This document shows positions 1 through 35,543 of a stretch of 35,543 nt of DNA, piece by piece. How positions within the stretch are numbered: the first letter of the stretch is position 1; each line of letters begins with the position of its first letter. The position numbers and the translations under genes were made by a program. The notes beneath the pieces were generated by a model. It did not search any database. It was not told the origin of the DNA and was given only the letters and a program-made list of their open reading frames with translations. The stretch is from a virus. The stretch is from IMG/VR virus record IMGVR_UViG_3300031669_000121, positions 1 to 35,543 of that record; one strand, 5' to 3'.

Positions 1-123
1 TATAAGATTTGATACTTGTTGCAGTGTTAATTGCACAGATACACCAGCTTGAACCGCATAAATGATATCATTTAATGTAGCATTTGCAACTGTTGGTAAT
101 TGTGTGACTTTTTCGTTTGCCAT
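1..123 (-). CDS. Tail-fibre-type protein, N-terminus only (runs off left edge)
   Basis: Forty-one codons from an ATG at 123, preceded by GGAAG seven bases upstream, remain open to base 1. The visible protein (MANEKVTQLPTV, then DIIYAVQAGVSVQLTLQQ) resembles the start of many phage fibre proteins, where a short 'V..LP....DIIY.VQ.GVS...TLQQ' head precedes beta-rich fibre. It follows the fibre gene at 147-1145 closely and is probably co-transcribed with it. It may be the front of the fibre whose end lies at the right edge, but a direct join of window ends is out of frame. The function call rests on sequence style and position only. Confidence 0.6.
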   Translation of the reverse strand, partial: MANEKVTQLPTVANATLNDIIYAVQAGVSVQLTLQQVSNLI

Positions 124-146
124 TATTAAACTTCCTTGTTTAATTT

Positions 147-1145
147 TTAATTTAAAATCTGCCAAACTGTACCATTGTAAATTATGCCAGTATAATAACC
201 TGCTTTTAGATCACCGGCACCTGGGTCGGCACCACCTTTTAATTTTATGGAAACATTACCAGTACCATTAAGATTAAAAGTACAAGCGCCAGTATTATCA
301 TTTAATACTTTTAGATATATAAAACATCCATCAAATGGTGAAAATGATTGCATAAATTTAATTGCGAAATTTCCAACATAAACATTTGCTGTGCCAGAAT
401 CTTGCAGTTTAAATAAACTATCAGATTGTCCTACAAAAGATGGTGCAATTTGATATAAAGAGAGTGGATTTATTAAAACCATTTTATCAAGTGTTACGTC
501 ATATATTAAAATTGCATTTGCATTATCTATATCATAATTTAATAATGAAGAATTAGATGGATAAGAAATAGTTTTAGCCGCTAATCCATTTACAGCAACA
601 GTTGGAGATGTTCCAACATTATTATTTGATTCATTTAAAACAAAAAATTGACCGTCTGCATAGGCCGATACTGCTGGTGTGAAAGTAGCAACAAAATTAT
701 TTAATGTACCTGTTGTATCTCTATAATAACTAAAAGACATATTTTGAATATTTTGAGCAGTTACTGAAGCACCGCCACCCGTCGCATTTAAAGTTGAACC
801 AGTAAAAGACAATCCAGTTCCTAAAGTGATATCTTGTCCATTAGCTGATGAACCCGTTGAGTTACCATATAATTTCATTGCTCCTATTGATGTAATTGTA
901 GTTGCACTGCTTGCAGTAGTGGCTGTAGTTGCAGTAGTGGCTGTAGTTGCAGTGGCTGCGTTTCCGCTAATATTTATACCCCATGTACCTGTTGCTTGTG
1001 TTCTTACACTTGTAAGTATATTTGCCCAGGTAATTGCAAAATCATCAGCAGAAGAAAATGGCGATCTACCAAGATACATCAAATCAGTAGATAACATAGC
1101 TGTAGCAGGGTTTGCAGTGAATATTTGATTAATATTTTTTGACAT
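147..1145 (-). CDS. Tail fibre protein with Ala-Thr repeat
   Basis: A 332-residue, Asn/Thr/Gly-rich beta-type protein of the distal tail, inferred to be a receptor-binding fibre. I start it at the ATG of MSKNINQIFTANP (1145) because AAGGA lies seven bases upstream; a longer ORF from 1184 lacks a good ribosome site. Residues about 60-80 hold the GNAATATTATTATT run typical of phage fibre shafts, encoded by a trinucleotide-like DNA repeat near 905-955. The C-terminal part (Gly/Asn-rich, ending in GTVWQILN) looks like a small fibre-tip domain. No enzymatic motif is visible. Confidence 0.7.
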   Translation of the reverse strand: MSKNINQIFTANPATAMLSTDLMYLGRSPFSSADDFAITWANILTSVRTQATGTWGINISGNAATATTATTATTATTASSATTITSIGAMKLYGNSTGSSANGQDITLGTGLSFTGSTLNATGGGASVTAQNIQNMSFSYYRDTTGTLNNFVATFTPAVSAYADGQFFVLNESNNNVGTSPTVAVNGLAAKTISYPSNSSLLNYDIDNANAILIYDVTLDKMVLINPLSLYQIAPSFVGQSDSLFKLQDSGTANVYVGNFAIKFMQSFSPFDGCFIYLKVLNDNTGACTFNLNGTGNVSIKLKGGADPGAGDLKAGYYTGIIYNGTVWQILN

Positions 1146-1155
1146 AATTAAATCC

Positions 1156-1335
1156 TTATCCCAATAATAAAAAATTAGTTCCATCTAACAATAAAAAGTT
1201 ATCACCCTCTAATAATAAAAAAGCATCACCAGTAGGTGGAACATTAGTTCCAGGCGTTTTTTGTATGACAGTAAAAATGCTATCAACAGAAAAATTAAAA
1301 TTATCAATATTTATGTCGTTATTGCGAAACTGCAT
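1156..1335 (-). CDS. Small protein with FLLL-[ED]G-x-N repeats
   Basis: Fifty-nine codons from an ATG at 1335, overlapping the end of the upstream gene by 17 bases in another frame, and stopping just before the fibre gene at 1145. The C-terminus is three short repeats: AFLLLEGD, NFLLLDGT, NFLLLG. Similar 'F.(V/L)(T/L)E' repeats occur inside the gp10-like protein of this phage, so a virion role as a small fibre or adaptor is inferred. I do not recognise a family. Tight coupling on both sides and the lack of any other reading of this stretch support it being real. Confidence 0.55.
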   Translation of the reverse strand: MQFRNNDINIDNFNFSVDSIFTVIQKTPGTNVPPTGDAFLLLEGDNFLLLDGTNFLLLG

Positions 1336-1669
1336 ATAAAGTTACTCCAACATCAGAAGCACCAGAACCATTATTATAGAAATTTATTACATCACCAGAT
1401 TTAACTGATTTTGATGCGGGATTTAATTCTGATACATTTTGTGCAAATGAATTTCCAACAGGAGGCGCTGCACTTGTATTTAAAGCCACCCAAATTGTAC
1501 TTCCAGGTTGGTAAGAAAATGATGCAATCCATCTTCCGAAATTAGAAGGAATAGTTACAGAAGAATTTCCAGTCGATAATAAATTAGCTGAATATCTATT
1601 TGTAGAAAATTGAGGTGCGTAAGCATTAAATCCTTGCACGTCTCTACCGAAGTTTAATTGAGTACTCAT
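1319..1669 (-). CDS. Virion-associated structural protein (conserved podovirus type)
   Basis: A 116-residue protein starting MSTQLNFGRDVQGFNAYAPQ. The N-terminal 'NFGRDVQGFNAYAPQFS..RYSA' and the central 'P..FGRWIASFS.QPGS..WVA.N..A..P' match my memory of a small conserved structural protein next to tail fibres in P22-like phages. It is a compact beta-rich protein with no signal peptide or membrane segment. It lies between two fibre genes, 17 bases after the 637-residue fibre. A capsid or tail surface role is inferred; exact function unknown. Confidence 0.6.
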   Translation of the reverse strand: MSTQLNFGRDVQGFNAYAPQFSTNRYSANLLSTGNSSVTIPSNFGRWIASFSYQPGSTIWVALNTSAAPPVGNSFAQNVSELNPASKSVKSGDVINFYNNGSGASDVGVTLYAVSQ

Positions 1670-1686
1670 AAGTTATGTCCTTATAA

Positions 1687-3600
1687 CTAAAGTTTAATAA
1701 ACATATTAAAAAATGTTGATTTTTGAACTATATTAAATGCAGTTCCACCACCTTGTGCAGCAACCACTATAGAAGTATTACCACTAGATGTCGGTAATGT
1801 AGTTCCGCCAATACTAGCTTGGTTAATAGTATTAACAAAAGGCATAGTTGATCCTGGGTGATTATGATTTGCCAATTCACTAATTAGCTGAGTATGAGCA
1901 AACTCATCAGTGAAAGTACCAGTTAAATAAGTAAAAATGGAGTTCGTTCCAGTACCACTACCTGGGAATGTAATGACATTTCCTGCCATAGCATCAGAAT
2001 AGGTAGCGGCTAAAGATATTTGAGTGCTTGAAATTACAATTGCGTAATAAACATTATTGGCAACTAATCCAGTCGGTAAAGCACCTGTAGTAGTTAATAT
2101 AATTGGAACACCAGTAAAGAATATTGATGTAGAAGCAACGTTTAATATATTTACTCCATAACCTGTAATAGATTGGCCTGTTTGATCACCAGCTACTCTA
2201 TTATCTAAACCACCTAATAGTGCTCTTCCTAATACTTTTGTTAACGAAATTTGTTTATTAGCAGAAAAATCAGCAATTGCTGATGCTCCATATGTACTTG
2301 CCGCACCCGCACTTGTATAAATTTGTATGATACTTGTTGCATTAGCAAGAAAACTAAAAGTAGACCAGATTAAATTAAATAATGGCCAAGTATCTATATT
2401 TGCCCTTGCAGTAGCATTTGATGATGAATTACCAATCGTCCCATCATTCATAGGAACCCAGCCAAAAGGATAAAATACATTTAAACTCGTTCTTACGTCG
2501 CCAGTTCTTGCATTATTAATAGTCGATGCAATTTGATCATAAGGAACGAAATCATTAACAGGAATAGTATTGCTAAGATAAAATGATGGCAATGCAATGT
2601 TAATATCGCATGTCACGGCTGTTGGATAATTTATTTGTAAAAAATAAGCATCATCTCCACCGATACCTAATGATAAATTTTGAGCCGTAGGAATGGGGAT
2701 GCTAATTAAATACTTTGTCCATGAATTTGTTAAACTTAATGTTTCTTCAACTATTGGCAAAGGTGATACAGCTCCCGTCCCATAATATGTATATAATGAA
2801 ATTTTTATTTTATTATTTATATTTCCGCTTAAATTCATTGCCTGTATTGCAAATGTTCCATTCGTAAAACCACTTAATGATTTTAAGTGCAATGCTAAAG
2901 GAATTTGTAAATATTTAGAAGTTTCCGTTCCAATTCCAGTACAATTTAAATTCATGTAAAATTCTGGCGTAACATCATTTGATAATACTTGATCATCAAA
3001 AGCAGTGGCCGCAGGTGGCGAGACAAAAGGATAAAATGTTACAGAATCCATAGCATCAGTTGTGTTCTTTATGAAGTGCATGTCAGCCATTGATGAATTA
3101 TAACCTTCATGCTGACTGGGAACTAAAACCGTGTCGGTTGATGAAATATTAACTGAGCCAATATTTCTAAAAAAAGCATTATTAACAATTAAGTTTTTAT
3201 TTGTCACACCAGAATTTTGAGCTGGTATATTTCCTTTACCTAAAAATGGAAAATTTTGTCTCGAAAACTGTTGCTGACCGTTAGAATTTCTAACAATTAT
3301 ATAATAAGTTTGAATATTTGAATTGTCAGTTTCATCGTAAGGATAATAGAACGGTATTGTGTCATTTCCATTATTATCGGTAATAGTTCCGACAGAGCTT
3401 AAAGTTAATGGATTTGGCAATGTTATATAAGTGTAATTGCCTGGGATGCCTGTTTGATAATACCAATTCTTTAAAGTGGTTCTGCTATTATCTTGAAAAA
3501 GTGTGATTGTACCGCCAGCCAATGGCAAGCCCGTAGCATTGTCAACGAGATAATCTTGCAGCATTGGCGCTGCAATGAGTAAACTTGTATTAATAGCCAT
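1687..3600 (-). CDS. Tail fibre / tail-collar-type protein
   Basis: A 637-residue protein. The N-terminal third (APMLQDYLVDNATGLPLAGGTITLF, then IPFYYPYDE and TYYIIVRNSNGQQQFSRQNFP) is the domain often found at the head of phage fibres that dock on the tail. The middle is beta-rich and carbohydrate-binding-like in composition. Residues about 375-640 resemble a phage tail-collar or short-fibre tip (FGWVPMNDGTIGN, KVLGRALLGGLDN, HTQLISELANHNHPGS). The His-rich LANHNHPG end fits a collar domain. It is the largest tail protein and comes directly after the ejection-protein genes, so it is the likely main adhesin. Confidence 0.75.
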   Translation of the reverse strand: MAINTSLLIAAPMLQDYLVDNATGLPLAGGTITLFQDNSRTTLKNWYYQTGIPGNYTYITLPNPLTLSSVGTITDNNGNDTIPFYYPYDETDNSNIQTYYIIVRNSNGQQQFSRQNFPFLGKGNIPAQNSGVTNKNLIVNNAFFRNIGSVNISSTDTVLVPSQHEGYNSSMADMHFIKNTTDAMDSVTFYPFVSPPAATAFDDQVLSNDVTPEFYMNLNCTGIGTETSKYLQIPLALHLKSLSGFTNGTFAIQAMNLSGNINNKIKISLYTYYGTGAVSPLPIVEETLSLTNSWTKYLISIPIPTAQNLSLGIGGDDAYFLQINYPTAVTCDINIALPSFYLSNTIPVNDFVPYDQIASTINNARTGDVRTSLNVFYPFGWVPMNDGTIGNSSSNATARANIDTWPLFNLIWSTFSFLANATSIIQIYTSAGAASTYGASAIADFSANKQISLTKVLGRALLGGLDNRVAGDQTGQSITGYGVNILNVASTSIFFTGVPIILTTTGALPTGLVANNVYYAIVISSTQISLAATYSDAMAGNVITFPGSGTGTNSIFTYLTGTFTDEFAHTQLISELANHNHPGSTMPFVNTINQASIGGTTLPTSSGNTSIVVAAQGGGTAFNIVQKSTFFNMFIKL

Positions 3601-3641
3601 TCCTTGGCATCCTTCTAAATATTAAGCAATAACATTCCTTG

Positions 3642-4967
3642 CTATTGATTTAAATCATTATTACCAATTAGTTGTCGTCCAGCACTATAATATCCTGGAC
3701 TTGCCTTTTGAAGCTGTTTAATAATCCAAGGATTTTGAGCCATTTTCACTAATTGTGGCATCGCATGTTGCCCTAAATATGTGCCCGCCCCAATTCCTCC
3801 CAATGTACCTAAAATCGGATTAATCATATGACCACCAACAGTCGAAGCGGCAATTGGTAATCCATATTGCATTGCTTTTCCCATAGAAACTTTATTTTTT
3901 ATATCATTTAATGTATTAGATAAAAAATGTTCATTAGGTATATTTTTCTTTTCTTTAGAGGATTTAATAGCGTTTATTAATTTATTAGGTTCTATTTCTT
4001 CAACATTTCCTTCAACAATATTTGCTAATTTTGGAGATGACAAATAAGGCATTCTTTCTTGCTTATGAATTCTTGCACCTTCTAAATAAGAATTTTTAGC
4101 ATCTTTATCATGAGATTCTAATGAATTTAGAATATCATTTTTTAATGATTCTCTGCTTTTTTCTAATGCAAACAATCTATCTTGTCCAATAGCATCTAAT
4201 GATTTATTTTTATATAAAGGTATCATTTCAGAAAACATTTGACTTTGTAATTTATGAGCATTCTTTATAGTAGGATTTTCAATGAATTTTTCATGTAAAA
4301 ATTTTACTTTTTGTCCAACATAATCTTTATATTTATCATACATTTTAATATATTTATCTGAATTTAAATTTTCATCACCATATTTTTCCATAACTGGCTG
4401 ATATTGTTTTCTTTCTTTATCAACAACATTTTGATAATTTGATTTTATGTCATTTAATTTTTCATTTGTATATTTCAATGGTTTTATCATTTCTGCTATT
4501 CCAGAAATGGCATGAAGTGGAGATGTAGCCGCCTCCAAAATAGAATTAAATTTTAAATTATTTTCCAATGATTCTGGAAGAGATTCTTTATTATCTTCCC
4601 TACCCATTTGCATAGCTGTACTACTGGCAACGCCGGAACCAATTCTACCCGCAGCATTTGATAAATATGGAATTAATCCTTTTGCTGCTATTAATTCGGG
4701 CTGATAAGCCGATGCCAATCCACCGCCGGCTTCTAATGCAGCTTTACCAAATTTTTCAGGAGTATTTAAACCTTGTTTCATCATACTTAAATCATTAACC
4801 GATTTAGTGGATTTTAAAAAATTACTTACTAAATCAGAATTATTATTAATATCTGGATTATTCTTTGATAAATAATAAATATTTAATTGATTTTCTATTT
4901 CATTATCAGACATACTTTCTGGGAATTTTACAATACTATTGTCTGGTAATCTTATCTTTTTAGGCAT
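3642..4967 (-). CDS. Internal virion / DNA-ejection protein (gp16 position)
   Basis: A 441-residue protein beginning MPKKIRLPDNSIVKFPESMSD, a head seen on many internal virion proteins. Residues about 170-330 are long charged helices. A hydrophobic Gly/Ala-rich segment near residues 365-405 (AASTVGGHMINPILGTLGGIGAGTYLG, shown in pieces) could cross a membrane. It is third in a row of three genes occupying the place of P22 gp7, gp20 and gp16, which are ejected with DNA to form a channel through the cell envelope. The start overlaps the upstream stop by one base (TAATG), indicating translational coupling. The assignment is by position and composition. Confidence 0.6.
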   Translation of the reverse strand: MPKKIRLPDNSIVKFPESMSDNEIENQLNIYYLSKNNPDINNNSDLVSNFLKSTKSVNDLSMMKQGLNTPEKFGKAALEAGGGLASAYQPELIAAKGLIPYLSNAAGRIGSGVASSTAMQMGREDNKESLPESLENNLKFNSILEAATSPLHAISGIAEMIKPLKYTNEKLNDIKSNYQNVVDKERKQYQPVMEKYGDENLNSDKYIKMYDKYKDYVGQKVKFLHEKFIENPTIKNAHKLQSQMFSEMIPLYKNKSLDAIGQDRLFALEKSRESLKNDILNSLESHDKDAKNSYLEGARIHKQERMPYLSSPKLANIVEGNVEEIEPNKLINAIKSSKEKKNIPNEHFLSNTLNDIKNKVSMGKAMQYGLPIAASTVGGHMINPILGTLGGIGAGTYLGQHAMPQLVKMAQNPWIIKQLQKASPGYYSAGRQLIGNNDLNQ

Positions 4968-5878
4968 TATTCTATTCTCCTAGTTTTTTGATTCCAAACT
5001 CTAATTACTTCACCGTTTTTATTATTATTTATTTCTTTTGAAATTGGATTTTGCGGCTGTTCTTCATAAGCTTTACGAGATTTTAATGCTTGCCTATAAG
5101 TTCCGGTTTCATTTTTCAATATATCCATCAATTGATTATATTTTTTAATTGCTGTATTTTTATCTAAAACCCAAGATTCAGGATTTACCAAATCATTCAA
5201 TTGCTTATCCATTTGTGGTGTTATAGATGCACCATAAAATTGCCTAGTTTGTTTTGCTAATAATTGAGCTGCCGTCAATGCTTTTTGATAATTTTGAAAT
5301 CTTTCACTAGGTTTATTTTGGCTAGCATTTCCGTAATCTATAGCTTTTTTTATATGACCACCTATACCACTATAAGAAAATAAATGCTCTGGATTTATAT
5401 ACTTTGTAGTTTTATCAATATTAGTAGCAAATAAATTTCTTTTTCTTGTATCTAAATCCGTAGTTTGTTTTTGCCTGGATAATTGATACGCATTTGAAAT
5501 ATCATCTTCACCGCTTTCAGGGTTATAATTATTTTGATTATCTTGAATATTTTGATTTGCATTAATATTTTTCTCATTATCATTATAAAGCGATTCTTGA
5601 TTTGGTTGATTTGGTTGATTTGCTCCATAATTTTGAAGTATTGATCTGACAATCGGTGCTTCAACAAATGATTTACCAACATTTGTCAGCCCTCTTTCTT
5701 GTAATGCAGGACTTTGATAATATTTTGATAATGCTTGCTTATATTGATTATTTATTCTCGACGTTTGATAATCAGTTAATGCTTTAGCAAGTGCGCTAGA
5801 CCCCGTTGCAAATCCAGTCAATAAAGGGTTAGCTTCTTGAAAACTTATTCTTTGAAAATCAGGGAATTGAATAGGCAT
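4967..5878 (-). CDS. Internal virion / ejection protein (gp20 position)
   Basis: A 303-residue, Gln/Asn-rich protein with a low-complexity stretch near residues 85-125 (repeated QPNQ, NINANQNIQDNQNN) between two helical parts. Composition and position, between the gp7-like and gp16-like genes, suggest an ejected internal head protein. I do not see a catalytic motif. It is co-translated with the next gene through a one-base overlap. Function is inferred only from gene order in P22-type phages. Confidence 0.55.
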   Translation of the reverse strand: MPIQFPDFQRISFQEANPLLTGFATGSSALAKALTDYQTSRINNQYKQALSKYYQSPALQERGLTNVGKSFVEAPIVRSILQNYGANQPNQPNQESLYNDNEKNINANQNIQDNQNNYNPESGEDDISNAYQLSRQKQTTDLDTRKRNLFATNIDKTTKYINPEHLFSYSGIGGHIKKAIDYGNASQNKPSERFQNYQKALTAAQLLAKQTRQFYGASITPQMDKQLNDLVNPESWVLDKNTAIKKYNQLMDILKNETGTYRQALKSRKAYEEQPQNPISKEINNNKNGEVIRVWNQKTRRIE

Positions 5879-5889
5879 AATTTAAACTC

Positions 5890-6531
5890 CTATAAAAATG
5901 CCGAGGCTAAGCTGGTGCCAGCACCAAGAATTGAACCCCATTTGCCACCTTCATGCTGATTTTCAGCATTTTGACCTTCATAAGCTAATTTAGCTTTGTT
6001 GGCTAATATGGAGGCTAAATCTTGACCAAGTCCAACACCGGTTTGAGCGCCAGTATTATAAAGTGATTGCTCACCCTCCAAACCATGACCATATAGACCT
6101 AATGCGCGACTAATCCAGTCACCAAAGTCTTTATTGCCGAGATTGGTCGCTAGTTCCATATTTTGCTGTTCATGCTGTGGTGAGCCTGCCATGCCCCCTG
6201 CTGCCGCGGCATGTCCAGCACCTTGCAATGCTTGCTGTAATGCAAATTTAAAACCAGGTGATTCATGATATCCGGCGCCTATCTTGTTAAGAACGCTGCC
6301 AGGGTCATTAGTAAGATTTCCATATTGACCTTCTGCGATATCACCTGCACGATTTCCACGTTCAATATATGGATTCATGTAATGTTCCAGCACACCTGGC
6401 ATTTCATTCATGTATGGCATTGCCGATTCAGCAGGATTTTCATAGTTATCAAACATATTCCATAACTTATCACCAGCACTTCCCTTGCCGATGGGTAGGC
6501 CAAATCTTTCTATATCATCATAATTAGGCAT
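5890..6531 (-). CDS. Internal virion / DNA transfer protein (gp7 position)
   Basis: A 213-residue Gly/Ala/Met-rich protein. The central 'GAGHAAAAGGMAGSPQHEQQNMELATNLG' region (given here in part) and 'ALGLYGHGL.GEQSLYNTG' are features I associate with a conserved podovirus internal-virion family. The C-terminus (WGSILGAGTSLASAFL) is hydrophobic and could insert into a membrane during ejection. It follows the 104-residue protein and precedes the two other ejection candidates, in P22 order (14/7/20/16). Confidence 0.6.
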   Translation of the reverse strand: MPNYDDIERFGLPIGKGSAGDKLWNMFDNYENPAESAMPYMNEMPGVLEHYMNPYIERGNRAGDIAEGQYGNLTNDPGSVLNKIGAGYHESPGFKFALQQALQGAGHAAAAGGMAGSPQHEQQNMELATNLGNKDFGDWISRALGLYGHGLEGEQSLYNTGAQTGVGLGQDLASILANKAKLAYEGQNAENQHEGGKWGSILGAGTSLASAFL

Positions 6532-6544
6532 TTTCTAATTCCTT

Positions 6545-6859
6545 TTATGTCAATGTAAATGTTTTCCATGTACCGTTTACATTTCCTTTAAACGCATTAT
6601 TTGTTGAGTCATAAAGTACATTTGCAATACTTCCACGCTTTGTTTCACTTGTAAGAGAAGTAGTTAAACTTAATATATTAGTGGCAGTTTGCGCAGGTAC
6701 TTTTATACCTTCGTTTGAAAAATTATTTTGAAGTGCAGCAACTAAATTTTGAAAAAATAAAATCCAGTATTGATTCATATTTCCATCTTTATCAACAAGA
6801 GGTTGATTTCTTGGTAAATCAGGAAAAACTGCTTGTTGTTGTACTGATTGCGTTGTCAT
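6545..6859 (-). CDS. Small neck/tail-associated virion protein (gp26 position)
   Basis: A 104-residue protein with 'FPDLPRNQPLVDKDGNMNQYWILFFQNLVAALQ', a segment I associate with small proteins encoded directly after gp10-like neck genes. It overlaps the gp10-like stop by four bases (ATGA). The position equals that of the P22 tail needle gp26, but it lacks the long coiled coil expected of a needle, so the role is unproven. The C-terminal half (SETKRGSIANVLYDSTNNAFKG) looks like a small beta domain. Confidence 0.5.
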   Translation of the reverse strand: MTTQSVQQQAVFPDLPRNQPLVDKDGNMNQYWILFFQNLVAALQNNFSNEGIKVPAQTATNILSLTTSLTSETKRGSIANVLYDSTNNAFKGNVNGTWKTFTLT

Positions 6860-8556
6860 TGTCTTATATTTAAAACTCCGTTAGTTGCTACAAATCGTCC
6901 TAAACCCCAAAATTTGAATTGACAAACTAAATCATTTGATGCACCAAGCTGCCACCACATCAAGCGATTTTTTCGTAATCCTGGCGCGTTTAAATAATAT
7001 GGAAAATCGCTACTAAATCCCTGGCCGCCATCCATTGATATTGATAAATCAACATGTGGCAAAGATAAGTCAGATGTACCCGTATTAGATTCTTGTTCAA
7101 ATATAAGGTATTCAAATGAATCAACGTCCTGTTGTTCAGAAAGTAATAAATTTTCGTTTTCTGTTTCAAGAAAATCACCTAATTCCGTAACGAGAAATAT
7201 GTCATCGCCTTCGGTTATTACAAATTTATCATCTTCCGTAATAAAGAAGGCATCTCCTAAACTTTGTTGTTGATATGGAATTTCACCTTGTTCAATTGTA
7301 AATCCTGCATCATTAGCTATAAAATATTCTTGCGATGGTAATCTAATATTTTTACATACTCTTATTCTTGGAATTTCTTTACCATCATATGTATTAAATA
7401 TTGTATCAAAAGCATAAATATTTCCGTTATTTTTAGTTACAAAATAATATTGATTATTGAAAAATGCAACTTCATTGGCTATAAAATAGTTAAGATTTTC
7501 ATCACTTGCATGATAAAATTTCTTTGTATTAAAATCATAAAATAATGATAAATTATCCGTGTAGAAATTTATGTGATAAATTAAATGTCCATCTTGCCGA
7601 TATATAAATCCTTGAGAATCTTCTGGATTACTTAATTGTGAAAATAAATAATCAATACCATCTGTTGTTATTTTCTCAGGCATTTGACCTGTTGTGTAAA
7701 CTATAATCGGCCCTGATTTCTCATTTTGAGCAAGCCAAACAACTATTTCATCAGTAGCAGCAACAGTTGCAGGATTAATGCAGCCATAATCAATGTTAAA
7801 AGATGTATTCCTTTGGTATGGAAATAATTGCAAACCTAGATCAAACCAAGATTCCGTTACGGTTTTACCCATTACTAAAATCATATTTCCACGTGACGGA
7901 AATCTTACAATTGCCTGCGTATCATCTGGTTTTGTTTGTATCAATCCTATATGTGCAGAATCATCCGGCCATGACAAACCATTATTAGAATCAGATAAAC
8001 GCCATGTATTGTTTGCGGGAGGCGTATAGAAAGAATCTTCTGATGCAGCACATAAAAAATAAGTATCATGAAAATCTATAAATCCAGGTTTAAAGGTGGT
8101 GCTTATTTGTTGAAATTGTGGCGTTAATGTCTGATCATATAAATATAACGATATACCATCCGAAATCAAAACCTGGGGTTTATTATTTTCAGCAATATAA
8201 ACAGTTCCAGATGTTGTTAATAAATTTCCAATTAATGTTTCACTTGTGTCAAACGTTTGTTGAATATTTTGATCAAAGAAAATATCAACTAAATAAACTC
8301 TGCTATCGATAACTGTAATTAACTTATTTAATTTTGTACTTGTATGGATTGCTCTGCCCTTTTTCCCAGGATTTGCACCCATACCTAAATCATATGCAGA
8401 TACTGCTGTTTGATATCCGGCATATGGAACAATCCAGCCATCACTTATAAACATATTATATGTTTTTTCAGAGTCAATTTTTGGGTAACGACCAAACACG
8501 CTTGAACCAGCGATATTAAGTTCAACTTGTTTAAATCGATTACTTCTGTTTATCAT
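6856..8556 (-). CDS. Packaged-DNA stabilisation / tail hub protein, P22 gp10-like
   Basis: A 566-residue protein starting MINRSNRFKQVELNIAGSSVFGRYPKI and containing KTYNMFISDGW, like P22 gp10, which plugs the portal vertex and joins the tail hub. P22 gp10 is about 470 residues. The extra length is explained by an acidic repeat insert at residues 432-495 (TEDDKF, TEGDDIF, TELGDF, TENENLLL). The C-terminus after the insert (DLSLPHVDLSISMDGG, RKNRLMWWQLGAS) is the usual family end. It is followed with a four-base overlap by the 104-residue gene. Confident for family, inference for the insert. Confidence 0.85.
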   Translation of the reverse strand: MINRSNRFKQVELNIAGSSVFGRYPKIDSEKTYNMFISDGWIVPYAGYQTAVSAYDLGMGANPGKKGRAIHTSTKLNKLITVIDSRVYLVDIFFDQNIQQTFDTSETLIGNLLTTSGTVYIAENNKPQVLISDGISLYLYDQTLTPQFQQISTTFKPGFIDFHDTYFLCAASEDSFYTPPANNTWRLSDSNNGLSWPDDSAHIGLIQTKPDDTQAIVRFPSRGNMILVMGKTVTESWFDLGLQLFPYQRNTSFNIDYGCINPATVAATDEIVVWLAQNEKSGPIIVYTTGQMPEKITTDGIDYLFSQLSNPEDSQGFIYRQDGHLIYHINFYTDNLSLFYDFNTKKFYHASDENLNYFIANEVAFFNNQYYFVTKNNGNIYAFDTIFNTYDGKEIPRIRVCKNIRLPSQEYFIANDAGFTIEQGEIPYQQQSLGDAFFITEDDKFVITEGDDIFLVTELGDFLETENENLLLSEQQDVDSFEYLIFEQESNTGTSDLSLPHVDLSISMDGGQGFSSDFPYYLNAPGLRKNRLMWWQLGASNDLVCQFKFWGLGRFVATNGVLNIRQ

Positions 8557-8587
8557 TTAAATTCCTTACGGAACATAATTTTAAAAA

Positions 8588-9337
8588 TTAACTAGGGCGC
8601 CATCCCTTCCCGATATTTATATCACCGAAATTAATACCCGTACCTTGAGTCAATATGCTTGTTTTTATATTGCTTAAATCAGGTGGTGACATATACATCA
8701 ACTTTCTCATCATCTTATTTAAGATTGCTTCTGATTCGGGGTTAAACTGTATCCCATATTCAGAACACATATATTGAGCAAGACAGTAACGCAAATACTC
8801 AATATATGACGTATCAAAACCTACATTTGAGCCATTTATGAATGTATAGGGCAAAGTAGAAGTAATATTTGTTAAATCAGTATTCAATGAAACATCTGTT
8901 AAAAAAAACTTAGCCATTATTTTTAATGGATAATTACTTTCAGGTAAAAAATATAATGCTAAATTTCCACCGCCTAAACTGCGGTTAAAATTCCAGTTAA
9001 AAGGTAGCGTTTGAATATTATCAATTCGACCTGAGCCATAATATGATCTTCTTGATGTTGAATCCATAGGGTATCTAACTTGATCAATATTGAATGTTAC
9101 CGATTCAATTTCAGCAATACTTGGAAGGAAATAAAATTCCTGTCCAGCATCTGCGGGCAATTCAACATATGTCCAGTATGGTATTAAATCAGTTTCAATT
9201 TGCTTGAAATCTAATAAAGCATTAAGCAACATCAAACCATCATTAATTTGATCACCCGAAACATTTTGCAAATTTCGGGCGACAATTCCTGATAAATACC
9301 ATGATCGAGTTATAAGTGTCTGTGCAGTATATGCCAT
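8588..9337 (-). CDS. Head-completion / tail accessory factor, P22 gp4-like
   Basis: A 249-residue protein beginning MAYTAQTLITRSWYLSGIV with 'DQINDGLMLLNALLDFKQ', typical of the gp4-type adaptor that binds below the portal and closes the packaged head. The ATG at 9337 is preferred over the GTG three codons upstream because GAGGAG lies eight bases before it. It is longer than P22 gp4 (166 residues) through a beta-rich centre and a helical end (YLRYCLAQYMCSEYGIQFNPE). It sits immediately before the gp10-like gene, as in P22. Confidence 0.75.
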   Translation of the reverse strand: MAYTAQTLITRSWYLSGIVARNLQNVSGDQINDGLMLLNALLDFKQIETDLIPYWTYVELPADAGQEFYFLPSIAEIESVTFNIDQVRYPMDSTSRRSYYGSGRIDNIQTLPFNWNFNRSLGGGNLALYFLPESNYPLKIMAKFFLTDVSLNTDLTNITSTLPYTFINGSNVGFDTSYIEYLRYCLAQYMCSEYGIQFNPESEAILNKMMRKLMYMSPPDLSNIKTSILTQGTGINFGDINIGKGWRPS

Positions 9338-9355
9338 GAGACACACTCCTCAATA

Positions 9356-10183
9356 TTAAGTTGCCGTCGCATTATAGCTGTAACCACTAACTAAAACGGT
9401 TACTGCATCACTTGAGCTACTTACTAGATAATCAATTTCTGGCTTACTAGCACCAACACCGCAAACCACTTGTTGGTATTGCTGTTGAGGAATACCAGCA
9501 GCTATACCGACGATTGTTACCAATCCACCAGTTGCAGAGCTACCAGTTGGTCTAAATTGCACGTAATCGCCAATAGCTGCCGGAGTAAATACAACATCTA
9601 AGTAAGCAATAACATTAGTCGTTGTTGTGGTAGGAATGGGCGTTGATAAGTCGATTGCAGTGAATGTGGTTGCATTTCCAGCCGCCAAAACCGACGCTTC
9701 TGGTAAAACATAGAATGCTTTTTCATTTACCGCATTTTTTGGTGTTACAGTGAAATGCGTTGAAGCATCAGTTGCAACAAATCCTAGCAAACGTAGAGAA
9801 TCATAGCCTAACGGTAACAAAGGATATGCATTACTTGTTAAGCTAAGAATGCCAGCAACAGGATGATAACCACGCGAATCACCAATGACCCATACTCCAT
9901 AATTTGAACTTGCTGCTAAAGTACCTGCATCTAAACCATTTGCACCAACAACCGCAGAATTTACAAAAAGTGGTGGTATATAATTTAAATTTAAAGTTGC
10001 TGGTACAACATTTCCTTGTAAATTTGAGTAACCAACTGGCATATCAATTTTATCATTCATATCACGACATTGACCTGGTGCAATTGCAATTACCGTATTT
10101 GAAGCATTTGATATATTCATTCCGCTAATATAAAGATGTGGTAAAGAATAAATTGGGGAGTTTTGAGATGTTACAGTAGCCAT
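9356..10183 (-). CDS. Virion structural protein between coat and neck
   Basis: A 275-residue beta-rich, Ala/Thr/Val-rich protein. The 'C.DMNDKIDMPVG...' head and the central 'GANGLDAGTLAASSNYGVWVIGDS' are phrases I associate with a podovirus structural family that often carries 'GANGLDTG.LA..T.Y'. No P22 counterpart lies at this place. It may be a head-surface fibre or decoration, or a neck component. It starts 78 bases after the coat gene, beyond a strong hairpin that could reduce its expression relative to coat. Confidence 0.55.
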   Translation of the reverse strand: MATVTSQNSPIYSLPHLYISGMNISNASNTVIAIAPGQCRDMNDKIDMPVGYSNLQGNVVPATLNLNYIPPLFVNSAVVGANGLDAGTLAASSNYGVWVIGDSRGYHPVAGILSLTSNAYPLLPLGYDSLRLLGFVATDASTHFTVTPKNAVNEKAFYVLPEASVLAAGNATTFTAIDLSTPIPTTTTTNVIAYLDVVFTPAAIGDYVQFRPTGSSATGGLVTIVGIAAGIPQQQYQQVVCGVGASKPEIDYLVSSSSDAVTVLVSGYSYNATAT

Positions 10184-10221
10184 TTTAATGCCCTCTTAAA
10201 TTAAATCGTTTTATCAGTATT

Positions 10222-10248
10222 AAGAGGCATCTTTTTATAATGCCTCTT
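10222..10248 (-). terminator. Hairpin after the coat gene (possible attenuator)
   Basis: AAGAGGCAT (10222-10230) pairs perfectly with ATGCCTCTT (10240-10248) around a nine-base loop. On the minus strand it follows the coat stop by 13 bases but is followed by AATACTG and not a U-run, so it is a weak terminator or an RNA-stabilising or processing hairpin that sets high coat versus lower neck-protein levels. Confidence 0.5.
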
Positions 10249-10261
10249 TCATTTACTAACT

Positions 10262-11578
10262 TTAGCCTTGTGACAAAGGAACAATTAAACGCATCGCATA
10301 TTCAGGTACAATCGTTGAACCATGCACTTCATCGTAAATCATGCCGGTCTGATTTTGCCCGAACAAAGAACCATAGGTTAAACGCAGGGATGCGTGAGTT
10401 TCTGGGTCATATTCGTTTGCTGTGTCATATGGGGATTGTTCAGGTAATTGAGGAAGTGCAATAAACATTGCATCTCCACCTAATATACCGCCCGCTCTAT
10501 GCGATGGAAGCGCTAACAATTGCATACCAGCAGCAATAGGATTGTTTAAGTTCTGATTTGCACCACCCGCCCAATTTAGTGCTGGACTAATGGTAATTGT
10601 CACATTACCAGAACTATTTGCTCCTGCATTTGCAATTGCTCTAAATTGTACAGGGTTTGCAGATTGCACATGACCGATGAAAGTCAATGAACGCATATTA
10701 GGCTGATTTGCAACACCGTCTCTGAATTGGAATAAATCACCACTGAATACCGCATTACCATCGGAGCTTGTTGCGCCACTTACAGTAATTTGCGTTACAT
10801 TATTACCGGTTGGGTCATTTGTACTAACAACAGTTAATGTTTGATTATTCACGCCAGTGTTACCCGATACATGAATAGGCATTAAGTTAGATTGATAGTA
10901 ATGAACTAAAGGCGTGCCAAAATCACCTACTTCCCAAGACATTGCAATTTCATCGTTACGCTGCGGTACAAATTGATTTAAACCACTGCCAACGATTGCT
11001 GGGATGATGGTATCCGGAAGATAAAATTTCATACCTTCTGCAACTGCGCCATAGTTCTTGAAGAACATAACAGCTTGAGCTAATTGTTGATAGCTTGTAA
11101 TACTCGTAGAACCATCACCAAAGAAACGATATGGTCCTGAGAATGTATTTGTTGAACCATCGATTTGAGATACAACACCCGACACCCAGTTTAATGCAAT
11201 ATTTGATTCAACTAAGTTTGCAAGTTCTGCAATAGCTGATTTACCAAATACTCGCATATAATCTTCTTCACCCTTTTCTAAGTTGAATATACGTTGTTGT
11301 GACGTAACAGCAAAAGAGGTATTATTTGCTTGGTCAGCAACAAGTTGTAATACGCGCTGATTAGCAGCTTGGAAAGATGCAACTAAACCTGCTGTGGTAG
11401 TAAAACGTGGCGGCAAGTCAAACGTAACTGTACTTCCCAAATTTGCCGTCATACGTTCGAAATCTTTGAATTTTGTATTTGCGGTAGAAATGTGTGCGCA
11501 TAAGTTAAGTAATAACCCAAGCGAAGATCGTTGATATGTTTGAACCTGTTGCAAAGTATTATTAGGAAAAACAGCCAT
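10262..11578 (-). CDS. Major coat protein, P22 gp5-like
   Basis: A 438-residue protein (P22 coat: 430) located directly after the scaffold gene. 'SLGLLLNLCAHISTANTKFKDFE' and 'STVTFDLPPRFTTTAGL' near the start resemble P22-type coat proteins with the HK97 fold. The centre (about residues 225-345, Asn/Thr/Gly-rich) fits an inserted surface domain. The C-terminus (THASLRLTYGSLFGQ..GMIYDEVHGSTIVPEYAMRL, in parts) is the usual beta end. It polymerises with the scaffold to form the procapsid. Confidence 0.85.
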   Translation of the reverse strand: MAVFPNNTLQQVQTYQRSSLGLLLNLCAHISTANTKFKDFERMTANLGSTVTFDLPPRFTTTAGLVASFQAANQRVLQLVADQANNTSFAVTSQQRIFNLEKGEEDYMRVFGKSAIAELANLVESNIALNWVSGVVSQIDGSTNTFSGPYRFFGDGSTSITSYQQLAQAVMFFKNYGAVAEGMKFYLPDTIIPAIVGSGLNQFVPQRNDEIAMSWEVGDFGTPLVHYYQSNLMPIHVSGNTGVNNQTLTVVSTNDPTGNNVTQITVSGATSSDGNAVFSGDLFQFRDGVANQPNMRSLTFIGHVQSANPVQFRAIANAGANSSGNVTITISPALNWAGGANQNLNNPIAAGMQLLALPSHRAGGILGGDAMFIALPQLPEQSPYDTANEYDPETHASLRLTYGSLFGQNQTGMIYDEVHGSTIVPEYAMRLIVPLSQG

Positions 11579-11635
11579 CTCAAAAACTCCTTCTTTAATC
11601 CATTAAAGTCGGATGATGGTTGCTTGTCTTATATC

Positions 11636-12391
11636 TTAGACCCTATATTTTGCTCTATAGTCCTTGACCGACAAAACACCATTACCCGTTCCGGTATTTG
11701 AAGGCCGCATTTGACTTAAAGGTTCATTTGGAAATCTTACTTTTGAGGCATCATAATTATCTTTAATTGATTGAGATAATTTTTTAGCCGCAGCAATAGC
11801 GTCATTCGGTGATCTTTCAGCTAAGTATTCTAGCTGAGACATTTTGATTCTATCTTTGCTCAACTCATAGAAAACATCATCTGAGTTTTCAACTACTTCA
11901 CCTAGTAACTGAACAACACTAGGAAACTTAGATAAATCAACATCACCAGTGACGGCGTCAAAATCATCATATTTCTCACGCCCTTTTGAAGTCTTAGCAA
12001 AGAAGTTTTGTACAGTCCTTTTCGCCATTTCATCTTGGTTCTTTTGTAAAGCATCCTGCCTTACAGAATCCATGTGGCGCTTTGCTTCTTCTGCTGCAAT
12101 CTTTCTGTAAGTGTCTTCGTTAAAGTTTTGAGAACCTACAGTGTCATGTTTAACATGTTCACCATATTTCTGTTGTGCATACTCTGGTTGCTCTGTTTGC
12201 ACACGTCTGTATGTTTCCACAGCATCAGATTTGGCACGTTTAACAATATCATTTACTTCTGATTGCCTAAAGCTTCTTTCTTCGGTTGGCGCTGGATTCG
12301 ACACTTGATGTGCCGGTGCAGGCGTTGACGAAGAAGGTTGCGAGTTAGATACTTCTTGATTCTGACTCATTCCATTTTGAATCTCTGTCAT
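11636..12391 (-). CDS. Scaffolding protein
   Basis: A 251-residue, charged, largely helical protein with a disordered Ser/Pro/Gln N-terminus (residues 1-45) and long helices (RQSEVNDIVKRAKSDAVETY, EEAKRHMDSVRQDALQKNQD). The basic C-terminus (VKDYRAKYRV) fits the coat-binding helix-turn-helix of P22-type scaffolds. It lies just upstream of coat. It is the first gene after the structured leader and promoter at 12402-12610, with AGGA six bases before the ATG. P22 scaffold is longer (303). Confidence 0.8.
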   Translation of the reverse strand: MTEIQNGMSQNQEVSNSQPSSSTPAPAHQVSNPAPTEERSFRQSEVNDIVKRAKSDAVETYRRVQTEQPEYAQQKYGEHVKHDTVGSQNFNEDTYRKIAAEEAKRHMDSVRQDALQKNQDEMAKRTVQNFFAKTSKGREKYDDFDAVTGDVDLSKFPSVVQLLGEVVENSDDVFYELSKDRIKMSQLEYLAERSPNDAIAAAKKLSQSIKDNYDASKVRFPNEPLSQMRPSNTGTGNGVLSVKDYRAKYRV

Positions 12392-12604
12392 ATGTCGTCC
12401 TTGACTATTTCCCCGTCACGGTAATGCCTCGCCTAACGAACGAGTCTCGGTCATTTATCCAATTCGCATGACTGCGAAGACTATTGCCCCGTCACGGTAA
12501 TAAAACTTCCCTGCTATCCGTCACAGGTCTACGAATGACATATTTTATATTCATAAATATTAAATATGTTCATATATATTATATATGGAGACCACGAAAT
12601 TAAA
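12392..12604 (-). promoter_or_regulatory. Structured leader of the scaffold-coat operon with repeated boxes
   Basis: About 200 bases without a gene. Two 23-base direct repeats with one mismatch lie at 12403-12425 and 12479-12501. Each ends CCCCGTCACGGTAAT and contains the near-palindrome CCGTCACGG; a third degenerate box, CCGTCACAGG, is at 12518-12527. Between them is the hairpin TTCGC/GCGAA around AGTCAT (minus-strand reading, near 12463-12478) and CTCG/CGAG (near 12428-12444). The G+C content is higher than in flanking DNA. It could be an RNA leader that controls scaffold and coat synthesis or a protein-binding site. Confidence 0.55.
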
Positions 12605-12610
12605 AGTCAA
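12582..12610 (-). promoter_or_regulatory. Candidate sigma70-type promoter for scaffold/coat
   Basis: On the minus strand TTGACT (12610-12605), a 17-base spacer and CATATA (12587-12582); a TATAAT further on would have a 21-base spacer. It reads toward the structured leader and scaffold, with about 190 bases of leader before the scaffold ATG. Confidence 0.5.
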
Positions 12611-12636
12611 GCATTTATTGAAATATTTTTTAAATA

Positions 12637-13209
12637 TTAAAATATTGCAAAACTAAAGATTATCGTTCCGTTGAATGCGGAAAGCGGGTCTTGGTTAAAG
12701 ATGGTAATTGTCGCTGTTCCATTCCCAGCTACCGCCGAGATTGCTAGATTAGTCACGGTATTTGTACCACCTGCATACGTAGTCACAATCACAGAGTTAG
12801 ACGAAATATAACTATCGGTTAAAGTAATTACATAAGTAAAACCAGCAGCCGTCGTAAGCGATGGGGTGGTCAATACACCAGCCTGCTTATTTAACGTTAC
12901 GGTTCCTGGAGTACCAGAAATCGTCGCAGTACCTTTGTTTAAAACCGTAGTATATGGAACCAATGTGATCACGTTCGATGATAAAGAAACTGTGAATATA
13001 CCGAAAGTACCAGTATTAGTAGTAACATTATATGAATACAAAACTTCCAATACATCTCTTGGAGATAACGAATAACCTTCTAAGTTACCACTATTTAGAT
13101 AGCCAGCAGTAGTAATTGTAGTTAAGTTATCAGTAACAACCATTTTTTTTGTGGCAGGGTCAATTCCTACTTGAGCAGCAAGCCCCACGGGTAATTGAAC
13201 AATAGACAT
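12637..13209 (-). CDS. Beta-rich virion protein (decoration or head-associated)
   Basis: A 190-residue protein starting MSIVQLPVGLAAQVGIDPATK, then 'TDNLTTITTAGYLNSGNLEGYSLSPRDVLEV', a head found on several phage structural proteins. Residues 65-185 are rich in Thr, Val, Gly and Ser with two Ig-like-looking strands (GTATISGTPGTVTLN; GNGTATITIFNQ). It lies between the portal-side mini-genes and the scaffold leader. A head-decoration function is inferred from position and composition; no family is certain. Confidence 0.55.
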   Translation of the reverse strand: MSIVQLPVGLAAQVGIDPATKKMVVTDNLTTITTAGYLNSGNLEGYSLSPRDVLEVLYSYNVTTNTGTFGIFTVSLSSNVITLVPYTTVLNKGTATISGTPGTVTLNKQAGVLTTPSLTTAAGFTYVITLTDSYISSNSVIVTTYAGGTNTVTNLAISAVAGNGTATITIFNQDPLSAFNGTIIFSFAIF

Positions 13210-13252
13210 GATGAAATCCTTCTCAAAACGTAAAAATTTAAATTAATTTAAA

Positions 13253-13414
13253 CTAGCCTTTTCTTGGCGTAAGCATCCCGCCACTTCTTTTCCAATTTGC
13301 AGAACCTTTTTCAACCATTTTACCTGGTTCGCCAACTCTACCTTTTTCGCCTTTTTCTTGCTTAACACGACCTATGCCACCTTTCATACTTTTTGACTCT
13401 TTCATTTTCTTCAT
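13253..13414 (-). CDS. Basic Gly/Lys-rich mini-protein
   Basis: A 53-codon gene with AGGAG before its ATG at 13414. Protein: MKKMKESKSMKGGIGRVKQE followed by KGEKGRVGEPGKMVEKG and an end SGGMLTPRKG. Strongly basic and Gly-rich, likely disordered. One of three Lys-rich mini-proteins in a row between portal and scaffold; such genes recur here in phages but have no known function. DNA binding or head packing is possible, not shown. Confidence 0.6.
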   Translation of the reverse strand: MKKMKESKSMKGGIGRVKQEKGEKGRVGEPGKMVEKGSANWKRSGGMLTPRKG

Positions 13415-13443
13415 TTTCAAGCTCCTTTTGATTTACATTAAAT

Positions 13444-13752
13444 TTAAAATAACATCGTTGATATTATATATTTATGATTAGTAATGGCATCATTAGTATC
13501 ACATTTATCATCTGATTCTTCATTTTCCAATTTTTTAAGTTTATCCTCTAACTCATTTATTCTTTCATTACATCGTTTAATTTGTGAATTTAACTCATCG
13601 AATTTCTTATAATTTATTTTATTTCTCAGATAATGACCTTCTTCAATTTGCTCAAAGCGTTTTTCATAACGTTTTAATATAGACTTAGTAATTTCATTAT
13701 TTTCAAATAACTCATTTATTTCTTGATCTGAAATAGGATAAAAATGTGTCAT
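13444..13752 (-). CDS. Small coiled-coil protein
   Basis: A 102-residue charged protein, with a predicted long coiled coil from about residue 25 to 82 (KRYEKRFEQIEEG, NSQIKRCNERINELEDKLKKLEN). AAGGA lies upstream of its ATG. Unrecognised. Lying in the late block between basic mini-proteins, it may be a minor virion or assembly factor. Confidence 0.55.
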   Translation of the reverse strand: MTHFYPISDQEINELFENNEITKSILKRYEKRFEQIEEGHYLRNKINYKKFDELNSQIKRCNERINELEDKLKKLENEESDDKCDTNDAITNHKYIISTMLF

Positions 13753-13761
13753 AAAAATTCC

Positions 13762-13947
13762 TTATTTATTTTTCATCTTTTTCAATGTTTCAGCCAATCT
13801 AGCGCGCTGGCCAAGTTTTCCACCTGATTTAGCGGCTTTAGCTAATTTTTTAGCAGGAATTTTTTCACCACTCTTCACATGTAGTTCTTTTCGTAAAGCA
13901 CCAGGATGCTTGATGGCACCCTGTATCCACTTTTTAGGCTTATTCAT
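13762..13947 (-). CDS. Basic mini-protein, conserved phage type (WIQ..I..PGALRK)
   Basis: Sixty-one residues: MNKPKKWIQGAIKHPGALRK, then 'GEKIPAKKLAKAAKSGGKLGQRARLAETLKK'. This pattern (WIQ.AI..PGALR..L....G..IP..KL..A....G....RA.LA.TL) is one I recognise as a small conserved phage protein of unknown role, commonly near portal or coat genes. Very Lys-rich; it may bind DNA or other head components. Confidence 0.65.
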   Translation of the reverse strand: MNKPKKWIQGAIKHPGALRKELHVKSGEKIPAKKLAKAAKSGGKLGQRARLAETLKKMKNK

Positions 13948-13958
13948 ATTTATAATCC

Positions 13959-14243
13959 TTATTTATTTTTGTGCATTTTACTTAACTTTTTAATAAGAAC
14001 TTTTTCCTTTTTTTCATGTTTTGCCTGTTCCATATGATGTTTTGCCTTCTCATGAAGGTGAGCGGCTTTTTCCATATGATGAACAGCCTTTGTATGATGA
14101 TGTGATTTTTTTTCCATTTCTTTTTTCTCCCTAACATGTTGAGGTAATGATTTAATGCTTTTAGTTTTTTCGGCAAATTCTTTTGCTAATTCAGGTTTCT
14201 TAGCAAACATAAAACGAGCTTGTGCTTTCGATTTAAATGGCAT
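13959..14243 (-). CDS. Lys/His-rich protein with MPFKSKAQARFMFA head
   Basis: Ninety-four residues. The head MPFKSKAQARFMFAKKPELA is shared with many small phage and bacterial proteins ('MP.KSKAQ.RFM'). The rest is a helical Lys/His repeat (SHHHTKAVHHMEKAAHLHEK, KHHMEQAKHEKKEK) that could bind metal or nucleic acid. It lies in the portal-scaffold interval with the other basic proteins. Function unknown. Confidence 0.65.
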   Translation of the reverse strand: MPFKSKAQARFMFAKKPELAKEFAEKTKSIKSLPQHVREKKEMEKKSHHHTKAVHHMEKAAHLHEKAKHHMEQAKHEKKEKVLIKKLSKMHKNK

Positions 14244-14256
14244 AATAATTTATCCT

Positions 14257-14436
14257 TTATGCTCTTTTACCATAAACACTTTCGTACAAATTTCTTCTTT
14301 CTTTAGCATCAGCCCCATCCATATGTTTTCGTACATGTTGTTCAAGCTGTCTGTCACTAAGTTTATAAGTTTTTTTGAGTTCGTTTTGAGTTGCGTCATA
14401 TAAGTCATTCCATGTCACTTTCACTTGATCGCCCAT
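14257..14436 (-). CDS. Small protein in the portal cluster
   Basis: Fifty-nine codons from the ATG at 14436, with GGAG eight bases upstream and overlapping the previous gene's end by 32 bases. Protein MGDQVKVTWNDLYDATQNEL, then KKTYKLSDRQLEQHVRKHMD and GADAKERRNLYESVYGKRA. Helical and charged. Not recognised; supported by the ribosome site and by filling an otherwise empty 160-base gap in a dense operon. Confidence 0.55.
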   Translation of the reverse strand: MGDQVKVTWNDLYDATQNELKKTYKLSDRQLEQHVRKHMDGADAKERRNLYESVYGKRA

Positions 14437-14617
14437 TAGATAGCTCCTTATTAATCATGCTTCTTAACTTTTTTAACTGTTTAGTCGTTAAATCAATATA
14501 ACTAAAAGATTCTTTATCATTTTTTTTAACTGGTAAAATACCAACTCCAGGAATATCAATAACTAATAATGGTTCATTATGAAGATTAGTAAATATCTTA
14601 CCGATAGTAATTTTCAT
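14405..14617 (-). CDS. Small hypothetical protein after portal
   Basis: Seventy residues: MKITIGKIFTNLHNEPLLVI, then 'DIPGVGILPVKKNDKESFSYIDLTTKQLKKLRSMINKEL' in outline. I start at the ATG at 14617, one base after the portal stop; an upstream GTG inside portal is less likely. Mixed beta-alpha; not recognised. Probably co-translated with portal. Confidence 0.55.
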   Translation of the reverse strand: MKITIGKIFTNLHNEPLLVIDIPGVGILPVKKNDKESFSYIDLTTKQLKKLRSMINKELSNGRSSESDME

Positions 14618-14618
14618 G

Positions 14619-16742
14619 CTAAGCACTCTCTCTTACGGGTTGATGAACTTTATGATGTGTCTCAATGGCTTCTCTAAAATGCCTATGCTTCATATCTTTT
14701 TCTTTCAATTGCAGATCAATTTGCTTAGAAAAACGTTCAGTATTTGCTTTTACAATCTGTACTAAATTAGCTTCTTTTGATTGCTGTAGATCAGCCATTA
14801 TTTTCGCCTCATCATTTTTAAGCTTGGCCATATCCCTCATCAATTCTTGTTGACTCTTTTGAGCATCCATTTGCATTTTCTGTGAATCTAACTGCATTTT
14901 TTGAGTTGCTAATTGATTTTTCAGTGCAGCAGGATTATTTTTCATTTCTTCTTGCTGAGCTTGCATAGCTTGCTCTTTCTGTTTCTGCATCTCTTGCAGC
15001 CATGAATCTACCATGCTCTTTAATTCATCAATTCCTTTGCCTTCCATATTATCCAGAACAAATGGCAATCCTTTTTCAGCAATAAACTGTGCAAATAATG
15101 GTGACATTCCCATCATTTCTTTGACCATCATGATCGTGCGTGATTTTTGAACTTGGAAAGAAGCGCCGGCTTTGATATGTACATTCAATGAATTTCCATC
15201 AAAATTCATATCCATACCATCTTGTGTATTGATCTTTATATAAGATTTTGTACCATCTTTATCCATAATCGGCAATGTTCTTGGTGTTTTATAGTACTTT
15301 GGCATTAAATCGACGTATATTTGAGCTGCTCGTTGATAGCCTTGAAGGTATCCCACGATATATGGCATCGCAGCCGCATTTGATTGTGTTGCCGCTTCAA
15401 CAAGTGCAACTCCTGAAAGCTGATTATTATTTATACCAAGTGACGCATCATAACTACCTAAAATATTTTGAACTAATGAATCAGACCCCGTGAATGCTTG
15501 AATTATTTCTGGCGGTGCAGGAATTTTTGCTATCTCACGAATTGGATTACCAATAGGTTGATTGGGGTTATTTTCATATACTGAATTGAATACAACTACA
15601 TTGGCTTTCTGAATGTCCTTATATGATTGTAAAAACTCTTCTTCTTTGGGCAATGCCTCTTTAGCAACCATGAATTTATGCTGAACAATGTTCTCAATTT
15701 CATTGGCTAATGCAATACCCGAATAGTTCTTTAAGCGTTGAGCGCCTTTAGCATGATAAACATAGGGTCTAGTAAATTGTCTTACATTGCCATTCTTTGG
15801 CGTTTTGATCATCACTGAATTACCATCCACAAAAATCAATGGCAAGTACGTGAAATCGGTTTCTACGTATTCAATTATTTGATTTTCTATTAATCGATAG
15901 CGGCATATTGTTTCGAGTTCTGTCATTCTGGGCTTACCGACGATGCCAGGCGGCATACTAAAATCTTGCCAATTTTTGACCATTTCTTCATATTTTCGCA
16001 GGGTCATTGTTTTATTTTCATCAGTTGTTTGTACTATCTTTACTTTTCTTTTTTTCTTTTCGTAGTAATCACATACAATTAAAGTCGGTGTATTATCGTT
16101 TAGATACGACCAGCTAAATCCAGAGAATTGACGAGTAAAATTCACAGTATCAAGTGAGATATCAGGATATTGTTCTTCAAAAGTTTCTTTATCCATTGGG
16201 AATAATTCAAAGCAGAATCTCCCATCCCCTTTGTGCGGTAATTTAGCAAGTTGATCAAAGCCACACAACGTAGGGTCATATGAACGTTCAATATTGATGA
16301 CTTGGTGCATTGACATTGGTTTTGCATAATCAGTGATCACTTTCAGCGTGCTAAAACCACCACTCAATACGTCTTTGTAGACTTCATATTTTGTATGATG
16401 ATTATCTGAATCAAGCAACGTGTGGCGAAGGTGTTGCTCTACAACCTTTATCGTTGTTGGGTCGGCATTGTTTTGATCATCTGCGGATACTTCGATATCC
16501 GGCTCTTGTTTGCTAAATTCGCCGAGGAGTCGTGAGATATAGGCTTCTAATACGTTAAATTCAATCTGAGGATGTGAAAGTGTCATCAATAGCGTGATAT
16601 CAGCATCACTTAGAGATGATTCAAATACGAAGCGTCTAAATTCATTGTATCGATCATAATTCGGCTGAAAATAATCATGCGCACGTCTAACGTTAGTTTT
16701 GATGCGTTCAAGATGGTCTTGATGCTTTTGTGCAACTTCCAT
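14619..16742 (-). CDS. Portal protein, P22 gp1-like
   Basis: A 707-residue portal (P22: 725) that forms the twelve-fold vertex through which the terminase pumps DNA. The start MEVAQKHQDHLERIK is favoured by AAGGA six bases upstream; an ATG eight codons earlier has no such site. Typical parts: 'YFQPNYDRYNEFRRFVF', 'LLGEFSKQEPDIEVSADD', 'YHAKGAQRLKNYSGIALANEIEN', 'GSYDASLGINNNQLSG' (crown and clip side) and 'AAMPYIVGYLQGYQRAAQIY'. The last 150 residues are Gln/Lys/Met-rich heptads, matching the coiled-coil barrel that extends into the P22 capsid. Confidence 0.9.
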   Translation of the reverse strand: MEVAQKHQDHLERIKTNVRRAHDYFQPNYDRYNEFRRFVFESSLSDADITLLMTLSHPQIEFNVLEAYISRLLGEFSKQEPDIEVSADDQNNADPTTIKVVEQHLRHTLLDSDNHHTKYEVYKDVLSGGFSTLKVITDYAKPMSMHQVINIERSYDPTLCGFDQLAKLPHKGDGRFCFELFPMDKETFEEQYPDISLDTVNFTRQFSGFSWSYLNDNTPTLIVCDYYEKKKRKVKIVQTTDENKTMTLRKYEEMVKNWQDFSMPPGIVGKPRMTELETICRYRLIENQIIEYVETDFTYLPLIFVDGNSVMIKTPKNGNVRQFTRPYVYHAKGAQRLKNYSGIALANEIENIVQHKFMVAKEALPKEEEFLQSYKDIQKANVVVFNSVYENNPNQPIGNPIREIAKIPAPPEIIQAFTGSDSLVQNILGSYDASLGINNNQLSGVALVEAATQSNAAAMPYIVGYLQGYQRAAQIYVDLMPKYYKTPRTLPIMDKDGTKSYIKINTQDGMDMNFDGNSLNVHIKAGASFQVQKSRTIMMVKEMMGMSPLFAQFIAEKGLPFVLDNMEGKGIDELKSMVDSWLQEMQKQKEQAMQAQQEEMKNNPAALKNQLATQKMQLDSQKMQMDAQKSQQELMRDMAKLKNDEAKIMADLQQSKEANLVQIVKANTERFSKQIDLQLKEKDMKHRHFREAIETHHKVHQPVRESA

Positions 16743-16803
16743 GTGCATTCCTTGACCAGAATCCATTCTGGCAGAGGTTATATTATAAACAACTTATATC
16801 ATA

Positions 16804-17172
16804 TTAGTACTTATTTCTAATATTTTCTACAAAATTTATCATTAAATTTTCAATATCATTTCTAAAATTATAAATTGTTCTGTAAAATTCTTGTACTTCA
16901 AATGAATCATAATATGCTTTTGTTCTTTTGAATTTTTCTTGTATTAACTCAAACTCATTGTATACATTTTGAACGCCAATTGCATGTTGATAAATCATTT
17001 CTTTTATTTCTTTTAACTCACTATGAATTTTATTACTATCTGTGTAATAATCTTCTAAATTTTCTTTAAATGATTTATATAAAGTATGCCATCTATGATA
17101 GTCTTTATCCATAAAATCATATATTTGCTTGTCTATCATTTCACAAATTTCTTTCTTTAGTTCTTCATTCAT
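16804..17172 (-). CDS. Coiled-coil hypothetical protein
   Basis: A 122-residue, Glu/Lys/Tyr-rich, almost fully helical protein (MNEELKKEICEMIDKQIYDF..., EFELIQEKFKRTKAYYDSFE). Lies between terminase and portal genes and overlaps the upstream small gene by four bases (ATGA). Not recognised. Confidence 0.55.
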   Translation of the reverse strand: MNEELKKEICEMIDKQIYDFMDKDYHRWHTLYKSFKENLEDYYTDSNKIHSELKEIKEMIYQHAIGVQNVYNEFELIQEKFKRTKAYYDSFEVQEFYRTIYNFRNDIENLMINFVENIRNKY

Positions 17173-17348
17173 TCTTCATTTTCCTTACCATAACTATCAC
17201 CACTTATGCAAACATATCCAGCTTTAATCATATTCGATATTTCATTAGCAATTTCCGTGGCTGCATCTTTTATGTCTTTTGTATAAATGCCCATACTTTT
17301 GTCTTTTATTTTTATAAAATGGGGACGCCCAAAAAAATCATCATTCAT
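17169..17348 (-). CDS. Small hypothetical protein behind terminase
   Basis: Fifty-nine codons. The ATG (17348) overlaps the terminase stop (TAATG), and the stop overlaps the next start (ATGA), so it fills the gap exactly. Protein MNDDFFGRPHFIKIKDKSMG, then IYTKDIKDAATEIANEISNM and IKAGYVCISGDSYGKENEE. GGAGG lies 10-14 bases upstream within the terminase end. Not recognised. Confidence 0.6.
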   Translation of the reverse strand: MNDDFFGRPHFIKIKDKSMGIYTKDIKDAATEIANEISNMIKAGYVCISGDSYGKENEE

Positions 17349-18919
17349 TATTTATATGCCTCCCTTCTAAGTTTATCAATTCTACCAAAACTATTGTTTA
17401 AACTTTTACCAATTTCCTGATATTTCTTTTTAGTATGCTCAATAAGTGATGCATCTGGGAACGCATATGTGAGTGATAAGGCGTCGGCGCAATCAGGTGA
17501 TCGTATACCACGCTTCTTCATCTGTTCTTTGCCTTCTAGCTTAATTCTGTCTTTAGAGTCATTTAATGGCATCACTCCGCATAAATCAGCTTCTAGTTCA
17601 TCGCTATCAGGCAATTCGTATGGTTGATCTAATATATCAAGCTTCATTAGTCCCCACATCTCGCATCGCTTATTGTAATAAGTATTTTGATCGAGCGGCG
17701 TATTGCTGCCAAGGATTGATTTTACAATATCCTTACTATGGCCAAGGTCATATAGACGATCTCTTATTTCGGCGCCACCACCAGCCGGACTGCCATCTAA
17801 TACAACAGCATCTGGACTTTCATCTAAAATGATTCGATGAATAATGCTCGTGAGTTCAGTTGGCGTACGCTTACTATGAGTTTGCATCTTATAAACCTTT
17901 CTAGTTCTACGCCTTATGATCACAGTTCTATCATTACCAGTAGTTGAGCAGTCAATACCGATAATTAATCGTCCAATAGGTTCTACTTTGGATTTTCGTG
18001 CTATTTGAACACTAGATGGTGATATAAATGCTTCATCACCAGACATAATAAATGCTTCATTCGGCGTGCATGGATATTCAGACATGAAGGCTTTCATGCC
18101 ATCCATGCCACCAACAGATAGATCATTTATCTTGCTTCGACGCCAGTTTAATTGCTCTTTTGATAGTCCATACAAATGGACATACAATTCTTCTTGCTCA
18201 TCTAGTTTAAAGTCTTCTATTACTTTTTTTCTATATTCATCTTGCCAGAACCATGGAATGAATATGGGAATAAAATCTGATTGCCCAGCTTCTGCTAATT
18301 GCCATTGTTCATGAAAGTAGTTACTTGTTCCACGTGCTGTAGACTCGTGGATTATTTCAGTGCCATCATCATTCGGGACGGCTTGAAGTACGCCCTTTGC
18401 ATGTTCGTCTGCGTGAGGCCAATATGCTACTTCTGAGCCATGTAATAATTGGATAGTAGAAGATCTACCTACAGATTTGTTACCTGCTGTTCCGAGCTTA
18501 TATCCAGAATCAAGACCTGAGAATATCAGTTCTTTCGCATTCGACGCTTCGATATTAGGACGAATAATACTAGGGCAATGTTCATGGTATCGCTGAGCCA
18601 TTTCAAATAAATTATTAGTGGCATCATTATCATGAGTAAGAATAAAAGCGCGCATACCAAAACGATGTGTAACGCGCCAATAAAACCGACCCTCAATATA
18701 CGTACTGCAACCTTGTTGTCTACCTTTTAGTATGATTGCACGAACTCGACCAGTTTCTCTTTTTTGCTTTTCAATGCACTCATGTATATATTCCTGTGAT
18801 TTATTTAGAATAAATGACTGTATCTCGCCAGACTTGCTTCTTATCTTGAGACATTTCTTTGCATAATGAACAAAATCATCTCTTAAACGTCTGCGTATGC
18901 TTCGCTCTAATTCATCCAT
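17348..18919 (-). CDS. Terminase large subunit
   Basis: A 523-residue DNA-packaging motor (P22 gp2: 499). ATPase domain: Walker A-like GRQQGCST at residues 66-73, Walker B region STIQLLHGSEVAYW with the probable catalytic Glu163, and a coupling motif near 'HESTARGTSN' (191-200). Nuclease domain of RNase H fold: Asp323 in IIGIDCSTTGNDRT, Asp375 in AVVLDGSPAGGG and Asp476 in SPDCADALSLTYAF. It acts with the small subunit encoded at 21443-21880, unusually some 2.5 kb upstream and separated by nine small genes. Confidence 0.93.
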   Translation of the reverse strand: MDELERSIRRRLRDDFVHYAKKCLKIRSKSGEIQSFILNKSQEYIHECIEKQKRETGRVRAIILKGRQQGCSTYIEGRFYWRVTHRFGMRAFILTHDNDATNNLFEMAQRYHEHCPSIIRPNIEASNAKELIFSGLDSGYKLGTAGNKSVGRSSTIQLLHGSEVAYWPHADEHAKGVLQAVPNDDGTEIIHESTARGTSNYFHEQWQLAEAGQSDFIPIFIPWFWQDEYRKKVIEDFKLDEQEELYVHLYGLSKEQLNWRRSKINDLSVGGMDGMKAFMSEYPCTPNEAFIMSGDEAFISPSSVQIARKSKVEPIGRLIIGIDCSTTGNDRTVIIRRRTRKVYKMQTHSKRTPTELTSIIHRIILDESPDAVVLDGSPAGGGAEIRDRLYDLGHSKDIVKSILGSNTPLDQNTYYNKRCEMWGLMKLDILDQPYELPDSDELEADLCGVMPLNDSKDRIKLEGKEQMKKRGIRSPDCADALSLTYAFPDASLIEHTKKKYQEIGKSLNNSFGRIDKLRREAYK

Positions 18920-18941
18920 TAACTAGACCTTAATTTATATA

Positions 18942-19517
18942 TTATAAGTTTATCCAATCTGGTTTATTTCTATTAGTCCATTTAGTTTGTCTATCTTTAT
19001 TTCGTGAACTTAATTTTGAATAAATAATAGGTTTACTTGATAGCTTATGTTGATAATAACTTCGATATCTCATGAATACCGAATCAATCCCTTGTTCACA
19101 GTCGAATTGTTTAAATCCGTGTTTAAATATTGACGGCATTATGAGAGGAAAAGGCGGTGCATCTAAAAATTTATTGTTTTCAAACAAAGGGAAATCAGGA
19201 ATGTTATCTCTTGCCCATTCTAATATACATAAATATTTAATGTATCTTTGACTGCATGTATCATCACATAATATAAATAATCGTTTATCATATTCATCTT
19301 GACATATGAATCCATATTCAACTAACCGCATATGATTAACTTCACAATCTCTTGTCCATGAAACCCATTCATCTATTTCTTTTTCAAACTCGTCTTTTAC
19401 CATATGATGAACATTACATAGTACTTGACAAATATCCTTAATCTGCTTATCAAGGCTCTTATCATCTAAATATTGAGCTGATTTTTCTAGGTCTTCATCT
19501 AGTATATAAATGGTCAT
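18942..19517 (-). CDS. Conserved phage protein, pyrimidine-dimer-glycosylase-like family (uncertain)
   Basis: A 191-residue protein. I start at the ATG at 19517 (MTIYILDEDLEKSAQYLDDK), which overlaps the previous stop as ATGA; a TTG five codons earlier is less likely. The pattern 'IYILD.D..KSAQYL.DK.L.KQI', 'SWTRDCEVNHMRLVEYG', 'FPLIMP', 'YRSYYQHKLSS' and 'KWTNRNKPDWI' recalls a phage family often labelled as endonuclease V-like or of unknown function. No catalytic residue can be assigned with confidence. Confidence 0.5.
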   Translation of the reverse strand: MTIYILDEDLEKSAQYLDDKSLDKQIKDICQVLCNVHHMVKDEFEKEIDEWVSWTRDCEVNHMRLVEYGFICQDEYDKRLFILCDDTCSQRYIKYLCILEWARDNIPDFPLFENNKFLDAPPFPLIMPSIFKHGFKQFDCEQGIDSVFMRYRSYYQHKLSSKPIIYSKLSSRNKDRQTKWTNRNKPDWINL

Positions 19518-19654
19518 TTTATATTCATCCAATCTGATACGAAAAAAAGAACGGTAATAATTAATAATAAAGAACCAAGTATTATCTTGGCACTTGTAAT
19601 AGGCGTAAATAAGCTACATATAAACGCAATAAGAATCATATGATATATGTTCAT
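19514..19654 (-). CDS. Two-span membrane mini-protein
   Basis: Forty-six codons with start and stop both overlapping their neighbours (TAATG and ATGA). MNIYHMILIAFICSLFTPIT then SAKIILGSLLLIITVLFFVS and a short polar tail. Two hydrophobic segments (about residues 4-20 and 24-41) separated by a short turn, a holin-like or membrane-anchor layout. A lysis or superinfection role is possible but unproven. Confidence 0.6.
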   Translation of the reverse strand: MNIYHMILIAFICSLFTPITSAKIILGSLLLIITVLFFVSDWMNIK

Positions 19655-19986
19655 TAATCATCATCCTTTTTACAGCCATTTTTTACCCATTCAATAGCTT
19701 TTTGATGGCCTTCTTCGGCTTCTTTCCATGTTGAATAACGATCACAATAAATTTCATAACGAGAATCTTCGCTATTAAAAACCATTGTCTCAAACACTAA
19801 AGGGGCGCCATCCCAGAAATTATTATTTAATCCAAGCCATACAGTAGAAATTCTTTTATTATCAATTAAATCCTTAGCAACATGTTTTGTTTTTGTTCTA
19901 CTCATTTCTTCATATTGATCACTCCATTCTTCTGCGCTACATAATGAAACTGATTTATCTTTATTAAGTTTATAAAAATTAGACAT
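19654..19986 (-). CDS. Conserved phage protein of the 'STV.LGL....FETMVF' family
   Basis: A 110-residue protein. 'RISTVWLGLNNNFWDGAPLVFETMVFN' and 'RYSTWKEAEEGHQKAIEWV' closely match a widespread small phage family of unknown function (consensus STVFLGLDH...P.LFETMVFG...RY.TW.EAE.GH). It forms part of a tightly packed operon, overlapping its upstream neighbour by eight bases and its downstream neighbour by one. Confidence 0.7.
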   Translation of the reverse strand: MSNFYKLNKDKSVSLCSAEEWSDQYEEMSRTKTKHVAKDLIDNKRISTVWLGLNNNFWDGAPLVFETMVFNSEDSRYEIYCDRYSTWKEAEEGHQKAIEWVKNGCKKDDD

Positions 19987-20398
19987 TTTTTATTAATCCA
20001 TTTTCGATTAAGTAAATAAGCATTTTTGCACGAGAGTCTGCTTCTGTATCACCAATAATTATAACTTTAGGAGGTAAATTGAAATTATAAAAATATGCTG
20101 TTAACCATCTATTATTAATATCTTTACATATATCAATTTTTAAATCTTGTTTAGTAGGAGTTTCTGTAGGAATGATACTTGGAAGCATTGCGCCGAGTTC
20201 TGATGCTGTAAAGGCGGAATATCCAGATAGATTTTTAGGTTTACAATCTATTATTTTAGGAATTAAATCAGGACAATTTATATAGGTATGAGCTTTTTCT
20301 TCGCACACCCACCAATAAAACAAACTTTCTTGTTTAACTCCCAATTCTTCTAAGCGTTTTGATAATTCTAAATTACTAAATTGATCTTCTCTTTCCAT
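19979..20398 (-). CDS. Conserved phage protein (AFTASELG.MLP family)
   Basis: A 139-residue protein with 'LSKRLEELGVKQESLFYWW', 'YSAFTASELGAMLPSIIP' and a C-terminal 'DTEADSRAKMLIYLIENGLI'. These three blocks are those of a common phage hypothetical family. Function unknown. Coupled to the upstream gene by TAATG. Confidence 0.65.
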   Translation of the reverse strand: MEREDQFSNLELSKRLEELGVKQESLFYWWVCEEKAHTYINCPDLIPKIIDCKPKNLSGYSAFTASELGAMLPSIIPTETPTKQDLKIDICKDINNRWLTAYFYNFNLPPKVIIIGDTEADSRAKMLIYLIENGLIKNV

Positions 20399-20574
20399 TA
20401 ATCTCTACCTTTTTCAGAATATAGATGAAGTATAAAATATAAACAAGTCACAGAAATTGTTTGTAAAAAAGAATATTCAATATCGTATGTAAAAATATAA
20501 GAAAAAATTGGAAGAAGGTATATACTAAATAATATAAACATTTTATTAATTAAATTAGATTTCATCTCAATCAT
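20398..20574 (-). CDS. Membrane mini-protein
   Basis: Fifty-eight codons from an ATG at 20574 overlapping the previous stop (ATGA), with GAGGA just before. MIEMKSNLINKMFILFSIYL, LPIFSYIFTY and LQTISVTCLYFILHLY give two hydrophobic spans. Not recognised. Confidence 0.6.
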   Translation of the reverse strand: MIEMKSNLINKMFILFSIYLLPIFSYIFTYDIEYSFLQTISVTCLYFILHLYSEKGRD

Positions 20575-20765
20575 TCCTCTTCTATTTGATCTCTTTTATT
20601 GAACTCATTTTCCATCTTCTGCATTATCATATCTACAACCTGAGAGACGCGTTCATTTAATCCATTTATTTTTTCATGTAATTCATTGACTCTTTTATGG
20701 TTAGAATAGAGGTCACTAAATGTTAATAACCATGAAATTAATAAAAGAAAATATACAACAATCAT
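20571..20765 (-). CDS. Single-span membrane protein with coiled coil
   Basis: Sixty-four residues from the ATG at 20765, overlapping the stop of the Tad2-like gene (ATGA). MIVVYFLLLISWLLTFSDLY is a membrane segment with the start of the soluble part; the rest (HKRVNELHEKINGLNERVSQ, VVDMIMQKMENEFNKRDQ) is a coiled coil. Holin-accessory, spanin-like or membrane-anchored defence roles are possible. Not recognised. Confidence 0.6.
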   Translation of the reverse strand: MIVVYFLLLISWLLTFSDLYSNHKRVNELHEKINGLNERVSQVVDMIMQKMENEFNKRDQIEEE

Positions 20766-20947
20766 TCTACTATCTCCCAATCTTTGGATGAGAGAAAATC
20801 TGATAAAGTACAATAGACGGTATTATCTTTTCCAATAAGAATCCATAATTCATCGTATTTTTTTACATATTGGATTGAATAATCACTATTTATTCTTTTT
20901 AGCTTTTTTCCTTTTGATAAAAATGGTAATACTTCAGTAAATTTCAT
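20762..20947 (-). CDS. Tad2/DUF2829-like protein, copy 3
   Basis: Sixty-one residues: MKFTEVLPFLSKGKKLKRIN at the front, LWILIGKDNTVYCTLSDFLS in the middle and KDWEIVE at the end. The front 'F.EVLPFL.KGKK.KR' and the 'DWEIVE' end match the DUF2829 family, now named after Thoeris anti-defence 2 (Tad2), which binds cyclic ADP-ribose-type and other nucleotide signals. Closest to copy 2 (about half identical by eye). The ATG is taken at 20947, overlapping copy 2's stop. Anti-defence function is inferred from the family only. Confidence 0.55.
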   Translation of the reverse strand: MKFTEVLPFLSKGKKLKRINSDYSIQYVKKYDELWILIGKDNTVYCTLSDFLSSKDWEIVE

Positions 20948-21138
20948 TATTCTACTATCTCCCAATCTTCTGATAAGATGAAATCTGAAAATGAGCAAAA
21001 AAGTGGACTGTTATTATCTTTTCCGCCAACAATCCAAATTTCGTAATCTGTATCAACATATTCAAGAGCAAAATCATCTTGCTCTCTTTTTATTTTTTTA
21101 CCCTGCATTAAAAATGGCAATACTTCGATAAATTCCAT
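20947..21138 (-). CDS. Tad2/DUF2829-like protein, copy 2
   Basis: Sixty-three residues: MEFIEVLPFLMQGKKIKREQ, IWIVGGKDNNSPLFCSFSDF and ILSEDWEIVE. Same framework as the neighbours: N-terminal helix 'F.E.LPFL..GKK..R', central strands with IW[IL]xxGKDN, and C-terminal DWEIVE. The ATG (21138) overlaps the stop of copy 1. The GGGAG that serves it lies inside the codons for the DWE of copy 1. Shorter than SPO1 Tad2 (about 90 residues), so the ligand site may be incomplete. Confidence 0.55.
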   Translation of the reverse strand: MEFIEVLPFLMQGKKIKREQDDFALEYVDTDYEIWIVGGKDNNSPLFCSFSDFILSEDWEIVE

Positions 21139-21443
21139 TATTCTACCAACTCCCAATCATCACGCATCAATAAAAGTAAGTTTATCTGTGGCAAATGTCC
21201 ATGCTTACAAGGTTTATCCCAATCTTTTGGAAGTTTATCAAGAGAGCCAATTCCCATGTCGTCATGTTTTCTTTCACTTTTCATCCACACAATGCTCATT
21301 GGCATTTCCCATACATTGATTGGTTCGGATATATCAGGATGTAATGAAACTCTACAAGCCATATAATATTCATCTTCTGGCATTGATGGATGACGAATTT
21401 TTTTACCTTTACGCATAAGTGCTAAAGCTTCTTCAAATATCAT
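21138..21443 (-). CDS. Tad2/DUF2829-like protein, copy 1
   Basis: A 101-residue protein with the fullest family pattern: MIFEEALALMRKGKKIRHPS at the front, a central 'MPMSIVWMKSERK' strand pair, and 'LPQINLLLLMRDDWELVE' at the end, where DUF2829 proteins have 'W..S..DLLA.DWE'. Tad2 proteins of this family sequester immune signalling nucleotides of Thoeris and some CBASS systems. The ATG overlaps the small-terminase stop (TAATG). Function is inferred; ligand residues were not checked. Confidence 0.62.
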   Translation of the reverse strand: MIFEEALALMRKGKKIRHPSMPEDEYYMACRVSLHPDISEPINVWEMPMSIVWMKSERKHDDMGIGSLDKLPKDWDKPCKHGHLPQINLLLLMRDDWELVE

Positions 21444-21880
21444 TATTCAAGTTCCTTAAGCGCGTCTTCAGGCCTGATAGTTGCATCAATATGTGTTTTA
21501 TCACCATAGATACGAGGTGCTAGTTTAGAAGCAAGCCATTTTCTTGTATCTATTCTCAAACGTGAACGATTGATATATTCAGCATTACAAACCACATTTC
21601 CAGCCTCCGAAATTATATCATCTTTGTAAATATTATCAGCAATATCAATGCATTCATCGACAAGTAATTCTACTTGTTGCTTCTTTGCTTCCTCGTACTT
21701 GTAGCGAAACTCTTCATGTTTCCAACGCCATCTTAAAATAACTTGTCTGCATGGCCAATGCTTGTTTTCTTTGCAAAGCGTAATTAATCCTTTATTGCTT
21801 GTTGCAATTGCATCAACAATTTCATCTGCAAGTTCATCATTATAATCGGTAGGCCTACCCGTCTTTATTTTTTCTGGCAT
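21443..21880 (-). CDS. Terminase small subunit
   Basis: A 145-residue DNA-recognition subunit for packaging. 'KIKTGRPTDYNDELADEIVD', a helix-turn-helix-like 'GLITLCKENKHWPCRQVILRW' and the C-terminal 'NRSRLRIDTRKWLASKLAPRIYGDK' are characteristic of the terminase small subunits that pair with P22/Sf6-type large subunits. The small subunit binds pac, which in P22 lies in this gene; no pac can be identified here by eye. It precedes the Tad2-like genes with a one-base overlap. Confidence 0.88.
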   Translation of the reverse strand: MPEKIKTGRPTDYNDELADEIVDAIATSNKGLITLCKENKHWPCRQVILRWRWKHEEFRYKYEEAKKQQVELLVDECIDIADNIYKDDIISEAGNVVCNAEYINRSRLRIDTRKWLASKLAPRIYGDKTHIDATIRPEDALKELE

Positions 21881-21883
21881 TAT

Positions 21884-22180
21884 TTACTCCTTCTTTTTTT
21901 TCTCTGTATTTTTTGACTTATCATCTTTTTCTATTTTCTTTAGCTCTTCATCGAATAGTTCTTTTGCTTTTTCATCGCTTATAGATGAGTCCAATGATTT
22001 AATTTGATCTATGGCTTTATTATAGCTTTCAGAGCTTTTTACTTCTAAGTATTCAATATCATCTATAGCTTCTTCTACCTTTCCTTTGCCGTTGCAATTG
22101 TGACAATCGCATTGAATCATGCCAATTCCCATCACAATACCGCTTCCAGCGCATTGAATACATTTCTTAACATTTTTCAT
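21884..22180 (-). CDS. DnaJ-type zinc-finger small protein
   Basis: A 98-residue protein whose first 35 residues carry two CxxCxGxG-like units: CIQCAGSG (residues 7-14) and CHNCNGKG (26-33), the zinc-binding repeat of DnaJ. The remainder is an acidic then Lys-rich helix (KELFDEELKKIEKDD, NTEKKKKE). There is no J domain, so not a co-chaperone by itself. It is the first gene of the leftward block. Confidence 0.65.
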   Translation of the reverse strand: MKNVKKCIQCAGSGIVMGIGMIQCDCHNCNGKGKVEEAIDDIEYLEVKSSESYNKAIDQIKSLDSSISDEKAKELFDEELKKIEKDDKSKNTEKKKKE

Positions 22181-22211
22181 TTTTATACCCTTCCTTGGTT
22201 AATGATAATTT

Positions 22212-22217
22212 ATTATA
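22212..22217 (-). promoter_or_regulatory. Candidate -10 element for the leftward block
   Basis: On the minus strand TATAAT (22217-22212) lies 32 bases before the ATG of the zinc-finger gene. No convincing -35 box is visible at 17 bases, so the promoter may need an activator, as late promoters often do. Confidence 0.35.
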
Positions 22218-22253
22218 CACATAAAAATATTATATAAAAGTGTTGTAAAATTG

Positions 22254-22282
22254 TTGACGACGCATCCCGCTGGGGATACGAT
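22254..22282 (+). promoter_or_regulatory. Sigma70-type promoter for the 22322-23181 genes
   Basis: TTGACG (22254-22259), 17-base spacer, TACGAT (22277-22282), 40 bases before the first rightward ATG. The spacer contains the small dyad ATCCC/GGGAT (22264-22268 and 22272-22276), a possible operator. Confidence 0.5.
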
Positions 22283-22321
22283 GATCTTATACACTAACTA
22301 AAAAACTACGGAGAATATGAA

Positions 22322-22507
22322 ATGAAATATGTTAAACAAACTAAAGACGATATAGCGCTTATGACACAACAATCATATCGTCAAGCATTAGTGGATACTA
22401 GGATCATAATAAATAAAATGCTTTTATTAAGCATAGAAACCTATGATAAACAAATTGAATCACTAATTAAAAATATGGAGACTAAAAGAGATGATTCTGA
22501 TGATTGA
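22322..22507 (+). CDS. Small helical hypothetical protein
   Basis: Sixty-one residues, MKYVKQTKDDIALMTQQSYR onward, helical and charged; GGAG is nine bases upstream. First gene of a four-gene rightward set under the promoter at 22254. Not recognised. Confidence 0.55.
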   Translation: MKYVKQTKDDIALMTQQSYRQALVDTRIIINKMLLLSIETYDKQIESLIKNMETKRDDSDD

Positions 22508-22553
22508 AATTTATTAATCCTTACATAATCCCACTAGCCATGGAGTATGAAAA

Positions 22554-22805
22554 ATGAATGAATCAAAGCCATATGTAGGAATGCCTGTTACTTATTGCAT
22601 AGATTGTAATCAATGGGGCGGTATCATTATAGAAATTTCAAATAATAAGAAAGTTTTAACTGTTCAAGAAGTAGACGGAAGCATTTATTATGCTTCTCTT
22701 CGAAAAAATGGACAGTATAAACCGCGTGGCAAAAAATGCTCTTACATACTACTTGGACGAGCTATTACAAAGTTAGATAAAAATATTTGTGGATTTTTTG
22801 TTTAA
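22554..22805 (+). CDS. Conserved phage protein (VGMP...LRK.G.... G.R family)
   Basis: Eighty-three residues. 'YVGMPVTYCIDCNQWGGIII' and 'YYASLRKNGQYKPRGKK..YILLGRAITKLDK' match a common small phage family of unknown function (P.VGMPAT......T.....LRK.G.W...G.....L.IG.R). Leader sequence CTAGCCATGGAG precedes it, closely like the leader of the gene at 31895. Confidence 0.6.
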   Translation: MNESKPYVGMPVTYCIDCNQWGGIIIEISNNKKVLTVQEVDGSIYYASLRKNGQYKPRGKKCSYILLGRAITKLDKNICGFFV

Positions 22806-22828
22806 AAATATTAAAAAGGAATCATGAA

Positions 22829-22981
22829 ATGAAAATTTATACATTTGTGGATAATAGAGAAATTGATATGTATGAAGATTTTAAATTATTTAAAAATTTA
22901 GAAGATGCAGAAAAAATGAGAGAAGCGATGAAAGACGAAAAAGAGCATTTTTTTATACATCAGGTTGAGGTAATTGAATAA
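22829..22981 (+). CDS. Small hypothetical protein
   Basis: Fifty residues from ATG 22829 (AAGGA eight bases upstream): MKIYTFVDNREIDMYEDFKL, FKNLEDAEKMREAMKDEKEH, FFIHQVEVIE. An alpha-beta mini-domain. Its stop overlaps the next ATG (TAATG). Not recognised. Confidence 0.55.
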   Translation: MKIYTFVDNREIDMYEDFKLFKNLEDAEKMREAMKDEKEHFFIHQVEVIE

Positions 22982-23181
22982 TGATCACATCAAAAGCGCA
23001 GACAGCTTTAAGATTAACAAAAGAAGACATCAAATGTATTGATGAACTAATGAATCATTTTGGTGAAAATAGAACGGATATTATAAAAAGAGGCATTACA
23101 CTTTTGCATTACATTATTTTTACAAAAAATAATCATCCCCCAATCGATCATCTCATTCAAGTTAATAAAAAGGAGGAATGA
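22981..23181 (+). CDS. Ribbon-helix-helix-type DNA-binding protein
   Basis: Sixty-six residues: 'QTALRLTKEDIKCIDELMNHFGENRTDIIKRGITLLHYII' in outline fits the strand-helix-turn-helix of CopG/MetJ-type regulators (LRLT..D...ID.L...FG.NRTD.I..GI). Likely a small repressor. It ends one base before the convergent holin-candidate gene, with no terminator visible between them. Confidence 0.55.
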   Translation: MITSKAQTALRLTKEDIKCIDELMNHFGENRTDIIKRGITLLHYIIFTKNNHPPIDHLIQVNKKEE

Positions 23182-23182
23182 T

Positions 23183-23479
23183 TTATTTGCTTGTATCCCA
23201 GCTAACGTCAATAGATGCCTTTATATTAGATAAGCGAGAGACAGAAAGAGCAGACATTAGCCACGGCAAATGATTCTGCTCGACTGTCTTAATAATGTCT
23301 TTTGCATTTTCATTGCTTGCTATTTTTGATACCACATCGTTCACATCCCCTGGATTTGCATCAAAAGCTTTACAAAGAACATTAATAACAATACCAGCAA
23401 TCGGCGAACCTAGAGCGCCTGCAATGATGGGGGAAGCATTCTCAATTATAGGTAATATCTGACTCAGGATGTGAATCAT
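23183..23479 (-). CDS. Candidate holin (hydrophobic, beside lysozyme)
   Basis: A 98-residue protein with a hydrophobic Gly/Pro-containing front (ILPIIENASPIIAGALGSPI, AGIVINVLCKAFDANPGDVN) reminiscent of the 'three-TM holin' family, and a second weaker hydrophobic patch (LPWLMSALSV). The expected third membrane span is not clear. The start overlaps the lysozyme stop (ATGA), so the pair forms a lysis cassette. An alternative is a membrane-associated lysis regulator. Confidence 0.45.
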   Translation of the reverse strand: MIHILSQILPIIENASPIIAGALGSPIAGIVINVLCKAFDANPGDVNDVVSKIASNENAKDIIKTVEQNHLPWLMSALSVSRLSNIKASIDVSWDTSK

Positions 23480-23892
23480 AGTTCATTACTCCTCATAATA
23501 TACGCATCTTCCACGGCTCTCTCATGAGCTATCTTAGAATTAATAATTTCATTTGCTGCTGTGTCGTAATCATTTTTTTCTAATGCAGTTAACATTTTTT
23601 TAAACTGAAGGAGCCCATTCACCCCGCAGTTAAAACACAAATCTATTAAAACGGCTTTGCGAGGAACACTTAAATATTTGTAAAAATGTAATAAAGAATC
23701 TAGCTTAGTAACAAAAAAAGTAACGTCTTCTTCACAAGTTAAAGAAGCGATATTGAATGACATACCATTAGCTTGTAAGTTGTGACCAAAGCCTATTGTC
23801 AAATTTCCCTTGATATCTGGATAAATAAATTGTTTATATCGCTCGTGTTTCTTGACCAAATTTACAGCTTTTTCTAAGTCTGAGGGTATCAT
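23476..23892 (-). CDS. Endolysin, T4-type lysozyme (GH24)
   Basis: A 138-residue muramidase that cuts peptidoglycan. With the start at MIPSDLEKAV (ATG 23892, AGGA eight bases upstream) the catalytic triad is Glu17, Asp26 and Thr32 in KKHERYKQF...YPDIKGNLTIGFGH, with exactly the E-8-D-5-T spacing of T4 lysozyme. A second signature is LIDLCFNCGVNGLLQFKKML. There is no signal peptide or SAR anchor, so it needs a holin. The N-terminus overlaps the upstream zinc-ribbon gene by 59 bases. Confidence 0.92.
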   Translation of the reverse strand: MIPSDLEKAVNLVKKHERYKQFIYPDIKGNLTIGFGHNLQANGMSFNIASLTCEEDVTFFVTKLDSLLHFYKYLSVPRKAVLIDLCFNCGVNGLLQFKKMLTALEKNDYDTAANEIINSKIAHERAVEDAYIMRSNEL

Positions 23893-24043
23893 TAGCATCA
23901 TCCTTTTCTAGTCTGTTAAAGATAATTGAACTCGTATCTAATCTTGATGAATCAATTGTATTACAATGTATATGACATGAATTACACACATAATAATCAT
24001 GAATTACGTGAACAGACGATTTACAACAACGACTCACTAACAT
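23834..24043 (-). CDS. Zinc-ribbon small protein
   Basis: Sixty-nine residues from ATG 24043 (AAAGG upstream): MLVSRCCKSSVHVIHDYYVC then NSCHIHCNT. Two Cys pairs (CC near residue 6, CNSCHIHC near 20-27) suggest one zinc site. The basic C-terminal part overlaps the lysozyme start in another frame. A common phage mini-gene type; function unknown. Confidence 0.55.
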   Translation of the reverse strand: MLVSRCCKSSVHVIHDYYVCNSCHIHCNTIDSSRLDTSSIIFNRLEKDDANDTLRLRKSCKFGQETRAI

Positions 24044-24062
24044 TTTTTTACCTTTATTTTTT

Positions 24063-24467
24063 TTAAACAATACGAAGCTTATTGATAAATATTTCAAGTT
24101 TTCCATCCTTTACTTTGTCCAATTTTTCAACATAAAGTTGAATTATTTGAGAGTCATTCTCATAAACTTGAGCAAATTGTAGTGCGTCTAAAGTTGCCTT
24201 TAAGATGTTGTCGATGTCGCGAATACGGTCATCTGGGGGGTAAACATTTATTGCGACGCCTATTTTTTCTTTTCCAAAAGATACATTTCTGTATGAGATA
24301 CTATCTTTCACTGCATTACATACTAATGCCTTAAAAGTTTTTATGTAAGGGTTTGAATATAATCCATTTTTTCCAGTTTTCCAGTAGGAATTAACGGTTA
24401 TTTTTTTGGGGTATGGCAATATAGCAAAAAAATCATATTTTTTAGTTGAAATAATGGTGCTAAGCAT
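24063..24467 (-). CDS. rusA: RusA-type Holliday junction resolvase
   Basis: A 134-residue endonuclease from ATG 24467 (AAAGGA six bases upstream; the GTG five codons earlier would place that site inside the gene). Active-site block 'YPPDDRIRDIDNILKATLDAL' has Asp84, Asp86, Asn87 and Lys90, the family DxDN..K, followed by 'YENDSQIIQLYVEK' with Asp105. It resolves recombination branches before packaging, complementing the Sak4/SSB pair encoded on the plus strand. First gene of the lysis-side leftward operon. Confidence 0.88.
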   Translation of the reverse strand: MLSTIISTKKYDFFAILPYPKKITVNSYWKTGKNGLYSNPYIKTFKALVCNAVKDSISYRNVSFGKEKIGVAINVYPPDDRIRDIDNILKATLDALQFAQVYENDSQIIQLYVEKLDKVKDGKLEIFINKLRIV

Positions 24468-24569
24468 GTGAAATCCTTTCACAGTTATGATTACATGTCA
24501 TTCATTGACCTAATAAGCATTAAATTGTTTCACATAGAACAATATTTATCAAATATTTTAAATGATATA

Positions 24570-24597
24570 TTGAAAAATATCTTTCTATGCGTATAAT
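24570..24597 (+). promoter_or_regulatory. Sigma70-type promoter of the structured RNA and tRNA-Asn
   Basis: TTGAAA (24570-24575), 16-base spacer, TATAAT (24592-24597). The predicted start near 24604 is just where the run of RNA stems begins. No RBS or ORF follows for about 460 bases. Confidence 0.7.
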
Positions 24598-24603
24598 TTA
24601 TAC

Positions 24604-24960
24604 GGCTCTCGATGGTACGCGCGATAGTTTACTGTTTACTTATAGTTAGATTCACTTACAAATGACTCGCGAGCTAATTTGTAATAATCTACTTCTGATC
24701 AGGCTAGAGAGACAAGAATTTTTTGAGCGTTTCCTATCCGGCTCTTGGTGAAAAGATAGGTCTAGGCCACCATTAAATAGCCTGATGAACCAGTAACGCG
24801 GCGAAACATGCAAATGTAGCGTAGAGTCTTCCAGGGTGGCTACGATGAAGACACAGCCAGAGCAATATTTAATGGCATAATGAGATTAACGTTGATATAC
24901 GCGATATCAAGCACAATTCATATGTGTTCCTAACGCTAGGACAATCCTAGTTAGTCTCGC
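24604..24960 (+). ncRNA. Large structured noncoding RNA upstream of tRNA-Asn
   Basis: No ORF; G+C higher than surroundings. Stems read directly: 24647-24652/24686-24691 (TAGATT/AATCTA) continuing to 24656-24663/24677-24684 (TTACAAAT/ATTTGTAA), with a 13-base loop displaying the palindrome CTCGCGAG. 24698-24706/24778-24786 (ATCAGGCTA/TAGCCTGAT). 24733-24738/24755-24760 (CCTATC/GATAGG). 24806-24809/24814-24817 closed by GCAA, within 24796-24799/24819-24822. 24826-24831/24847-24852 (GTCTTC/GAAGAC). 24770-24777/24868-24875 (CCATTAAA/TTTAATGG) crosses the second helix as a pseudoknot. The 3' domain is 24882-24890/24950-24958 (GAGATTAAC/GTTAGTCTC) enclosing 24892-24898/24904-24910 (TTGATAT/ATATCAA), 24912-24915/24923-24926 and 24937-24940/24946-24949. 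Family unknown; it resembles GOLLD/ROOL in style and in lying beside a phage tRNA. Confidence 0.7.
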
Positions 24961-24973
24961 CAATTATCATTTT

Positions 24974-25045
24974 TGGCACGTAGCACAACGGTAGTGCGTC
25001 GGTCTGTTAAGCCGTTGGTTGTTGGTTCGAATCCAGCCGTGCCAG
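24974..25045 (+). tRNA. tRNA-Asn (anticodon GTT)
   Basis: Cloverleaf by eye: acceptor TGGCACG/CGTGCCA, bases 8-9 TA, D stem GCAC/GTGC with loop AACGGTA, anticodon loop CTGTTAA (GTT at 25006-25008), T arm GTTGG-TTCGAAT-CCAGC, discriminator G. The top anticodon pair is U-U. CCA is not encoded. Asn codons are frequent in this AT-rich phage, so it may support late translation. Confidence 0.92.
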
Positions 25046-25061
25046 TAATAATGAGTTTTTA

Positions 25062-25250
25062 ATGAACAAATCATATTATTCTGTTGAATATCAAATGACA
25101 AATCCACCAAAAGCTATTGGTATTTCTTTTATTTCAAATAAAAATGGTAAAAAAAATATTAAACCTATTCTCAATGTTATAGAAATAGATAGTAATAAAA
25201 ATTTTATATATGAACTCATATGCGATATATTAAATAACACATATGATTAA
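25062..25250 (+). CDS. Small hypothetical protein downstream of tRNA-Asn
   Basis: Sixty-two residues, MNKSYYSVEYQMTNPPKAIG onward, basic middle (NKNGKKNIKPILNV) and helical end. Starts 16 bases after the tRNA with only a weak ribosome site (AATGAG). Not recognised; could be non-coding. Confidence 0.4.
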   Translation: MNKSYYSVEYQMTNPPKAIGISFISNKNGKKNIKPILNVIEIDSNKNFIYELICDILNNTYD

Positions 25251-25267
25251 AGCTCTAAATTTAAACT

Positions 25268-25543
25268 TTAATCAACTTTAACACATACCCATTTATCCTT
25301 GTATTCCAGCGCATCAATAATGTCGCTATGATTAAATTTACACAGTTCTTGCAGTATTTCTTTGTCATCCTTATCTACATAAAACTTTTTAGCCGTTCTT
25401 TTAAGTTCATTGAACTTTATTGTTACATCTTTGTAACAATCTATCCAATTTTTATCAGAATGATAAACAATCTTGAGCTTTGCGCACACCGTTGCTCCTA
25501 AGTTTATTTGCGGTAAGATCACTTCCATGCGTCTGCTTTCCAT
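25268..25543 (-). CDS. Small hypothetical protein overlapping the replication gene
   Basis: Ninety-one residues (MESRRMEVILPQINLGATVC..., NELKRTAKKFYVDKDDKEIL) in a frame shifted from the replication gene, overlapping its last 89 bases; GGGAG lies seven bases before the ATG. Composition is coding-like. In the place where lambda-type phages keep the P/helicase-loader gene, but too short for that. Not recognised. Confidence 0.5.
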   Translation of the reverse strand: MESRRMEVILPQINLGATVCAKLKIVYHSDKNWIDCYKDVTIKFNELKRTAKKFYVDKDDKEILQELCKFNHSDIIDALEYKDKWVCVKVD

Positions 25544-26306
25544 GTTTCAGCTCCCATTCCTTGTTAGCTTCAAAAGTTGGATGTCCGGCACCATATTCTT
25601 TTACTGTACATCGTAAATTATTGTTATCTGTTTGTTTTATGTTTTTATTAATATAATTTGTTGTTTTTTTATTCACTTCAAATAGTCCTGTCCACCCATT
25701 CATAATACTTTGATTTATTATTTCGTTAATATCTTTACATTGTTCATGTAAAACGATTAATTTTTGTATAGCTTTTTTCTCAGATAAATTAGTCATTTGT
25801 TTTTTTATTTCTTTACGATGCTGTTTAAATTCATCCCAAAGCTCCCTAGGTAACCAATCAGGAAGAATAATTTCATCGCTGTTGTATATATGTTTTTTAT
25901 TATTTGTTTTTACATCTGGTATAGGTTTCCGATTTTTCAGAAATTCATTTCCGATTTCTCGGCTTTCCATTTCCGATTTTTCGGAAATGGGAATATTCAA
26001 TAACTTATGAGCATTATCAGTTAAAGCATACCAAGATGTGCGGTCATATTTTACAGAATTGTAATTTCCTTTCAAAATTAGATCAGAACTTATGCAATTT
26101 TTTATAACTGTTTCAATCTGACTTTTTGTCCAATATGGAAACAACATGGTATAGGCATCTACACTGTTGTATGTCCAATATCGACCATCATAGAAATGTT
26201 TATTATTAGCTATATTTTTTTGAACCCAAAAAACAACATTGTTTAAAAAAATAGCAACGTTTACGCCATACTTTTTTGCAATTTCTATATCGAAATGATG
26301 TTGCAC
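25455..26306 (-). CDS. Replication initiator, lambda O-type (helix-turn-helix), with internal origin
   Basis: A 283-residue protein starting at a GTG (26306) with AAGGA seven bases upstream. The N-terminal 100 residues (HHFDIEIAKKYGVNVAIFLN, YPYWTKSQ-like 'FPYWTKSQIETVIKNC', DRTSWYALTD) look like a winged helix DNA-binding domain. The second half has 'LPDWLPRELWDEFKQHRKEI' and 'QSIMNGWTGLF', a block common in phage replication proteins. Three iterons lie within the gene at codons about 106-127, as in lambda O. It would recruit the host helicase; no loader gene is recognised. Confidence 0.7.
   Translation of the reverse strand: MQHHFDIEIAKKYGVNVAIFLNNVVFWVQKNIANNKHFYDGRYWTYNSVDAYTMLFPYWTKSQIETVIKNCISSDLILKGNYNSVKYDRTSWYALTDNAHKLLNIPISEKSEMESREIGNEFLKNRKPIPDVKTNNKKHIYNSDEIILPDWLPRELWDEFKQHRKEIKKQMTNLSEKKAIQKLIVLHEQCKDINEIINQSIMNGWTGLFEVNKKTTNYINKNIKQTDNNNLRCTVKEYGAGHPTFEANKEWELKHGKQTHGSDLTANKLRSNGVRKAQDCLSF
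25926..25991 (+). repeat. Three origin-type iterons inside the replication gene
   Basis: Three direct repeats of exactly 22 bp, at 25926-25947, 25948-25969 and 25970-25991. Each begins TTTCCGATTT[TC]TC and forms a hyphenated palindrome. The third is perfect, TTTCCGA-TTTT-TCGGAAA; the others carry one to several mismatches in the right arm. AT-rich DNA flanks them. The layout matches the lambda ori, where O-protein dimers bind repeated dyads within gene O. Confidence 0.75.
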
Positions 26307-26328
26307 AACAAATTCCTTATTCTAGGGG

Positions 26329-26356
26329 TTGACCAAATCCTATGGCACCGTATAAT
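26329..26356 (+). promoter_or_regulatory. Strong sigma70-type promoter opposing the replication operon
   Basis: TTGACC (26329-26334), 16-base spacer, TATAAT (26351-26356) on the plus strand, 23 bases upstream of the divergently read replication start. Predicted first base near 26363. Confidence 0.7.
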
Positions 26357-26362
26357 GGTAGG

Positions 26363-26437
26363 TGCGCATAGGTTCAGGAGAACCTGGTTTTTTGTCTTTA
26401 TGCGCTCTGGTTTGTCCCCAGGGCGCAGTTTCTCTTA
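26363..26437 (+). ncRNA. OOP-like small RNA (about 75 nt)
   Basis: Starts at the promoter above and ends after a ten-pair hairpin TGCGCTCTGG/CCAGGGCGCA (26401-26410/26418-26427, one U-G pair) followed by GTTTCTCTT, a plausible intrinsic terminator. The 5' half can form GCGCATA/TATGCGC (26364-26370/26399-26405) around GGTTC-AGGA-GAACC, which excludes the terminator hairpin, so two folds compete. Lambda OOP is a 77-nt RNA made opposite to the operon between cII and O; the position and size here agree. It stops about 60 bases short of the 77-codon gene unless read-through occurs. Confidence 0.6.
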
Positions 26438-26497
26438 ACGGTAAAACCGTATCTCATCAAGGTTAACCCCTACATAAATAATTCTCCACTATCTTTT

Positions 26498-26731
26498 TTA
26501 AATTTCATTATTATTTTTTCCTTGATTTGACATCCATTCAAAAAATGCAGCCTCATCGATAAGAACGCGCTTGCCAATTTTTTTTACAACACCAAATTGA
26601 TCAAATCCATTCTTATGTCTTTTAAAAATGAGATAACGAAGTCCTGCAATAGATGGCCATTCATGGTGCTTCTCCCAGTTGGGGACGGGGATATATCGAG
26701 TATGAGAAATACTTGAATTATTATTGTTCAT
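26498..26731 (-). CDS. Small DNA-binding protein (excisionase/AlpA-like) in the cro/cII position
   Basis: Seventy-seven residues. 'YIPVPNWEKHHEWPSIAGLR', 'YLIFKRHKNGFDQFGVVKKI' and 'GKRVLIDEAAFFEWM' match small winged-helix proteins in which a helix-turn-helix is followed by 'G.R.LIDE..F..W'. It is the first gene of the replication operon, divergent from the RHH gene, so a regulatory role like Cro or CII is inferred. AAGG lies eight bases before the ATG. Confidence 0.6.
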   Translation of the reverse strand: MNNNNSSISHTRYIPVPNWEKHHEWPSIAGLRYLIFKRHKNGFDQFGVVKKIGKRVLIDEAAFFEWMSNQGKNNNEI

Positions 26732-26963
26732 ATAAGCTACCTTTTAATTAACAATTTCAGACTCGGTGAGTCGGATTTTTTAATATATTATCAAAAACTC
26801 GCATCATTGGTGCGATAAATTTTACAGGTTACGCTAAAAAATAGATCAAAAATTATACTCAATGATCTCAAAATCAAGGTCGGATAAAGTTTAATAAAAA
26901 AAAAGTTTGATTTTTTTTTAAATTTATATAAAATATATATTTTAATCGTCAGGGAGATTTAAA
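26732..26963. promoter_or_regulatory. Divergent control region between the 77-codon gene and the RHH gene
   Basis: Rightward promoter TTGATT (26907-26912), 16 bases, TAAAAT (26929-26934). Leftward -10 TATAAT on the minus strand (26857-26852) sits inside the dyad AGATCA/TGATCT (26843-26848/26863-26868), a likely operator. A hairpin GACTC/GAGTC (26760-26764/26768-26772) followed by GGATTTTTT could terminate plus-strand transcripts coming from the OOP-like promoter. Another hairpin, TCGCA/TGCGA, lies near 26797-26815. Confidence 0.5.
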
Positions 26964-27146
26964 ATGTCTAAAGATAATTTTAGATTTATAAATTTAAAAG
27001 TTTCGAATGAAATGTGGAAGAAGTTAAAAATAATCAGTATACAAAAAGATATGGCTCTAAGTGATTTTTTATATGAATTCATTGAAAAAAGTTTTTCATC
27101 TAAAAAATATGAAAATGTTTTAACTATTGATAATATTTCTGAATAA
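26964..27146 (+). CDS. Ribbon-helix-helix regulator (Arc/CopG-like)
   Basis: Sixty residues. 'FRFINLKVSNEMWKKLKIIS' and 'KDMALSDFLYEFIEKSF' fit an RHH fold: N-terminal strand (INLKVS), helix (EMWKKLKIISIQK) and second helix (LSDFLYEFIEKS). GGGAG precedes the ATG. It is divergent from the replication operon and is the likely repressor for the dyads between them. Confidence 0.65.
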   Translation: MSKDNFRFINLKVSNEMWKKLKIISIQKDMALSDFLYEFIEKSFSSKKYENVLTIDNISE

Positions 27147-27171
27147 TATTTATACCATCATTTTAATAAGC

Positions 27172-27205
27172 GCATGACTTAAAGCAACTACTCTTTAAGC
27201 CATGC
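27172..27205 (+). other. Long hairpin between RHH gene and next ORF
   Basis: GCATG-A-CTTAAAG (27172-27184) pairs with CTTTAAG-C-CATGC (27193-27205), twelve pairs with one A-C mismatch and the loop CAACTACT. No U-run follows, so it is not an ordinary terminator; processing or mRNA-stability signal possible. Confidence 0.5.
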
Positions 27206-27237
27206 TAACCTTGCATCTTACAGGGAGATACAAAGCT

Positions 27238-27417
27238 ATGGATATTAAATCAAAATTTAATGAAATAATCTACATCGCATGTTTTTTATGTGAAGAAATA
27301 GATAACTTAGAAAAAAACTTTTCAAATGTTGTTGAATTTCAATCAAACGTGGAGTATAGTGCGCAACTTCGATCTGTTATTTTTTTTAAAAATAAGTTGA
27401 TCGAAAAAATCATATGA
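27238..27417 (+). CDS. Small hypothetical protein downstream of RHH regulator
   Basis: Fifty-nine residues from ATG 27238 (AGGGAG ten bases upstream): MDIKSKFNEIIYIACFLCEE onward. Helical, Asn/Glu-rich. Shares the CAGGGAGAT leader with the RHH gene. The transcript ends at the terminator at 27452. Not recognised. Confidence 0.5.
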   Translation: MDIKSKFNEIIYIACFLCEEIDNLEKNFSNVVEFQSNVEYSAQLRSVIFFKNKLIEKII

Positions 27418-27451
27418 GTGTCCTGTTTGTTATATTTTGCATGTTGTACTT

Positions 27452-27482
27452 ATCCCACTTAAAGAATAAGTGGGATTTTTTT
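27452..27482 (+). terminator. Intrinsic terminator
   Basis: ATCCCACTTA (27452-27461), loop AAGAA, TAAGTGGGAT (27467-27476), then a T-run to 27482. Ends the rightward RHH transcript and meets the convergent leftward gene cluster. Confidence 0.9.
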
Positions 27483-27639
27483 ATTTAGACCAGCACAATA
27501 ATTTATTAAATTCATCATGTGTAAGTTTAGGTTTTTCCTCCATATTTTCTCTATTCAATAAAAAGTTATCTGGTAATGGAACGTAATTTTTAAAATAATC
27601 AGGTAACTCATTCACTTCATTCACTTCATATCTTGCCAT
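27481..27639 (-). CDS. Small hypothetical protein (last of the leftward early cluster)
   Basis: Fifty-two codons, ATG 27639 with GGAG upstream: MARYEVNEVNELPDYFKNYV, PLPDNFLLNRENMEEKPKLT, HDEFNKLLCWSK. The stop falls in the T-run of the terminator. Not recognised. Confidence 0.55.
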   Translation of the reverse strand: MARYEVNEVNELPDYFKNYVPLPDNFLLNRENMEEKPKLTHDEFNKLLCWSK

Positions 27640-27669
27640 TTTTTATCTCCTTATTGATTTATTAAATTT

Positions 27670-27885
27670 TTATTTATTTGGTGGTTCTGGTAAGGGCATC
27701 CAATATGTGATGTATTTTGATAAATTTTTATCACTTATAGAATTATGATAAAATGAATTTTTAAAATAAAAACATATTCTATATTCCGCATATAAGCAAC
27801 AAAACCATACTAAAACAGTTTGATTATTTTCAGGCAACTTATCTTTAACACTTATCCATTTATTATCCACTAATGTACATCTCAT
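27670..27885 (-). CDS. DUF551-like protein
   Basis: Seventy-one residues: 'KWISVKDKLPENNQTVLVWF' at the front and 'YITYWMPLPEPPNK' at the end are the hallmarks of DUF551, a small phage and prophage family (W..V.D.LPE....VLV........THWMPLPEPP). Role unknown. Overlaps the upstream small gene by 23 bases. Confidence 0.75.
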   Translation of the reverse strand: MRCTLVDNKWISVKDKLPENNQTVLVWFCCLYAEYRICFYFKNSFYHNSISDKNLSKYITYWMPLPEPPNK

Positions 27886-28036
27886 CTATTTCACAAAGTT
27901 CTTTCTGAATTTCTTCAAATCTTTTCCTATTTTCAGGTTTAACTTTATCCCAATCATAAACTAGACTTTTACGTTCTTTATCTAAATTTAATATATGATC
28001 AACAATTGATGTATGGTGATTTTTAATATTTCTCAT
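27863..28036 (-). CDS. Small helical hypothetical protein
   Basis: Fifty-seven codons from ATG 28036: MRNIKNHHTSIVDHILNLDK, ERKSLVYDWDKVKPENRKRF, EEIQKELCEIDEMYISG. Charged helices. The ribosome site is modest (GGGTTAG). Not recognised; supported by filling the gap in frame with coding-like composition. Confidence 0.5.
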   Translation of the reverse strand: MRNIKNHHTSIVDHILNLDKERKSLVYDWDKVKPENRKRFEEIQKELCEIDEMYISG

Positions 28037-28040
28037 ATTA

Positions 28041-28385
28041 CTAACCCTTTTTGTTAAGTATATCTTCTATATCAGCAAGCAATAAATGTTCATTTATTGA
28101 ATGATTTTCCAATATATTAGCTATTATACGTCTATTATCTTGTATTTCTTTTTTAATTTCATCAACTCGTATCTTATGCTCACTTTTAATTTCATTACAA
28201 TCATTTATTTTAATGCTTTTTTTAAAATCTTCCATAAATAATGACATATAAACGACCGATATAGAAAGATTAAGTAAACTATAATGCTCATCGGGTAAAG
28301 AATTATTTATTATCAAATAACAATTAGATATTTTTTCAGCATTTTCACATATTAGTAATTTTTTTTCATCATCAAATATATTCAT
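28041..28385 (-). CDS. Hypothetical helical protein
   Basis: A 114-residue acidic helical protein (MNIFDDEKKLLICENAEKIS, SVVYMSLFMEDFKKSIKIND). Overlaps the previous gene by four bases. Its pattern of short helices with Leu/Ile spacing is shared with the 99- and 103-residue proteins of this cluster, so they may be distant relatives. Not recognised. Confidence 0.5.
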   Translation of the reverse strand: MNIFDDEKKLLICENAEKISNCYLIINNSLPDEHYSLLNLSISVVYMSLFMEDFKKSIKINDCNEIKSEHKIRVDEIKKEIQDNRRIIANILENHSINEHLLLADIEDILNKKG

Positions 28386-28831
28386 ATATTTTGTTCCATT
28401 TCATATTCATTATGCCAAAGTTTGATTGCTTCCAAAAAATTATCATCACAAATCCAACCAGGCACACTTCCTCCATGTTCCATAATTTTTTTATCATTCA
28501 TAACATACCAAAAGAAATAAACAAATTTCTGCCAATTTTCATGGACATAATTTTTAAAATCATCTTCTTTTTTATTCCACGTAGACTTAGCTTCATTTGA
28601 AAGAAATTTTAAATCTTTGTCTTTATCCCTAAAATCTTGATAAATAGTTAACATATCATGAACTAATTTTAAATTATCATCCGGCATTCCACATGCGCAG
28701 TGACCTAATATTTTTGATTGAAGAAAATGTTCTATATTATCAAATTCACATCCATTTTCATCTTCATAATGAACTCGTTTAATAGTTTCATCTTGATAAT
28801 CAATAACCTCATAATCACTTAATGGTTTCAT
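28382..28831 (-). CDS. Conserved phage protein with C-A-C-G motif and EHGGSVPGW
   Basis: A 149-residue protein. 'ILGHCACGMPDDNLKLVHDM' and 'KKIMEHGGSVPGWICDDNFLEAIKLW' match a phage family I know as 'L..C.CG.P......L........LT.HGGSV.GSWLT..G...L'. Function unknown. Confidence 0.6.
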   Translation of the reverse strand: MKPLSDYEVIDYQDETIKRVHYEDENGCEFDNIEHFLQSKILGHCACGMPDDNLKLVHDMLTIYQDFRDKDKDLKFLSNEAKSTWNKKEDDFKNYVHENWQKFVYFFWYVMNDKKIMEHGGSVPGWICDDNFLEAIKLWHNEYEMEQNI

Positions 28832-28839
28832 TTTTACCC

Positions 28840-29055
28840 CTATAATTTTGCATCTATTTCATCTTTTAGTTCACGTATGAAATTATGCACACTAAATAAT
28901 GCTTTTTCATCATGATTGTTAAGAATATTGATTATTTTTATAATGGTATCATTAGTTCCATTAACAAACCCTGTTTGATATGCTATTTTTAAATCTTTTT
29001 TAACTGATTCTCTTAAAGATTCAATAAAATTAACATCATTTTCTTCACTTATCAT
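28840..29055 (-). CDS. Small hypothetical protein
   Basis: Seventy-one residues starting MISEENDVNFIESLRESVKK; AGGAG is eight bases before this ATG, favouring it over upstream starts. Helical. Overlaps the previous gene by eleven bases. Not recognised. Confidence 0.5.
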   Translation of the reverse strand: MISEENDVNFIESLRESVKKDLKIAYQTGFVNGTNDTIIKIINILNNHDEKALFSVHNFIRELKDEIDAKL

Positions 29056-29230
29056 TTTCATACTCCTGAGACTCATTTATTTCATCATTAACAAAAGCAA
29101 CAAAACTTGCAAATATCAATGCTGATTCACTTAAATAACCTAAATGTTTTGAATTTGGCACTAAATCCAGTATTTCAAGATAATTATTTGACATTTTTTG
29201 CGATAATTGGAAAAATTTTTCACTATTCAT
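29045..29230 (-). CDS. Small hypothetical protein
   Basis: Sixty-one residues: MNSEKFFQLSQKMSNNYLEI onward, ending SQEYENDK. Helical. AAGGAATTC precedes the ATG. Not recognised. Confidence 0.5.
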   Translation of the reverse strand: MNSEKFFQLSQKMSNNYLEILDLVPNSKHLGYLSESALIFASFVAFVNDEINESQEYENDK

Positions 29231-29242
29231 AGAATTCCTTAT

Positions 29243-29266
29243 GGCCGGTAAGAGACATTACCGGCC
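29243..29266 (-). other. GC-rich hairpin between small genes
   Basis: GGCCGGTAA (29243-29251) and TTACCGGCC (29258-29266) pair perfectly around GAGACA, a strikingly GC-rich stem in AT-rich DNA, between two leftward genes. No U-run on the minus strand; on the plus strand TTTGATTT follows. Confidence 0.5.
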
Positions 29267-29286
29267 TTTGATTTAAATTAAGGCAT

Positions 29287-29460
29287 TTAAGATGAATTTT
29301 TATCAAAATAAAACACTTCATCAACTTTCTTGATCAACCAGTCATATGTTTCTTTATCTGTTTGTTTTATATCTTGATTCCCAAGCAATCCCATTGCACA
29401 ACCAAGAAGAATTAATAAATCTCGAGTTTTTTGAATTATTTTTTCATCTATCTCATTCAT
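29287..29460 (-). CDS. Small hypothetical protein
   Basis: Fifty-seven codons from ATG 29460: MNEIDEKIIQKTRDLLILLG, CAMGLLGNQDIKQTDKETYD, WLIKKVDEVFYFDKNSS. AAGGA precedes the ATG. Hydrophobic centre (LLILLGCAMGLLG) may be a short membrane-interacting helix. Not recognised. Confidence 0.55.
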   Translation of the reverse strand: MNEIDEKIIQKTRDLLILLGCAMGLLGNQDIKQTDKETYDWLIKKVDEVFYFDKNSS

Positions 29461-29475
29461 TGAATATATATCCTT

Positions 29476-29781
29476 TTAATCATTTAATTTAGTATTTTTT
29501 ATAGTAGGTGAATATTCTTCAGTCTTAAAACATGTATCACTTTTGTTAATTATTTCTTTAACTTTATTTAATGTATCATTTAAATATTCATCTTTATTTT
29601 CAATATTGAAATTTTTAATGCAATTTACCATCATAAAACAAATTACAGTAGTATAAATTTCAAAATTAACTCGAACACTATATTTATCTTGAATTTTCAA
29701 AAATAAATTAATTATTTCTTTTTGAAAATTTATCAAATCATCGTCTATTAACTTTTCAAATTCTTTTTCTTTTTCATTCAT
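29476..29781 (-). CDS. Hypothetical helical protein
   Basis: A 101-residue acidic helical protein, MNEKEKEFEKLIDDDLINFQ onward. Overlaps the upstream gene by four bases (ATGA). Similar in style to the 99-, 103- and 114-residue proteins nearby. Not recognised. Confidence 0.5.
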   Translation of the reverse strand: MNEKEKEFEKLIDDDLINFQKEIINLFLKIQDKYSVRVNFEIYTTVICFMMVNCIKNFNIENKDEYLNDTLNKVKEIINKSDTCFKTEEYSPTIKNTKLND

Positions 29782-30011
29782 AAATCTTCCTTTATCTTAA
29801 TATTTTTATTTAAAAATTCTTTGTTAATTCCACCTTGTATTTTTACAGATTCCCAAAAATGATTTTTTAATATTTCCATTGTATCTTCTATATTATTCAT
29901 GCGAATAAAAATATCTCTTCGTTCTCGCCTCACTTGAAATATAGCTAAACAAGTTAAGATTACACCCAATGCACAAAACATCATTGAAGGAAGTAAATAT
30001 AAATATGTCAT
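29778..30011 (-). CDS. Single-span membrane protein
   Basis: Seventy-seven residues: MTYLYLLPSMMFCALGVILT is a membrane segment (about residues 3-25), followed by basic 'QVRRERRDIF' (positive-inside) and a helical cytoplasmic tail. Overlaps its upstream neighbour by four bases. Not recognised; could act at the membrane early in infection. Confidence 0.6.
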   Translation of the reverse strand: MTYLYLLPSMMFCALGVILTCLAIFQVRRERRDIFIRMNNIEDTMEILKNHFWESVKIQGGINKEFLNKNIKIKEDL

Positions 30012-30646
30012 ATTGAATTCTCTTTATTATTTTTAGGCCAATTTATCCAATTTTCACTTACATGTGCTTTATCGATACACAAAGAATTATCATTACAAAA
30101 TTTAACATTTATCTGTGATGTTCCGTCAGGTCTATCATGCGCTATAACAGAAATAAATTTATTAAGTCGCTTTTTTCCGCATATCATACAAATATATGAG
30201 CCATATTTAAGAAGATATTCTTTTGGTGTAATAAGTCCCATAGTAGAAAATATTGATTCTAATTTACGTTGTTCATCTTCATTCTCACATCCATTTAAAC
30301 GTTCTTCAATTTGTTCTTCACGCACACTTTTACATGATTGTGAAACTTCTTTAAGAATATATTCAACATCTATAACTTGACAATTTTTAATTTCATCAAA
30401 ATTTTCTTCTATCCATTTATGGGCGGTTCCCATTGTTCTTTCGTGACGTTTCCAGTCGCCAGAATATCTCGCAGAAAATGAAGGTGCTTGCATTGAAATT
30501 AAAAGTATACATGGGTCAGGTCGATATCCCGCTTGATTAAATAAATATCTTTCATCAAAAGAATCTCCAATCATTCTAATTGCAAAAGCCGGAATAAATG
30601 TTGCACGATCTCTTATTTCTACTATCTTTATATTTTCATTTTTCAT
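30008..30646 (-). CDS. Conserved phage protein 'IRDR.TFIP..AI.M' with C-terminal zinc site
   Basis: A 212-residue protein. The first 100 residues ('VEIRDRATFIPAFAIRMIGD', 'RYLFNQAGYRPDPCILLISM', 'WKRHERTMGTAHKWIEENFD', 'CQVIDVEYILKEV') closely follow a conserved phage family of unknown function. The C-terminal part carries CxxC (ICMICGKKR) and a later Cys pair with His (FCNDNSLCIDKAH), a probable zinc site. It is the largest protein of this cluster. Confidence 0.65.
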   Translation of the reverse strand: MKNENIKIVEIRDRATFIPAFAIRMIGDSFDERYLFNQAGYRPDPCILLISMQAPSFSARYSGDWKRHERTMGTAHKWIEENFDEIKNCQVIDVEYILKEVSQSCKSVREEQIEERLNGCENEDEQRKLESIFSTMGLITPKEYLLKYGSYICMICGKKRLNKFISVIAHDRPDGTSQINVKFCNDNSLCIDKAHVSENWINWPKNNKENSI

Positions 30647-30665
30647 TAAATATTATCCATAAAAT

Positions 30666-30974
30666 TTATTGCATTGATTTTTCAAAATATTCATTTACTT
30701 GTTTTTTAATAGTATCAAACAAATCATCCATAATAATATTTTGTTGATGTTCAAGATTAAAAATCATAATATATTTTGTTAATATTTCTCTATTAAACAT
30801 AACTAATATTGAGCCAATTAAATCAAGAATACTTTGAGAATTTATAGAACCATTTTCATTTGAAAATATATGCAAATTATTAAGCGTATTTTTATTAAAA
30901 GAATCTAATAAATCTTCCATTATTTTTTGTTTAATTTGTTTTTGTTCATAATTTAAAAAATTATCTTTTTTCAT
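30666..30974 (-). CDS. Hypothetical helical protein
   Basis: A 102-residue protein from ATG 30974 (AAAGG eight bases upstream): MKKDNFLNYEQKQIKQKIME onward, helical. Overlaps the upstream stop by 14 bases. Not recognised. Confidence 0.5.
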   Translation of the reverse strand: MKKDNFLNYEQKQIKQKIMEDLLDSFNKNTLNNLHIFSNENGSINSQSILDLIGSILVMFNREILTKYIMIFNLEHQQNIIMDDLFDTIKKQVNEYFEKSMQ

Positions 30975-31260
30975 CAAAAATACCTTTATAATGATCTAAA
31001 TATTCATCAGCCACTCGATCAATCCATTCTTTTGCCTTAATTCTAGTAAAATCCTTTATATCATATGTTTTACCATGCTCTTCTAATGATAAACATGTTT
31101 TTGCAAGCAAAGAAGAAATTACATGAACTATCAAATATATATTTTCAGATGGGTCATCATCACAAAATACTTCTTGTGATAAATCACTGCTAGATATCAA
31201 TAATTTATTAGAAATTTCATTTGCTTTTTCAATTATTAACTTTTGATCTTTAATAATCAT
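30961..31260 (-). CDS. Hypothetical protein
   Basis: A 99-residue protein: MIIKDQKLIIEKANEISNKL, an acidic stretch, then 'IKAKEWIDRVADEYLDHYKG'. Helical. Overlaps upstream gene by four bases. Not recognised. Confidence 0.5.
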   Translation of the reverse strand: MIIKDQKLIIEKANEISNKLLISSSDLSQEVFCDDDPSENIYLIVHVISSLLAKTCLSLEEHGKTYDIKDFTRIKAKEWIDRVADEYLDHYKGIFDEKR

Positions 31261-31481
31261 TTTTCATTCCCTATTTTTAATTTATCATCAATAATTTCAA
31301 ATTCGACATCGACGATATCTTCTTCGTTTATAGTTGATTTAATATATGATTTAGATGGCTGAAGTGGTTTATATATATTTTTCAAATTTTGATTATTATT
31401 TATTAAATAATCTATATGTTGTTGATGAATCTCTTGTTGAGTAAAATTCCATTGTTTTATTTGTTCATTAAAATTTTTCAT
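31257..31481 (-). CDS. Small hypothetical protein
   Basis: Seventy-four residues from ATG 31481 (GGA seven bases upstream; another ATG four codons earlier is possible): MKNFNEQIKQWNFTQQEIHQ, ending 'DIVDVEFEIIDDKLKIGNEK'. Gln-rich front. Second gene of the cluster after the repressor. Not recognised. Confidence 0.5.
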   Translation of the reverse strand: MKNFNEQIKQWNFTQQEIHQQHIDYLINNNQNLKNIYKPLQPSKSYIKSTINEEDIVDVEFEIIDDKLKIGNEK

Positions 31482-31507
31482 TTTTAAGTCCATTTAAAAA
31501 TTTTGTA

Positions 31508-31717
31508 TTAATCGTCTATATCATTGACATTTATATTCATTTTCGCGTATGTGTTAGCACAGTTGACGATTTTAACCTTCGCTGATAAACCAGGTTTTCT
31601 TTTTCCACGCTCATAATAAGAAACGCTATTTTGATCAAGATCAGCAATTTTAGCAAATTCACATTGTGTCAAATTACAGATAACTCTAATGGTTTTGATC
31701 AAATTCTTAACAAGCAT
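31508..31717 (-). CDS. XRE-family (Cro/CI-type) repressor
   Basis: Sixty-nine residues from ATG 31717 (GGAAGG eight bases upstream). 'LIKTIRVICNLTQCEFAKIA' and 'DQNSVSYYERGKRKPG' form a textbook HTH_XRE: helix 2 TQCEFAKIA, turn, recognition helix QNSVSYYERG. It is a DNA-binding domain alone, as in Cro. It heads the leftward cluster and diverges from the recombination operon, so it likely controls both. Confidence 0.85.
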   Translation of the reverse strand: MLVKNLIKTIRVICNLTQCEFAKIADLDQNSVSYYERGKRKPGLSAKVKIVNCANTYAKMNINVNDIDD

Positions 31718-31894
31718 GTCATCATCCTTCCAAATCTTATTTTCAATCAAGAGATTATCCTTTTATTTGTACAATTTCAAATTTATTTTTAAATTTTATG
31801 AAAAAATATCCTAATTAACTATTGCATGATATGAAAGATTATGTAAGAATATCCTAGTAGATTAAATTAACTAACTAGCCGTGGAGATTTAAAT
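31718..31894. promoter_or_regulatory. Divergent early control region with repeated AATATCCTA boxes
   Basis: Minus-strand promoter TTGAAA (31780-31775), 15 bases, GATAAT (31759-31754). Repeats AATATCCTA at 31805-31813 and 31848-31856, each followed by TTAACTA (at once or after about ten bases); a related TTATCCT is at 31755-31761. A rightward promoter may start with TTGCAT (31822) but its -10 is poor. The repeats are candidate operators for the XRE protein. Confidence 0.5.
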
Positions 31895-32083
31895 ATGAAC
31901 GAGTATATCCATGAAAATTGTAATGGTGAATCCGTATATTGTGTTGAAAATGAAGCTTTTTTCTGTCATAACTGTAAAGAGTGGATATGGAATGAAAATG
32001 AGTTAATTCAGACTAACTCTTATATTCCAGGATTTGACATTGATGTCAGTTCAAATTCTACTCATATTAATTTGATTGGTTAA
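31895..32083 (+). CDS. Zinc-ribbon-like small protein
   Basis: Sixty-two residues with Cys at 'ENCNGESVYCVENEAFFCHNCKEW': CxxC plus two further Cys, likely one zinc. First gene of the rightward recombination operon, leader CTAGCCGTGGAG. Not recognised beyond the ribbon. Confidence 0.6.
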   Translation: MNEYIHENCNGESVYCVENEAFFCHNCKEWIWNENELIQTNSYIPGFDIDVSSNSTHINLIG

Positions 32084-32092
32084 GGAGCGACC

Positions 32093-32383
32093 ATGAGAGA
32101 AATTAATTCATTTATTGATATTTGTTTAATAAAAGAATACTCCAAAAAAAGTTTAGACAATGGTTATTCTTTAGACATTGATGATGTCCCGCAAAATGAT
32201 CGCTCACACTTCCTAGATTTACTAATGAATCATGATACTGATGTAAAAGACCAAGTTCTTTCTATGATGCAAAGCTGGATTAATGATCGTTTACAAATAT
32301 GTGAAATGAAAGATAACTTTCAAAATAATGTACATGTAAATAGAACAATTAATGGTGATTATTCATGGAGTGCAACAGCATGA
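32093..32383 (+). CDS. Hypothetical acidic protein
   Basis: Ninety-six residues: MREINSFIDICLIKEYSKKS, then 'VPQNDRSHFLDLLMNHDTDV' and a helical 'LSMMQSWINDRLQICEMK'. GGAG precedes the ATG. Ends with an ATGA overlap to the next gene. Not recognised. Confidence 0.55.
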   Translation: MREINSFIDICLIKEYSKKSLDNGYSLDIDDVPQNDRSHFLDLLMNHDTDVKDQVLSMMQSWINDRLQICEMKDNFQNNVHVNRTINGDYSWSATA

Positions 32384-32523
32384 ATAATGACTATATAACA
32401 TCAAAAGAAAGATTGAAATTTTGCAAAGAAACAATAATTTCAAAAATATTTGTATATGGTATCTTATTTATGGCTGTTTATGCAGTTATCAATGAATCAT
32501 TAAATAATTTGGGAGCATTATAA
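32380..32523 (+). CDS. Membrane mini-protein in the recombination operon
   Basis: Forty-seven codons whose start (ATGA) and stop (TAATG) overlap both neighbours. MNNDYITSKERLKFCKETII, SKIFVYGILFMAVYAVINES, LNNLGAL: one membrane segment near residues 22-38. Function unknown. Confidence 0.6.
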   Translation: MNNDYITSKERLKFCKETIISKIFVYGILFMAVYAVINESLNNLGAL

Positions 32524-33197
32524 TGTCTAATACATCATTAATAATCGGTGAATCTGGTACAGGGAAAAGTACGTCTATTTCAAATTTAAATCCTTTGGAA
32601 ACATTTATAATAAATGTTCTTGATAAACCTTTGCCGTTCAGAGGATATAGGAAAAATTATATTGCGATAAAAGATTGGAATGACATAATAGGAAACTATT
32701 ACGCATCAGATGAATTTTCTAAAATTATTAATTGCATAAAAATGGTTAATCAAAAAAGACCTGAAATAAAAAACTTAGTTATAGATGACTGGCAATATAC
32801 CATGTGTAATGAATTTATGAGACGAGCGACAGAAAACGGGTTCACTAAATTCACTGAAATAGGACAACATGCCTGGTCAATAATTAAAGCTTTGACAGAT
32901 TGTAGAGAAGATTTATATTGTTTTGTGTTATCTCATAGCGATACCGATACAAATGGAAAATATAAATGCAAATCAATTGGTAAGATGTTAGATGAAAAAA
33001 TAACAATTGAAGGGATGTTTACTACTGTATTGCATACTCAAATAATGGATGGAGCATATAGATTTTTAACTCAAAATGATGGTTCACATATTGCAAAATC
33101 ACCGCAAGGAATGTTTGAAGATAAATATATTGAAAATGATCTTGCATTTGTAAAATCAAAAATGAATGATTATTACTATGAAGATGTGGCAATATAA
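32523..33197 (+). CDS. Sak4-type RecA-fold ATPase (single-strand annealing / recombination)
   Basis: A 224-residue AAA/RecA-core ATPase: Walker A GESGTGKST (residues 9-17), Walker B LVIDDWQ (85-91), and 'YCFVLSHSDTDTNGKYKCKS' where Sak4 proteins carry the sensor. Overall plan matches phage Sak4 (Rad51-like core), which works with SSB to pair DNA. The SSB-like gene follows directly, supporting this assignment. Probably feeds recombination-dependent concatemer formation; RusA resolves the junctions. Confidence 0.8.
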   Translation: MSNTSLIIGESGTGKSTSISNLNPLETFIINVLDKPLPFRGYRKNYIAIKDWNDIIGNYYASDEFSKIINCIKMVNQKRPEIKNLVIDDWQYTMCNEFMRRATENGFTKFTEIGQHAWSIIKALTDCREDLYCFVLSHSDTDTNGKYKCKSIGKMLDEKITIEGMFTTVLHTQIMDGAYRFLTQNDGSHIAKSPQGMFEDKYIENDLAFVKSKMNDYYYEDVAI

Positions 33198-33218
33198 TAA
33201 ATTAACAGGAGATATTTG

Positions 33219-33737
33219 ATGAGTTATTTTGATTATGAACCTATGACAGAAGAACAATGCGAAAAAGCTAGATATCAATTATTACCAGACGGATTTTATA
33301 AAGGTAAAATAGAAGATGCTATTAGTAGGCAATCTTCAAAAGGTAATCCTATGGCTGAATTAACTGAAATTTTTTATGATGATAATGGAAACTCGAAAAA
33401 GATTAAAGATTTCTTACCGTTTACTAAAGGAATGATGTGGAAATGTAAACATTATTGTGATTCAGTTAACTTAACAACTGAATATCTTAACAAACAATTT
33501 TCTCCAGAAATTTCAAAAGATAGAGTAGTATATGCTTTGATTGGCATTGAAAAAGGTAAAGAAATTCCTTTTGATAAATTAAACGGAAAACCATTCGGTT
33601 CTTTATATCCAGATAAAAATATTATAAAAGATTATGTAACATCAGAATTTTATGAGTCTAATAAAGGAAATATTAAATTATCACAATTAAATCCAATTGC
33701 AATCAATAATGAATCGGAGGAAGATATACCTTTTTAA
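33219..33737 (+). CDS. SSB-like single-strand DNA-binding protein
   Basis: A 172-residue protein from ATG 33219 (AGGAG seven bases upstream). 'LLPDGFYKGKIEDAISRQSS', 'NPMAELTEIFYDDNG' and 'IKDFLPFTKGMMWKCKHYCD' fit the OB-fold single-strand binding proteins of the DUF669-like group, and the tail ends in acidic EEDIPF, the SSB-type peptide that recruits partner enzymes. Paired with Sak4 upstream. Confidence 0.75.
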   Translation: MSYFDYEPMTEEQCEKARYQLLPDGFYKGKIEDAISRQSSKGNPMAELTEIFYDDNGNSKKIKDFLPFTKGMMWKCKHYCDSVNLTTEYLNKQFSPEISKDRVVYALIGIEKGKEIPFDKLNGKPFGSLYPDKNIIKDYVTSEFYESNKGNIKLSQLNPIAINNESEEDIPF

Positions 33738-33758
33738 ATTAATTATGGGTAATTGATA

Positions 33759-33764
33759 TATAAT
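33759..33764 (+). promoter_or_regulatory. Candidate -10 element before the second structured RNA
   Basis: TATAAT at 33759-33764, directly followed by the dyad ATTCTG/CAGAAT (33765-33770/33779-33784). No good -35 box is visible; the RNA may also be cut from the operon transcript. Confidence 0.35.
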
Positions 33765-33770
33765 ATTCTG

Positions 33771-34020
33771 CTGCATAACAGAATGGAATACCTACTCTAT
33801 AAAAATTGCCAATCAGTTTATGGATGCGGAAGCTCAAAAAGACAGAAAATGCTAGGCCAGCTATGCAGGATGGTGGCACTAAGAAGAAACACCCTGCATC
33901 AGATCGAAGAGCCTCTAATTGTGCAGAAATGCGAGGCCTATGCTTACGGGTTATAAGGCTTGCAAGCAGCGTAGGCTAACTAGAGAGGTTGCTGATGAAA
34001 TCTCAGCACGCATCCAAAGT
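33771..34020 (+). ncRNA. Second structured noncoding RNA, upstream of a tRNA-like element
   Basis: A gene-free stretch with raised G+C and a consistent set of non-conflicting helices. Closing helix TGGATGCG/CGCATCCA (33821-33828/34009-34016). Hairpin A ATGCAG/CTGCAT plus GGTG/CACC (33863-33868/33894-33899; 33872-33875/33890-33893). Hairpin B GCCTC/GAGGC plus GCA-GAAA-TGC (33911-33915/33933-33937; 33923-33932). Helix C CTATGC/GCGTAG (33938-33943/33969-33974, one G-U) around GCTTGCAAGC. Hairpin D TGCTGA/TCAGCA (33990-33995/34003-34008), which abuts the closing helix. Small ORFs across this stretch are interrupted and unlike the neighbours. Family unknown. Confidence 0.65.
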
Positions 34021-34026
34021 TTAAAT

Positions 34027-34116
34027 GGCAATCGCGGCGTAATGGTAAGACGCATGGGTAAATGCACTGGATACTTTGGAAACCTCCGTGTGCCAGTTCG
34101 ATTCTGGGCGATTGTC
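34027..34116 (+). other. tRNA-like element (non-canonical anticodon region)
   Basis: Acceptor-like GGCAATCGC/GCGATTGTC (34027-34035/34108-34116, one G-U). D-arm-like GCGT-AATGGTAAG-ACGC (34037-34053). T arm CCAG-TTCGATT-CTGG (34093-34107) abutting the acceptor strand. The roughly 39 bases between D and T arms do not form a normal seven-base anticodon loop on a five-pair stem; instead GCAT/ATGC (34052-34055/34062-34065) and CAC.GGA/TCCGTG (34066-34071/34085-34090) pair. So it is tRNA-like, degenerate or functionally different. Length (about 88) is that of a long-variable-arm tRNA. Confidence 0.5.
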
Positions 34117-34138
34117 TCTTTATAGGATTCCAAATGAC

Positions 34139-34294
34139 ATGAAAGATATGGTTGACCCAACTTACGATAAAAATGAAATAGCAGCTAATCCAATTTGGGA
34201 TTTAGCATTTAAATTATATGAACAACATAATGATAATTCCCCCATTGGTTGGGGTGATTACATACCGGAAGCTAATAAGATTATATCAGAATAG
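34139..34294 (+). CDS. Small protein between tRNA-like pieces
   Basis: Fifty-one residues from ATG 34139 (AGGA upstream): MKDMVDPTYDKNEIAANPIW, DLAFKLYEQHNDNSPIGWGD, YIPEANKIISE. Coding-like composition and a plausible small phage protein. It lies between the tRNA-like element and a separate T-arm-like hairpin. Function unknown. Confidence 0.55.
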   Translation: MKDMVDPTYDKNEIAANPIWDLAFKLYEQHNDNSPIGWGDYIPEANKIISE

Positions 34295-34304
34295 CGAACT
34301 ACAA

Positions 34305-34330
34305 GCCGGTGCAATTCCGGCCGATTGCCA
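34305..34330 (+). other. Second T-arm and acceptor-3'-like sequence
   Basis: GCCGG-TGCAATT-CCGGC (34305-34321) followed by CGATTGCC and A. CGATTGCC (34322-34329) is the perfect complement of GGCAATCG at 34027-34034, a better match than the proximal strand. It could be a second 3' end for the tRNA-like element, or a leftover from tRNA recombination. Confidence 0.45.
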
Positions 34331-34368
34331 AAAGTTTATGTGTTTATTTTAAACAAAAGGAGTTTTAA

Positions 34369-34743
34369 ATGTTAGAAGAAATGAAAGTAAAAGAATTAAT
34401 GGATTTAATAAAAATATTAAATATTAATTCAAATAATTCATCATATAAAAAAGAAGATGGTAGATATGTAATTGTCAGGACATACTCAGCAGGTGTTTTT
34501 GCTGGTGAAATAGAATCACGAAATGGTCGTGAAGTAGTATTAAAAAATGCTAGAAGATTGTGGAAATGGTCAGGAGCTATGTGTTTGTCTGATTTAGCGA
34601 TGGATGGAGTAAAAGACCCTGATAATTGTCAATTTCCCTGCGAAGTTGATAGAGTTGAATTATTAGAAGCGATTGAAATTTTAGATGTCACCGAAAAATC
34701 TAAAAAATCTATTAAAGGTGTGAAAATATGGCAAGTGAAATAA
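34369..34743 (+). CDS. DUF6948-like phage protein
   Basis: A 124-residue protein with AAGGAG upstream. 'RYVIVRTYSAGVFAGEIESRNG', 'VVLKNARRLWKWSGAMCLSD' and 'LAMDGVKDPDNCQFP' are the signature of a phage family I know as DUF6948 (YVIVRTYSAGV..G.......V.L.NAR.LW.WSGA..L..LA..G), of unknown function. It overlaps the glycine-rich repeat gene by 16 bases. Confidence 0.7.
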   Translation: MLEEMKVKELMDLIKILNINSNNSSYKKEDGRYVIVRTYSAGVFAGEIESRNGREVVLKNARRLWKWSGAMCLSDLAMDGVKDPDNCQFPCEVDRVELLEAIEILDVTEKSKKSIKGVKIWQVK

Positions 34744-34910
34744 ATATTTTATTTTGCGATGGCTGTGGCTATGTCTATGGCGATGGCAGTGGCGATGGCG
34801 ATGGCGATGGCAGTGGCAGTGGCAGTGGCAGTGGCTGTGGCAATGGCGATGGCTATGGCTATGGCGATGGCAATGGCTATGGCTATGGCTATGGCGATGG
34901 CGATGGCTAG
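34728..34910 (+). CDS. Gly-rich hexamer-repeat peptide (GxG[DYSN])
   Basis: Sixty codons: MASEINILFCDGCGYVYGDG then GSGDGDG-type dipeptides to the end. The DNA from about 34758 to 34908 is a run of GGC[GAT/AGT/TAT/AAT/TGT] hexamer halves. All variation is confined to the codons between GGC/Gly codons and the frame stays open, so a Gly-X protein is plausible. It directly follows and overlaps the DUF6948-like gene; similar Gly-rich peptides follow this gene elsewhere, as far as I recall. Confidence 0.5.
   Translation: MASEINILFCDGCGYVYGDGSGDGDGDGSGSGSGSGCGNGDGYGYGDGNGYGYGYGDGDG
34758..34909 (+). repeat. GGC-NNT hexanucleotide repeat tract
   Basis: About 25 tandem units of GGCGAT, GGCAGT, GGCTAT, GGCAAT or GGCTGT. 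GC-rich in AT-rich surroundings and prone to slippage by units of six, which would leave the frame intact. Confidence 0.85.
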
Positions 34911-34958
34911 AAATAATTAATCTTGTAAATTAATGAGATAAATGATAAAAGAGCCTAT

Positions 34959-35021
34959 ATTTTAGATCGCCACCATGGCTAGTGGGAGATTTTCTCTTTG
35001 ATCTCAATGGCGATCTAAAAT
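34959..35021. repeat. 14-bp perfect inverted repeat with inner hairpin
   Basis: ATTTTAGATCGCCA (34959-34972) and TGGCGATCTAAAAT (35008-35021) are perfect inverted copies; GAGAT/ATCTC (34986-34990/35001-35005) nests inside. The T-rich arm comes first on either strand, the reverse of an intrinsic terminator. It separates convergent rightward early genes and a leftward fibre gene. The loop contains CCATGGCTAGTGGG, the exact inverse of 22530-22543. Confidence 0.75.
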
Positions 35022-35043
35022 TAAATAAATACTTAATATCAAA

Positions 35044-35543
35044 TTATTGCACTTGAACCCAGAACGCTCCAAGAGCTTGTTTTACTCCAGATGATGTCCA
35101 TATTGTACTTGCAACTGAAGGATTAAATGTTACCGTCGCGGCACCTGCGGTAAATATAGCACTACCTATCGACGCACCTCCATTATCGAGAACGTAAGTT
35201 GTATATATGATGCCAACTCCACTGGCATTTGTGTACGGCAAATTACTTATACTAAATGATGTAGAATTACTAGTTCCATTTAAATTAAAAGTGTAAAGGG
35301 CATATTTTCCAATTTTTAAAACATTAAAAACGAATGTACTTAACAAACTAAACCCTGTCACAGAAATACCGCCCGTCGCATCGGTTGGCGTCCCAAGTAA
35401 AGATAAATTTGCACTTCCATCTGAAATCATAAAACCTTGTGCGTCGGCAGAAGGCAAATTAAAAGTCACATCAGTCGTTGAAGCAGTTGGTGCTTTTAAA
35501 CCAGTAAAATGATTTCCAGCGCTATTATAAAGTTTAACAGAAG
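35044..35543 (-). CDS. Tail-fibre-type protein, C-terminal part (start beyond right edge)
   Basis: The frame is open from the right edge (reading 'SVKLYNSAGNHFTGLKAP', 'STTDVTFNLPSADAQG', 'TYVLDNGGASIGSAIFTAG') to a stop at 35044, about 165 codons. The 'V.FYNSAGN..GLKAP......V.F.LPSADG' pattern is the fibre module placed at the base of many phage tail-fibre tips. The GTG at 35469 is internal, not a start. It may belong to the same fibre gene as the left-edge fragment. Confidence 0.65.
   Translation of the reverse strand, partial: SVKLYNSAGNHFTGLKAPTASTTDVTFNLPSADAQGFMISDGSANLSLLGTPTDATGGISVTGFSLLSTFVFNVLKIGKYALYTFNLNGTSNSTSFSISNLPYTNASGVGIIYTTYVLDNGGASIGSAIFTAGAATVTFNPSVASTIWTSSGVKQALGAFWVQVQ

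What the first reader, a model, noticed from the sequence alone, without database searches (positions are those of the whole stretch)
20762..21443. Three tandem Tad2/DUF2829-like genes
Seen: three consecutive proteins with 'F.E.L.(F/L)(L/M)..GKK..R' fronts and 'DWE(I/L)VE' ends, of 101, 63 and 61 residues, linked by one-base overlaps. Known: Tad2 (DUF2829) proteins sequester signalling nucleotides of Thoeris and related immunity. Inference: a duplicated and diverged anti-defence array; the two short copies may bind other ligands, act as mixed oligomers, or have lost function.
Basis: partly seen in the sequence, partly recalled or inferred. Interest (0 to 1): 0.7.

Follow-up and report, generated by a model that had tools for sequence, protein, structure and literature searches.

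The report
Three back-to-back Tad2-like phage genes
A phage of unknown host carries three small neighbouring genes distantly related to Tad2, a protein that soaks up bacterial alarm molecules, but all three lack the loop shared by the Tad2 proteins of known structure, so what they bind is unknown; similar gene rows turn up in several other phages.

Summary
On the minus strand at 20762-21443 there are three complete genes (101, 63 and 61 aa) joined by one-base TAATG overlaps. They lie in the operon that carries the small and large terminase genes. All three belong to the Tad2-like (PF11195/DUF2829) superfamily: profiles built without any window protein find them at E about 1e-9, while no reversed sequence scores below 6. 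The 101-aa protein is predicted to have the Tad2 fold: ten Tad2 entries score Z 6.2-7.1, the next fold 3.2. Structural support for the 63-aa protein is weak. The array is one member of an uncultivated long subfamily plus a local duplicate pair (56% identical, dN/dS about 0.3). None of the three keeps the GWNGK loop found in every solved Tad2, so gcADPR binding should not be assumed; anti-defence function is inferred. A pattern scan of viral contigs found further Tad2-like tandem arrays, some with 7-8 paralogues and some with HTH fusions. Published annotation already records a one-base-overlapping DUF2829 pair (phage SpaA1). Verdict: a new variant of a known kind; most likely a diversified set of ligand-binding counter-defence proteins with unknown ligands.

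The parts
21138..21443 (-). P1: Tad2-like protein, long form, 101 aa; subfamily with invariant C30, S50, M54, H60-x-D62-M63 and near-invariant H81
20947..21138 (-). P2: minimal Tad2-like protein, 63 aa
   Evidence: Pfam PF11195 E=0.0042 over the full profile, below the curated cut-off; held-out profile E=3e-9; profile with P3 and 8 viral relatives hits MoTad2 E=3e-7
20762..20947 (-). P3: minimal Tad2-like protein, 61 aa, local duplicate of P2
   Evidence: 56% identical to P2; held-out profile E=8e-10
21443..21880 (-). small terminase subunit directly upstream, one-base overlap with P1
   Evidence: PF20901 Sf6_terminase E=5e-30
20571..20765 (-). small transmembrane/coiled-coil protein (64 aa), overlaps the end of P3 by 4 bases
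   Evidence: weak PHROG match
19979..20398 (-). phrog_31971 protein, also found near P1-type genes in L001, L007, L008 and L016
19654..19986 (-). 110-aa phage protein, directly downstream of the P1-type gene in L006
17348..18919 (-). large terminase subunit, downstream end of the terS-terL interval that holds the array

Best explanation
The three genes encode divergent members of the Tad2-like (DUF2829) superfamily, made from one cassette in the late operon. Shown: homology, intact frames, selection against amino-acid change in the short pair, predicted Tad2 fold for P1, and one-base overlaps that allow coupled translation. Inferred: each forms a small oligomer that binds and sequesters a small signalling molecule of a host immune system (or a related metabolite). 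P1 would bind through its subfamily-specific residues and P2/P3 through a smaller pocket, so together they cover ligands other than those of SPO1 Tad2. The duplicate pair would give dosage and room to change specificity.
For: Held-out profile hits at E 8e-10 to 3e-9, best reversed E 6.3. P1 model: the three best of all PDB chains are SPO1 Tad2 (prob 0.94 for the first) and all ten entries above Z 6 are Tad2/AcrIIA7. Profile of P2/P3 and relatives hits MoTad2 3e-7, SPO1 Tad2 8e-5 and AcrIIA7 6e-4 along the whole length. P1 subfamily conserved in 13 further viral loci, with its own invariant residues. dN/dS about 0.3 between P2 and P3. Multi-gene Tad2-like arrays in other viruses. Solved Tad2s bind different nucleotides (gcADPR, His-ADPR, cyclic dinucleotides; PMC12043709, PMC13299392), so the fold tolerates ligand change.
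Against: No binding data. The GWNGK loop (beta1-beta2, part of the gcADPR pocket per PMC12043709) is absent in all three, and P2/P3 also lack the insertion used for cyclic dinucleotides. The P2 structural match is weak: Foldseek lists no Tad2 among the 50 rows shown, VIA Z 2.6-3.8. The P1 model is only moderately confident (pLDDT 68). Position in the late packaging operon is unusual for a counter-defence gene.
Confidence: 0.5

Rival explanations
1. They are protein inhibitors built on the Tad2 fold: they block a defence protein directly, as reported for AcrIIA7, a DUF2829 protein named as a type II CRISPR-Cas inhibitor.
For: AcrIIA7 is in the same superfamily and matches the P1 model at Z 6.2-6.5. 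Loss of the known ligand loop fits a protein target. DUF2829 genes sit beside AcrIIA7 homologues (PMC6739104).
Against: AcrIIA7 itself keeps GWNGK and is solved with cADPR and cGG bound. No host or target is known.
Confidence: 0.2
2. The short copies no longer bind ligand on their own and serve as partner subunits of P1 or of each other in mixed oligomers.
For: Co-translated neighbours; Tad2 is a tetramer with pockets between protomers (PMC12043709); short copies lack the known pocket elements.
Against: P1-type genes occur without a short partner in most related loci, and short forms occur without P1 (L020). P1 and P2 differ strongly apart from their ends.
Confidence: 0.13
3. They are not counter-defence genes but serve packaging, late regulation or metabolite sensing.
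For: P1-type genes lie between terS and terL in the window, L010 and L012. Other arrays sit just upstream of terL (L030) and include HTH-Tad2-like fusions, which suggests sensing or regulation.
Against: P1-type genes also occur away from terminase genes (L001, L013), copy number varies widely, and the only tested family functions are counter-defence.
Confidence: 0.17

Closest known systems
Tad2 of Bacillus phage SPO1 (PDB 8SMF) and MoTad2 (8V3E/9EIB)
   Same: Tad2-like superfamily; predicted fold for P1; N-terminal F-x-x-A/V-L-x-x-L-x-x-G helix and C-terminal DW-I-V-E strand
   Different: No GWNGK loop; P1 has a different long insertion, P2/P3 lack about 22 residues; three tandem genes instead of one
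AcrIIA7 / HgmTad2 (8KBI)
   Same: DUF2829 domain, same predicted fold as P1
   Different: AcrIIA7 keeps GWNGK; low identity (15% in the structural alignment with P1)
Tandem DUF2829 genes ORF60-ORF61 of phage SpaA1 (PMC3398947)
   Same: Two adjacent DUF2829 genes with a one-base overlap, plus a third DUF2829 gene near the terminase/portal genes
   Different: 80 and 87 aa, described as homologues of SPO1 gp34.65; no function given in the annotation
Tad2-like arrays in IMG/VR contigs L025, L026, L027, L030, L036
   Same: Tandem short Tad2-like genes, overlapping or nearly abutting
   Different: Up to 7-8 paralogues per record, some fused to HTH domains; other subfamilies than P1-P3

Membership tests
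Tad2-like superfamily (PF11195/DUF2829) | Significant sequence similarity to the family profile | tested here: met
   Single-protein Pfam scans are below the cut-off (12-18 bits against 25), but held-out family profiles give E 8e-10 to 3e-9 with reversed controls at 6 or worse
Tad2-like superfamily (PF11195/DUF2829) | Tad2 fold (P1) | tested here: met
   P1: ten Tad2 entries at Z 6.2-7.1, next fold 3.2; model pLDDT 68
Tad2-like superfamily, minimal copies P2/P3 | Tad2 fold | tested here: inconclusive
   P2 model: Tad2 entries are the top six in VIA but only at Z 2.6-3.8; no Tad2 in the 50 Foldseek rows shown; P3 not modelled
Functional Tad2 (anti-Thoeris sponge) | GWNGK beta1-beta2 loop present in all four solved Tad2 types | tested here: not met
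   0 of 3; present in SPO1, Mo, Spt and AcrIIA7/Hgm
Functional Tad2 (anti-Thoeris sponge) | Binding of gcADPR, His-ADPR or cyclic dinucleotides | not testable with these tools
   needs biochemistry
Functional Tad2 (anti-Thoeris sponge) | Homotetramer with pockets between protomers | not tested
   only monomers could be modelled

The most novel reading that the evidence does not exclude
Phages build and expand arrays of minimal Tad2-like modules by head-to-tail duplication, as a diversifying set of binders against many immune signals or proteins. The conserved C-terminal Trp-Glu codons (TGGGAG) supply the ribosome site for the next copy. The window's three-gene array is a small case of this.
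Probability: 0.25. Interest if true: 0.7.

Novelty: new variant of a known kind. Interest (0 to 1): 0.45.

Why it matters
Tad2 studies centre on single-copy, GWNGK-bearing proteins: a canonical query finds 413 places in 406 isolated-phage records, so nearly always one per record. The P1-type and array-type genes found here come from uncultivated viruses and gave no significant match among isolated phages. If these arrays bind immune signals, they point to ligands and defence systems not yet described, and to how phages enlarge such repertoires.

Tried and rejected
Single-sequence Pfam, NCBIfam and PDB searches were not decisive. A profile of the four solved Tad2s alone does not find the window genes significantly (E 0.33, 4.3, 82), so the link runs through intermediate viral sequences. 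Relatives of P2/P3 alone were not found by simple scans but were with a wider alignment. No P1 relatives in bacterial genomes with the patterns used. A synthetic short consensus found nothing among isolated phages and was dropped as a poor query. Foldseek gave no useful match for P2. The primary Tad2 structure papers are not held, so ligand contacts were taken from a review and from motif invariance, not from coordinates. Loss of function of the short copies was considered and disfavoured. A second Tad2-like domain fused in L018 was seen by eye but not supported by the profile, so it is not claimed.

Full report
OBSERVATION. The window is a whole IMG/VR virus record of 35,543 bases. Three complete genes lie on the minus strand: P1 21138-21443 (101 aa), P2 20947-21138 (63 aa) and P3 20762-20947 (61 aa). 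Both junctions read TAATG, stop and start sharing one base. terS (PF20901, E 5e-30) overlaps P1 in the same way at 21443, and a small transmembrane/coiled-coil gene overlaps P3 by four bases. The array is therefore part of one leftward gene run from upstream of terS to terL (17348-18919). A junction pattern fits exactly twice in the window and never in 100 shuffles.

FAMILY. Single-protein scans are suggestive only: Pfam Tad2-like PF11195 gives E 0.0042 for P2 over the full profile, 0.04 for P3 and 0.24 for P1, all under the curated cut-off. Viral relatives settle it. P1 has relatives at 35-59% identity in 13 other viral loci, and P2 has relatives such as L020 that pass the Pfam cut-off (33.5 bits). 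A profile of P2, P3 and eight viral relatives hits MoTad2 (3e-7), SPO1 Tad2 (8e-5) and AcrIIA7 (6e-4) along their length. With every window protein and every P1-subfamily sequence removed, an iterated profile still finds P3, P1 and P2 at 8e-10, 1.5e-9 and 3e-9, while the best reversed ORF is at 6.3 and the next window ORF at 41. A profile of the four solved Tad2s alone does not find them, so the relationship is real but distant.

STRUCTURE. The P1 model (pLDDT 68, pTM 0.58) has SPO1 Tad2 as its three best matches among 350,542 PDB chains (prob 0.94 for the first; the next fold 0.13). In VIA-align all ten entries from Z 6.2 to 7.1 are Tad2/AcrIIA7 and the next is 3.2. The P2 model (pLDDT 77) has the helix-strand order of a shortened Tad2, but Foldseek lists no Tad2 among the 50 rows shown and VIA gives Tad2 only Z 2.6-3.8, though as its top six. 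For P2 and P3 the case rests on sequence. P3 was not modelled.

HOW THE THREE RELATE. P2 and P3 are a local duplicate pair (56% identity; dS 0.92, dN 0.27, ratio about 0.3), which argues against decay of both copies. P1 is not a recent copy of them (8.5 bits against 67 bits for the pair). It belongs to a subfamily with invariant C30, S50, M54, H60, D62, M63, P85, L89, M93 and W97, and H81 in all but one member.

LIGAND SITE. All four solved Tad2 types (SPO1, Mo, Spt, Hgm/AcrIIA7) share R-x-GWNGK-x-MF. The beta1-beta2 loop lines the gcADPR pocket according to a review (PMC12043709). None of P1-P3, and none of the 64 rows other than the solved proteins in the family set, carries GWNG; about half of those rows keep a lone basic/polar-x-x-W, P1-P3 do not. 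P2 and P3 also lack the insertion linked to cyclic-dinucleotide binding. So family membership is supported and the specific function of SPO1 Tad2 is not.

ARRAYS ELSEWHERE. A DNA pattern for 'Tad2-like end, then Tad2-like start' found 15 stretches in viral contigs, all consistent with adjacent Tad2-like genes by eye and, where scored, by profile. The contigs fall into a few lineages, so these are not 15 independent events. L036 holds seven Tad2-like ORFs within about 3.4 kb and the record of L026 eight within about 5 kb (my count of distinct frames). Some arrays start with an HTH-Tad2-like fusion (L024, L027, L030). L009 pairs a P1-type gene with a second short copy. Precedent exists: phage SpaA1 ORF60/61 are two DUF2829 genes whose published coordinates share one base (PMC3398947), and 23 DUF2829 proteins were reported beside AcrIIA7 homologues (PMC6739104). 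Canonical Tad2 in isolated phages is nearly always single (413 places in 406 records).

POSITION. In the window, L010 and L012 the P1-type gene lies between terS and terL, although the terS proteins match different families. The L030 array lies just upstream of terL. This keeps a late or packaging-linked role open as a rival.

VERDICT. Observation confirmed; interpretation partly supported; new variant of a known kind. Function as a set of ligand-binding counter-defence proteins is the best guess (about 0.5) and is inferred, not shown.

Noticed in passing
L036 1027-4664; L026 4478-7110; L025 4528-7077: Very large Tad2-like arrays, up to seven or eight distinct ORFs in a few kilobases, including frames with two partial Tad2-like matches in series (190 aa).
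   Followed up: partly
L024 6-599; L027 11207-11605; L030 8097-8660: HTH domains fused to, or leading, Tad2-like domains at the start of arrays; L008 5916-6545 has a coiled-coil-like region with a weak Tad2-like C-terminus.
   Followed up: partly
window 20906-21155 minus strand; junctions in L024-L037: The Trp-Glu codons (TGGGAG) near each C-terminus contain a GGAG ribosome-site-like sequence 8-11 bases before the next ATG. All three window copies use GAG although GAG is 13% of Glu codons there; across the other arrays it is mixed.
   Followed up: partly
window 19979-20398 with L001, L007, L008, L016: A phrog_31971 protein of unknown function recurs near P1-type genes, adjacent or within about 1 kb.
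   Followed up: partly
window 34756-34909: Long 6/12/24-base tandem repeat (GCGATG-type), open in several frames and giving Gly/Asp- or Ala/Met-rich peptides.
   Followed up: no

Follow-up and report, generated by a model that had tools for sequence, protein, structure and literature searches.

The window, which is the whole stretch of DNA analysed (a virus record, 35,543 bases long, of a phage from environmental DNA), probably carries a phage non-coding RNA unit that is transcribed from its own promoter and not translated. The unit lies on the plus strand and comprises a predicted RNA spanning the 369-nt interval from promoter to tRNA, a tRNA-Asn gene and a 62-aa ORF, whereas the genes that flank it belong to the minus strand: rusA (24063-24482) on one side, and the gene at 25268-25543 together with rep (25455-26306) on the other. 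Among the genes of the window are those for a P22-type portal, a terminase large subunit, a RusA resolvase, a DnaD-like replication protein and a Sak4-like annealing protein. The gap bearing the RNA is the longest intergenic gap in the window, with a G+C content of 38% (41% for the RNA alone) against 19-36% for the other gaps of 100 or more bases, one exception aside. Long, G+C-rich gaps within AT-rich genomes are a signature used in ncRNA discovery (PMC6429828). A transcription unit that has its own promoter, lies next to a tRNA and is not translated is a fair reading of this locus.

Table 1 Features of the predicted RNA unit and its surroundings (positions in the window).
Feature	Position	Strand	Remarks
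AT-rich imperfect inverted repeat	24533-24589		Overlaps the -35 element; possible operator; z -4.6 (+), -4.9 (-)
Predicted sigma-70 type promoter, TTGAAA-16-TATAAT	24570-24597	+	11/12 consensus matches
Perfect 15-base palindrome, CGTATAATTTATACG	24590-24604		Spans -10 element to predicted start; possible operator
Predicted untranslated RNA	24604-24972	+	Promoter to tRNA 5' end; without 60-aa ORF; without Rfam match
Hairpin of 6 + 8 pairs with 13-nt loop holding CTCGCGAG	24647-24691	+	z -1.56, weak
Helix 24698-24706/24778-24786	24698-24786	+	9 perfect pairs
Helix 24770-24779/24866-24875	24770-24875	+	10 perfect pairs; crosses and abuts the 9-pair helix
3' four-way junction, closing stem 24881-24890/24950-24959 and three hairpins	24881-24959	+	CCA next
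tRNA-Asn (GTT)	24973-25046	+	Directly downstream of the predicted RNA
62-aa ORF	25062-25250	+	Same strand as the RNA; no relatives found
AT-rich 9-bp hairpin	25244-25274		End of unit, between convergent genes; possible weak terminator

The promoter that the earlier note had placed upstream of 24604 is present, with its -35 element TTGAAA at 24570-24575, a spacer of 16 nt and its -10 element TATAAT at 24592-24597. A match of this quality is expected 0.013 times on the plus strand of the surrounding 138 nt and about 4 times over the whole window, both strands included. The inverted repeat that overlaps the -35 element has arms of 20 nt with 85% complementarity (24533-24552/24570-24589), and microRNA-type Rfam matches upstream of the RNA were dismissed as mere reflections of this repeat. 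Since the window contains 12 odd palindromes as strong as CGTATAATTTATACG, an operator at 24590-24604 is a hint and not proof. At the other end of the unit, a search for a standard intrinsic terminator gave no clear candidate.

The RNA stretch had also been described as free of ORFs, and this holds, with no credible reading frame over about 370 bases. No ORF of 60 aa was found within 24483-25061, where the longest stop-free frame, of 77 codons on the minus strand, contained no such ORF and matched no family. A protein hidden in the RNA stretch was rejected because the longer stop-free frames show no trace of a protein family.

Several other elements of the window were recorded in passing. A second plus-strand promoter (TTGACC-16-TATAAT) lies in the 26329-26440 region, opposite the rep leader; two strong hairpins (26363-26440, z -3.26) come after it, and the first of these runs into TTTTTT. 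By its appearance, this element would be a small antisense RNA controlling replication, and a blastn search in phages returned no relative of it. Inside rep, 2.9 copies of the 22-bp repeat TTTCCGATTTTTCGGAAATCCA resemble origin iterons (25926-25988). A GCGATGGCTATG-type 6/12-bp tandem repeat extends over 150 bases at 34756-34909 and folds more strongly than any other stretch of the window (scan z -7.4). A perfect inverted repeat, its 14-bp arms 35 nt apart, lies at 34959-35021, in a gap near the record end.

The fold statistics of the whole RNA did not bear out the earlier picture of a large, elaborately folded molecule. On the plus strand, the 369 bases gave a fold z of -0.06, with 44 of 100 shuffles folding as well, and the same bases on the minus strand gave 0.04, whereas E. 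coli RNase P RNA and tmRNA, computed alike with pseudoknots left out, reached -2.98 and -1.26, respectively. The greedy sum of the best stems, with crossing ones allowed, was equalled by 160 of 200 shuffles; the presence of two perfect stems of 9 or more pairs, reached by 11 of 200, was counted as not above chance. In an 85-nt z-score scan of the plus strand, stretches starting at 24568-24838 had z values of -0.8 to +2.3, and the RNA body (24604 to about 24870) folded no better than its shuffles and often worse. Support for structure in the predicted RNA is confined to its 3' end.

The 3' domain had been proposed as three hairpins closed by nine pairs; the arrangement is present, and its closing stem has 10 pairs, one of them G-U. 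Folded alone, the domain had a z of -3.57; the scan gave it -3.06, and about 3% of window stretches reached -3 there. On the minus strand its z was -0.58, and an excess confined to the plus strand matches the expectation for an RNA read from that strand. The domain has a cloverleaf topology, including a 5-bp stem with a 7-nt loop, and the CCA behind its closing stem is separated by 10 nt from the start of tRNA-Asn. We rejected a tRNA or tRNA-like identity because the T and D loop consensus is missing and no Rfam model matched, and ARAGORN in bacterial mode, at thresholds of 70% and 50%, did not call the domain a tRNA. As a separate observation, 24918-24928 within this domain is perfectly complementary over 11 bp to 25236-25246 at the end of the 62-aa ORF; both arms would share one transcript, and the match could be due to chance.

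For the crossing stems of the earlier note, the complementarity is there, although the second helix has 10 perfect pairs and not 8. The 9- and 10-pair helices would constitute a pseudoknot if both form; their overlap by two bases means that only 8 + 9 pairs could form at once. Stacked crossing helices of 17 bp arose in 2 of 600 shuffles; the same value was attained, however, by 24 of the 587 overlapping stretches of native sequence from this AT-rich window (about 4%), and for this reason we regard them as suggestive only. The self-complementary octamer reported in a loop was confirmed as CTCGCGAG at 24666-24673, enclosed by hairpin 24656-24663/24677-24684. Palindromes of 8 nt are about as frequent in the RNA as expected (2 versus 1.8), whereas CGCG tetramers occur five times against 1.2 expected, a count reached by 2 of 1000 shuffles, with two of the five copies (24668 and 24900) in hairpin loops.

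The tRNA cluster of phage T4 encodes two stable untranslated RNAs, RNA C and RNA D, which are made with the tRNAs and whose function is unclear. These are much shorter and demonstrated RNA species, whereas the RNA of the window is predicted. Infernal searches with the GOLLD, ROOL and all other Rfam models gave no match to the RNA. At the gathering score the region yielded tRNA only, and at E values up to 10 all matches were far below threshold and mostly outside the RNA. GOLLD (RF02032) gave no match, whether at the gathering score or with E up to 10, and ROOL (RF03087) gave none either, with E likewise up to 10. Searches with each family by name were also empty, the one for ROOL being run without a positive control genome. 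Two other candidates were discarded. For tmRNA, there was no Rfam or ARAGORN call at normal settings, and thresholds of 60% produced calls on both strands only, with tags unidentified. A hammerhead-like string in the core of the RNA can be read as CUGAUGA (24782-24788), GAAA (24803-24806) and a 4-bp stem III with a GCAA loop; stems I and II of such a ribozyme are not properly formed, and no Rfam match was obtained.

GOLLD and ROOL are phage or prophage RNAs that often lie near tRNA islands and form homo-multimers (PMC12286853). The RNA of the window shares the location trait of GOLLD, being next to tRNA-Asn in a record with portal and terminase genes, and like GOLLD it is phage-encoded and predicted to be untranslated. 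It differs in length, since GOLLD often exceeds 800 nt (PMC12286853) against 369 nt here, in matching no model and in showing no fold excess. With ROOL it shares phage origin and a place beside a tRNA, and the multiple pseudoknots of ROOL may have a counterpart in the putative crossing helices; the ROOL model, however, has 574 positions, and the 369-nt interval falls short of it. Two lncRNAs beside tRNA genes of the staphylococcal phage K are abundantly transcribed (PMC9241854), and their comparison to GOLLD and ROOL likewise rests on place and not on family. They were likened to these RNAs by expression too (PMC9241854), whereas the RNA of the window is predicted from sequence. With no match to either family, a shuffle-level fold over most of the RNA and no homologue by which to judge covariation, the earlier assignment to the GOLLD/ROOL functional class is a guess that could prove right or wrong, and the likeness is one of position.

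In the collections searched, the predicted RNA is an orphan. A blastn search of the stretch in phages and plasmids returned only tRNA matches or matches with E about 5. Among 59 relatives identified via portal and 2 via rep, none was found to carry the RNA; BLAST against the whole records of 50 portal relatives gave a best E of 0.013 over 16 bases. No counterpart emerged at the relatives' loci from nhmmer or from two covariance models (R1 and R2), which were built from one sequence each and hardly improve on a sequence search. IMG/VR scans with two exact RNA patterns yielded 2 and 11 matches, judged as chance by inspection and alignment, and scans with two tRNA-Asn patterns yielded two loci, both with ordinary genes upstream. 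Relatives sought via RusA and via the 62-aa ORF were not found, and portal relatives among genome contigs came from four metagenome bins of mixed taxonomy. Because no homologue was found, there is no sign of selection on the sequence or structure of the RNA.

Comparison with relatives indicates that the block is accessory in this phage group, since it is missing from both L007 and L072. In the syntenic relative L007, the next ORFs follow 8 nt after the homologues of rep and of the gene at 25268, and the RNA, tRNA and 62-aa ORF are absent; a different ORF occupies the place of rusA, with homologues of the gene at 23834 and of lysozyme next. In L072, rep and lysozyme are separated by nothing but a 200-aa ORF, and the block is absent there. 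Related phages have other kinds of tRNA, and no such RNA accompanies them. The L007 ORF at the place of rusA (4035-4424) lies between the same neighbours, is unlike RusA and, by reading, seems to resemble a VRR-type nuclease.

We favour, at somewhat less than an even chance, an accessory moron-like unit whose 5' RNA would be released when the tRNA is processed and would then persist as a stable ncRNA. RNA polymerase would start near 24604 and read through tRNA-Asn, and RNase P would then cut at about 24972/24973, the tRNA 5' end, so that a 5' RNA about 369 nt long is freed. Near the 3' end of this RNA, the compact four-way junction may slow 3' exonucleases, and the RNA could therefore accumulate as a stable phage ncRNA during infection. 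The same arrangement could also be a plain, functionless 5' leader of a tRNA-Asn/62-aa ORF operon that is degraded after processing, its long complementarities being due to chance. The chance-level stem total and fold energy, the lack of conservation and the contiguity of stretch, tRNA and ORF on one strand are what such a leader predicts; a functionless leader of 370 bases would nevertheless be unusual for a compact phage genome, its G+C lies above that of nearly all other gaps and the 3' domain reaches a z of -3.6, and we consider it unlikely, though worth serious weight. Non-functional DNA, for example a decayed gene imported with a tRNA cassette, would fit an accessory block that is missing from L007, has no homologue and whose body shows no fold excess. 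The longer stop-free frames, however, bear no trace of a protein family, and a well-formed promoter with palindromes and the 3' domain also speak against decay, making this reading rather improbable.

The remaining readings assign the RNA a more specific role. A compact functional relative of GOLLD and ROOL, pseudoknotted and self-associating into multimers through its CTCGCGAG loop, would agree with the position before a tRNA, with the CGCG enrichment and its two loop copies, and with stacked crossing helices at 2 of 600 shuffles; symmetric kissing loops are indeed found in OLE and GOLLD (PMC12286853). Against it stand the lack of Rfam similarity and homologues, a length of half to two-thirds that of GOLLD and ROOL, a fold stability without the excess seen in the controls and 8-nt palindromes at their expected number, and we hold it very unlikely. 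Equally doubtful is the idea that the RNA represents a new class: a compact phage RNA, about 370 nt long, built on a stacked pseudoknot core with a cloverleaf-shaped 3' cap, that would be released from a tRNA precursor and associate via palindromic CGCG loops. The opposite orientation of the unit to rusA and rep, together with the second plus-strand promoter and its hairpins opposite the rep leader, could suggest a regulatory antisense RNA, complementary to read-through from the rep side towards rusA and limiting the downstream minus-strand genes. A minus-strand transcript across the region is not known, however, and antisense action could do without a G+C-rich insert that carries a tRNA, leaving this explanation with little probability.

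To our knowledge, few lineages have yielded untranslated RNAs next to phage tRNA genes, and the function has been settled for none of these RNAs. A single copy with neither relative nor transcript does not yet show repeated evolution. If our reading is true, another such RNA, smaller and unrelated in sequence, would suggest that phages have repeatedly evolved RNAs beside their tRNAs.

Follow-up and report, generated by a model that had tools for sequence, protein, structure and literature searches.

Tandem RNAs on tRNA-like frames at a phage locus and their relatives in other phages

Introduction

The role of phage tRNA genes has been debated for decades. The window analysed here, the whole 35,543-nt stretch of IMG/VR virus record IMGVR_UViG_3300031669_000121, contains two putative RNA loci, RNA1 and RNA2, both on the plus strand and both stopping approximately 11–14 nt upstream of a tRNA-type element: a tRNA-Asn gene in case of RNA1, a tRNA-like element in case of RNA2 (Table 1). 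A first-pass annotation had remarked on this spacing and on short sequences common to both loci, and had proposed either one RNA class present twice or two RNAs working with tRNA-type partners. The question raised by this arrangement is what kind of RNAs these are and whether they are related to each other, to the neighbouring tRNAs or to both.

Results

Shared motifs of RNA1 and RNA2

The strings that had been taken to connect the two loci are indeed present: CTAGAGAG at 24704–24711 and 33980–33987, CTGATGAA at 24782–24789 and 33992–33999, and AGCGTAG at 24818–24824 and 33968–33974. As a link between the RNAs they fail: by word counting, the matches are those of chance, with four 8-mers in common against 2.7 expected (152 of 500 dinucleotide shuffles reach four), 11 7-mers against 10.3 expected and no common 9-mer. 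The motif order also differs, being CTAGAGAG-CTGATGAA-AGCGTAG in RNA1 and AGCGTAG-CTAGAGAG-CTGATGAA in RNA2. Both CTAGAGAG and CTGATGAA sit in helix strands, but the sequence at these positions varies among the relatives of RNA2: the former shares bases with the 3' strand of the stem in the anticodon position, which reads TAGAG in the window and CAGAG, GATAG, CCTAG, GAGAG and ACAGG in relatives, and the latter falls in the T arm, whose stem is GCTGA in the window and GGGAG, ACAGG, ATGGG and GTAGG in relatives, so that neither represents a conserved module. A gapped pattern, CTGATGAA-gap-AGCGTAG-gap-GGTGGC, was discarded after an IMG/VR scan returned 9 places, about the chance level, all wholly or partly in open frames and none in a tRNA-bearing locus. 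A covariance-model search from the RNA2 side, one half of the cross-search that had been suggested, gave the same answer: the model of the RNA2 family retrieves only RNA2 in the window at E values up to 10 and misses RNA1.

Table 1. Positions and sequence elements of the features at the two window loci
Feature	Position	Strand	Elements and remarks
Sigma-70-like promoter	24570–24597	+	TTGAAA-16-TATAAT; 11/12 consensus matches; ends 6 nt upstream of RNA1
RNA1 first unit	24604–24833	+	5' module GGCTCTC-GATG-GTA(CGCGCGATAGTT)TAC; 3' boundary uncertain
Possible end of RNA1 first unit	24823–24833	+	AGAGTC-TT-CCA
Possible RNA1 pseudoknot	24698–24875	+	adjoining helices; perfect complements, single sequence
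Putative pseudoknot helix 1	24698–24706 with 24778–24786		ATCAGGCTA with TAGCCTGAT
Putative pseudoknot helix 2	24770–24777 with 24868–24875		CCATTAAA with TTTAATGG
RNA1 second part	24882–24958	+	stem GAGATTAAC/GTTAGTCTC enclosing three hairpins; minimum-free-energy fold
tRNA-Asn (GTT), ordinary	24973–25046	+	ARAGORN; Rfam tRNA 66 bits
Spacers around units	33814–34342	+	CAGTTTATGG 33814–33823, AAGTTTAAATGG 34017–34028, AAGTTTATGTG 34332–34342
RNA2, family B, expanded tRNA cloverleaf	33822–34015	+	7-member alignment; model R1 146 bits
RNA2 acceptor			GGATGCG/CGCATCC
RNA2 D stem	33832 / 33909		GCTC/GAGC; long D-loop insert
RNA2 anticodon-position stem			CTCTA/TAGAG; two helices enclosed
RNA2 T arm	33991–34007		GCTGA-TGAAATC-TCAGC
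tRNA-like element, probably divergent family A	34027–34116	+	acceptor GGCAATCGC/GCGATTGTC; no valid anticodon arm
D and T arms of this element			D arm GCGT-AATGGTAAG-ACGC; T arm CCAG-TTCGATT-CTGG
51-aa open frame	34139–34294	+	between two possible 3' ends of the window's family-A element
Family-A 3' end	34305–34329	+	T arm GCCGG-TGCAATT-CCGGC; CGATTGCC complementary to GGCAATCG at 34027

RNA2 and family B

RNA2 belongs to a new family of ten members, here family B, which is without a match in Rfam 15. In the seven members aligned, RNA2 among them, RNAalifold identified 36 pairs, of which 21 show double-sided changes, and recovered the acceptor, the D stem, the anticodon-position stem, two inner helices and the T arm; the acceptor strands pair fully inside each member and never between members. 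Minimum free energy is unremarkable at either window locus (z −0.11 and −0.97): the support for RNA2 comes from covariation. The model built from this alignment (R1) scores RNA2 at 146.4 bits by construction, and it found further members in L277 (E 4e-17) and L288 (5e-16) as well as a full copy in L339 (loci from other contigs carry L numbers), all of them near family-A elements (see below). Two real tRNAs of L084 are among the weak matches that R1 gave in other loci totalling 0.97 Mb. The most conserved sequences of the family are TCGAAGAG, GCGAGG and GGCTAAC.

Family A

A second family, far larger than family B, comprises 83 distinct elements with a frame of tRNA acceptor stem, D arm and T arm in which the anticodon region is exchanged for 29–254 nt; Rfam 15 has no match for it. 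The family-A descriptor gave 95 matches against none in reversed sequence, with 5 in loci picked without any motif. Exact D-arm or T-arm strings served to find most members, so that true variation is understated. In this frame, 98.4% of cells are paired, compared with 31–40% in slid controls, and 17 of 18 pairs exhibit double-sided changes. Features that played no part in selection behave likewise: the −1:73 pair, which the descriptor does not use, is a standard one in 61 of the 70 distinct cores, G-1:C73 being frequent, and in 78 of 79 elements the T stem is preceded by an A. The family-A model (R2) adds L087, L014, L012, L008 and a second L072 copy.

The central regions mostly differ from one another, with 68 of 83 lacking a relative at E 1e-3. 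Taken alone they fold little above shuffles (mean z −0.48), so that the term structured cargo is firm for family B only. An anticodon-stem helix is not seen in family A (five pairs in 5 of 79 elements against 4.2 expected in shuffles), nor is a tag-peptide frame in the centre (open frame in 13 of 42 long central regions against 14.8 expected). CCA is encoded 1 or 2 bases past the 7-bp acceptor in only 10 of the 83 elements, and 19 of 81 lie mostly within an open frame of at least 100 aa. An antisense action of the cargo on its own contig was rejected: the repeat excess came mainly from a duplicate copy in L273, and no antisense pattern was seen. This second L273 copy is without the 5' acceptor strand.

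Among 87 related-phage loci fetched without any motif, 9 carry family A at E below 1e-7, approximately one in ten, and the class is thus common. A 30-nt D-arm query against isolate phages (50,697 records) gave no convincing match, whilst bacterial genomes yielded 13 exact D-arm matches, of which about 4 are true; these lie on metagenome-assembled contigs and are possibly viral. No protein recurs as a partner of family A: the commonest neighbours are Sak4 and DUF669 recombination genes, found at 9 of 86 loci each and not exclusive to them.

The tRNA-like element downstream of RNA2

The element that follows RNA2 is probably a divergent member of family A, judged by its sequence, with two possible 3' ends and uncertain exact ends. 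Its 5' sequence GGCAATCGCGGCGT matches L129, the region 34305–34329 shares a 29-nt exact match with L154, and a similar divergent copy is present in L150 (6221–6323). Across 34027–34329, the 3' end fits family A and the acceptor complement is present, whereas the D loop departs from GACAGTGA; model R2 matches at 34253–34329 only (E 6e-5) and supports the 3' end only. ARAGORN reports no tRNA in RNA2 or in 34027–34329. Identity of 34027–34116 as tRNA-Sec was dismissed: the Rfam score is 21.8 bits against a cut-off of 47, and a 9+4 branch is present with no UCA anticodon arm. No relative of the 51-aa frame was found in IMG/VR, making it useless as an anchor. The window, like the family-A elements of L189, L203 and L267, has an extra ordinary T-arm-like hairpin in the element's centre.

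Tandem arrays and tRNA neighbourhood

Elements of families A and B stand in tandem in the window, in L277 (8 nt between them), in L288 (6 nt) and in L339 (106 nt, with one unit intervening). A tRNA gene lies within 1 kb of 12 of 81 family-A elements against 4.6 expected, on the same strand in 12 of 12 cases. Inter-unit spacers comparable to those of the window occur in L129, L205, L277, L287 and L339, and the spacer motif CCA[AG]TTTATG is found 23 times per Mb in array loci compared with 4 per Mb in other loci. Covariation and recurrence in these sequences show both families, their frames and the tandem arrangement. The idea of RNAs working with tRNA-type partners therefore pointed in the right direction, RNA2 being a tRNA-like cloverleaf in tandem with family A and linked to tRNAs; the two window loci appear to contain distinct units of a common array type rather than duplicates of one RNA.

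RNA1

RNA1 is possibly itself a member of such an array, its 5' end resembling a third unit type seen in two of them. Window positions 24598–24630 match L287 with 28/33 identity (E 0.024), and RNA1-like units adjoin family-A elements in L263 and L287, where they start with GGCTYTC-GATG and end with GARAGCC-ACCA. A 3-bp stem covaries in units of this type (CCC/GGG, TCA/TGA, GTA/TAC), for which Rfam 15 has no match. Homologues were found neither of the middle of the first unit nor of the second part (24882–24958). The upstream promoter is a candidate by consensus match only, and shuffles contain at least as many sites of this class. Visual inspection had suggested hammerhead, group I intron or T-box motifs in RNA1, but these were without Rfam support, and a helix closing RNA1 with the tRNA-Asn acceptor (TGGTACG/CGTGCCA) was set aside since its complements do not exceed chance. 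Positions 26310–26480, considered as a third RNA of this kind, form a promoter-like region instead. Isolated-phage nucleotide searches with RNA1, RNA2 and 26310–26480 returned only the tRNA-Asn and chance pieces.

Discussion

A probable phage system of tRNA-framed RNAs

We consider it fairly probable that both loci belong to a phage system of tandem tRNA-framed RNAs that are processed and protected by the host and whose replaced arm is the working part. The units would be transcribed together with ordinary phage tRNAs or beside them. An acceptor-type stem closes each unit, and those of families A and B also carry D and T arms; given this closure and these arms, the host tRNA machinery should excise and protect them. 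RNase P would cut the 5' end, trimming would take place in the AU-rich GTTTATG-like spacer, and a CCA end, added or already encoded, would leave the unit shielded from exonucleases. Other structured RNA would take the place of the anticodon arm and, in family B, of the D loop as well, and in family A the replaced part, which differs nearly always between phages, may be the working part displayed on the tRNA frame, as in laboratory tRNA-scaffold vectors. Given a preserved frame, the inability to decode and the diversification of the exposed part, the likeliest use would be against host factors handling tRNA, as decoys or as inhibitors of tRNA-targeting defence. Stated more broadly, there is an even chance that we are dealing with an undescribed modular RNA system of several phage groups: arrays on a natural tRNA scaffold with at least two families (A and B) and probably four or more (RNA1-type, GACGATAC...GGGAAAATA and GGATATC units), with fast-changing RNA in place of the anticodon arm; this RNA would act in trans on the host and be aimed probably at defences or tRNA-handling factors. 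The data show, beside phage tRNA genes, many RNAs that retain the tRNA frame yet are unable to decode and that tRNA finders and Rfam miss. They set a precedent in nature for tRNA scaffolds, supply new structured RNA domains and allow direct tests of whether phages use RNA for counter-defence or to control the tRNA enzymes of the host.

Could the frame be a processing signal only, through which RNase P releases the ends of adjacent RNAs or mRNAs, with a centre that is functionless? The units do adjoin tRNAs and one another on one strand, and their central sequences are mostly unrelated. However, near-identical centres are combined with differing acceptor or T stems in some family-A members (L198, L263, L286 and L287; L172, L256 and L262), which points to selection on the centre, and the inner helices of family B covary; we hold this reading to be rather unlikely. 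Intron-containing or otherwise interrupted tRNAs, from which removal of the centre would yield a normal decoding tRNA, are more doubtful still. An intron in a bacterial tRNA gene is usually of the self-splicing group I type and longer than 200 nt, and no Rfam intron model matches here; moreover, family A keeps no helix in the anticodon position, and the top conservation of family B lies in or around the parts that would need removal, even though the tRNA-like acceptor, D and T arms and the additional T-arm-like hairpin at four loci would suit such a scheme.

Marginally less probable again is that the units are relics, captured tRNA genes decaying with foreign insertions. Both frames show compensatory changes throughout, and unrelated contigs preserve the GACAGTGA loop and the GGCTAAC segment, a pattern opposite to decay; the irregular 34027–34329 region, with its duplicated 3' end and open frame between, and the incomplete L273 copy are what a relic might look like. 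Least credible is a single class represented twice, as RNA1 and as RNA2: neither R1 nor R2 links them, and the shared words are at chance level and differently ordered, against which stand only the tRNA or tRNA-like element following both and the GTTTATG-like spacers at both loci.

Comparison with known RNAs

Among the closest known RNAs, tRNAs share several traits with the units: in families A and B the acceptor, D and T stems follow one another and are spaced as in a cloverleaf, with a 7-nt T loop, CCA is occasionally encoded, true tRNA genes often adjoin and R1 weakly matches real tRNAs. Unlike tRNAs, the units measure 80–305 nt, are missed by ARAGORN and the Rfam tRNA model and, in family A, are without an anticodon arm; family B has the anticodon-position stem, but its loop consists of two helices and its D loop of a long insert. 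Plant viruses carry tRNA-like structures at the 3' end of RNA genomes, and the common point is tRNA mimicry by a virus, no sequence relation being claimed. The tmRNA likewise combines tRNA-like ends with a long structured RNA in the anticodon-arm position, whereas the units here have a strong D stem, no open-frame excess in the centre and many unrelated centres; the ARAGORN tmRNA search and Rfam tmRNA models gave no match. The T-box model matched neither window locus, and no HDV-like Rfam family matched.

In tRNA-scaffold expression vectors, the anticodon arm gives way to a structured RNA of foreign origin, for which the frame provides processing and stability (PMC3753655); these are man-made, whilst the units here are natural, varied and in tandem. 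GOLLD and ROOL are large structured phage RNAs near tRNA islands, of unknown function (PMC12286853). They share with the present units the position by tRNA genes, but are much larger, with folds and Rfam models of their own, which gave no match at gathering score either in the window or in a set of 13 loci, almost all of which carry family A, and none in the two window loci even at E values up to 10. Theta ribozymes of gut phages are small structured RNAs attached to tRNA genes, HDV-like and cutting at the tRNA 3' end (PMC10879173); in contrast to these, the units described here lie either upstream or downstream of tRNAs and have an acceptor-type stem as their closure.

Shared short sequences of the two RNA loci

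The 35,543-nt viral window carries a P22-like portal gene together with Sak4, terminase and replication genes, and the two RNA loci, RNA1 (from 24604) and RNA2, are intergenic islands of ~40-50% G+C within this AT-rich genome (32% G+C). Both lie on the plus strand, shortly upstream of a tRNA-Asn (24973-25046) and a tRNA-like element (34027-34116), respectively, as the first-pass annotation had described, and each of the short strings that it quoted is present where it had been reported. The sharing of strings between RNA1 and RNA2 is at chance level, with eleven 7-mers (10.3 expected), four 8-mers (2.7) and no 9-mers (0.8). A database scan with the three modules in order returned chance matches only, and in relatives of RNA2 the strands that carry CTAGAGAG and CTGATGAA vary freely in sequence with their pairing kept. 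The proposal of one RNA class present twice is spoken against by the RNA2-family covariance model, which reports nothing in the window except RNA2. Comparison of the two loci with Rfam 15 at E up to 10 gave no meaningful match besides tRNA and a sub-threshold tRNA-Sec (21.8 bits).

Elsewhere in the window, a GC-rich intergenic region at 26310-26480 holds a promoter-like TTGACC-TATAAT with a hairpin and a T run after it, the promoter part being conserved in three related phages with family A elements (L265, L286 and L012; E 5e-7 to 2e-5). A further GC-rich intergenic region (12392-12636), upstream of a scaffold-like gene, contains GACTATT-CCCCGTCACGGTAAT twice, and at 34744-34910 a short repeat GATGGC/TATGGC lies within a 60-aa open frame.

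A family of tRNA-framed elements

Among the nearest records by terminase and Sak4 protein, a single DNA match was of use, a weak one to the record that holds L033 (L-numbers denote fetched loci of other phages). In the matching locus of that record, L129, the same flanks as in the window enclose an element spanning GGCAATCGCGGCGT to GCCGGTGCAAATCCGGC-CGATTGCC, and its 3' end is identical to window 34305-34329. Scanning for the T arm yielded many ordinary phage tRNAs plus a set of elements sharing one plan, here family A: an acceptor strand, CG, the D-arm hairpin GCGTG-GACAGTGA-CACGC, 29-254 nt of other sequence, a T arm (loop TGCAATT) and the second acceptor strand. The D-arm hairpin matched 80 viral contigs, and 13 times in bacterial genomes, of which about four are true. 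A descriptor of the plan gave 83 distinct elements, with 95 matches across all loci versus none on the same sequences reversed; five matches fall in loci picked without any motif.

Across 25 aligned members 98.4% of cells are paired, with double-sided changes in 17 of 18 pairs, while shifting partners by 1-3 columns leaves only 31-40% pairing. For each of the D and T stems, changes were counted only in members that had been picked without use of the arm in question. Since acceptor pairing is demanded by the descriptor, it is not independent evidence, which comes instead from the variety of pair types, from an additional -1:73 pair, mostly G:C, which is a standard pair in 61 of 70 distinct cores where 37 would be expected, and from an unselected A directly before the T stem (78/79). 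The covariance model also found further members in unselected loci, including L087, a terminase relative (60%) in which 14 nt separate the element from a tRNA-Thr that follows it. G at -1 combined with C at 73 occurs in 51 of 79 elements; this is the identity pair of tRNA-His.

The central part, or cargo, takes the place of the anticodon arm, with no helix kept beyond chance at the anticodon-stem position. In 68 of the 83 elements the centre is without relative in the set; related centres are found in L198, L263, L286 and L287, in L172, L256 and L262, and in L154 and L292, and among such copies the centre is kept while acceptor or T stems differ. Centres show no excess of open frames and, folded alone, are only slightly better than shuffles, a test blind to the crossing helices that several show by eye. 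Two identical 57-nt copies of cargo and T arm occur in L273 (3868-3975 and ~3310-3390), one of them lacking most of the D arm as well as the 5' acceptor strand.

RNA1 and the probable family A element of the window

A promoter-like TTGAAA-16-TATAAT precedes the 5' end of RNA1, which resembles a unit in L287 that has an A unit on either side (28/33, E 0.024). Independently, the spacer scan described below found a unit, in the family A contig L263, which likewise opens with GGCTCTCGATG and has GAGAGCC-ACCA as its closing sequence. After GATG all three have a 3-bp stem of differing sequence (GTA/TAC, TCA/TGA and CCC/GGG). These three sequences, with the likeness in RNA1 confined to its 5' end, offer a lead, not proof, that RNA1 is akin to the array units of L287 and L263.

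For the window's own probable family A element two 3' ends can be considered, with a 51-aa open frame between them. The possible partners of GGCAATCG at 34027 are CGATTGTC (34109-34116), 3' of a T arm with the ordinary loop TTCGATT, and CGATTGCC (34322-34329), 3' of a typical family A T arm. Since a divergent family A copy in L150 also has an ordinary T loop, 34027-34116 may represent a complete, short element and the end at 34322-34329 the remnant of another.

RNA2 belongs to a second family

Homology search from RNA2 found L301, L262 and L082, and the final pattern scan matched six contigs, four of them new. RNAalifold on seven members of this family (B) returned a tRNA cloverleaf with double-sided changes in 21 of 36 pairs. 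The D stem is GCTC/GAGC with a long loop insert, the anticodon position holds a 5-bp stem around two helices with no loop, and five variable-loop bases, a T arm (loops e.g. TGAAATC, TGCAATT) and the acceptor strand follow. Acceptor strands pair fully inside each member and never across members. The family B model scores RNA2 at 146 bits and additionally found L277 and L288. In L060, a short hairpin-rich stretch (12075-12260) lies directly before a tRNA-Gln and downstream of a DUF669-type gene, a position near RNA2's place in the window.

Tandem arrays

Units of both families adjoin one another, including in L339, a contig picked by family B alone.

Units of tandem arrays (A, family A; B, family B)
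Locus	Unit	Start	End	Spacing
Window	B (RNA2)	33822	34015	
Window	next unit	34027		
L277	B		7596	
L277	A	7605		
L288	A, then B			6 nt
L339	B	683	834	
L339	further unit	845	930	
L339	A	941	1111	

GTTTATG-like spacers separate the units, several of which end N-CCA immediately before the spacer. The density of CCA[AG]TTTATG is 23 per Mb in array loci versus 4 per Mb elsewhere, and such spacers lead into a unit with a 7-bp closing stem and CCA in 7 of 20 cases in array loci (some being already known units), in 1 of 11 elsewhere and in none of the reversed controls. Of 81 family A elements, 12 have a tRNA no more than 1 kb away (4.6 expected), always on the same strand (12/12), with Asn and Tyr predominating; A units are mixed with real tRNAs in L301, L205, L072 and L287.

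Proposed function

Judging from the tRNA frame, units would be cut by RNase P at the 5' end of the acceptor, their ends would be finished by cleavage of the spacer and addition of CCA, and the tRNA-like fold would protect the RNA; in laboratory tRNA scaffolds, the fold protects RNAs placed inside (PMC3753655). The replaced arm would then be the working part. Because these RNAs keep the frame but not the ability to decode, and expose a part that changes fast, our preferred guess is a target among host tRNA-handling proteins. Rfam 15 holds no match for these RNAs, and in open-licence literature on phage tRNA-like RNAs, decoys, scaffolds and ornate RNAs the nearest were GOLLD/ROOL and theta ribozymes; prior description elsewhere is possible.

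Further units and neighbours

Another recurring array unit (L129, L140, L150, L087 and L339) has a closing stem followed by GA[CA]GATAC and ends GGGAAAAT before the second strand of that stem, which varies (GGC/GCC, GTCC/GGAC, TATAAAGC/GCTTTATA). The L339 unit between B and A and L232 38-123 share the form GGATATC...GATATCC-GCCA. An element in L301 (1580-1690), closed by GGTAATAAG/CTTATTACC, begins with T-arm-like hairpins and finishes with a D-arm-like stretch, an arm order similar to that of permuted tRNA; ARAGORN assigns part of the element to tRNA-Leu. At the end of the B-A array of L277 starts an open frame (7779-8216) with a Tad2-like domain (Thoeris anti-defence; Pfam E 2e-14).

Follow-up and report, generated by a model that had tools for sequence, protein, structure and literature searches.

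The locus behind the SSB-like gene

The window, by which we mean the whole stretch of DNA analysed, is an IMG/VR virus record of 35,543 bases that encodes a Sak4-like gene, a portal protein and a terminase. Two RNA elements, here called A and B, are located downstream of an SSB-like gene and are followed by a short open reading frame (ORF), the orphan half of a further element and a DUF6948 gene, as listed below.

32523-33197, plus strand: Sak4-like ssDNA annealing protein (phrog_2872, E 9.9e-76)
33219-33737, plus strand: SSB-like gene, 172 aa, upstream of element A
33816-33822, plus strand: spacer GTTTATG ahead of element A
33822-34016, plus strand: element A, tRNA-like (class A), with a discriminator-like A as its last base (34016)
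33822-33828, plus strand: acceptor-like helix of element A, 5' strand, pairing with 34009-34015
33832-33912, plus strand: arm 1 of element A, GCUC 33832-33835 with GAGC 33909-33912
33913-33985, plus strand: arm 2 of element A, CUCUA 33913-33917 with UAGAG 33981-33985
33991-34007, plus strand: T-like arm of element A, stem GCUGA/UCAGC, loop UGAAAUC
34009-34015, plus strand: acceptor-like helix of element A, 3' strand, pairing with 33822-33828
at 34019, plus strand: spacer GTTTAAATG ahead of element B
34027-34117, plus strand: element B, an R1 member with canonical D loop (GG) and T loop (TTCGATT)
34037-34053, plus strand: D-like arm of element B, GCGT 34037-34040 with ACGC 34050-34053, loop AATGGTAAG
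34092-34108, plus strand: T arm of element B, CCAG/CTGG, loop TTCGATT, outer G-G mismatch
34139-34294, plus strand: short ORF of 51 aa, between element B and the orphan R1 half
34305-34330, plus strand: orphan R1 3' half, T arm GCCGG-TGCAATT-CCGGC, acceptor strand CGATTGCC, A
at 34334, plus strand: spacer GTTTATG behind the orphan half
34369-34743, plus strand: DUF6948 gene (PF22253, E 6.7e-33)

The SSB-like protein had no match in PHROG or Pfam and ends in the acidic sequence EEDIPF, which we take to resemble the C-termini of SSB proteins; the 51-aa ORF was likewise without a match in these databases. Within the segment that holds elements A and B, the only ORFs are short (67-69 aa), overlap one another and start with TTG, and its GC content is raised (0.487 in A and 0.516 in B vs 0.322 in the window). 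A preliminary description of positions 33771-34020 had noted the raised GC content and called the segment gene-free, which is borne out since the ORFs are short and the relatives of both RNAs conserve base pairs rather than a frame. A promoter scan yielded 10 promoter-like sites vs 6.1 expected, a terminator scan found none on the plus strand, and the sole Rfam match at gathering score in the whole window was a tRNA at 24974. About 160 bases at 34751-34910 consist of hexamer-like repeats (GGC-GAT/TAT/AGT/AAT) in frame with a 60-aa ORF of D-G/Y-G/S-G repeats, and three adjacent minus-strand ORFs of 69-101 aa at 20571-21443 resemble tandem copies of a small protein (EVLPF...GKK...DWEIVE).

Two tRNA-like RNA families that lack an anticodon arm

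Elements A and B represent two families of tRNA-like RNAs that have no anticodon arm, class A and R1, and we consider it very probable that the families and their folds are real. The borders of element A were set by homology. An RNA is present in the span 33771-34020, as proposed, but starts at 33822, and positions 33771-33821 lie outside the element. The closing helix described earlier (33821-33828 with 34009-34016, UGGAUGCG/CGCAUCCA) was found, as were hairpins behind the SSB-like gene, among them one with a GAAA loop (GCA-GAAA-UGC, 33923-33932) and a last one beside the closing helix (33991-34007, one base away). The minimum-energy hairpin at about 33831-33862 is not conserved; the relatives keep the GCUC/GAGC pairing of arm 1, which encloses an A-rich loop, AAAAAGAC, and an inserted hairpin. 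Arm 2 closes a branched middle domain.

The folding of the span as first delimited is weaker evidence than had been claimed: its energy is ordinary (z -1.10, with 26 of 200 shuffles equally good), also when flanks are included (z -1.09, 11 of 100 shuffles). At its homology borders element A gave z -2.10 (5 of 200 shuffles) and its relatives, introduced below, -2.46 (L150; 3 shuffles), -2.89 (L163; 2 shuffles) and -3.10 (L157; 2 shuffles), such that all four members of class A fold better than shuffles. The conserved fold has an energy of -59.6 vs a minimum of -62.5 in the window, i.e. 2.9 kcal/mol above it, and lies 3.0 kcal/mol above the minimum in L150, while in L163 the minimum-energy structure is the proposed class A cloverleaf. 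With the original span inside the range of shuffles, energy was rejected as proof of element A; a folding test of that span would fail and is overruled by covariation. It is the conserved pairs that are decisive for holding the element to be real.

Three relatives of element A were identified in uncultured phages (L150:12219-12380, L163:7476-7595 and L157:464-604; loci are denoted by L and a number). The relative in L150 was first detected by blast of a window segment as two colinear pieces (E 0.08 and 0.28) and is complete, with the GTTTATG spacer and the exact 16-mer GGAAGCTCAAAAAGAC as in the window. The one in L163 was spotted within an array, and the one in L157 came from a scan for an acceptor, a stem with an A-rich loop, a second stem and a T arm, in which stem letters were left unspecified. 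The scan returned 37 rows, and those with a GCTC stem plus a flanking spacer or CC were exactly the four loci. A looser listing of motifs gave noise, L150 excepted, and was discarded.

The acceptor, arm 1 with GCUC/GAGC, arm 2 directly after it and the T-like arm are common to all four members, in which 83 of 84 pairs form and two-sided changes are found at 12 of 21 positions. Compared with the window, the L150 relative, found by sequence alone, keeps 20 of the 21 pairs with nine two-sided changes, and in its acceptor-like helix 6 of 7 pairs, of which four have changed on both sides. Less weight is given to the acceptors of L163 and L157, which were partly used in finding these loci. Every pair of arm 2 is kept, with two-sided changes at all five positions in a three-sequence count, and the third and fifth pairs of the T-like arm change on both sides among the members; arm 1 shows no covariation since its helix letters are identical in all four. 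We infer function from the kept pairs, which support the earlier suggestion of a functional RNA as opposed to a decayed gene. No elbow contact between D loop and T loop was seen in class A, and the R1 model does not match element A. Class A is known from these four members only, and its pattern is present in 3 of 50 records that were chosen for holding R1.

R1 was first recognised from short matches to window positions 34300-34332 in several phages, at loci selected by similarity to the Sak4 and SSB-like proteins. Compact elements at these loci consist of an acceptor strand, a D-like hairpin with loop GACAGTGA, a variable part, a T arm (GGTGCAATTCC) and the second acceptor strand. In general, an R1 element has an acceptor of 7-8 bp and a D-like arm whose loop reads GACAGUGA; the anticodon arm is replaced by a variable domain of 39-145 nt, and the loop of the T arm is UGCAAUU. 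An exact pattern of the two loop regions only, which does not impose pairing, matched 53 stretches (gap 36-96) and 38 stretches (gap 98-158) in viral contigs. Applied to 84,980 species genomes with the gap of 36-96 only, this one pattern gave three matches (L138-L140), which were rejected as chance, with 3-6 of 8 acceptor positions mismatched. There were 86 distinct matches, and 83 representatives once near-duplicates were removed.

The eight acceptor positions, taken at fixed offsets, are paired in 70-80 of the 83 representatives, each position showing between three and six kinds of pair, whereas shuffles gave means of 35-61 and maxima of 48-68. Pairing was also seen at the outer T-stem positions (77-80 of 83) and in the D stem (72-83 of 83). 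For the tests below, 72 representatives with at most one acceptor mismatch were kept; the 11 left out are L138-L140 and eight sequences with at least two mismatches at the fixed offset, some of them from a shifted acceptor (L094, L105, L112, L147, L152, L153, L154 and L156). In an alignment of the 29 members with short interiors, 97.7% of the cells pair and two-sided changes occur at 14 of 18 positions; none of 500 shuffles reached any of five measures, and pairing fell to 31-40% when the partner was slid by 1-3 columns. The covariation among relatives that the preliminary description had suggested looking for is seen in both families. Its proposed check for a conserved frame also came out on the side of RNA: the lengths of the 72 elements are spread over the three classes modulo 3 (26/24/22), and any frame is open in at most 15 of them. 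The discriminator is an A in 42 of the 72, and CCA is encoded in 11 and not in the other 61, nor in elements A and B.

R1 also shows the tertiary contact of the tRNA elbow. The G of GACAG and the C of UGCAAUU, which we take to occupy the sites of G19 and C56 in tRNA numbering, form G-C in the pattern set, A-U in L014 (with GACAAUGA together with UGUAAUU) and L182, and G.U in L227 and L228. A search with A19 and either C or U at position 56 gave 36 stretches, where a paired acceptor and T stem were found only in L182, which carries U56 and scores 49.8 bits with the R1 model; a search with G19 and U56 gave 10 stretches, two of which are real (L227 and L228). No A.C was observed among members with a paired acceptor. 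Since A-U and G.U occur and A.C is unseen, the elbow contact covaries. A 24.7-bit match to the R1 model with A19 and C56 (L213) was counted as chance, having no visible D stem; its acceptor pairs at 6 of 7 positions at best, and it could be counted against the elbow pair.

The tRNA-like element that had been suggested behind the structured RNA is element B, which the R1 model, built without the window, finds with 20.9 bits and E 6.7e-4. Its acceptor (34027-34034 with 34109-34116) has 8 pairs, one of them G-U, and its interior resembles that of L104 (38 nt at 87%), the only match in an exact pattern search with this interior. Elements A and B, first thought to be independent, stand next to each other, are of the same general type and share tRNA-like ends and a spacer. 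Class A and R1 are separated by 10 nt in the window, by some 10 nt in both L157 and L163 and by about 530 nt in L150.

The R1 model also matches positions 34253-34330 (28.1 bits, E 6.5e-6), where the orphan half is identical to L089 in 29 of 29 letters. It has no 5' partner nearby, unless this is element B's own GGCAATCG. The first 14 bases of element B are those of a standard R1 element, and the orphan T loop belongs to another loop type than the D loop of B; a recombination between tandem copies fits these observations, as does an origin as part of a long nested element. The orphan half sits behind the 51-aa ORF and is perhaps the scar of such an event. A possible nested element was noted at L062:6065-6385, directly behind an SSB-like gene, where a tRNA-like stretch with a TTCGATT T loop seemingly lies within a longer helix (GATAG...CTATC).

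The interiors of the 72 R1 elements are 39 to 145 nt long (median 82) and have no sequence or arm in common. They vary between phages yet recur as subfamilies with conserved letters. As nested folds they give a weak signal compared with their flanks (mean z -0.50 vs -0.30, p 0.10), and this idea was rejected. In 17 of the 72 interiors no more than 5 of 100 shuffles attained the score for crossing helices, with about four such interiors expected, as compared to 8 of 72 for a nested control. The pair L088/L103 has two crossing helices, both with two-sided changes, and 14 such changes in its conserved stems vs a control mean of 3.6 (0 of 200); crossing helices are partly supported in L099/L127 and L113/L122, while L088/L120b has no two-sided change in any conserved stem. 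Given the crossing-helix counts and the covariation in L088/L103, pseudoknots are likely in some subfamilies. As a universal feature of R1 they are not supported, with a signal in the said 17 interiors only.

Distribution, copy number and arrays

The R1 model matched 9 of 82 loci fetched by protein (E below 0.01); among the Sak4 loci it matched 7 of 80. No match to the model was found in L004, L005, L006 and L062, whose Sak4 proteins are 82-84% identical to that of the window, nor, at E below 1, in loci fetched via the downstream DUF6948 gene. Missing at the loci of near relatives and present in so few Sak4 loci, the R1 elements are accessory. In the 50 whole records of 33 to 225 kb taken from R1-holding loci, the number of copies ranges from one to four, with two or more in 12 records. 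A tRNA scan of 60 loci identified at least one tRNA in 13, and in 6 of the 60 (L099, L120, L124, L126, L132 and L136) an R1 element has a tRNA no more than 10 nt away.

In other phages, too, the GTTTATG spacer motif comes after the CCA of tRNAs and of tRNA-like RNAs. Arrays of CCA-ended RNAs in series with such spacers were found in L099, L107, L114, L127, L163, L173, L002 and L014; some of them include real tRNAs, and the CCA-GTTTATG junction is common to the array tRNAs. Acceptor-like helices with such flanks, listed R1 elements excluded, have about eight times the density within 900 nt of R1 that they have elsewhere (19 in 141 kb vs 63 in 3.7 Mb), in counts where rows repeat single places and the 19 include one unlisted R1 copy.

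Other candidate RNAs were seen in these surroundings. A further class, here called class C, starts with GGCCGACGATAC, ends with GGGAAAATAGGCC-ACCA, has a short acceptor and a GTTTATG-like spacer and occurs in several arrays (L127:3141-3243 and from 4758, L111:8398-8465, L107:189-252, L002:3593-3674, the minus strand of L143 from 7173, L145/L170 and L124); it had no Rfam match at gathering score in the tested loci. Another pair of similar CCA-ended sequences in arrays is located at L014:7803-7915 (GGGGCAAAATATCG...) and on the minus strand of L099 at 2033-2145. Single CCA-ended helices of other sequence between GTTTATG-like spacers, possibly more RNA classes, are found at L107:259-350, L114 (minus, 1032-1148), L136 (minus, 5561-5643) and L002:3684-3750. 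The 49.6-kb phage record of L153 has 30 tRNA genes in 8 kb (3578-11732), and among them are several sequences with T arms of the GGTGCAATTCC type.

Relation to known RNAs and possible roles

R1 and class A appear to be RNA classes so far undescribed, and we group them with RNAs having tRNA-like ends since their top half folds as in tRNA. The Rfam scan that had been recommended gave no match at gathering score in Rfam 15 for the elements. When E values up to 10 were admitted, three leads appeared, each scoring below its cut-off: tRNA-Sec on B (34027-34116, 21.8 bits, E 0.093, cut-off 47), a tRNA in L157 (13.6 bits) and a cis-regulatory RNA in L163 (16.8 bits). Blast searches against annotated phages gave matches of 23-39 bases (E 0.6-5) or nothing, and were taken as chance. 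No description of R1 or class A was found in the open-access literature that was searched.

We propose that A and B would be transcribed together as a single RNA behind the SSB-like gene. The units would be cut out via the route of tRNA maturation, by RNase P at the 5' end and a 3' nuclease near the GUUUAU spacer, with CCA either encoded or added by a host enzyme. Judging from the sequences, such a maturation is probable, considering the frequency of the discriminator A, the CCA encoded in 11 elements, the tRNAs within 10 nt and the common CCA-GTTTATG junction. The cleavage by RNase P of pseudoknot substrates in dependence on a 3' RCCA motif is the subject of a published study (PMC12710915). 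The top half (acceptor, D-like arm, T arm and elbow) may serve as a chassis for processing and stability, and the interior that replaces the anticodon arm would be the working part, different from phage to phage. The mature RNAs would be stable, CCA-ended and outside translation, the anticodon arm being gone.

The most plausible task of the interior would be to bind or occupy a host factor, e.g. a defence nuclease or an RNA-binding protein. The recurrent subfamilies, the covariation in L088/L103, the multiple copies in 12 of 50 records and the patchy presence point in this direction, and absence from the same place in close relatives is as expected for accessory anti-host functions; that the interior binds or decoys such a factor is nevertheless tentative. 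The explanation as a whole, i.e. tRNA-like families, maturation by the tRNA route and a host-factor payload, we rate as slightly short of an even prospect. Against it count that 61 of the 72 elements do not encode CCA, that the interiors fold barely better than their flanks, that the pseudoknot signal reaches only 17 of 72 and that class A has only four members.

The best surviving alternative, although unlikely, is that the tRNA-like units act only as sites at which the early transcript is processed and the SSB-like mRNA receives its 3' end, with the interior as filler. An element lies directly behind an SSB-like gene in the window, L012, L016, L021 and L026, the spacer is shared with tRNAs, and the weak folding of the interiors would also be accounted for. 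Interior subfamilies with conserved letters and covarying helices (L088/L103) are not expected of a filler, nor is the branched middle domain that class A retains with every pair of arm 2, and arrays of several different units in series are more than a cut site needs.

It is quite improbable that the elements are divergent or decaying tRNAs that are, or once were, used in translation. The resemblance to tRNA (RF00005) is extensive and comprises the acceptor of 7-8 bp, the D-like arm, the 5-bp T arm with its 7-nt loop and the covariation of acceptor and T-arm stems in R1 and A, as well as, in R1, the 19-56 elbow contact, the common discriminator A, CCA encoded in some members and the tandem arrangement with tRNAs; element B even has canonical D and T loops. 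However, R1 has no anticodon arm with a 7-nt loop and instead carries interiors without common sequence, and the non-canonical loop pair GACAGUGA/UGCAAUU runs throughout the family. Strong covariation argues against decay, and ARAGORN and Rfam RF00005 called only real tRNAs, and none of the elements, in the window and 16 element-holding loci. The best Rfam lead for B, tRNA-Sec (RF01852), shares the 8+5 bp stack of acceptor and T arm with many R1 members, but R1 and B lack the anticodon arm and the long variable arm and have a D stem of another shape.

A role as tmRNA-like molecules that tag or rescue ribosomes is very improbable. Both have tRNA-like ends, a half-tRNA with a large insert at the site of the missing anticodon arm and, in part, pseudoknots. 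In tmRNA the third acceptor pair is G-U (G3-U70, the alanine identity), whereas in R1 this pair is G-T in 1 of 83; moreover, R1 elements are only 91-200 nt long and have no conserved tag frame, interiors of 39 nt give little room for a tag, and no tmRNA was found by ARAGORN (window and 60 loci) or by Rfam. Least probable of all is a DNA element, such as an integration site, origin or packaging signal, that resembles a tRNA by chance: phage integrases often use tRNA genes, but two-sided changes with G-U pairs and the D-loop/T-loop contact are traits of RNA, 12 of the 50 records have several copies, and the exact pattern had no paired match in the species genomes, where integrated copies would be expected.

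There are precedents for parts of the proposed chassis and payload. In the TMER transcripts of gammaherpesviruses, a viral tRNA-like module is the processing chassis for another RNA; these differ from R1 and A in belonging to a eukaryotic virus, in their fold and in having the payload behind the tRNA instead of inside it. The type III antitoxin ToxI has no tRNA-like ends and consists of identical repeats in tandem. GOLLD and ROOL are reported near tRNA genes, are much longer than R1 and A and lack tRNA-like ends; neither had an Rfam match at gathering score here. They are described as structured phage RNAs (PMC12286853), and the phage mimic pseudo-ToxI is reported to be an RNA that neutralises a host defence toxin (PMC3475682). 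ToxI and pseudo-ToxI offer a phage RNA precedent with pseudoknot units, without a claim of homology to R1 or A; an H-type pseudoknot unit as in type III antitoxins may be present in some R1 interiors, 17 of 72 of which score at 5% or better, with clear covariation in one subfamily.

The two covariation-supported families are an addition to the RNAs in Rfam 15 and in the annotated phage records searched. They break with the assumption that phage genes resembling tRNAs have a role in translation, and their chassis and payload layout would make the role of phage non-coding RNAs directly testable. In a bolder reading, which we consider rather doubtful, uncultured phages carry modular RNA arsenals in which unrelated classes (R1, A, C and others) are arranged in arrays under one tRNA-style processing code of tRNA-like ends, CCA and GUUUAU spacer, with fast-changing structured payloads that neutralise host defence factors. 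If true, this would be categorically new, an RNA counterpart of the clusters of anti-defence proteins. Gaps beside phage tRNA genes may hide RNA genes that are invisible to tRNA finders.
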